Source: Bacteroidaceae bacterium (GTDB lineage: Bacteria > Bacteroidota > Bacteroidia > Bacteroidales > Bacteroidaceae). Taken from it: a stretch of DNA of 32,337 bases. The position numbers were made by a program, and so were the translations under genes. The notes under the pieces were generated by a model. The model saw only the letters and a list, made by a program, of their open reading frames with translations, did no database searches and had not been told where the DNA came from. Shown here one piece after another: positions 1 to 32,337 of this stretch. The stretch covers positions 1 through 32,337 of the forward strand of contig JAFZKA010000014.1 in the NCBI GenBank assembly GCA_017551925.1, in the 5' to 3' direction. Position 1 is the first letter of the stretch, and the number at the start of each line of letters is the position of its first letter.

Positions 1-25
1 GTAAAGAGCCCTTTTTTCAATAAAA

Positions 26-78
26 CATCCCTCTGAGAATCGGATATAACATAGAAAACCGATAAACTCAGAGGGATG
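26..78 (-). terminator. Candidate terminator hairpin after the exporter operon
   Basis: A perfect 12-bp inverted repeat (CATCCCTCTGAG at 26-37, CTCAGAGGGATG at 67-78) encloses a second short stem (ATCGG at 39-43, CCGAT at 59-63). Read on the minus strand the stem is followed by TTTTATTG, a modest U-rich run. On the plus strand the downstream bases are not U-rich. It lies about 130 bp past the stop of the last gene of the minus-strand operon, so an intrinsic terminator for that operon is the likeliest reading. The loop is longer than usual for a terminator. Confidence 0.5.
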
Positions 79-178
79 CTCAAATAAACCATCCTCAAAG
101 GCTTATAAAAATTACACCTTTTTCAGTGGCCTCTTCACAAGCCCACGGGCGGCCATGGTTTCCTATACCTATACCCCT

Positions 179-202
179 AAATGTCCGCAGAAGGAACCAT
201 CC
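179..202 (+). repeat. Left copy of a ~24-bp dispersed repeat
   Basis: The core GTCCGCAGAAGGAACC matches the reverse complement of the sequence at 32302-32325 at 22 of 24 bases. It begins 8 bp after the stop codon of the minus-strand permease gene, so relative to that gene it has the same orientation as the right-hand copy has to its own gene. Beyond it, towards position 120, are short self-complementary GC-rich segments (TGGCC at 127-131 with GGCCA at 151-155, enclosing GCCCACGGGC at 141-150). The arrangement is reminiscent of REP units mobilised by RAYT transposases, but no such transposase is present. The rest of 1-210 holds the hairpin at 26-78 and no gene I can support. Confidence 0.55.
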
Positions 203-210
203 ATATTACA

Positions 211-927
211 TTAGCCCAGGAACTTGCCGCGGTTCTGGAGGCCCAACAACCCTGACATCAGGAATATGATGCCTGCCACTACCATCATGATACGGTTCTT
301 GAGCAGTATGACACCCCATATGGCGGCATTGATGTTTTCAGGCTCCTCATACGGATTAATTGTTACATCCCATACCTTGTTTTCAACAAGCGGAACATTT
401 CCAAGTATCAGAGCCAATATCACCGTGAGCACAGAGAGTACGGCGGCGGCATTTCCGTTGCGTATAAGCGTGGAGTACAGGAAAGCCATATTGCCGAACA
501 GCATTACGGGAATCATAAGTTGCGCCGCCATCAGGAACGGTGCTACCGGATATAGCAGGATTCGCGCCAGAAAAGCGTAAACCACCAGAATAAGGTAAAC
601 CTCAACGTAGATCATAAACAGCCTGAACAGCCATACCTTGTACATATAGTTGGGAATACCGAACAAAAGTTCCAGTATACGATGGTCGGCATCATTCTGG
701 ATTCCGAAGCATGACGGATAGAACACCAGCAGTAGTCCGGGTATGATAAGTTGACTATATACCATGCCATGACTCAAGGTTGTGCCCCGTGATGCAGCAC
801 TGAACATCAGGAAAAAGAACAGAACCAGGCCCACAAGAAGGAACCATATGAACTTGCCGGCAAAGATTATCCTCATGTTGTACATACACAACTTTCCGAA
901 AGATTTTGTAGTCTGTAATACTGACAT
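211..927 (-). CDS. ABC-2 type membrane permease, small (238 aa)
   Basis: A hydrophobic protein with about six predicted membrane helices and a short cytoplasmic N-terminus, the usual size and pattern of an ABC-2 type permease without an ATPase domain. Hydrophobic stretches include residues about 27-45, 60-75, 100-125, 130-152, 160-178 and 212-232. It has no signal peptide and no large soluble domain. It starts 13 bp after the stop of the RND-ABC fusion gene and is the last gene of the operon. The natural inference is that it is the transmembrane partner of the ABC domain carried by that fusion, or of the stand-alone ATPase that opens the operon. Substrate unknown. The family call comes from topology and context, not from a diagnostic motif. 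Confidence 0.75.
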   Translation of the reverse strand: MSVLQTTKSFGKLCMYNMRIIFAGKFIWFLLVGLVLFFFLMFSAASRGTTLSHGMVYSQLIIPGLLLVFYPSCFGIQNDADHRILELLFGIPNYMYKVWLFRLFMIYVEVYLILVVYAFLARILLYPVAPFLMAAQLMIPVMLFGNMAFLYSTLIRNGNAAAVLSVLTVILALILGNVPLVENKVWDVTINPYEEPENINAAIWGVILLKNRIMMVVAGIIFLMSGLLGLQNRGKFLG

Positions 928-940
928 AGTTCAACTTGGT

Positions 941-3900
941 TTAAAGGTTTTTTAATAGGCACAGGTATGCATCCTCAAGGTTAGGTTCAGCAAGCTCAGC
1001 ACCAGGCCACGGACATGTGGGTGATATGTAACGCACCTTTATCTTGTCACCGTCCTGAATGTGGTTGGCAATCAGTTTCTCGTCAAGTTCATCCAGATGA
1101 GATGCCTCAATGTCAAACAGCCATACCTTGTCCTTAGCCAGTTTAACCATATCGTTGGGCTCTCCAAAGTACTTGAGCGAGCCCCTCTCTATCACCACAA
1201 CCTGGTTACATGAACTTGCTATATCCTCAATGATATGGGTTGAGAATATCACAATACGGTCACGGCTCAACTCTACCAGCAGGTTGCGGAACCTGATACG
1301 CTCACGGGGGTCAAGACCGGCAGTAGGCTCATCGACCACAAGGATGCGCGGCAGGTTAAGCAGGATAAGCGCAATACCTATTCTCTGCTTCATACCGCCC
1401 GAGAATGAACCTATCTCAGAGTTCCTCTGCTCAAACATATGTACCGATGTGAGCACATACTCCAACCTTTCCTTACGTACCTTCTCATCGGTAATACCCT
1501 TAAGTATTGCCTGATAATCCAGGAAATCCCATGCACTCATGGACTCGTACATACCGAACTCCTGAGGCAGGAATCCTATAAGGCTCTGCAGTTCCTCCCT
1601 GTACTTGAGGGTATCCATGCCGTTGATGAACACCGTTCCGTAACTCTGGCGCAGGATACCGGTCACAATACGCATGAACGTGGATTTACCGGCTCCATTG
1701 GGGCCCAGCAGACCGAACATACCGCTGTGTATCTCAAAAGACACACCACGCAGGGCCTTGAACGGTTTCTTGCGCTTGCCTATTATAGGAATGCTCTTTA
1801 CAAACAGGAACCATGCCCGCCTCAAACGGGCAGTCTCACCATCCAGACGCTCCACGTTAATGTTGTTGTCATAGAGGTAATCTGATGTCTTGCGGATAAA
1901 GAGTCCCAGCACCCAGACTACAGCGATGAACACCATGAATCCCTTGCTCTCAATGCGGGTGTTCAGGAACAGCATGGTACAAGCGGGCAATACCCAATAG
2001 AGTATTTTCCTGAGTAAAGCCGCTACCCGTGCACCACTCTTGGATTTGAATGAGACATATTCAAGAATAGCCTTGATGATATGGTTTAGGCCGGCAAGCG
2101 TGATGATGGTGGTAAGCAGTATCCAGAACTCCTTCTCAAAATACCATCCTGCAAGATAGCCCGTATATCCGAACACCACGACCTGCCATAAAAGGCTTAC
2201 AAAATCCTTGGCGTGATGGAAACTGCGCGCCAGCCCCAAACGGCGGCGTATGTTGAGCCCGCTGCGCCACTGACGCAGGAACAGACTGTACCAGTCATAT
2301 ACCTTGACCAGGTTACGCACCTCAATCACAATCGGCTCATCAGGTTTGACAATATCCTTGCGGGCAATCCTGACTGAACTCTTTATGAAATATGTCACTC
2401 CGGGAACGGCAAGACACAGAACAATTATGTAAAGAAGTATCTTGAACACTCCGCTCACGGTAGTGAATATCACCAGCAGGCCAACTCCGAACAGTATTGC
2501 ATGCAGTACATGGGTGTAGCGTCCCAGTCCCTTATACCATGCCCTCATATTCTCAAACGATATATAGAGCGTGGGGATAAGCAGCAGAGTAAGTATGGCC
2601 GAGAAAGCCAGACCGCCTATAACCGTCAATGCAAACGGAGCGCCAATGGCACCTGCATACTCATTGTCACCCATAGCCATGGGGATAAGCGTGACTATGG
2701 TGGTGATTGTGGTTATAAAGATAGGTCTGAGTCGGGAGTATCCGCTGGTCATGATTGCACGCATACGGCCGTATCCTCTCCTACGCAAAGTAGATGAGTA
2801 GTCTATCAGTATGATACCGTTGTTTACCACAACACCCAGCAGAATCAGGAATCCGGTCAGGGTATTGGCGTTCATCAGACTGTTACCGGACAGCAGCAGA
2901 GCCAGCAATGAACCTATGGCGGCAAGCGGTATGGAGAACAGCAGAACCAGAGGCGTTGTGAGTGACTCAAATGATGAAGCCAATATCATGAATATAAGTA
3001 TGATAGCCGCCAGTATCAGGAACTTGAACTCACTGGTGGAGTCATCGCCGCGCTGCACCTCAAGAGCCAGTCCCGACGGGAGATTGTAATTGGCAATTAT
3101 ATCGTCAATCTGATCATGATAGTCATCAAGTACATCCTTGGGCAGGTCCTCACTCTGTGATATCGAGTATGTAACGTTCACGCGGCGGTCACGGTTTACG
3201 CGACGTACCTCCGACGGTCCACGGCTGAGACGGATATTGGCTATCTGCTGCAACTCATGGGTTCCGCCGTTTGCATCGGTCACGATTACACGGCGCAAGT
3301 CATCCATGGTCTTCTCCCAGCGACCCATCTCCTCTTCTTCCTCAGTCAGGTCATCCATTATCACTATATCATACTCATCGGTTCCCACCTTGAAACTGGC
3401 TCCGGTACTGGTGGAACGGTTCAGGGAATTCAAGGCTGACGTTATGGCCTGGTTTGTGATATTGTATGATGCAAGTGCCACAGGATCAAAGGTAAGTTGC
3501 ACCTCACGGCGGCCACCGGGATTGTCAACCCTCACGTCACGCACAAACTCCAATTGTTCCAGATAATATCTCAGGTTATTGGATACTATGCGCATGGTTT
3601 CGGTATCAGAGCCCTTTACCACTATTCTCTCAGTGTTGTCACCCACACCCAGAACGCTCATGAAGCGCGTGAGTGAACTCAAGCCCGATGCGCTCTGGTT
3701 TCCGCGGGCATACCCCGGTGTAACGCGTACGTCTATGTCATTCTCCAGGGCAAGTTCATCGCTGAGTTGTTCTACAAGTTGGCTTATGGTCACACCGCCT
3801 TTCTTGTTATAGCCCTCCTGGAGAGTGACAGTTATTGATGCCTGTTCTTCCTGAATACGGCTTATGACATCCTTCTTGTAGATAAGGCTGTCCAGACGGC

Positions 3901-5650
3901 CCTCAAGTGTGGCTGTCGCCTCATCGGTATCATCAATAGTGCTGCCGGTAGGCATTGTGATGTTCACGTTTATCCTGTCACTGTCCACCTGACGGTTCTG
4001 ACCGGTATTGCGTGACAGAGCGAATATGAATGCTATGACCAGAACTGCCACCGCTGTGCCCACTGTCGGTCCCGGCTTGCGCAAAGCAGTCTTGAGCAAC
4101 GTGGAGTACATCTGCAGCGGACGGTCATGGATTGACATCTTCTTGAAAAACACACTGTTGCCGCCTCCACCCCATTCCATCATGGCTGCAGTAGCCATAG
4201 GTATGAATGTTACTGCGACCATAAGTGAGAATATCAGTGTCGATATGATTGAAAAGCCGATGTTCCGACCCAGGAGTTTTATCATAGGCTCATCTGAGAA
4301 CACGAACGGCAGGAACACTGTTACGGTGGTAAGCGTGGACGCAATAAGGGCCTTGCGAACCTCCTTCACACCCTGCAGCGCCGCCAGTCGGGGCGGCATA
4401 CCCATAGAGGCCAGACGGTATATATTCTCAAGCACCACTATACTGCTGTCAAGCAACATACCTATTGCCAACGCCATGCCTATCAGGGTCAGCGTGTTTA
4501 TGGAAATGTTTGCAGCGTAGAATACGTTGAACGCCGATAATATGGATACCGGTATTGACAACGCAATAAAGAACACAAGGCTCAGGTTGCGCAAAAAGAA
4601 CCACAGCACCAGAATAGCCAGAATACCGCCTATAAGTGCAAGTTTTACTATCTGCGATATGTTGTTGCTTATCTGGTCGGCCGAATTGGACTGCACCACA
4701 AGTTGAAGGTCCTGGGCAGCAACCTCACGGTTCACCTCATCAATGCGCTTAAGTGTTCTCTGTGACAGGCTGAGAAGGTTCTCGCCTGACCCGTTGACAA
4801 GAGATACAGAAATGGCATCCATGCCGTTGACACGGCTTATGGTTGTCTCCTCCTTATAGTCAAAGAATACTGTGGCTACATTCTTAAGATACACAGGGCC
4901 CTGTGCAACCACCAGGTTCTCCACCTGCGACACATCATCATAGTTGGCGTCAAGCTGCACGTAGTACTTACGGTCAGGCTCGTTTATGTAACCCAGGAAC
5001 GTGCGTTCCTGATTATACTGGTTAAGTGCCTGGCTTATCTGCGAGTTGGAAATGTGCAATGCCTGCATGGCCTCCGGGTTGGAACGTATCTCGATTGACT
5101 TGACACGACCGCCATAGACCGTCACACCGGCTATGCCGTCTATACTCTCCAACCGCGGAACCACATCCTTATCGACAATAGCCCTCAAGCGGTCAACACC
5201 GCCCGATCCGCGGACCTGGAGTGACATGAACTGGTTGCTTATGCCGTTCACATTAGCCTGCTGGACGTTCACCGTGACATCGGATGGAAAATCAGACCTT
5301 ATGGAACTGATTTTCTCCTGCAACTTGACCGTAGTCATCTTGATATTGGTGCCGCGCTTGAAATCAACCCTAATGGAACCCTGGCGGCCCGACACAGTCG
5401 ATTCCATGTTCTCAACACCACCCACAGCGCTTATGGCTCCCTCGAGTGGAATCACCACCTGCTGCTCCATGTAAGACGGAGTAAGGTCATTTCTGGAATT
5501 GGCCGTAATATACAACTGGGGCAGTTCCGTATTGGGCAGCAACTCTATCGGCAACTGCTTGTACGAGAAATATCCCAGCAGCGTCATTGCCACCAGAAGC
5601 ATGCAGATAGTGACTCTTCGGTCTATAAATGACTTGTTGGAACCGTTCAT
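941..5650 (-). CDS. RND efflux pump fused to an ABC ATPase domain (1569 aa)
   Basis: Residues 1 to about 1035 form a full-length HAE1/AcrB-type RND transporter. It has an N-terminal helix followed by the motif LPIELLPNTELPQL, a TM4 segment GMLLDSSIVVLENI with Asp401 at the AcrB Asp407 position, and a TM10 segment with Asn943-Asn944 where AcrB has Lys940. Two further hydrophobic segments follow at about 1045-1090. The strand VIEVRNLVKVYD (about 1106-1117) looks like the start of an ABC ATPase. About 180 residues with roughly four membrane segments then intervene before the ABC core resumes at FKALRGVSFEI (about 1297). The core has Walker A GPNGAGKST (Lys1322), Q-loop GFLPQEFG, signature FSGGMKQ (about 1415), Walker B ILVVDEP and H-loop STHIIED, all intact. 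The reading frame is open throughout. ATG overlaps the stop of the upstream RND gene as ATGA. The ABC part resembles the ATPase at 14752-15633, so a duplication is likely. Confidence 0.92.
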   Translation of the reverse strand: MNGSNKSFIDRRVTICMLLVAMTLLGYFSYKQLPIELLPNTELPQLYITANSRNDLTPSYMEQQVVIPLEGAISAVGGVENMESTVSGRQGSIRVDFKRGTNIKMTTVKLQEKISSIRSDFPSDVTVNVQQANVNGISNQFMSLQVRGSGGVDRLRAIVDKDVVPRLESIDGIAGVTVYGGRVKSIEIRSNPEAMQALHISNSQISQALNQYNQERTFLGYINEPDRKYYVQLDANYDDVSQVENLVVAQGPVYLKNVATVFFDYKEETTISRVNGMDAISVSLVNGSGENLLSLSQRTLKRIDEVNREVAAQDLQLVVQSNSADQISNNISQIVKLALIGGILAILVLWFFLRNLSLVFFIALSIPVSILSAFNVFYAANISINTLTLIGMALAIGMLLDSSIVVLENIYRLASMGMPPRLAALQGVKEVRKALIASTLTTVTVFLPFVFSDEPMIKLLGRNIGFSIISTLIFSLMVAVTFIPMATAAMMEWGGGGNSVFFKKMSIHDRPLQMYSTLLKTALRKPGPTVGTAVAVLVIAFIFALSRNTGQNRQVDSDRINVNITMPTGSTIDDTDEATATLEGRLDSLIYKKDVISRIQEEQASITVTLQEGYNKKGGVTISQLVEQLSDELALENDIDVRVTPGYARGNQSASGLSSLTRFMSVLGVGDNTERIVVKGSDTETMRIVSNNLRYYLEQLEFVRDVRVDNPGGRREVQLTFDPVALASYNITNQAITSALNSLNRSTSTGASFKVGTDEYDIVIMDDLTEEEEEMGRWEKTMDDLRRVIVTDANGGTHELQQIANIRLSRGPSEVRRVNRDRRVNVTYSISQSEDLPKDVLDDYHDQIDDIIANYNLPSGLALEVQRGDDSTSEFKFLILAAIILIFMILASSFESLTTPLVLLFSIPLAAIGSLLALLLSGNSLMNANTLTGFLILLGVVVNNGIILIDYSSTLRRRGYGRMRAIMTSGYSRLRPIFITTITTIVTLIPMAMGDNEYAGAIGAPFALTVIGGLAFSAILTLLLIPTLYISFENMRAWYKGLGRYTHVLHAILFGVGLLVIFTTVSGVFKILLYIIVLCLAVPGVTYFIKSSVRIARKDIVKPDEPIVIEVRNLVKVYDWYSLFLRQWRSGLNIRRRLGLARSFHHAKDFVSLLWQVVVFGYTGYLAGWYFEKEFWILLTTIITLAGLNHIIKAILEYVSFKSKSGARVAALLRKILYWVLPACTMLFLNTRIESKGFMVFIAVVWVLGLFIRKTSDYLYDNNINVERLDGETARLRRAWFLFVKSIPIIGKRKKPFKALRGVSFEIHSGMFGLLGPNGAGKSTFMRIVTGILRQSYGTVFINGMDTLKYREELQSLIGFLPQEFGMYESMSAWDFLDYQAILKGITDEKVRKERLEYVLTSVHMFEQRNSEIGSFSGGMKQRIGIALILLNLPRILVVDEPTAGLDPRERIRFRNLLVELSRDRIVIFSTHIIEDIASSCNQVVVIERGSLKYFGEPNDMVKLAKDKVWLFDIEASHLDELDEKLIANHIQDGDKIKVRYISPTCPWPGAELAEPNLEDAYLCLLKNL

Positions 5651-8600
5651 TTTCCAGTTATCCTTATTTTGGCGCTTTCAAATACATAATATACACACGG
5701 TATCACCACCAGACTGAGCAGAGTTGAAGTGACAAGACCGCCTATCACGGCAATGGCCATGGGTGAACTCAATGATGAACCTTCACCCAGTCCCAAAGCC
5801 ATAGGCACGAGCGCCAGGATGGTAGTAAGACTGGTCATGAGAATAGGACGGATACGCTGCTGTCCTGCCTCTGCAATGGCGTCGGTAAGACTCAGACCGG
5901 AATCCTTGAGTTGTCCTATGCGGTCCACCAGGATTATTGAGTTGTTGACCGCTATACCGGCCAGCATCACCATTCCTATAATACCCATTATATTTACCGT
6001 TATGCCCGTTATCAGGAACATAAGTATCGCGCCCACCAGAGCCAGAGGAATGGTAAGCAGGATGGTGAACGGATGCAGAAGTGATTCAAACTGCGATGCC
6101 ATCACCATATATACCAGCACTATTGAAAGCAACAGAGCCAGCATAAGGCTGTTCATTGATTCTGCGCGGCGCTCCTCTTCACCTGTTACGGTTATGGAGT
6201 AGTTCTGCGGCAGTTCAATGCCTGACACGGCGTTCCTGACCCTTTGGGCGGCCTTGTCGAGAGATACAGACTCATCTATATCGGCCGTGACGCGTGTCAC
6301 CCTGTTCTGGTTGATACGGTAAATCTCTTTTGGAGCGGTACTCTCGCTTATCTGAGCCAGTTCAATAAGGCGGTAATCCTTCTGGCCTGACGTTATGACC
6401 ATATTGTTCAAGTCTGACAGTGACACACCCGGAACCTTGATGGATATATCCCTCATATCACCCTTGTAATCCATCTGTCCGGCTTCACGTCCGGCCAGAT
6501 GTTGCTGTATCTGGGTGATAATGGTGGATACGTTGATATTGTTCATACCGGCCAGTGCACGGTCCACCGTTATAATAATCTCAGGGGCACCTCCTGCCAG
6601 TGAACTCTCCACATTATACAGACAGTCAATTGAATCGACCGATGCCTTGACCTGAGCGGTAAGGGCGGCCAACAGGTCCAGATCCTCACCCTTGACCTCC
6701 ACTACGAGCGGAGCGTCTTCAGTACCCATCATGGAATTCAGAGAGTTGTCATCCTGAGTGAATGAAAGTTCCATACCCTCAACTCCGTCTATATAGGCAG
6801 AAAGCATCTCGGTAAGAACATCGGGAGTAACAGCCGACGCCTTGGAGAGTTGTATCTTCATGGTTGCAGTGTTCTCTCCCTCAAAATCCAGGTTCTGAGC
6901 AGAAGCGCCGGGCCCTACATGCGTGTAAATGACACACTCCGGATCCTGCGTCAGGTCAAACACCATATTCTCCAGGCTCTCAAGTGTTGACGAAGTACGT
7001 TCCAGATTGGTTCCCTCGGCCATACGGACCTTGACATTTATGGTGTTGTCCTCAGTTTTGGGCATGAATTCGGTGCCCACATACGGCAGCAGGAGAACTG
7101 TGCCGGCCACCAGAATCAATGAGCATACGATTACCCACCAGCGCTTGTTTACAAGCCTCTTAAGGAATGAGGCATAACCCTTGATGTTAACAGAACTGAA
7201 GTTCTTGAGAGGAACAGCCTTCTTGCGCGAGAAAATACGCTCATACAGCGTAGGTATCACAAGGATAGCCACAAAGAGTGATGAGAGCAGTGAGAATGTC
7301 ACGGTCCAAGCCTCGTCCTTGAACAGTTCGCCGGTAGCACCGTGCAGATATACGATAGGCAGGAACACCACAATGGTTGTAAGTGTTGATGCCGATACGG
7401 CGCCACCCACCTCGGATGTACCGGTAATAGCGGCTTCACGCACTGAAAGACCGCGTTCCTGATTCCTGAATATGCTCTCAATTACCACAATGGCATTATC
7501 CACCAGCATTCCCGCACCCAACGCCAATCCACCTAGCGTAAGTATGTTTATGGTCAGGCCGCTGAAGAACATCAGGTTGAATGTGGCTATTATGGAAACA
7601 GGTATTGAAACTGCAACGATAAGGGTTGTCCCCACCCTGCGCAGGAATACAAATAATACAATCACAGCCAGCAAAACACCCAACAGGGCGCTGTTCTTAA
7701 CCTCGCCTATAGAACTGTTTATGAATGTCGCCTGGTCACTTATCACAATAAAGTCATATCCAGGCAATGATTTACGTATCTTGCTGAGGCTTGTCTTTAT
7801 ACCTTCAACAGCCTTGACTGTATTGTAGTCCATCTCCTTGAACACCGATATGCCTATGCTCCGGTTGCCGTTCACCCTCACGATATTCTCAGGGTCACGG
7901 TTTTCAAAGTGAATGGTTGCCACGTCACGCAGGTATATGGGTGCCATACTGGCCGACTCAAACTCGCCCACCTGTCCCGGTGCACTCTCCGTATTTCTGT
8001 AACCCACAATGATATTGCCGAATGCGGTTTCATCGGTCAGTGTATTCGAGCCGGTTACAAGATACTGGAAGCCCTGTTCGGATATCCTGCCTCCGGATAC
8101 CCTCTGGTTGCTCTCCTGGATACGTGACGATATGTTGTCAACGGTTATCCCGAAAGCCTGCAGTTTATAAGGATCAGCATCAATCACCAGATTGGTGAAC
8201 TCGTCGCCGGCTAGTGAAACATCGGCCACGCCCTCAACCCTCATCAGTTCATTGCACACATATGAGTCTGCCACCTTTCGCAACTCGGCCATATCGGTTA
8301 TGTCCGGATTTGAAAAACCCAGAATCATTATGGGCGAAGTGGTAGGATCCTTCTGTGAGATTCTGAGGTCTGTCACACGACTGTCCTGGCTGAAACTGCT
8401 CATGGCCTTCTCCAGATCCAGGAACGCCTCATCCATATTCTTACGCCATGAGTATTCCACCGTTATGCGGGCTGTACCCACTTTTACCACCGAAGAGACA
8501 TTGCGCACGTCACTCTGACGGGCAATCTGAGACTCCATGCTCCTAATGAACTGTTTCTCAATCTCTTCAGGCGGACGCTCACCCGCGTCCAGTTCGACAA

Positions 8601-8739
8601 ACAGACGTGGACTGTTCATACTTGGCAGCAACTCCACGCTCAGCCTGTCATATGATATTTTTCCGAGCAGCAGGATAGCCAGCACCGCCATAGTGACAGT
8701 AACCGGGTTTCTGACAGCCCAACTAACCAATCTTTTCAT
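5647..8739 (-). CDS. RND efflux transporter, HAE1/AcrB type (1030 aa)
   Basis: A normal-length inner-membrane RND pump, expected to use the proton gradient to drive export through an adaptor and an outer-membrane factor. Visible family features are the N-terminal segment ELLPSMNSPRLFVEL after TM1, TM4 segment GMLVDNAIVVIESI with Asp414-Asn415 (Asp at the AcrB Asp407 position), the TM10 segment GIAVNNSIILVDRI with Asn in place of the AcrB Lys940, and the repeated N- and C-terminal halves with large porter loops. Asn-Asn in TM10 is, as far as I know, common in HAE1 proteins outside the classical AcrB group. It begins 10 bp after the adaptor gene and overlaps the RND-ABC fusion gene by 4 bp. Two consecutive RND genes recall mdtB-mdtC, which form a mixed trimer, so a hetero-oligomer with the fused pump is plausible. 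Confidence 0.95.
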   Translation of the reverse strand: MKRLVSWAVRNPVTVTMAVLAILLLGKISYDRLSVELLPSMNSPRLFVELDAGERPPEEIEKQFIRSMESQIARQSDVRNVSSVVKVGTARITVEYSWRKNMDEAFLDLEKAMSSFSQDSRVTDLRISQKDPTTSPIMILGFSNPDITDMAELRKVADSYVCNELMRVEGVADVSLAGDEFTNLVIDADPYKLQAFGITVDNISSRIQESNQRVSGGRISEQGFQYLVTGSNTLTDETAFGNIIVGYRNTESAPGQVGEFESASMAPIYLRDVATIHFENRDPENIVRVNGNRSIGISVFKEMDYNTVKAVEGIKTSLSKIRKSLPGYDFIVISDQATFINSSIGEVKNSALLGVLLAVIVLFVFLRRVGTTLIVAVSIPVSIIATFNLMFFSGLTINILTLGGLALGAGMLVDNAIVVIESIFRNQERGLSVREAAITGTSEVGGAVSASTLTTIVVFLPIVYLHGATGELFKDEAWTVTFSLLSSLFVAILVIPTLYERIFSRKKAVPLKNFSSVNIKGYASFLKRLVNKRWWVIVCSLILVAGTVLLLPYVGTEFMPKTEDNTINVKVRMAEGTNLERTSSTLESLENMVFDLTQDPECVIYTHVGPGASAQNLDFEGENTATMKIQLSKASAVTPDVLTEMLSAYIDGVEGMELSFTQDDNSLNSMMGTEDAPLVVEVKGEDLDLLAALTAQVKASVDSIDCLYNVESSLAGGAPEIIITVDRALAGMNNINVSTIITQIQQHLAGREAGQMDYKGDMRDISIKVPGVSLSDLNNMVITSGQKDYRLIELAQISESTAPKEIYRINQNRVTRVTADIDESVSLDKAAQRVRNAVSGIELPQNYSITVTGEEERRAESMNSLMLALLLSIVLVYMVMASQFESLLHPFTILLTIPLALVGAILMFLITGITVNIMGIIGMVMLAGIAVNNSIILVDRIGQLKDSGLSLTDAIAEAGQQRIRPILMTSLTTILALVPMALGLGEGSSLSSPMAIAVIGGLVTSTLLSLVVIPCVYYVFESAKIRITGK

Positions 8740-8749
8740 CCTTTCAAGT

Positions 8750-9826
8750 TTATCTCTGGATCTTTACCTTTGAACCGTCTCTCAGGGTCTCAAAACCACG
8801 TACTATCAACTGGTCGTCCTTTTCAAGGCCACCAAGCACCTCGACGCTGTTTTTCTCTTCAAGTCCAAGCCTGATCTGCTTTGCCCTGGCTATGCCCTGG
8901 TCAACTACGAACACGATACGTCTGTTGCGCTCGTTGCGGACAATGTTCTTGGGTATAACAATAGTTGAACTGTGACTCTCGGTAACGATGTCCGCCTTGA
9001 CGAACATACCCGGTCTTATGAGCAGGTTCTTGTTGTCAATGACAAGTTTCCCCTTGAATGTACGGGTCTCTGCACTGATAGCCGGAGAGAGTTCTGTAAC
9101 CTCACCAATGATAGTGTCATTTGGAAGGGTGTAATGGGTTATGTATGCCTTCTGACCCACCTTCACCTCGTTGATGGCACTCTCCGGCAGGTTAATCTCC
9201 AGCAACATTGAACTGTAGTCCATAATGGTAACCACCGAGGTACCGCTGTTTACTTTGGCTTCGGCCGAGAAATGCGGCAGATTCACTATCACACCGTCAA
9301 ACGGAGCACGGATGTTCATCTTCTCCAGATTCATCTCGGCATTCTCATAATCCAGACGGGAGTTCATGATCTTAATATCCGAGTTCTTGACCTCAGTCAG
9401 CGTAGCGCCACCCTTTTCATAGAGTGACTTGGTCTTGACCTGCTCCTGCTCAGCCAACTCCAGGTTCAGACGCTTGGTCTCAATAGAGATGCCATTCTCA
9501 TATGACTTGTCCTCTATACGTACTATAAGCGCGCCTTTACGTACTTTGTCACCCAGTTTGTAGGGCTTTCCCGTTGCAGGGTTTTTCTGAAGATGATACT
9601 TGCCGGCCATCTCGGTTGACAGTTCAGCCTCGGCGTTTGACACAGCCGTGCTGTTTGTCGTGAAGATCCTGCTTACAGAACCGTAGGTTATATCAGATAC
9701 CGATACAGGTGTAGGTATCTCATTACGGTTCATCTGGTTCTCTTGCCTGCACCCTGCCATGATGAGAGTGAGTACAGTCAGTGTTAGTGCGCTGATTTCT
9801 GTTTTCATATGCTGTATCTTTTTCAT
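8750..9826 (-). CDS. Periplasmic adaptor (membrane fusion) lipoprotein, RND type
   Basis: A 358-residue HlyD/AcrA-type adaptor. The N-terminus has a signal sequence ending in the lipobox MAGC with Cys26 as the predicted lipidated residue, so the protein should be anchored in a membrane and face the periplasm. The two lipoyl half-motifs are seen around GDKVRKGALIVRI and IRAPFDGVIVNL, with a short charged helical hairpin between them, followed by a beta-barrel region and RPGMFVKADIV. Its role is to bridge the inner-membrane pump(s) to the TolC-like protein encoded just upstream. Its ATG overlaps the upstream TAA stop by one base (TAATG), which suggests coupled translation. A second ATG at residue 7 is an alternative start. 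It is the only adaptor in the operon, so it may serve both the RND and the ABC components. Confidence 0.93.
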   Translation of the reverse strand: MKKIQHMKTEISALTLTVLTLIMAGCRQENQMNRNEIPTPVSVSDITYGSVSRIFTTNSTAVSNAEAELSTEMAGKYHLQKNPATGKPYKLGDKVRKGALIVRIEDKSYENGISIETKRLNLELAEQEQVKTKSLYEKGGATLTEVKNSDIKIMNSRLDYENAEMNLEKMNIRAPFDGVIVNLPHFSAEAKVNSGTSVVTIMDYSSMLLEINLPESAINEVKVGQKAYITHYTLPNDTIIGEVTELSPAISAETRTFKGKLVIDNKNLLIRPGMFVKADIVTESHSSTIVIPKNIVRNERNRRIVFVVDQGIARAKQIRLGLEEKNSVEVLGGLEKDDQLIVRGFETLRDGSKVKIQR

Positions 9827-11331
9827 TATTTCTTCTTTTTGTCAGTACTCTGTTCATATGTAATGGGAACCACGGGTTCACCCTTCTCAAAGTCATACAG
9901 GGTCAGGATCTTGATATTAAGAAGTTGCACCTTGTAATTGATGATAGCCTGTGTGAATGACATCTTGCTGTTTGAAAGCTGGTTCTGGAACTGGTTCATC
10001 TGAAGTCCGGTCAACTCGCCGTTGCGGTAACGCTCCTCATTAAGGTCATATGTAAGTTGGGCGTTTCGCTGGCTCTGCTCGGCTATTGAAATCTGCCCAA
10101 CCAGATTATCCAGGCTACGGCAGGTGCTGCGTACATTCATCTCTATGCTTTTGAGTTCCTCTTCGGCGCTCAATTCAAACATCTCCCTTTCAATCTCGGC
10201 AGCCTTTATACGAGCCTTTCTGGCACCCCAGTCAAAGAGCGGAACGCTGAATGAAATTGCCACACGCGGGTTGTTGGTAGGATTGTCATAGACATGGTTG
10301 AACTCCGAATTATCACCCATGATACCGAGTGAAAGGGATATATTGCCGCTGAAACTGTCATTATCCTTGACCTGTACCATTGACATCTCCTGCTGTTCCC
10401 TTGATATCTGACGCTGTCTGAGTTCAAGCCTGGATGACATGGCACTCTCCAGAGCCTTATCAGGATCCACATATACCGGCTCCGCCTCAATATCGCAAAC
10501 CACTATTATATCCTCATCAAGAGGTATGCCCAAAACCTGCTTGAAATTGTCCTTGGCATTCTCCAGGCTAACCCTCTGATTCTCAAGACTGGAACGGGAC
10601 TGGGCCAGGTTGAGTTCGGCCTGGTAGTATTCGTCTTTTGTAGTGAGGTCAGCCTCAACCTTGTCCTTTATTATGTTGAAGTTCCTCTCGGCATTCTCCA
10701 GTTCCGACTCGCTTATCTCAAGGTTCTGCTGTGACATGAACAGGCTGTAGAACTGGCTGGTTATGTTACGCTCCACGTTGAGCCTCTGCAGGGCATAACT
10801 TATGCGGGCGTTCTCATAGTTCATCTCTATCTGACGCATATTCATCTTGGTCCTGTTATAAGTGAAAATCGGTTGTGTCAGACTCAGGTAAAGACGGTTA
10901 CTGAACGCACGGTTGCTGTTGGTGGTACCTCCTATGGTTGATTCGTTGTTCTGCCATGACAGGCTGTTGTTGAGTGACAGCGTGGCATCGGTCCAAATAA
11001 TGGGCTGCGATATGCTGAACGTACCTGACGATGAGAGCGAACGGTTTGTGTACCAGTCAGAGTAACGGCTGTCGAACTGACGCGACTGGGAGTATGAGAA
11101 CGGCTCCAGGTTAAGCGAGAACCTTGATTTCAATGATGCCCTCTGGGCTATAAGATTCTGCTCGTAACGTTCCATGCTCAAACGCGAGTTTATCAGATCA
11201 GGATTATGCTCGGCGCTGTACTCCAGGGCCTGCTCCATGGTCAGGACAATCTGCGCCCCGGCTCCGGTCTCAAAGGCCGTTGCCGAAGCCAGCGCAAGAA
11301 ATGCCGTAACTAATAGTTTCTTCTTTGTCAT
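9826..11331 (-). CDS. TolC-family outer-membrane efflux protein (501 aa)
   Basis: An outer-membrane channel component of type I / tripartite exporters. After a signal peptide (MTKKKLLVTAFLALASATA, probable cleavage near GAGAQ) it shows the two tandem OEP repeats with long coiled-coil helices, opening with LTMEQALEYSAEHNPDL and containing the second-half motif AISFSVPLFDWGARKARIKAAE. The length fits TolC/OprM relatives. I chose the ATG at 11331. The frame stays open upstream to 11367, but that would overlap the permease gene and place 12 charged residues before an otherwise standard signal peptide. The gene follows the large permease gene by about 25 bp and is followed by the adaptor gene with a one-base overlap. 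It provides the exit duct for the hybrid exporter. Confidence 0.93.
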   Translation of the reverse strand: MTKKKLLVTAFLALASATAFETGAGAQIVLTMEQALEYSAEHNPDLINSRLSMERYEQNLIAQRASLKSRFSLNLEPFSYSQSRQFDSRYSDWYTNRSLSSSGTFSISQPIIWTDATLSLNNSLSWQNNESTIGGTTNSNRAFSNRLYLSLTQPIFTYNRTKMNMRQIEMNYENARISYALQRLNVERNITSQFYSLFMSQQNLEISESELENAERNFNIIKDKVEADLTTKDEYYQAELNLAQSRSSLENQRVSLENAKDNFKQVLGIPLDEDIIVVCDIEAEPVYVDPDKALESAMSSRLELRQRQISREQQEMSMVQVKDNDSFSGNISLSLGIMGDNSEFNHVYDNPTNNPRVAISFSVPLFDWGARKARIKAAEIEREMFELSAEEELKSIEMNVRSTCRSLDNLVGQISIAEQSQRNAQLTYDLNEERYRNGELTGLQMNQFQNQLSNSKMSFTQAIINYKVQLLNIKILTLYDFEKGEPVVPITYEQSTDKKKK

Positions 11332-11356
11332 ATTATTTGTATTTATTTTCTTCGTC

Positions 11357-14300
11357 CTAATTCCCATTTTCTCTTTTAACCAGTCTCACGGCATCGGCCA
11401 CAATCACCCTTATGCCCGACCTGTTGTTAAGTGTAACCTTAACCGTATCAGCCTCAAACCTGAATGAACCCAGAAGGTTCCAGCCATCCTCGGCACGCAA
11501 CATATTCATTGACACATGGTCACTCGTGTTGAACTGTCCTATCTCAAAGTTGTAGTCATTGGTCACCCTGCGGCCGTTGTTGTTATTGTTGTTCCAGTTG
11601 TTATTGTTGTTCCACCTGCGATTACGGTTGTTGTTTTCATACATTGCAGATGCTACGTAGTAATACACGTCATATACTCCCGCAGCCTCCAACGGAATGC
11701 TCCACCTGGCATACTGCGAACCGTCACCCGGCGATATCAGATACGCTGAACGTATATAGTCACCGTAAAGGTTCTGGTCAGTCACCAGGGTCCACTGGCT
11801 GTAAGTGCGCCAATCAGAGAAGCCCTCATACACGAACTCGTTGTTCTTCTCCCTTGACTTGTCTATCCATTTTGACAGATAACCGGTTCTGAGCGGCCTG
11901 GAAAGCGAGAAGAGTTCACTGTTCTCATTATCCACGATTATCTCGCCAGGAAGCGTGTTATCCACTCCACCGCGTACAGAATAAACTCCCTCGGGAGTAA
12001 GGTCTGTACCTGTATATGAGTTCCAGTCCGAGTTGTTCAGGTTAATATCATGCGGCAGATTTGATGAAAGCATGGTGTTGATCCTTATAATACTGGGAGA
12101 ATTGAACCAGTGTGTCACAATCCTGCGGGTTTCATGCGGGTTCACGCCAACCATAATGCTTGTAGGCTTGTCCTCATCACCGGCATTCTCAATCTCATAG
12201 AAAACAAACTCCACATTGACAAATCCCGGATTGTCAGATATGTTCTCTAACGTAACCTCGGCCTGATAGATGTCGGCAGTATCGGTAGTGACCGTGGTTA
12301 TCTGCGGAGTTCCTATCTTGTAGCAGGCCAGCCGGGTTTGTTCACTCCAAGCCTCTATCTTGTCCTGCAGGCTTATTCCCGAATAACTCTGTATCCAGTC
12401 AAGGATTGAATCAAACGATACATTTTCAAATTCCTTCTCCCTTGTCTTGGCAGACATGGAATCAACCATTGACTCATGACCCATAGCCACCGATATCGGA
12501 GCAAAGAAGTCCTTTGTCTTCAGCGCAAGTGCATTATCGGCCAAATCCTCCCATTCCGGATCAGACATGATACGATCAAAATCATATTTTCCCATCAGTA
12601 TCAGGGCCTTCTCGTCCTCAGACAGACCGTTCATCCGCCTCATCCATGCATTTCCGTTATTCTGGTTTGTAGTCGTCATCGTCTCCACCATCCTGTTTGC
12701 CATAGGCCAGTCCGATGAATAGACGTTATACCTGAAATTATAGAACAGAGGACGATAAAAGTATGGATTGTCCACCTGGGTCATTGTCCACTGCCCGTTC
12801 CTGCTGCTGCCGCTCGAAGTGCCTGACTGCATCATGAAAGAAAGGGAATTGTTCAGTATATTCACAAGGATCTCCTTTTCAGACATGTTGTTATTACGGC
12901 GGTTCCAGTTGTTCCGGCCGCTCCACATCCGTTTTGCGTTGCGGAACTGGAATACATTCATATCAAAACCCCTCTCATGAACCAGCGCCATCTCGGGCTG
13001 CAGTTGTTCATATGCCGATGTCCATACACGCCTGTATGATGTAAACTGTACAGGCACCTCCACTATCTGGAAGCGTTTGAACGGATAGGCCATATCGGCC
13101 TGATACTCCATATTCCTGCGCCTGTCACGGATAATGTATGGGATAGTATCGTAGATTGAGTCAAAAACCTCAAACTGATCGTCCCAACGGCCCAGTTCCC
13201 ACACCGTATATTCGGTTGAGTCAACGGTTATTGACTTGGGATAGTAGTCACCTATCATAAGAGATACTGACGGCAGTGAGGACTCCGGTTTGAAAGTGAA
13301 CCTGGTTGAGTCATCATTTGCTGTGCACAAACCCTGTGATATTGGTGTAAGGCCTGGATTGGGAGTCACATTGACAACAAAATCAGTGAAATATGACATC
13401 TGCCACTCGGGACTCTGGTCACTGTATGCCACTCCCGGACGAGGATACCAGTAACTTTCAGGTGTAAGCATGGTAAAGTCCCTGTCCTGGAACAGATAAC
13501 GCTTACCCACGTTCAGCATTGAGAGAGCCTTGACATTCTCAAGCATCTTTTCAGACGAAATATCCAGATAGCAGATACGGTCATCGGCCCGACCGCTGTA
13601 ATCCATTACAATGTTGACGGGCTGGTCTTCAGGCAGTATCTTGTCAAATGAAAGTACAACAAGATGCATCAGACGTTCATATTCCATACCGTGACCGGGA
13701 GCGCTTATGCTGTTGACCCTGAACCCCGGATTGAGTGTGAATACCAGTTGTGAAGTGTTCTCCCTGGGACTTACCGTCATATCGGCTCTCACGCTAAGGG
13801 AATCGCCCATCTGTGTTACGGTAAGTTCGCATGACCGGGCTACAGCACCGCCTTTATGGACATATTCATTGTCCAATTTCACCATATCGGCCCTGTATCT
13901 CTCGTCAACCTTATACAGATGCACATGCCTGTATCCGGCATAAAGGCCTACTGCAATGAACAGCGCTGCGGCAATACGCCACGGAAGCAGACTGTATCTG
14001 GAGTTGGCAAGACGATGGAACAGCGACACGTCTGTAAAAATAAGCCCTATGCCAAGCAACAGATAGCACATTCTATGGTTTATGAGTCTGGGCAATCCGC
14101 TGAAACCCGCAACCACGGACTTGAGCATGGGCAGATTGAATCCGATATAATCAAACAGGTAATAGTACAGGCTGTCAATATAAAAAAGGGTCACGCCTAT
14201 GTAAGCCAGCAGTATCACCATTGTGATAGCCTGGTTGTTCAATATCAGCATAAGGGTGGTTGACAGGCCCACTATGAATACAAGCGTGGGCACGCACAAC

Positions 14301-14752
14301 AGCAGGAAATACCATATATAACTCAGGTAGTCCAATGCAAAGCCGAATTTGATAAGGCTCATAACCAACGCTATCAACGCCACCAGCACATCAAGGATGA
14401 AGAATACCTTAAGCGTAGCCCACATCTTGCCTATCAGATACTCTGCATTGCTGAGCGGACGGGTGTAGAAAACCTCCGACGTATCCAGTTGCTTATCGCG
14501 CTTAAGGTACTCCGATGCCAGGAACACCGAAACTACAGCCTGCCCCACGTTCATGACCAGCATGAACAGATAGGGAATGACTGACCTGTTGACCATCTGA
14601 GGTCGCTGATTGGGATCAAGTATGTATATGGAACCCACAATCACTGCAGCAAACAGTGCCAGAAAGGCAAAGACCTTGAAGAACCATCCACGGACAAGAA
14701 GTTTTGTCTCGTATTTGGAGACTATGCGTATGTTATATAATCCAAGCATCAT
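11357..14752 (-). CDS. ABC-2 type permease with very large extracytoplasmic region (1131 aa)
   Basis: The N-terminal part (about 1-280) has six to seven membrane helices of an ABC-2 permease, including the family-like stretch SEVFYTRPLSNAEYLIGK. About 850 extracytoplasmic residues follow. Their middle part (with SYWYPRPG, LMIGDYYPKS and FQIVEVPVQFTSYRRVW) resembles the M1-peptidase-like module fused to some Bacteroidetes ABC permeases, but I find no HEXXH zinc motif, so it is probably not a peptidase. The last about 120 residues, ending SGIRVIVADAVRLVK, resemble the golvesin/Xly beta-sandwich (putative carbohydrate-binding) domain. They are interrupted by an Asn-rich loop. Stop and start overlap at TGATG, behind AAGGAG. 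ATG at 14752 and ATG at 14749 are both possible, and 14749 gives better ribosome-site spacing. The gene pairs with the ATPase directly upstream. Domain calls beyond the permease part are inference from motif resemblance. Confidence 0.85.
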   Translation of the reverse strand: MMLGLYNIRIVSKYETKLLVRGWFFKVFAFLALFAAVIVGSIYILDPNQRPQMVNRSVIPYLFMLVMNVGQAVVSVFLASEYLKRDKQLDTSEVFYTRPLSNAEYLIGKMWATLKVFFILDVLVALIALVMSLIKFGFALDYLSYIWYFLLLCVPTLVFIVGLSTTLMLILNNQAITMVILLAYIGVTLFYIDSLYYYLFDYIGFNLPMLKSVVAGFSGLPRLINHRMCYLLLGIGLIFTDVSLFHRLANSRYSLLPWRIAAALFIAVGLYAGYRHVHLYKVDERYRADMVKLDNEYVHKGGAVARSCELTVTQMGDSLSVRADMTVSPRENTSQLVFTLNPGFRVNSISAPGHGMEYERLMHLVVLSFDKILPEDQPVNIVMDYSGRADDRICYLDISSEKMLENVKALSMLNVGKRYLFQDRDFTMLTPESYWYPRPGVAYSDQSPEWQMSYFTDFVVNVTPNPGLTPISQGLCTANDDSTRFTFKPESSLPSVSLMIGDYYPKSITVDSTEYTVWELGRWDDQFEVFDSIYDTIPYIIRDRRRNMEYQADMAYPFKRFQIVEVPVQFTSYRRVWTSAYEQLQPEMALVHERGFDMNVFQFRNAKRMWSGRNNWNRRNNNMSEKEILVNILNNSLSFMMQSGTSSGSSRNGQWTMTQVDNPYFYRPLFYNFRYNVYSSDWPMANRMVETMTTTNQNNGNAWMRRMNGLSEDEKALILMGKYDFDRIMSDPEWEDLADNALALKTKDFFAPISVAMGHESMVDSMSAKTREKEFENVSFDSILDWIQSYSGISLQDKIEAWSEQTRLACYKIGTPQITTVTTDTADIYQAEVTLENISDNPGFVNVEFVFYEIENAGDEDKPTSIMVGVNPHETRRIVTHWFNSPSIIRINTMLSSNLPHDINLNNSDWNSYTGTDLTPEGVYSVRGGVDNTLPGEIIVDNENSELFSLSRPLRTGYLSKWIDKSREKNNEFVYEGFSDWRTYSQWTLVTDQNLYGDYIRSAYLISPGDGSQYARWSIPLEAAGVYDVYYYVASAMYENNNRNRRWNNNNNWNNNNNNGRRVTNDYNFEIGQFNTSDHVSMNMLRAEDGWNLLGSFRFEADTVKVTLNNRSGIRVIVADAVRLVKRENGN
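11576..11637 (-). repeat. Asn-codon tract with a perfect 18-bp tandem duplication
   Basis: Inside the golvesin-like domain of the large permease the coding strand runs through AAC/AAT codons. Positions 11579-11614 are two exact adjacent copies of an 18-bp unit encoding Trp followed by five Asn. The tract encodes a Trp/Asn/Arg-rich loop. Because the unit is a multiple of three, gain or loss by slippage would keep the frame and change loop length by six residues. Confidence 0.85.
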
Positions 14753-15633
14753 CACTCCTTATCCCTTATTTCTGTAAAATAGACATATGCATGCTCCAGG
14801 TTGGGCGGATAACTGACCGCATCATATCCCGGCATGCTCTTTGCCACCACCTGGATATCCCATCCCAGACCATGAGGTATGGTTGAGATAACGGCATATT
14901 TCTGATTAATCTCGGCATACTGTTCATTGGTGACCTTAAGACGCCACACCTTGCCCTCGGTCTCCTTAAGCATTCCTGCAGGTGATCCCCTGAACATGAC
15001 CCGACCCTGGTTGAGCATAGCCATTTCTGTACATGAACTTGATATGTCGCCGACTATATGTGTTGACAGTATTATTGTGGTATCCTTTGAACTGGCCTCA
15101 CTGAGCAGGTTACGGAACCTTATGCGTTCCTCAGGGTCCAATCCGGTGGTAGGTTCATCAACCACCAGGACCAAAGGCTTGTGAATGAGAGCCTGAGCAA
15201 TACCAAGACGTCTCTTCATACCACCTGAAAGATTCTGCGCATAACGGTCGCGGGCCTCATACAGGCCCACCTGCTCAAGCATAGCATCAACCGCCTTGCC
15301 TCGCTCTGCTGAATTTGTCATACCTGTAAGCGCCGCAGCGTATTCCAGGAATTCGCGGACCTTGTACTTGGCAAAGAAACGGAAATCCTGCGGCAGATAA
15401 CCCAATATGCGTCGCACCTCCTTGCGCTGCGTGCGTATATCATAACCGCACACGTCAATCTGACCCTCAGTGGGTTCCATCAGTGTTACCAATATGCGCA
15501 TCAGAGTTGACTTTCCTGCACCGTTCGGCCCCAGAAGGCCGAACATGCCTGAAGGAATCTCAAGGTTAATATCAGTCAGTGCTCTCTTGCCGTTAGGATA
15601 ATAATGGCTTAAGCCTTTTATAGTTATAGACAT
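14752..15633 (-). CDS. ABC transporter ATP-binding protein (293 aa)
   Basis: A cytoplasmic ATPase subunit of an ABC-2 type exporter. All motifs are intact: Walker A GPNGAGKST with Lys41, Q-loop GYLPQDF, signature LSGGMKRR, Walker B LVLVVDEPTTGLDP, and H-loop STHIVGDI. About 70 residues beyond the nucleotide-binding core form a C-terminal extension ending in NLEHAYVYF. Several stretches (GMFGLLGPNGAGKST, ERIRFRNLL, STHI..DI.SSC, NLE.AY) are shared with the ABC domain at the C-terminus of the RND fusion protein in the same operon, which points to duplication and suggests the two could pair. It is the first gene of the seven-gene operon and overlaps the permease start, its probable membrane partner. 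Confidence 0.95.
   Translation of the reverse strand: MSITIKGLSHYYPNGKRALTDINLEIPSGMFGLLGPNGAGKSTLMRILVTLMEPTEGQIDVCGYDIRTQRKEVRRILGYLPQDFRFFAKYKVREFLEYAAALTGMTNSAERGKAVDAMLEQVGLYEARDRYAQNLSGGMKRRLGIAQALIHKPLVLVVDEPTTGLDPEERIRFRNLLSEASSKDTTIILSTHIVGDISSSCTEMAMLNQGRVMFRGSPAGMLKETEGKVWRLKVTNEQYAEINQKYAVISTIPHGLGWDIQVVAKSMPGYDAVSYPPNLEHAYVYFTEIRDKE
14755..14760 (-). promoter_or_regulatory. Strong Shine-Dalgarno site at ATPase/permease junction
   Basis: AAGGAG lies immediately before TGATGATG on the minus strand, where TGA stops the ATPase gene and two ATGs are available for the permease. The spacing is 2 bases to the ATG at 14752 and 5 bases to the ATG at 14749. Such a consensus site is uncommon among Bacteroidetes genes and suggests efficient coupled translation of the two ABC subunits. 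Confidence 0.6.
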
Positions 15634-15651
15634 GCAGTGTCGTATTTTTCA

Positions 15652-15679
15652 CAAAATTACGGTCATTATATGAAATGAC
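15652..15679 (-). promoter_or_regulatory. Predicted promoter and possible operator of the exporter operon
   Basis: On the minus strand TAATTTTG (15659 down to 15652) matches the Bacteroidetes -7 element TAnnTTTG, about 19 bp before the ATPase start codon. A TTG that could serve as -33 element lies 23 bp further upstream (15685-15683), slightly far. Directly upstream of the -7 box is a perfect 6-bp inverted repeat, GTCATT at 15662-15667 and AATGAC at 15674-15679, in a position suited to a repressor or activator. No terminator was seen between the GH9 gene and this site, so read-through from GH9 is also possible. Confidence 0.45.
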
Positions 15680-15720
15680 TTACAAATTAGAATCAACAAG
15701 TCTTAAGAACCATTAATAAA

Positions 15721-18357
15721 TTACCTGTTGAGTGCGGCAGCAATCTCTTCGGCACCGATTGAAAGTGTCACATATGAAGGAACCGTACGGGTGCAGCATT
15801 CATTCTCACCCCACAGGAACGGATAGTCATCCTTATGCTCCAGAAAGTCCGGCTGCAGCAATACCAGTCCCGGAGCGATACCACCGGGTATAAAGGTATA
15901 GTCAGCACGGTTGTTGCCGTACGCCACCTTCTTGGTGTTTACGCCGACCGCTGTGACAAACGATACGTTTGAGTAAGGATGGTTGCCGTATATAAAGTTC
16001 AGTCCTGACAAAACCAACTCCGGATCAATCAGGTCAGGATAATAGCGCCATACCATATAGTTGTTCTGAGCCCAACTTATTACGCGCTCGCTGCCGCCCC
16101 ATGTGCCGCCGGCAACAGGTACACCGTAAGGAGTGGATTCCGCCGTACGCTTGGCATCCTCAACAAATACAGGAATAACCTCACGCAGTTGTGCCTTGAA
16201 ATCATCATCCATATAAGGCAGCAATGAGAGTGCCATGGTAATGTTTACTCGCGGAGCACGCATTGCACTGCCGCCACCGGTACGGTTGTCTTCAACACCT
16301 TGCGGAGCATTTTTTGCAGCCTCTATCTGACGCATCACACCCGGCAGGAACATATCCTTGTATTTCTGCTCGCCGGTAAGAAGCCACAACTGTATTGCAG
16401 CGCTTGAACGGTCGCCGCCATTGCCGCGGTTGTTCCTTTGGGCATTTGCATTGGTGTTGGCCATCTGTTGACGGGCGGGCTGACGTGCCTGGAAATCATC
16501 CATCTCCTTCCATAATCTGAGGGCATTCTTTTTGCAACGCTCAGCCGTTTCAGGAATATAGGGTGCAAGCACTCTTGCAGCATGTGCCAGAGCAGCACAT
16601 ACATTGATATTATTCATCGGATTGCCGGCATTGTTAGTGAACGCGAAACGGTCATCAAGTGTGCCGGAACGGTTTCCACGAACTTCATAAGGCTTGAGTG
16701 AAGGGTCATAGATGTAACCGTCAGTAATGGTTACGGCATCACCCAGATGATGATACTGATGCATGTTACCCTGTACAATACCGCCTGCAATAAAACCTAT
16801 GTTCTCAATCTGTGCGCACAGGTTCAAGGCGCCGTGCTCCACCTGCTGTATAATATCAGGCAGACCGTCCGGACGGTGAATGTCAACGAACTGGGTCTTC
16901 TGGTCAATGAATGTCTGGTCGCGCTCGGGACGCAGTACATCCCATACCTCAGCCAACTGGTTTGTAAGACCGATAACAGTTCCTGACTGGATGTCAAAAT
17001 CACCTGCATCATACCATGCGCCTACAGCCAGACCCGGGATATGCTCATATGGCTTGTACTTGGTGTTGGTGGTGTTACCCATGCGGTAACCGTCATGCTG
17101 CTGATAATTGGTAGGAGCCTGAATGGCGTCATCCATATGTGAACGGCCATGCCATACACGGTAAGCCTCATTCACCATCATGTGGTCCATCTGAACAGGC
17201 AGCCATACATCCATTGTGTTGTGCCACTTGCCGTCATAAACATTTTTGTTGATGGGGAACGGGTTAGTCCTGACACCCTTATACTCTATAAAATAGGTAC
17301 CCGGCTCACGCACCGCACTGAAATCACACTGGGCATAGTTGTAACGGTCATAGAATACGCCCCACTCCTTTACTGCCGGCTCAAGAACCAGGGTATTGCT
17401 GCCATCGGCATTCACGCGATAAATCTTAGCCTTTGATACAACCTTGTCATTACGGTCCAGTTCTATTACAGCCACTTTCTTTTGAGCCGGAGTATAACCT
17501 ATCTGTGAGAATCCTACATTAGGTTCACGTATCCACTTGGCATTTGGAGTAGGCTCCACATACCACTCAAGAACAGTACCGGTCTTGCCTGCAGGCAGGA
17601 ACGAGCGGACCACATAAGTACCGTTCTGTGACAGGTTGCGGCCGTCAAACAGATTCAGTTCCGTTTCTGACTGGAACAGCACACGCAGTGACTCATCCTC
17701 AGGAGCCACTACAATGGTATGCCCCTTTGATATAGGCTTGGGAACGATGAATTCATCACGTCCGCGGTCATCAAAAGTGGAGAGCCCCCAGAACTGCGGT
17801 ATCTTGTCTGAATTTGGATGCATCTCCGTATCACTTGACGGATAACGCGGAAATATCTCTGACTGACCATCTACCAGATAGGTCTTGCCATAGTATGTGG
17901 CAGGGAAAAACTCCATGTTGAGACCAGCCTTGCCTACAAAAAACTCAGGCAGAGGCTCATCAAGTTCCACTGAAATACGTATTCCATTGCCCTCCTGCTT
18001 TACGGTTAATCCATACTGGAAATTGTAATCCTGATAATTGAAACGGCAGTTTATCGCTCCGCCAATGGTATCTATGGTACGCTCCGTAAGTGTGGAATAG
18101 ATATCCCATTGCTCCGGCGTGTTCATAAGACGCACACCGCCACCGGTAGCAATTCGCACACCCCGCTGAATTATCTCGATACCGGCTGTTTTCTCATCAC
18201 AGAAAACGCCCTGATACCTGTTGGAATAAACCAGCACATTAACACCCTGGGATTCAAAATAGCCCCTTTCATTGATCTCAAGTTTTCCCTGTTCTGACTT
18301 GGTGACACAGGAAACCAACGCACATAATGCGGCAATAATTGGCAGTAATCGTTTCAT
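15721..18357 (-). CDS. Glycoside hydrolase family 9 lipoprotein (878 aa)
   Basis: A secreted or surface-anchored polysaccharide hydrolase, with a lipoprotein signal ending LCALVSC (Cys17). Residues about 20-270 form an N-terminal beta-rich region I do not recognise. The next about 90 residues (VGFSQIGYTPAQKKVAVIEL onward) look like the Ig-like CelD_N domain that precedes many GH9 catalytic domains. The catalytic (alpha/alpha)6 domain has GAWYDAGDFD with Asp450 and Asp453 as candidate base residues, and ENECC with Glu853 as the candidate acid. GH9 enzymes act with inversion, usually on beta-1,4-glucans, but the exact substrate cannot be read here. An Asn/Arg/Gln-rich insertion near residues 620-650 is unusual. 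There is no SusC/SusD pair nearby. The gene lies 87 bp upstream of the exporter operon on the same strand and is divergent from the dehydrogenase gene. Confidence 0.9.
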   Translation of the reverse strand: MKRLLPIIAALCALVSCVTKSEQGKLEINERGYFESQGVNVLVYSNRYQGVFCDEKTAGIEIIQRGVRIATGGGVRLMNTPEQWDIYSTLTERTIDTIGGAINCRFNYQDYNFQYGLTVKQEGNGIRISVELDEPLPEFFVGKAGLNMEFFPATYYGKTYLVDGQSEIFPRYPSSDTEMHPNSDKIPQFWGLSTFDDRGRDEFIVPKPISKGHTIVVAPEDESLRVLFQSETELNLFDGRNLSQNGTYVVRSFLPAGKTGTVLEWYVEPTPNAKWIREPNVGFSQIGYTPAQKKVAVIELDRNDKVVSKAKIYRVNADGSNTLVLEPAVKEWGVFYDRYNYAQCDFSAVREPGTYFIEYKGVRTNPFPINKNVYDGKWHNTMDVWLPVQMDHMMVNEAYRVWHGRSHMDDAIQAPTNYQQHDGYRMGNTTNTKYKPYEHIPGLAVGAWYDAGDFDIQSGTVIGLTNQLAEVWDVLRPERDQTFIDQKTQFVDIHRPDGLPDIIQQVEHGALNLCAQIENIGFIAGGIVQGNMHQYHHLGDAVTITDGYIYDPSLKPYEVRGNRSGTLDDRFAFTNNAGNPMNNINVCAALAHAARVLAPYIPETAERCKKNALRLWKEMDDFQARQPARQQMANTNANAQRNNRGNGGDRSSAAIQLWLLTGEQKYKDMFLPGVMRQIEAAKNAPQGVEDNRTGGGSAMRAPRVNITMALSLLPYMDDDFKAQLREVIPVFVEDAKRTAESTPYGVPVAGGTWGGSERVISWAQNNYMVWRYYPDLIDPELVLSGLNFIYGNHPYSNVSFVTAVGVNTKKVAYGNNRADYTFIPGGIAPGLVLLQPDFLEHKDDYPFLWGENECCTRTVPSYVTLSIGAEEIAAALNR

Positions 18358-18370
18358 AAGTTTTCAATGC

Positions 18371-18393
18371 AGTTGTACAAATATAGTACAACT
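18371..18393 (-). promoter_or_regulatory. Predicted GH9 promoter overlapped by an inverted repeat
   Basis: TATATTTG on the minus strand (18385 down to 18378) matches TAnnTTTG and lies about 20 bp before the GH9 start codon. It sits within the dyad AGTTGTAC (18371-18378), 7-base spacer, GTACAACT (18386-18393), whose arms are perfectly complementary over 8 bp. A protein bound to this dyad would cover the -7 region, so it is a good candidate repressor operator. The regulator is not encoded in the window. Confidence 0.5.
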
Positions 18394-18458
18394 CCACTGA
18401 TAAAAAAAGAAGTTAACTTATTTTATATACCACACTCCTATCCTGCCTGAAAATTGAG

Positions 18459-18466
18459 TAACTTTG
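18459..18466 (+). promoter_or_regulatory. Predicted -7 promoter element for the dehydrogenase-prfA unit
   Basis: TAACTTTG (followed by C) matches the Bacteroidetes TAnnTTTG consensus and lies 20 bp upstream of the ATG at 18487. No convincing -33 TTG was found at the expected distance. Confidence 0.5.
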
Positions 18467-18486
18467 CCAATCCGAAAAATCAAGGT

Positions 18487-19464
18487 ATGAAGAAACGTGT
18501 TTTAGTGACATACAATATGTTCCGCACCGGTTATGCGGAACTCATAAAAAAGTACGATGTTACCTTCCCGCCCCAGGGCCGAGAGACCTTTACATATGAT
18601 GAGGTCTATGAGATGCTCCCGGAATATGACGTACTCCAGTCCATGTTCAATTTTCCCGTTGACCGCAAACTGATGGAACGTGGGCTTCCACGTCTGGCAC
18701 TGGTGAGCAACTACGCCGTAGGGTTCGATAACATAGACATACCCGCCGCTACAGAGTTGGGCATTGCCGTTACAAACACACCCGGTCCGGTAACCGAGCC
18801 TACAGCTGACCTTGCATTCGGACTGATGCTGGCCGTAGCACGCCGCATCACCGATGTTGACCGCCGTCTGCACATACCGGGAGCCCTTGAATGGACACTT
18901 CTGGCTAATCTGGGCTACTCCCTTGGAGGCAAGACACTCGGCATACTTGGCATGGGTCGCATAGGCCAGGCATTGGCACGCCGCGCCAAGGCCAGTTGCA
19001 TGAATGTTATCTATCACAACCGACACCGCGTAAGCCCTGAGATTGAAGAGCAGTATGAAGCCAAATACGTGGAGTTTGATGAACTCCTCAAGACCTCTGA
19101 TTTCATATCGGTCAACGTACCCTACTCCAAGGATACCTGGCACCTGATTGGCAAGGAGCAGATAGAACTCATGAAGCCCACTGCCATCCTTGTAAACACC
19201 GCACGCGGCCCCATCGTTGATGAACTCGCTCTGGCCGATGCACTTAAGAACAAGCGTATCTGGGGCGCAGGCCTGGATGTGTTTGAGTTCGGTGACAAGG
19301 TAAGCCCTGAGATTCTGGCTTGTGAGAACGCCGTCATCACTCCGCACGTAGGCACACAGACCTATGACGTGCGTAATGAGATGGCTGAGTATGTATCACG
19401 CAACATCATCAACTTCTATGAGGGCGGTCCTGTTGCATATGTAAACAAGGTAAACAGGAGATAA
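18487..19464 (+). CDS. D-isomer-specific 2-hydroxyacid dehydrogenase (325 aa)
   Basis: An NAD(P)-dependent cytosolic oxidoreductase that interconverts 2-oxo and D-2-hydroxy acids, of the glyoxylate/hydroxypyruvate-reductase-like group. The Rossmann glycine motif GILGMGRIGQALARR is at about 151-165. Catalytic Arg240 (NTARGP) and His287 (TPHVGTQT) are present with the 47-residue spacing of GyaR-type enzymes. The Glu normally found 29 residues after Arg, in DVFExEP, is Gly269 here (LDVFEFGDK). I chose the ATG at 18487, which follows AAGG and begins MKKRVLVTY. An upstream in-frame ATG at 18454 would overlap the predicted promoter. The stop overlaps the prfA start by one base (TAATG). Substrate cannot be deduced from sequence. 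Confidence 0.9.
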   Translation: MKKRVLVTYNMFRTGYAELIKKYDVTFPPQGRETFTYDEVYEMLPEYDVLQSMFNFPVDRKLMERGLPRLALVSNYAVGFDNIDIPAATELGIAVTNTPGPVTEPTADLAFGLMLAVARRITDVDRRLHIPGALEWTLLANLGYSLGGKTLGILGMGRIGQALARRAKASCMNVIYHNRHRVSPEIEEQYEAKYVEFDELLKTSDFISVNVPYSKDTWHLIGKEQIELMKPTAILVNTARGPIVDELALADALKNKRIWGAGLDVFEFGDKVSPEILACENAVITPHVGTQTYDVRNEMAEYVSRNIINFYEGGPVAYVNKVNRR

Positions 19465-20570
19465 TGGCTACGGAGAGTCTGCTACAGAAACTTGATGACC
19501 TTGAGGCACGTTTCCGTGAGGTCAGTCTGCTCATAACAGACCCTGCCGTCATTGCAGATATGAAGCGGTTCGTAAAACTGAACCGTGAATACCGTGACCT
19601 GGAGCGCATTTCAGCAGCACGTAAAGAATATGTGAGCCTGTTGTCAAATATTGACCAGGCCAGGGAACTGCTCTCTGAAAACGACCCTGAGATGCGCCAG
19701 ATGGCCCGTGAGGAACTGGATACCGCCACTGCCCGCCTTGAGACCCTTGAAGAGGAGATCAAGCAACTGCTCATACCTGCAGACCCGCAGGATGAAAAAG
19801 ACGTAGTTATGGAAATACGCGGCGGCACCGGAGGTGATGAGGCAGCCCTCTTTGCCGGTGACCTGTTCCGAATGTACTGCAAGTACTTTGAGACCAAAGG
19901 CTGGAAATATGCCGTGTCATCGTGCACAGAAGGCACTGCAGGCGGTTTCAAGGAGATCATATTCACCGTAACCGGTGAAAAGGTTTACGGTACTCTCAAA
20001 TATGAATCAGGCGTACACCGCGTACAACGTGTTCCTGTAACCGAAACTCAAGGCCGTATCCACACATCGGCCGCCACAGTAGCCGTCCTCCCTGAGGCCG
20101 ATGCCTTTGAGGTGGAGATAAACGAGGGTGAAATCAAGTGGGATACTTTCCGCAGCGGAGGCGCCGGCGGCCAGAACGTAAACAAGGTTGAGTCAGGTGT
20201 AAGACTCCGATACAATTGGAAAAATCCCAACAATGGAGTCGTTGAAGAGATACTGATTGAGTGCACCGAGACCCGTGACCAGCCCAAGAACAAGGAGCGT
20301 GCCCTGTCACGCCTTCGCACCATGATCTATGACCGCGAGCATCAGAAATATATGGATGACATCGCCGCCCGCCGCAAGACAATGGTTTCCACCGGTGACC
20401 GCTCCGCCAAGATACGAACCTACAATTTCCCGCAGGGCCGTATAACTGACCACCGCATCAACTGGACCTCATACAATCTGCCCGCATTCATGGACGGTGA
20501 CATACAGGAATGTATTGACCAACTCACCATAGCTGAGAATGCAGAACGGATGAAAGAGGCAGAAATGTAA
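19464..20570 (+). CDS. prfA: Peptide chain release factor 1
   Basis: Terminates translation at UAA and UAG by entering the ribosomal A site and triggering peptidyl-tRNA hydrolysis. The 368-residue length is standard. The catalytic GGQ motif (residues 235-237) sits in SGGAGGQNVNKVESG. The stop-codon recognition tripeptide is Pro191-Val192-Thr193, a variant of the RF1 PxT motif and unlike the SPF of RF2, so RF1 rather than RF2 is clear. It overlaps the preceding dehydrogenase gene by one base and precedes pyrF by 24 bp, so the three are probably co-transcribed. Confidence 0.97.
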   Translation: MATESLLQKLDDLEARFREVSLLITDPAVIADMKRFVKLNREYRDLERISAARKEYVSLLSNIDQARELLSENDPEMRQMAREELDTATARLETLEEEIKQLLIPADPQDEKDVVMEIRGGTGGDEAALFAGDLFRMYCKYFETKGWKYAVSSCTEGTAGGFKEIIFTVTGEKVYGTLKYESGVHRVQRVPVTETQGRIHTSAATVAVLPEADAFEVEINEGEIKWDTFRSGGAGGQNVNKVESGVRLRYNWKNPNNGVVEEILIECTETRDQPKNKERALSRLRTMIYDREHQKYMDDIAARRKTMVSTGDRSAKIRTYNFPQGRITDHRINWTSYNLPAFMDGDIQECIDQLTIAENAERMKEAEM

Positions 20571-20594
20571 AGAAAATTCAAAAAGACTACATAT

Positions 20595-21413
20595 ATGACA
20601 AGAGAAGAGTTGTATCAGAACATCAGGCGCAAGAAATCATTCCTTTGTGTAGGTCTTGACACCGATATAAAAAAGATACCTCAGCACTTGCTGACCTGTG
20701 ATGATCCCATATTTGAATTCAACAAGGCTATAATTGACGCCACGGCAGATTACTGCATAGCATACAAGCCCAATCTGGCATTCTATGAGAGCAATGGCCT
20801 TAAGGGCATGCAGGCCCTATATAAGACTATTGACTATATCCGTGCCAATTATCCTGACCAGTTCATCATAGCCGATGCCAAGCGCGGTGACATAGGCAAC
20901 ACCTCAAAGATGTATGCCGAGAGTTTCTTTGGTGAGATGAATGTCGATTCAGTTACCGTAGCACCATATATGGGCCAGGACAGTGTAACACCGTTCCTGG
21001 GGCATGAAGGCCGCTGGGTAATCCTCCTTGCGCTTACCAGCAACAAGGGAGCTGATGATTTTCAGTACATTCAGGCCCCTGACGGCACACCTCTTTATCA
21101 GAACGTACTGCGCAAGTCACTTGAGTGGGGCGGAAACGCAGACAACATGATGTATGTGGTTGGCGCCACACGTGCCGAGATGCTTACCGACATCCGTAAG
21201 ACTGTTCCCGACAGTTTCCTGCTGGTTCCCGGCATCGGAGCACAGGGCGGATCTCTTGCTGATGTATGCAAATACGGCATGAACAGCAAGTGCGGCCTGA
21301 TTGTAAACAGCAGCCGTGCAATCATTTACGCTGACAACTCTGAAAACTATGCAATGGTTGCCGGCCAAAAAGCAAAAGAGGTTCAACAGGAAATGTCCAC
21401 CTATATTAAATAA
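20595..21413 (+). CDS. pyrF: Orotidine 5'-phosphate decarboxylase
   Basis: Catalyses the last step of de novo UMP synthesis, decarboxylation of OMP. The 272-residue length and the motif [10 protein letters not shown] (Asp94, Lys96) are those of the longer type-2 (PyrF subfamily 2) enzymes. The N-terminal FLCVGLDTD and the substrate-binding [10 protein letters not shown], and VPGIGAQGG near the C-terminus for phosphate binding, are also present. It follows prfA closely, and the predicted promoter of the lipid A genes begins just after its stop codon. Confidence 0.97.
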
Positions 21414-21418
21414 TTGCT

Positions 21419-21426
21419 TATCTTTG
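21419..21426 (+). promoter_or_regulatory. Predicted -7 promoter element of the lipid A gene cluster
   Basis: TATCTTTG matches TAnnTTTG and is placed 26 bp upstream of the lpxD start, directly after the pyrF stop. A -33 TTG at the right distance was not evident, so the assignment rests on the -7 box and position. Confidence 0.45.
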
Positions 21427-21452
21427 TAATCTATAAGGATTGACAACTTAAA

Positions 21453-22496
21453 ATGGAATTTACAGCAAAACAGATAGCAGAGTTTCTGGGCGGCACCGTT
21501 GACGGTAACGAGAACGCATCAGTCAATACTTTTGCCAAGATTGAAGAGGGTGTACCGGGTGCACTCTCTTTTCTTTCCAACGTCAAATACACCCAGTATC
21601 TGTACTCAACAAAATCAAGCGTTGTTCTGGTCAACAAAGACTTTAAGGCTGAACAGCCTGTAAGCGCCACCCTTGTAAGAGTGGACAACGCCTATGAGAG
21701 TCTGGCCAAACTGATGTCACTCTATGCATCAATGAAACCCGGACGTACGGGAATAAGTTCCCTGGCATCGGTCTCAGAAAAGGCTAAAATAGGAAAGAAC
21801 GTATACATAGGCCCGTTTGCCGTTATTGAGGATGGTGCCACAGTCGGTGACAACACACAGATATATCCTCACGTGGTTATAGGTGAAGGCGCATCTGTGG
21901 GTAACGACTGCATCATATACCCAAATGTGACAATCTATTACGCCTGCAAGGTAGGCAATCGGTGCATACTTCACTCAGGCTGCGTGATAGGCGCTGACGG
22001 ATTCGGGTTTGCACCCACACCTAACGGTTACAACAAGATACCGCAGATAGGTATTGCCGAAATAGAGGATGATGTTGAAATTGGCGCCAACAGTTGCGTT
22101 GACCGTTCTACAATGGGACATACTATAGTACACAAGGGAGTTAAACTTGACAACATGGTACAGATAGCTCACAATGTCGAGATTGGCGAGCATACCGTTA
22201 TTTCAGCCCAAACCGGAATTGCCGGTTCAAGCAAGTTAGGCTCATGGTGTATGTTAGGTGGACAAAGCGGTGTATCAGGCCATCTCACCATAGGCAGCAA
22301 GGTCAGTTTCGGCGCCAAGACAGGTGCATTAAGCAATGTTCCTGACGGAGAGCCGATGATGGGATACCCGGCTATAGGATACCGTAATTTCCTGCGTTCA
22401 TCAATCCTGGTCAAACAGTTGCCTGAAATGGATGCCACCGTACGGTCACTGAAGAAAGAGATTGAAGAACTGAAAGCAAAACTTGAGAGCAGATAA
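21453..22496 (+). CDS. lpxD: UDP-3-O-(3-hydroxyacyl)glucosamine N-acyltransferase LpxD
   Basis: Third enzyme of lipid A synthesis: it N-acylates UDP-3-O-acyl-glucosamine using 3-hydroxyacyl-ACP in the cytoplasm. The N-terminal uridine-binding domain (about 1-100) is followed by a left-handed parallel beta-helix of hexapeptide repeats (about 110-320) and a C-terminal charged helix ([18 protein letters not shown]). The family motif [13 protein letters not shown] and the catalytic His240 in QIAHNVEIG are visible. 347 residues is the usual size. It is the first of three consecutive lipid A genes and is 23 bp from lpxC-fabZ. Confidence 0.97.
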
Positions 22497-22519
22497 TGCT
22501 TTAACACAAATAGCATAAC

Positions 22520-23908
22520 ATGTACAAACAGAAGACTTTAAAAAGTAGTTTCTCACTCAGCGGAAAGGGGCTTCACACCGGTCTGGACCTGACAGTGACA
22601 TTCAACCCGGCTCCTGCTGACTACGGATACAAGATACAGAGAACAGATCTGGAAAGCCAGCCCATCATAGAGGCATATGCCGAGAACGTACGTGAAACAC
22701 AACGCGGTACGGTACTGTTCAAGGGCAATGTCAAGGTAAGTACCGTAGAGCATGGTCTGGCTGCCCTTTACGCCGCTGGCATCGACAACTGCCATATTGA
22801 GGTTAACGGCCCTGAATTCCCCATCCTGGACGGTAGCGCCATTGAATATGTGGACAACATCCAGAAAGTAGGTATCAGGGAACTGGATGCCCTGAAAGAC
22901 TACTATGTAGTCAAGAACAAGATTGAGGTTAAGGATGAGACCACAGGTTCGTCAATCATTCTGCTCCCTGATAATGAGTTCAGTGTAAACGTACTCATAT
23001 CATATGAGTCAAAGATACTCTACAACCAGTATGCCTCACTTGATGACATGCGTGATTTCCCCACAGAGATAGCCAAGAGCCGCACATTCGTCTTTGTACG
23101 TGAAATTGAGCCTCTGCTGGGTCTGGGACTCATCAAAGGAGGTGACCTTGACAATGCCATAGTCATCTATGAGCGTGAAATGCCTCAGGAGCGGTATGAC
23201 AAGATCTGTGAGATAATGGGCGTGCCCACAATGGATGCCACCAAACTTGGTTACATCATGCACAAACCCCTGCAGTGGGATAACGAGCCCGCACGCCACA
23301 AACTGCTTGACATAATAGGAGACCTGGCACTTGTAGGCAAACCCATCAAGGGCCGTATCATTGCTACCCGCCCGGGCCACACCATCAACAACAAGTTTGC
23401 CCGCATTCTGCGCAAGAATATAATCCTGAATGATGTTCAGGCACCTGCATATGATCCTTCGGTTCCCCCGGTAATGAACCTGCAGCAGATCCAGGCCGTA
23501 ATGCCTCACAGGTTCCCCATGCAGTTGCTGGACAAGGTTATTGCACTTACTGATCTGTACGCCGAGGGTGTAAAGAACGTAACCAACAATGAGTTCTACT
23601 TTACAGGCCATTTCCCCGAGCATCCCATTATGCCGGGTGTACTCATCATTGAGGCAATGGCACAGTTGGGAGGCACCCTTGCTCTCCAATATACCGGCGA
23701 GCCCAAGGATTACGAGGCCATGTTCGTAAAGATAGACAACACCCGTTTCCGTCAGGCCGTAGTACCCGGCGACACACTTCTGATGCGTGTCGTAAGGACC
23801 GCCCCTATACGCCATAACATACTGTCAATCAAAGGATATGCCTTTGTAGCCGACAAATTGGTTGCAGAATCGGAATTTATGGTTCAAATTGTAAAAAGAG
23901 ATAACTGA
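22520..23908 (+). CDS. lpxC-fabZ: Fused LpxC deacetylase / FabZ hydroxyacyl-ACP dehydratase (462 aa)
   Basis: A bifunctional cytosolic protein. The N-terminal part (about 1-300) is LpxC, the zinc-dependent deacetylase that commits UDP-acyl-GlcNAc to lipid A. Zinc ligands are His78 (VEHGLAAL), His260 and Asp264 (HKLLDIIGD). The C-terminal part (about 315-462) is FabZ, the 3-hydroxyacyl-ACP dehydratase, with catalytic His364 (GHFPEHPIMPG) and Glu378 (LIIEAMAQLGG) at the normal 14-residue spacing. LpxC and FabZ draw on the same 3-hydroxyacyl-ACP pool, which is thought to explain their coupling. This fusion is established for Bacteroidetes. It overlaps the start of lpxA by one base. Confidence 0.97.
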   Translation: MYKQKTLKSSFSLSGKGLHTGLDLTVTFNPAPADYGYKIQRTDLESQPIIEAYAENVRETQRGTVLFKGNVKVSTVEHGLAALYAAGIDNCHIEVNGPEFPILDGSAIEYVDNIQKVGIRELDALKDYYVVKNKIEVKDETTGSSIILLPDNEFSVNVLISYESKILYNQYASLDDMRDFPTEIAKSRTFVFVREIEPLLGLGLIKGGDLDNAIVIYEREMPQERYDKICEIMGVPTMDATKLGYIMHKPLQWDNEPARHKLLDIIGDLALVGKPIKGRIIATRPGHTINNKFARILRKNIILNDVQAPAYDPSVPPVMNLQQIQAVMPHRFPMQLLDKVIALTDLYAEGVKNVTNNEFYFTGHFPEHPIMPGVLIIEAMAQLGGTLALQYTGEPKDYEAMFVKIDNTRFRQAVVPGDTLLMRVVRTAPIRHNILSIKGYAFVADKLVAESEFMVQIVKRDN

Positions 23909-24681
23909 TGATAAGCCCTTTAGCATACGTTGACCCTTCCGCCCAAATTGGCGAGAACGTTGAAATTGGTCCGTTCTGTTTCATTGACAAGAACGTGGTA
24001 ATCGGTGACAACAATATTATCATGCCACACGTGAACATCATGTACGGCTCACGCATCGGCAACGGAAATCAGATCCATCCGGGAGCCGTGATAGGCGGTA
24101 TTCCGCAGGACCTTAAGTTCAAAGGCGAAGATTCAACCGCTGAGATTGGTGACAACAACCGCATACGCGAAAATGTGACCATAAACCGTGGAACAGCCTC
24201 AAAAGGCAAGACAATAGTTGGCAGCAACAATCTGCTCATGGAGAATATGCATGTTGCGCATGACTGTGTAATAGGTAACAACTGTATATTAGGCAACAGC
24301 ACAAAAATTGCCGGTGAAGTTGTGATTGATGACTTTGCCATTCTTAGTGCCTGCGTACTCATTCATCAGTTCTGCCATGTAGGAGGACACGTTATGATTC
24401 AAGGCGGTTCCGGCTGCAGCAAGGATATCCCCCCTTATATCATCGGAGGTCGTCATCCGCTTGTCTACGCCGGTCTGAATATAGTAGGTCTGCGCCGCCG
24501 CGGATTCAGCGATGAGACCATTGAGGCCATACATAACGCATATCGTATCATTTACCAGAACGGTCTGAATGTAAGCCAGGCTATTTCAGCACTGAAAGAT
24601 GATCCAATCTCAAAACATCCTGAGGTGCAATATATAATAAGATTTGTGGAGAGTTCTGAAAGAGGTATTGTTAGAGACTGA
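23908..24681 (+). CDS. lpxA: UDP-N-acetylglucosamine acyltransferase LpxA
   Basis: First enzyme of lipid A synthesis: O-acylates UDP-GlcNAc with a 3-hydroxyacyl chain from ACP. It is a left-handed beta-helix trimer protein with hexapeptide repeats from about residue 5 to 190 and a C-terminal helical domain. The catalytic His118 lies in HVAHDCVIG, and GGIPQDLKFKGE is a family motif. The 257-residue length is typical. The ATG overlaps the stop of lpxC-fabZ (TGATG), so the two are translationally coupled. Confidence 0.97.
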   Translation: MISPLAYVDPSAQIGENVEIGPFCFIDKNVVIGDNNIIMPHVNIMYGSRIGNGNQIHPGAVIGGIPQDLKFKGEDSTAEIGDNNRIRENVTINRGTASKGKTIVGSNNLLMENMHVAHDCVIGNNCILGNSTKIAGEVVIDDFAILSACVLIHQFCHVGGHVMIQGGSGCSKDIPPYIIGGRHPLVYAGLNIVGLRRRGFSDETIEAIHNAYRIIYQNGLNVSQAISALKDDPISKHPEVQYIIRFVESSERGIVRD

Positions 24682-24699
24682 TAATAAAAACAAAGAACT

Positions 24700-25269
24700 A
24701 TGATATACAGATTCATTTTCATTTCTGATGAGGTTGATGACTTTTATCGTGAAATACAGATCAGTTCATCAGCCACATTCCTGGATTTCAGCAATGCCAT
24801 TCTGAAATCCGTAGGATATCCTGATGACCAGATGACCTCATTCTTTATCTGTGAGGATAACTGGGAGAAGCGTGAGGAGATTACCCGTGAGGAGATGAAC
24901 ACCAGTTCCGAGGTTGACAACTGGGTAATGGCCGACACCCCACTTGACGAACTGATAGAGGATGAAAAGCAGCGTCTGATCTACATCTTTGACCCTTTAA
25001 CAGAAAGATGCTTTTTCATTGAATTAAAGGAAATTATCACTGGTAAGACCCTTAAGGAGGCTGTCTGCACAGCAAGCCAGGGCAACCCGCCTAAGCAGAC
25101 CGTTGATTTTGATGAGATAGCCAAGTCAAATCCCGTTCTTGATGTCGATGAGAACTTCTATGGTGATGAAGGATTTGAATCCGATGAACTTGATGAAGAA
25201 GGTTTCGGCATGGAAGGCGGCGAAGGTGGCGGCACTGTGAGCCTTGATTCCATAGACGACCTATATTGA
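24700..25269 (+). CDS. PRiA4 ORF3-like acidic protein of unknown function (189 aa)
   Basis: The N-terminal about 130 residues (MIYRFIFISDEVDDFYREI, then TFLDFSNAILKSVGYPDDQM and FFICEDNW) resemble the plasmid pRiA4b ORF-3-like / IS1096 TnpR-like domain, a small alpha/beta fold of unknown function. The remaining about 60 residues are a low-complexity acidic and glycine-rich tail (VDENFYGDEGFESDELDEEG and beyond), probably disordered. It has no signal peptide or membrane segment, so it should be cytosolic. It lies between lpxA (18 bp) and miaA (the miaA GTG follows its stop codon directly), so it is probably in the same transcript. I would not assign a function. Confidence 0.75.
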   Translation: MIYRFIFISDEVDDFYREIQISSSATFLDFSNAILKSVGYPDDQMTSFFICEDNWEKREEITREEMNTSSEVDNWVMADTPLDELIEDEKQRLIYIFDPLTERCFFIELKEIITGKTLKEAVCTASQGNPPKQTVDFDEIAKSNPVLDVDENFYGDEGFESDELDEEGFGMEGGEGGGTVSLDSIDDLY

Positions 25270-26190
25270 GTGAATGCCTTAGTCATCATATTAGGACCTA
25301 CCGGCGTGGGGAAGACAGAGTTGTGCCTGACCCTCGCCGATTTGTTTCATACACCTGTCATTTCAGCTGATTCAAGACAGATGTATGCCGACATTCCCAT
25401 ATGCACAGCCGCTCCTACTCCCGCAGAAAGAGAGCGGGCCACGCATTATATGATAGGAAACCTTGGTCTTGATGACTATTATAGCGCGGCAAGGTACGAA
25501 GAGGATGTGATAAAACTAACAAACAGACTATTCGCATGCCATAATCCCCTATTGGTTACAGGAGGCTCTATGATGTATATAGACGCCCTCTGCTATGGTA
25601 TAGACCAGATTCCCACCATTCCTGATGACATCCGCACCCCCCTTTTGGAGCGTTATCAGAATGAAGGACTGGACAATCTGGTACAGGAACTCAGAATTCT
25701 GGATCCCGAGTATTATAAGGAGGTTGACAGGCGCAATCCAAAGCGTGTTTTGCACGCTCTTGAGGTCTGTTATCTTACCGGACACCCCTACTCAGACCTT
25801 CGCAAAGGAGAGAAAGCCGAGCGTCCGTTCAAGATTGTACGCATCGGCCTTACCCGCCCGCGTGAGGAACTGTATGAACGCATCAACCGCCGCGTTGACA
25901 AGATGGTTGAGAACGGACTGATTGATGAGGCCCGGCGCATGTACCCGCATAAAGGGCTCAACTCCCTCAACACCGTGGGAATGAAGGAACTCTTCAACTG
26001 GATGGACGGTGCGCTTACGCCTGACGGCAAACCCTGGACACTGGAGTTTGCCATAGACAAGATAAAGCAGAACACGCGCATCTATTCACGCAAGCAGATG
26101 ACGTGGTTCAAGCGTGATAAAAACACCCGCTGGTTTAACCCCGATGATGTTGAGGGTATAACAAATTATATAAAGGAGAGCATATGCTGA
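25270..26190 (+). CDS. miaA: tRNA dimethylallyltransferase MiaA
   Basis: Adds the dimethylallyl group to N6 of A37 in tRNAs reading UNN codons. The P-loop GPTGVGKT (residues 9-16), the motif SADSRQMY, and the C-terminal region QNTRIYSRKQMTWFKRD are characteristic. 306 residues is normal for the family. The start is a GTG directly after the TGA of the preceding gene. The next in-frame ATG lies beyond the P-loop, so GTG is the only sensible start. It overlaps the following gene by 7 bp. Confidence 0.95.
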   Translation: MNALVIILGPTGVGKTELCLTLADLFHTPVISADSRQMYADIPICTAAPTPAERERATHYMIGNLGLDDYYSAARYEEDVIKLTNRLFACHNPLLVTGGSMMYIDALCYGIDQIPTIPDDIRTPLLERYQNEGLDNLVQELRILDPEYYKEVDRRNPKRVLHALEVCYLTGHPYSDLRKGEKAERPFKIVRIGLTRPREELYERINRRVDKMVENGLIDEARRMYPHKGLNSLNTVGMKELFNWMDGALTPDGKPWTLEFAIDKIKQNTRIYSRKQMTWFKRDKNTRWFNPDDVEGITNYIKESIC

Positions 26191-26795
26191 TAAGATTGTA
26201 TGAAAAGAACACCAGCCAGCGTGATCTGGACCGCATTCTTGACATTCTGAACGGCGGCGGAGTGATAGTGTTCCCCACGGACACCGCATACGCACTGGGC
26301 TGCCACGCTCTCAAGGAGCGCCCCATTGAGCGTATTTGCCGCATCAAAGGCATGAACCCGCAGAAACACCGTTTCTCCATAGTGTGCTATGACCTGAGTG
26401 ACATAAGCCAATACGTCCAGATAGACAACGCCACTTTCAAGACAATGAAACGCAACCTGCCCGGCCCGTTTACCTTTGTGCTGCGTGCCGGCAGCCGTCT
26501 GCCCAAAATATTCAGCAACCGCAAGGAGGTAGGCATACGTGTGCCTGACAATGACATAACACGTGAGATATGCCGCCAATTGGGTGCTCCCCTGCTCTCC
26601 ACCACCGTACCCTACGATGAATCTGATGACATAGGCTACCTTACTGACCCCGAACTTATTGACGAGCGCCTGGGTGATGATGTGGATCTTGTCATCAACG
26701 GCGGCGCAGGCGGATTTGAATACTCTACCGTGGTTTATTGCGTTGATGGTGACCAGGAAATTATCAGGCAGGGCAAAGGTGTGCTTGACGAATGA
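26184..26795 (+). CDS. Sua5/YciO/YrdC family protein (203 aa)
   Basis: A YrdC-like domain protein. The family's nucleotide- and threonine-binding elements are seen at GGGVIVFPTDTAYALGC, ICRIKGMNPQKHRFSIVC, LPGPFTFVLRA and VGIRVPDN. The short form without the Sua5 C-terminal domain, and the R-I-K-G-M-N-P-Q wording, look closer to YciO than to TsaC. The role could therefore be L-threonylcarbamoyladenylate synthesis for tRNA t6A37, or a related uncharacterised reaction. Its 7-bp overlap with miaA, another A37-modification gene, is suggestive of a tRNA role but not proof. Confidence 0.88.
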   Translation: MLIRLYEKNTSQRDLDRILDILNGGGVIVFPTDTAYALGCHALKERPIERICRIKGMNPQKHRFSIVCYDLSDISQYVQIDNATFKTMKRNLPGPFTFVLRAGSRLPKIFSNRKEVGIRVPDNDITREICRQLGAPLLSTTVPYDESDDIGYLTDPELIDERLGDDVDLVINGGAGGFEYSTVVYCVDGDQEIIRQGKGVLDE

Positions 26796-26825
26796 TAACT
26801 AATTCTTAGACAATTGATTATACAT

Positions 26826-29033
26826 ATGAATATGAAGAAATTTACCATACTTGCAGTCACAGTGCTCACAGCATTGTCACTGACTGCACAAAACAGAAAA
26901 ATAACCCTTGATGATGTCATTTCCGGCAAATTCTCCGGCAGCGGTGCCCCGGCCATAACCCCTTTGGCCGATGGTGAACATTACCTGCAAGCCCAGGATG
27001 ACTGCATACTCAAATACTCATTCAAAACCGGAGCCGTGACTGATACAGTTCTGAACCTGCGTACCGCACGCGGTGAGAAACTCTACACACTGGGGCGTTT
27101 CATACTCTCACCTACTGAGGATATCATCCTGCTTGAACAATATGTCCAAAAGATATTCCGCCGCTCATACACGGCCAACTACTACATATTCACCATACGC
27201 AACAACAAGATTGATCCGCTCACCACAGGCGGCCCCGTACAGGTTCCCTCATTCTCACCTGACGGCCATAACATAGCATTCGTTCGTGATAATAACATAT
27301 TTATAGTCAAATTGTTATTTAATAATGCCGAAGTTCAGGTAACCAAGGATGGAGAACTCGGCAAGATACGTAACGGCATACCTGACTGGGCATATGAAGA
27401 GGAGTTCGGCCTTACCCGCGCCTATGAGTTCAGCGCTGACAGCCGTATGCTTGCCTGGATAAAGTTTGATGAGTCAAACGTAGGCAGTTACCAACTCCCG
27501 TTCTTCCTTACTGATGTGGACCGTGAATCCTACTCTCAGGAACTTATTTCATACCGTCCGCAGCAATACCCCACCGCTGGAGGCACAAACTCAAAGGTAT
27601 CGGTACACTCATTTGACATAAAGAGTTCAGTCATCCGTGATATGGACCTCAAACTGGACAGCACCACATATATTCCGCGTATCAAGTTTGCAGAAAATGA
27701 GGATAACAGCCTGTTCATATTCACTCTGAACCGCATGCAGAACAAACTGGAGATATTTTCAGCCAATCCCCGCTCCACCCTCTGCACACTAATCATGCGT
27801 GAGGAGGATGAACGCTACTTTGATGAATCCGCTTATATGGATACCAAGTTCTATGGTGACCGTTTCATAATGCAGAGCGAGCGTGACGGACATAATCACC
27901 TCTATTTGTACGGCCTTAACGGCAGGCTGCAGAAACAGATTACCAAAGGTGATTTTGATGTTCTTGCACTCCACGGATATGACGCAAAAACAGGCACCGC
28001 ATATTATGAGAGCAATGAATCAGGCATTTATGACTGCGCCGTATGGAAGATTGACGGCAAGGGCAAGAAAACCCGTCTGACTCAGGAGAAAGGCACCAGC
28101 CACGCACATTTCAGCACTGACTACAAGTATTTCATCAACAGTTGGTCTGATATAAACACCCCGTACACGGTTACACGCAATGATACCAAAGGAACCATAC
28201 TGGGAGTTATTGAAAGCAACCAGGATTTATCTGCCACCGCTCTTGAATACGGACTCCCCAAAAAGGAGAACTTCTCATTTGTAACAGCCGATGGCACAAC
28301 ACTTTACGGCTGGATGGTTAAACCTGCCGGAGCCGATGAATCACACCCCTGTCCTGTTATTCTTTATCAGTATAGCGGACCCGGATCAAGTGAAGTGCTC
28401 AATGAATGGGGTGCCGGATTCTATCCCGGAGCAAGTTTTGAAACTCTCCTGACCTATCGCGGTTATGCAGTTGCAGTGGTTGATGGTCGTGGTACCGGCC
28501 GCCGTGGAGCAGACTTCAAGAAACAGACCTACAAGCACTTGGGTGAAATGGAGGCACAGGATCAGGTTGCCGCTGCCCAATACTTGGGCTCACTCCCCTA
28601 CATTGATGCAGATCGCATCGGTATATGGGGCTGGAGTTACGGCGGTTACACCACCCTTATGTCAATGAGTGAAGGCACACCCGTATTCCGTTGCGGCGTT
28701 GCCGTAGCCCCTGTAACAGACTGGCGTTACTATGACGCCATCTACACCGAGCGCTTCATGCAGGAGCCCAAACAGAATGCCGATGGCTACCATGATGCCT
28801 CCGCCATAGACCGCATCAACAAGTTGCACGGCAAGTTGCTGCTCATACACGGCATTGATGATGACAACGTATTCTTCAGCAACACCGCCTCATACATCAA
28901 CGCCCTCATCAACGCAGGAGTGGATTTTGATATGCAACTCTACCCCGGCAAGGAGCACAGCATCACCGGCTACTCCACCCGCAAGCACCTCTTTACCCGC
29001 ATCCTGCGCTTCTTTGACGAAAATCTGAAATAG
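26826..29033 (+). CDS. Dipeptidyl peptidase IV-type serine peptidase, S9 family (735 aa)
   Basis: An exported peptidase that removes N-terminal dipeptides, typically X-Pro or X-Ala. The signal peptide MKKFTILAVTVLTALSLTAQ is followed by a beta-propeller (about 40-470) and an alpha/beta-hydrolase domain (about 480-735). The catalytic triad is Ser604 (GWSYGG), Asp680 (GIDDDNVF) and His711 (KEHSITG). The Glu motif that binds the substrate amino terminus is present as YEEEFG (Glu191-193), which supports DPP-IV over other S9 enzymes. ATGs at 26826 and 26832 are both possible. It ends 8 bp from the convergent FISUMP gene. Confidence 0.93.
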   Translation: MNMKKFTILAVTVLTALSLTAQNRKITLDDVISGKFSGSGAPAITPLADGEHYLQAQDDCILKYSFKTGAVTDTVLNLRTARGEKLYTLGRFILSPTEDIILLEQYVQKIFRRSYTANYYIFTIRNNKIDPLTTGGPVQVPSFSPDGHNIAFVRDNNIFIVKLLFNNAEVQVTKDGELGKIRNGIPDWAYEEEFGLTRAYEFSADSRMLAWIKFDESNVGSYQLPFFLTDVDRESYSQELISYRPQQYPTAGGTNSKVSVHSFDIKSSVIRDMDLKLDSTTYIPRIKFAENEDNSLFIFTLNRMQNKLEIFSANPRSTLCTLIMREEDERYFDESAYMDTKFYGDRFIMQSERDGHNHLYLYGLNGRLQKQITKGDFDVLALHGYDAKTGTAYYESNESGIYDCAVWKIDGKGKKTRLTQEKGTSHAHFSTDYKYFINSWSDINTPYTVTRNDTKGTILGVIESNQDLSATALEYGLPKKENFSFVTADGTTLYGWMVKPAGADESHPCPVILYQYSGPGSSEVLNEWGAGFYPGASFETLLTYRGYAVAVVDGRGTGRRGADFKKQTYKHLGEMEAQDQVAAAQYLGSLPYIDADRIGIWGWSYGGYTTLMSMSEGTPVFRCGVAVAPVTDWRYYDAIYTERFMQEPKQNADGYHDASAIDRINKLHGKLLLIHGIDDDNVFFSNTASYINALINAGVDFDMQLYPGKEHSITGYSTRKHLFTRILRFFDENLK

Positions 29034-29041
29034 GACAAATC

Positions 29042-29830
29042 CTACGGGCACACGGGCCGCACGGTTAAACCGCTGTTGCGTTCGTCGCAATAGTTCGGAT
29101 TCCTGTAGTGGGAATAGTAATAGAGGCTTCTCGCATGCCCTTGGCGGTCCGTGCGGAGCGAATTGCACCAGTAATAGCCATAGTAGCCAACACTGCTGAT
29201 GTTCGAGTTGTAGCGGTACCCGGCAGCCGGGAGAAAAATAAAGCGGTCTTCATAACCTGCAATATTGCTTGTTATTTTATGACCAGCCACACCGCCAAAC
29301 TCTGAGTTTCCTTCTACATACCATCTCCAAGTGCATTTAGTGCTTAAATCCTCCATTTCTGCTTCAGTAGGCATACGCCAACTGCCGCCCCATTTGACGT
29401 GGGCTACATCATCTTCGGGATTAAGAACTGTCAGCATATCTGTGAAACCTTCATTACCATAATTACTATTGTCGCAGTACTTGGTCAGAGTATTAATTGA
29501 ACCGTTGCACCACTTATAGGCAGACCAACTGTAATCATCCTTGGGTTCAGTCTCACCCCAGGAAAAATAGTCACCAAATTCCTCGGGCCTGGTGGCACCA
29601 ACATTACAAGTGGCCCACTTGACACTAAGACCCAGATCAACATACTCGTAATTTACAGCTGAAAAATATACGCTATCTATTTTTGACACTAAATACTGAA
29701 ATTTCTCTCCGTTCTTTTGGACAACGTTCATATAGTAATAGTACTGGGCGGATGCCGATACGGTTCCCAATGTGAGCAGCATGACTGCCACTGTGCGCAT
29801 GAGCGCTGACTTGATTGTTATCTGTTTCAT
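29042..29830 (-). CDS. Secreted FISUMP-domain protein (262 aa)
   Basis: After a signal peptide (cleavage near SASAQ) and a short Tyr-rich segment, the protein carries the Fibrobacter-succinogenes-major paralogous domain. It opens with YVDLGLSVKWATCNVGA, passes through GGSWRMPTEAEMEDL and IFLPAAGYR, and ends with SGLTVRPVCP. This domain has many paralogues in Bacteroidetes surface proteins and is related to C-type-lectin/formylglycine-enzyme-like folds. No function is known for this member. Base composition shifts strongly along the gene: the 3' 120 bp (29041-29160) are 59% GC, whereas 29641-29700 in the 5' part is 28% GC. The gene is convergent with the peptidase gene. Confidence 0.88.
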   Translation of the reverse strand: MKQITIKSALMRTVAVMLLTLGTVSASAQYYYYMNVVQKNGEKFQYLVSKIDSVYFSAVNYEYVDLGLSVKWATCNVGATRPEEFGDYFSWGETEPKDDYSWSAYKWCNGSINTLTKYCDNSNYGNEGFTDMLTVLNPEDDVAHVKWGGSWRMPTEAEMEDLSTKCTWRWYVEGNSEFGGVAGHKITSNIAGYEDRFIFLPAAGYRYNSNISSVGYYGYYWCNSLRTDRQGHARSLYYYSHYRNPNYCDERNSGLTVRPVCP

Positions 29831-30083
29831 TTTTTAAGGTTTATACCGTTTTGGTTTTCTGAGCTGATAATGTATGAGCCTTGAGGCAAGTCTGCTATAC
29901 TGAATATAATGCTACCATTATGCTTCTTCATATAAAGCAGATATTATGTTTAAAAAATGGCACAAAATTAAAAATAAATTCAGATTCCCTATCCCCTTCT
30001 ATTCGTTATTTTTCGCCTAGTTACATAATCTACTACCACTTCTTTGGAGAATGGCTCTCCATTAAACGCACAGACTTTTATTA
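29831..30083 (-). promoter_or_regulatory. AT-rich intergenic region with predicted FISUMP promoter
   Basis: TAATTTTG on the minus strand (29970 down to 29963) matches TAnnTTTG, giving a leader of about 130 bases before the FISUMP start. Within that leader is a small hairpin, ATAATG (29906-29911) and CATTAT (29916-29921). Another short stem, GGAGA (30046-30050) and TCTCC (30056-30060), lies just past the stop of the methyltransferase gene but lacks a following U-run. I see no gene here. Confidence 0.4.
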
Positions 30084-30788
30084 TCATCTGTAAATCAAGA
30101 AAATACAAGGTATCTTGTCTATTTGAGGGAGTTTGCCTCCCCACTCTTTTATAGTACGGGTGCGGATGTACTCGTCTTTGGTGGTGAGGCCAGCGGCTAT
30201 GCAGAGGTGTGTTTGAGGGCGGCAGGCTTTTAAGATGTCGGCCATCATCTTGGCGTTACGGTACGGGGTCTCAATGAATAACTGTGTTTGATTCTCGGTG
30301 TACGCTCTTTGCTCCAGTTTCTTCAGGGTTTTGATGCGGTCATCAGGTTCTATGGGCAGGTAGCCGTTGAAGGCGAAACTCTGGCCGTTGAAACCTGAGC
30401 CCATTACCGCCAGTATTATGCTTGAAGGCCCTACAAGAGGGATTACCTGCAGGCCTTTTCGCTGCGCTATTGCTACTACATCGGCTCCCGGATCGGCTAC
30501 GGCAGGGCATCCTGCCTCTGATATTACTCCCATTGGATTACCTTCCTCAAGTGGTTTGAGCATGCTTGCCACCTCATCGGGGTTAGTGTGTTTATTTAGC
30601 GTGTAAAAAGAGAGTTGGTCTATGTCTATACTGCGATCCACCTGTTTGAGGAAACGGCGTGCGGTGCGTACATCCTCCACAATAAAATGGCGGATACCCA
30701 GTATAATCTCACGGTTGTAGGGCGGCAGGACCTGCTCTACAGGTGTCTCGCCCAGCAGATTGGGAATAAGATATAATGCGGAAATCAT
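30084..30788 (-). CDS. RsmI-like SAM-dependent methyltransferase (234 aa)
   Basis: A tetrapyrrole-methylase-fold (class III) methyltransferase related to RsmI, which 2'-O-methylates C1402 of 16S rRNA. Family signs are the opening LYLIPNLLGETP, FIVEDVRTARRFL, GVISEAGCPAVADPGADVV (cf. the RsmI LISDAGTPGISDPG motif), VPL-type VGPSSIILAVMGSGF and FIETPYRNAKM. It is shorter and more divergent than RsmI at the start, so it may be a paralogue with another target. The ATG at 30788 puts MISALYLIPN at the N-terminus. An upstream ATG at 30806 would add six residues. It is divergent from the ABC gene to its right, with 64 bp between them. Confidence 0.88.
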   Translation of the reverse strand: MISALYLIPNLLGETPVEQVLPPYNREIILGIRHFIVEDVRTARRFLKQVDRSIDIDQLSFYTLNKHTNPDEVASMLKPLEEGNPMGVISEAGCPAVADPGADVVAIAQRKGLQVIPLVGPSSIILAVMGSGFNGQSFAFNGYLPIEPDDRIKTLKKLEQRAYTENQTQLFIETPYRNAKMMADILKACRPQTHLCIAAGLTTKDEYIRTRTIKEWGGKLPQIDKIPCIFLIYR

Positions 30789-30813
30789 GATGCTAAGGTA
30801 GTGCATTTTACAC

Positions 30814-30821
30814 TAACTTTG
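30814..30821 (+). promoter_or_regulatory. Predicted -7 promoter element for the ModF-like gene
   Basis: TAACTTTG matches TAnnTTTG and stands 31 bp upstream of the ATG at 30853, in the short divergent intergenic region. No clear -33 TTG was found. Confidence 0.45.
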
Positions 30822-30852
30822 TACTCCGTCAGGCAAAAAGAGCCGAGCAACG

Positions 30853-32301
30853 ATGGAACAGAACAGTGATTTTGTGTTAAAGATAACAGAAGGTATAGCT
30901 TGTGATGCCAGATACAGGCTTTCAGCCCCTATAAACGTTTGCCTCCGCAAAGGCTGGCAGACGGCAATTATAGGCCCCAACGGAAGTGGTAAGACTCTTC
31001 TGGTCAACACTTTGCTGCGCCAATACCCGCTCAAGAACCACCAGGAGGTGGAATATGGCGATGACCTGACCGGGGCCGATATCCGCAACATCACGTTCCG
31101 TGACAGTTACGGCAGTGCTGACAGCACCTATTTCTACCAGCAGCGCTGGAACATGACTGAGATGGGTGAATCGGCCATAGTACATGACGCTTTCCCTGAT
31201 ATCAAGGATCCTGTGTGGAAAGAGCGCCTTTACACCCTGTTTGACCTGCCTTTTATATGGGATAAGCAACTTGTAACGCTCTCCAGCGGTGAGATGCGCA
31301 AGTACCAACTGGCCCGCTCACTGGCTGTACGCCCCCGCATGGTCATCATTGACAGCCCTTTCATAGGCCTTGACGCACAGACCCGCGATATGCTCTGCCG
31401 CCTGCTTGAGAACCTTGTTACAGAGTGGAATATGCAAATCATCCTTGTGGTATCACGCCGCGAGGATATCCCCTCATTCATTACCCACGTAATTGAGGTA
31501 CATGACCGCCGATGCAGCACCGTAATGCCCGTTCAGGACTATATGGCAGAGCCCGAAGAATCGCTTCCAGAGCCGCTCCTGCCCCAGAATCTGGTGGATA
31601 TGATGCATAATCTGCCGGAGAACGGAATGGACAGTGATGAGATTGTACGATGCAACAAGGTAACCCTGCAATATGAAAGCCGCCGTATACTGAATGAGCT
31701 GGACTGGACAGTGCGCAAAGGTGAACGCTGGGCGCTCTTAGGACCCAACGGAAGCGGCAAATCAGCCCTTCTGAGCATGGTATATGCCGATAATCCGCAG
31801 TCCTACGCCTGTGACATAGCCCTATTTGGCCGTCCGCGCGGTACCGGAGAGAGTATCTGGGAGATAAAAAAACACATAGGATACGTATCGCCTGAAATGC
31901 ACCGCTCCTACTGCCGCCGTTACCCAGCCATAGACATTGTAGCATCCGGTCTGCATGACACCATCGGTTTGTATAAAAAAATTACTGCAGATGAACGCGA
32001 ACGCTGCCGCGTCTGGATGAACATATTTGGAATAACGGATCTGGAGGAGCGTGATTTCCTGGAACTTTCCAGCGGAGAGCAGCGAATGATCCTGCTGGCC
32101 CGCGCATTCGTAAAGAACCCCTCCCTACTCATCCTTGACGAACCGCTTCACGGACTGGACCGCCAGCGCCGCACCCTGGTAATGGAAATAATAAAGGCCT
32201 TCTGCTCCAACCCGCAAAAGACCCTCATAATAGTAACTCACTACCCTGAGGAACTCCCCTACACCATCGACCACACGCTAACGCTTACGCGTACGCAGTA
32301 G
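30853..32301 (+). CDS. ModF-like protein with two ABC ATPase domains (482 aa)
   Basis: A soluble tandem-ABC protein without membrane segments, resembling ModF/PhrA-type ATPases, whose cellular role is poorly understood. Domain 1 (about 1-230) has Walker A GPNGSGKT (Lys47) and signature LSSGEMRK (about 144-151), but Walker B reads MVIIDSP with Ser168 in place of the catalytic Glu, and the H-loop position is Arg202 (VVSRRED). Domain 2 (about 260-482) is complete: Walker A GPNGSGKS (Lys303), LSSGEQRM, LLILDEP (Asp429, Glu430) and VTHYPEEL (His463). One hydrolytic site is therefore probably dead or regulatory. No transporter permease lies next to it. The stop codon TAG runs directly into the right-hand repeat. 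Confidence 0.9.
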   Translation: MEQNSDFVLKITEGIACDARYRLSAPINVCLRKGWQTAIIGPNGSGKTLLVNTLLRQYPLKNHQEVEYGDDLTGADIRNITFRDSYGSADSTYFYQQRWNMTEMGESAIVHDAFPDIKDPVWKERLYTLFDLPFIWDKQLVTLSSGEMRKYQLARSLAVRPRMVIIDSPFIGLDAQTRDMLCRLLENLVTEWNMQIILVVSRREDIPSFITHVIEVHDRRCSTVMPVQDYMAEPEESLPEPLLPQNLVDMMHNLPENGMDSDEIVRCNKVTLQYESRRILNELDWTVRKGERWALLGPNGSGKSALLSMVYADNPQSYACDIALFGRPRGTGESIWEIKKHIGYVSPEMHRSYCRRYPAIDIVASGLHDTIGLYKKITADERERCRVWMNIFGITDLEERDFLELSSGEQRMILLARAFVKNPSLLILDEPLHGLDRQRRTLVMEIIKAFCSNPQKTLIIVTHYPEELPYTIDHTLTLTRTQ

Positions 32302-32327
32302 GGACGGTTCCTTTTGCGGACATTTGG
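32301..32327 (-). repeat. Right copy of the dispersed ~24-bp repeat
   Basis: The plus-strand sequence from the last base of the TAG stop codon onward reads GGGACGGTTCCTTTTGCGG and then ACATTTGG. Its reverse complement matches 179-202 at 22 of 24 bases (two transitions). Relative to the upstream gene the orientation is the same as at the left end. The window stops 10 bp later, so any partner arm or larger element cannot be seen. Confidence 0.55.
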
Positions 32328-32337
32328 AAAAAATCCA

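Follow-up and report, generated by a model that had tools for sequence, protein, structure and literature searches.

AcrB is a homotrimer without an ATPase. Its variants D408N and K940A are described, in the excerpt of PMC4359379 used here, as inactive in both proton translocation and efflux. Tripartite exporters as a group are classed by their motor, which is of the ABC, RND, or MFS type, as stated in PMC8277102. In E. coli, the active form of MdtBC is a B2C heterotrimer, according to excerpts of PMC4462101 and PMC12802153. MacAB-TolC and VarACDEF, in the portion of PMC5595328 that describes them, are tripartite pumps driven by an ABC motor, with MacB having four membrane helices and an N-terminal nucleotide-binding domain (NBD).

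Domain structure of the RND–ABC fusion

The window, that is, the whole stretch of 32,337 nucleotides that was analysed, carries on its minus strand the fusion gene RND2::NBD2 (941..5650). Its uninterrupted frame starts with ATG, has zero internal stops, and encodes 1569 residues; full-length frames are also found in relatives. The original prediction had described this polypeptide as a full-length RND pump with Asp401 that continues without a stop into a complete ABC NBD with five motifs, and the domain matches bear out each part of that description. Pfam ACR_tran covers residues 7–1032 (2555..5632, minus strand) with 545.5 bits against a cut-off of 28, and the match extends over model positions 4–1020 of 1021, as in a full-length RND domain. 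Asp401 (codon 4448–4450) aligns with D407 of AcrB. ABC_tran is matched by residues 1300–1444 with 88.8 bits against a cut-off of 25. In the core of this domain, NBD2 (residues 1298–1569; 944..1759, minus strand), Walker A (GPNGAGKS at 1316), the signature (FSGG at 1416), and Walker B (ILVVDE at 1436) are unbroken, and the Q-loop and H-loop are also intact. Scored with K[ST] accepted for Walker A and [FY]SGG for the signature, the five motifs are present in all 26 aligned NBD2 domains, as well as in 17 of 17 sequences of NBD1, the stand-alone ATPase encoded in the same cluster, so that neither of the two resembles a dead partner. Sequence and conservation together support the covalent joining of an RND domain and a complete ABC ATPase in one polypeptide.

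Occurrence in relatives

With the junction alone as the query, 52 of the 393 genomes searched within the order proved to carry it, across 33 of 207 genera. Stop-to-stop frames of 1515–1640 residues are present in 44 of the 52, and the other eight run, by their coordinates, into contig ends. No case of an RND part split from its ABC part is seen among the 52 genomes (eight of them cut by contig ends), and the frame at 2300–2550, the continuity of which had been in doubt, is continuous in relatives. The junction is also present in 13 of 201 genomes of the family, in 3 of 295 genomes drawn from the class, and in 6 of 395 drawn from the phylum, four of these six lying outside the order; both of the latter draws include genomes of the order, and some loci are the same record counted twice (L130/L061 and L131/L046, for example).

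Among the 29 loci on named contigs, which are mostly from rumen and gut MAGs and include one from Rikenellaceae, 26 contain intact full-length fusions, two are cut by contig ends, and one is broken. In the latter (L060, MAG UBA1179), the fusion is interrupted by several frame changes. In seven of the nine relatives compared, namely those for which dS could be computed, dN is much lower than dS in each of three parts, the RND domain, the extra segments, and the NBD. In L038, for instance, dN for these three parts is 0.016, 0.030, and 0.022, compared with dS of 0.56, 0.42, and 0.42, respectively.

Membrane segments and the insert in NBD2

The RND and ABC_tran parts are separated by ~265 residues that hold about six hydrophobic segments, of which two directly follow TM12 of the RND domain and four come after a basic stretch. 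Hydrophobic segments between the two parts had been noted in the original prediction, and they are indeed present; what it had missed is this arrangement of two plus four, with the four located inside the NBD. The first two (about residues 1044–1090; 2381..2521, minus strand) were delimited by hydropathy and loop charge, with borders set by eye. Further along, IEVRNLVKVY (residues 1109–1118; 2297..2326, minus strand) matches the first strand and the A-loop tyrosine of NBD1 (residues 3–12). Next comes the insert (residues 1119–1297; 1760..2296, minus strand, borders by eye), comprising the basic stretch and about four hydrophobic segments.

When the fusion linkers are searched with a position matrix built from 17 NBD1 sequences, the first strand of NBD2 is the top-scoring site, at the matching place, in all 26 fusions. 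Shuffling gives 1 in 1000 for the strand score of the window linker, 31 in 1000 for the weakest member (L077), and 0 to 5 for the others. The strand and the A-loop tyrosine directly precede the insert in 26 of 26 fusions. Since the first strand of NBD2 is found before the last four segments, these segments represent an insert inside the ATPase and, judged by this comparison, are located between its first strand and the part that carries Walker A. We know of no precedent for hydrophobic segments at this place in an ABC ATPase. The position of the insert adjoins the site at which the adenine of ATP is expected to stack, and the insert would therefore be a natural coupling point.

The borders of all six segments were chosen by eye from hydropathy and loop charge, and two of the segments are sensitive to that choice. 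Segment 1150–1172 scores 1.36 in the window against a line of 1.5, a line passed in 18 of 26 relatives, and the segment near 1213–1232 passes with borders 1211–1229 only, with 11 of 26 passing when the borders used here are applied. The insert segments have no clear similarity to TMD1 or TMD2, the candidate membrane subunits of the cluster. A search of the extra segments against the PDB yields no match below E 1.6, and Pfam yields, for the 26 fusions, scattered single-member matches (best E 0.0021, in one of 26) and one family in two of 26. A split ABC-2 domain was considered as an identity of these segments and was rejected on the same three grounds. They are more than a linker and constitute a conserved membrane domain without recognised kin, partly inserted in the NBD.

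The seven-gene cluster

The fusion gene belongs to a cluster with the order NBD1–TMD1–TolC–adaptor–RND1–RND2::NBD2–TMD2. The whole set is located on the minus strand in the window, with four gene overlaps of 1–11 bases. The first gene, NBD1 (14752..15633, minus strand), encodes a stand-alone ABC ATPase of 293 residues (ABC_tran, 113 bits). It is followed by TMD1 (11357..14755, minus strand), 1132 residues long, with an ABC-2-like membrane part, an M1-peptidase-like periplasmic region that lacks the zinc motif, and a Golvesin/xanthan-lyase-like C-terminal domain. After that, the TolC-type outer-membrane channel (9826..11367, minus strand; Pfam OEP, 164.9 bits) and the periplasmic adaptor, or membrane fusion protein (8750..9826, minus strand; NCBIfam RND_mfp above cut-off, HlyD_D23), lead to RND1, the partner RND of 1030 residues (5647..8739, minus strand; ACR_tran, 713 bits), the gene of which overlaps the fusion gene by four bases. 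TMD2 (211..927, minus strand) encodes a hydrophobic protein of 238 residues that is, by hydropathy, possibly a membrane subunit of the ABC-2 type, a weak assignment. The N terminus of the adaptor, read by eye, is lipobox-like. The spacer upstream of the cluster (15634..15720, minus strand) contains TAATTTTG at 15652–15659, a sequence that resembles the consensus of the Bacteroides −7 element.

The complete seven-gene order is found in 33 of 37 fetched loci (16/20 + 5/5 + 12/12), among them five phylum-draw genomes, four of which are outside the order. Counted as complete are L134, in which NBD1 is cut by a contig end, L139, in which TMD1 is in two pieces, and some loci with TMD2 cut at the end of the fetched stretch. 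Three of the incomplete loci (L068, L070, and L084) begin inside the cluster at a contig end. In the remaining one, L079, the genes from TMD1 to the fusion are present, and both end genes are missing as far as the contig goes: a transposase-like gene (judged by eye) takes the place of TMD2 after the fusion, no TMD2 is found before the contig end, and no NBD1 is found in the remaining 385 bases upstream. RND1 precedes the fusion in all 37 loci, 33 of them contain NBD1 (of the four that do not, three are cut short of its position), and a single adaptor gene and a single channel gene serve both RNDs in the locus. The cluster looks like a single machine that exports through both membranes.

No other constant neighbours are seen in the flanks that were fetched. 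The families common to at least three flanks are GH9, two more that are limited to the genus of the window, and one found at differing sites in L093, L138, and L141. A gene for a GH9 enzyme precedes the cluster in six of six own-genus loci that reach that far; as a part of the machine, this enzyme was left out, since the short stretches fetched upstream of the cluster in other lineages do not show it. An anti-phage system was also considered and rejected, as the PADLOC matches of the fusion fall in its ATPase region and the three other proteins scanned have none.

Membrane subunits, two-gene operons, and the ATPase pair

TMD1 of the window matches Golvesin_C above the cut-off and ABC2_membrane_4 only below it, with no M1 peptidase match in Pfam. 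Within its family, at E 0.01, Golvesin_C is matched by 18 of 18 members, ABC2_membrane_2 by 14, and Peptidase_M1 by seven, and a PDB search with the profile of the family hits M1 peptidases, with a best E of 0.00014, and a xanthan lyase, with E 4.8e-6. The HEXXH zinc motif is missing in 17 of the 18. On account of this ABC-2-like and M1-like build without HEXXH, TMD1 resembles an ABC permease in which a former peptidase is now a dead domain, perhaps one for binding. The sole HEXXH match in the family, at residue 885 of L067, is judged to fall off the expected site. TMD2 of the window has no Pfam match. All matches in its family of 25 members are weak (ABC2_membrane_3 in two, ABC2_membrane_4 in one, and Acyl_transf_3 in four), and comparison of the TMD2 and TMD1 profiles gives E 0.06, which is no clear match; the ABC-2 nature of TMD2 is weakly supported.

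Five loci of Bacteroidota (L095–L099) are two-gene operons of an ABC ATPase and a permease. All five permeases match Peptidase_M1 and have an intact HEXXH, and four of the five show a weak ABC2 match. Next to these pairs, no gene of the RND or TolC type was recognised. One adaptor-like fragment is located at the edge of L095 only. A 1324-residue frame in L099, considered as a second ABC fusion, was rejected because its first 1000 residues have an odd make-up and neither hydrophobic segments nor a Pfam match, and resemble a chance frame.

The NBDs of these five operons form, together with NBD1 and NBD2, one clade in the NBD tree (100/99), apart from 28 others. With a midpoint root, NBD2 clusters with the two-gene-operon NBDs (100/100) and not with NBD1, and NBD1 is not one clade. 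The residue that follows GLDP, near the D-loop, is acidic (Glu or Asp) in 17 of 17 NBD1, arginine in 26 of 26 NBD2, and alanine in five of five relatives. The contrast of acidic residue and arginine might fit a mixed NBD pair whose partners meet at this point.

The RND pair and the proton relay

Compared with AcrB, the fusion retains D407 as Asp401, and D408 and K940 are replaced by Ser402 and Asn943, respectively. All 14 fusions and all 14 RND1 proteins examined keep the equivalents of D407, R971, and T978, whereas in every one of them D408 and K940 have given way to other residues, for the most part asparagine. The earlier view that an RND motor and an ABC motor are joined here thus stands as far as the covalent joining is concerned, but the term proton engine is less secure with D408 and K940 replaced. 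Both of these residues are also absent in nine of 28 other RNDs compared, five of which have Asn at the position of K940 and the other four of which have extended C-terminal parts. No ABC gene was recognised in the stretches surrounding the five RNDs with Asn. As the loss of D408 and K940 also occurs in RNDs beside which no ABC gene is seen, it is by itself no pointer to ATP drive, and its use as proof of such a drive was rejected.

In a tree of 59 RND proteins, a quick tree without bootstrap, RND1 and RND2 each form one clade (SH-aLRT 100 each), and neither clusters with MdtB and MdtC, which group together. The sisterhood of RND1 and RND2 is an unresolved fork (89) that involves another tandem RND pair of the same genome, on long branches. 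RND1 and RND2 are 28.2% identical, compared with 49.9% for MdtB and MdtC. An old pairing of the two is possible on this evidence.

Possible mechanism and alternatives

From what is observed here, namely the fusion with its insert, unbroken ATPase motifs, and a nearly constant set of genes, we infer, tentatively, the stoichiometry, NBD pairing, coupling, cargo handling, and proton use of one export machine that would span both membranes and have two energy inputs; we consider this reading plausible, if somewhat short of an even chance. The seven genes would encode a single complex, in which NBD1 and NBD2 would form a mixed ATPase pair driving an ABC-2-type membrane unit (TMD1 with TMD2). Two copies of RND1 and one of the fusion would make up a mixed trimer of the MdtB2C kind, the one NBD2 per trimer would pair with one NBD1, and the adaptor and the TolC channel would take cargo outward. 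Binding of ATP at NBD2, with its A-loop at the root of the inserted segments, would be relayed through the extra membrane domain to the RND trimer, and ATP turnover would help to drive or gate the RND cycle. Coupling to protons may persist through the one relay aspartate that is left, and the dead M1-like and Golvesin-like domains of TMD1 may hold cargo in the periplasm.

A 2:1 RND trimer with one NBD2 would resolve the puzzle of three ABC domains per trimer. That worry, already voiced in the original prediction, was a fair one, and the gene set, with RND1 in 37/37 loci and NBD1 in 33/37, agrees with the way out suggested there, in which the stand-alone ATPase and the RND next door take part. 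Counted in favour of the mixed machine are the seven-gene order in 33 of 37 loci, the single clades of RND1 and RND2, the clade that unites NBD1, NBD2, and the two-gene-operon NBDs, the intact motifs of both ATPases, the residue that follows GLDP, the MdtB2C precedent, and the strand with its A-loop tyrosine just ahead of the insert. Several observations are counted against it: the divergence of RND1 and RND2, their separation from MdtBC and the undecided fork between them, the closer relation of NBD2 to the two-gene-operon NBDs than to NBD1, the weak family assignment of TMD2, the lack of both end genes in L079, and the loss of D408 and K940 in RNDs beside which no ABC gene is seen.

The main rival is a pair of engines tethered in series. 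NBD1, NBD2, TMD1, and TMD2 would then be an ordinary ABC exporter that moves cargo across or out of the inner membrane, and an RND trimer driven by protons through Asp401 would pass this cargo to TolC, with ATP taking no part in driving the RND cycle. Conservation of the D407, R971, and T978 equivalents in 14 of 14 of each RND agrees with such an arrangement, as do the ABC-2-like membrane part owned by TMD1-family proteins and the same relay pattern in RNDs without a recognised ABC gene nearby, which presumably work. However, segments inserted in NBD2 beside the A-loop would exceed the needs of a tether, and D408N or K940A stops proton translocation by AcrB (excerpt of PMC4359379). We regard a series arrangement as possible but rather unlikely.

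In the second alternative, which appears improbable, the fusion would form a homotrimer, its three NBD2 would recruit three NBD1 to give three ABC pairs, and RND1 would form a separate trimer. In its favour, both RNDs keep the stretch aligned with residues 200–250 of AcrB, which forms an arm extending into the adjacent protomer. HAE-1 pumps are, moreover, homotrimeric and heterotrimers rare, as described in PMC8277102. This assembly is harder to reconcile with a position of RND1 next to the fusion in every one of the 37 loci and with the single adaptor and channel gene for both, and three TMD1/TMD2 sets beneath one trimer would be crowded. NBDs can regulate transport instead of driving it. NBD2, with its unusual insert and its place at the end of the RND chain, could accordingly sense ATP or lock the pump via the inserted segments without powering transport, but all 26 fusions retain the Walker B glutamate, H-loop, and signature, as expected for ATP hydrolysis, and the NBD and RND parts have similarly low dN; a purely regulatory role seems to us quite improbable. 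Lastly, the reading of a separate RND gene and ABC gene as one through an error of assembly or frame, for which only the relative broken into several frames (L060) could speak, has a negligible probability and is already refuted by the relatives, with zero split cases in 52 genomes (eight cut by contig ends), 26 of 29 named-contig loci intact, and an NBD first strand that precedes the inserted segments.

Comparison with known exporters

The genes of the cluster have counterparts in several described systems. As in pumps of the AcrAB-TolC type (HAE-1), the operon includes a full ACR_tran protein, an adaptor, and a TolC-type channel, and the equivalents of D407, R971, and T978 are kept; unlike in AcrB, D408 and K940 are replaced in the RNDs of the cluster. 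MdtABC-TolC is similar in its tandem RND genes with one adaptor, and MdtB2C (PMC4462101, PMC12802153) provides the precedent for one fusion per trimer. It differs in the absence of an ABC domain and in the retention of D408 and K940 in both MdtB and MdtC, which belong to a separate clade. MacAB-TolC and VarACDEF share with the cluster an ABC motor, an adaptor, and a TolC-type channel (PMC5595328), but MacB has no RND, and the fusion, RND1, and TMD1 have no Pfam match at E 0.001 to a MacB-type periplasmic or FtsX-like domain. The two-gene operons of an ABC ATPase and an M1 permease have NBDs of the same clade and a permease with a build like that of TMD1, yet their HEXXH is intact in five of five and no RND or TolC-type gene was recognised alongside. 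For both NBDs, the best NCBIfam matches include GldA-type and DrrA-type ABC ATPases, with scores that fall far short of the curated cut-offs.

In searches of the open-licence PMC literature aimed at the fusion, the ABC/M1 permease, or ABC–RND hybrids, we recognised no description of the fusion; annotation databases may list the domain order. The parts belong mostly to known families; what is new is their combination, the insert, and the near-constant gene set. We can speculate, with considerable doubt, that the cluster adds a fourth kind to the tripartite exporters: a mixed NBD pair would, by turning over ATP, directly drive or gate the RND rotary cycle through a membrane domain inserted in the ATPase, with the proton relay cut to one aspartate. 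Should ATP indeed drive the RND cycle, it would no longer hold as a rule that RND pumps are powered solely by the proton gradient, and the cluster would be a natural system in which to ask if rotary cycling of an RND depends on the D408/K940 relay. Set against the classes of tripartite exporters by motor, an ABC motor and an RND pump are here one polypeptide, within a gene set that is kept across an order and in four genomes beyond it.

Variability of the cluster and its flanks

Directly upstream of the seven-gene cluster, and on the same strand, lies a gene for a GH9-type glycoside hydrolase (15721-18357, minus strand). A GH9 gene occupies this site in all six own-genus loci long enough to show it, and none was seen in the upstream flanks fetched from lineages outside the genus. 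In L079, a relative's locus, a transposase-like gene (3-542, minus strand, recognized by eye) directly follows the gene of the RND-ABC fusion at the place of TMD2, the last gene of the cluster, reflecting either an insertion beside the cluster or the loss of TMD2. In L060 (MAG UBA1179), several frames replace the single fusion frame and the channel gene is also split, and in L139 the ABC-2-like permease TMD1 is found in two pieces; these breaks represent either draft-assembly errors or decay.

Other genes outside the cluster

The source genome contains a second operon (L176, contig C111, 426-7726), in which an adaptor-like gene accompanies two tandem RND genes, with the proton relay residues replaced in both RND proteins, as in the fusion and RND1. 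No ABC gene was recognized near this operon. Other genomes of the phylum (L100, L103, L107, L120, and L125) carry RND genes of 1313-1486 residues with C-terminal extensions, which are perhaps RND-TolC fusions. Five Bacteroidota genomes (L095-L099) include two-gene operons comprising an ABC ATPase and a permease with an active-looking M1 peptidase; a search of open-licence PMC papers directed at these operons returned no paper.

Within the window, a protein with two ABC ATPase domains, so judged by eye, is encoded at the contig end opposite the cluster (30853-32301, plus strand), with no membrane part evident on such inspection. An LpxC-FabZ-like fusion, likewise assigned by eye, is located within a run of lipid A genes (22520-23908, plus strand); the LpxC-FabZ fusion is common in Bacteroidota.
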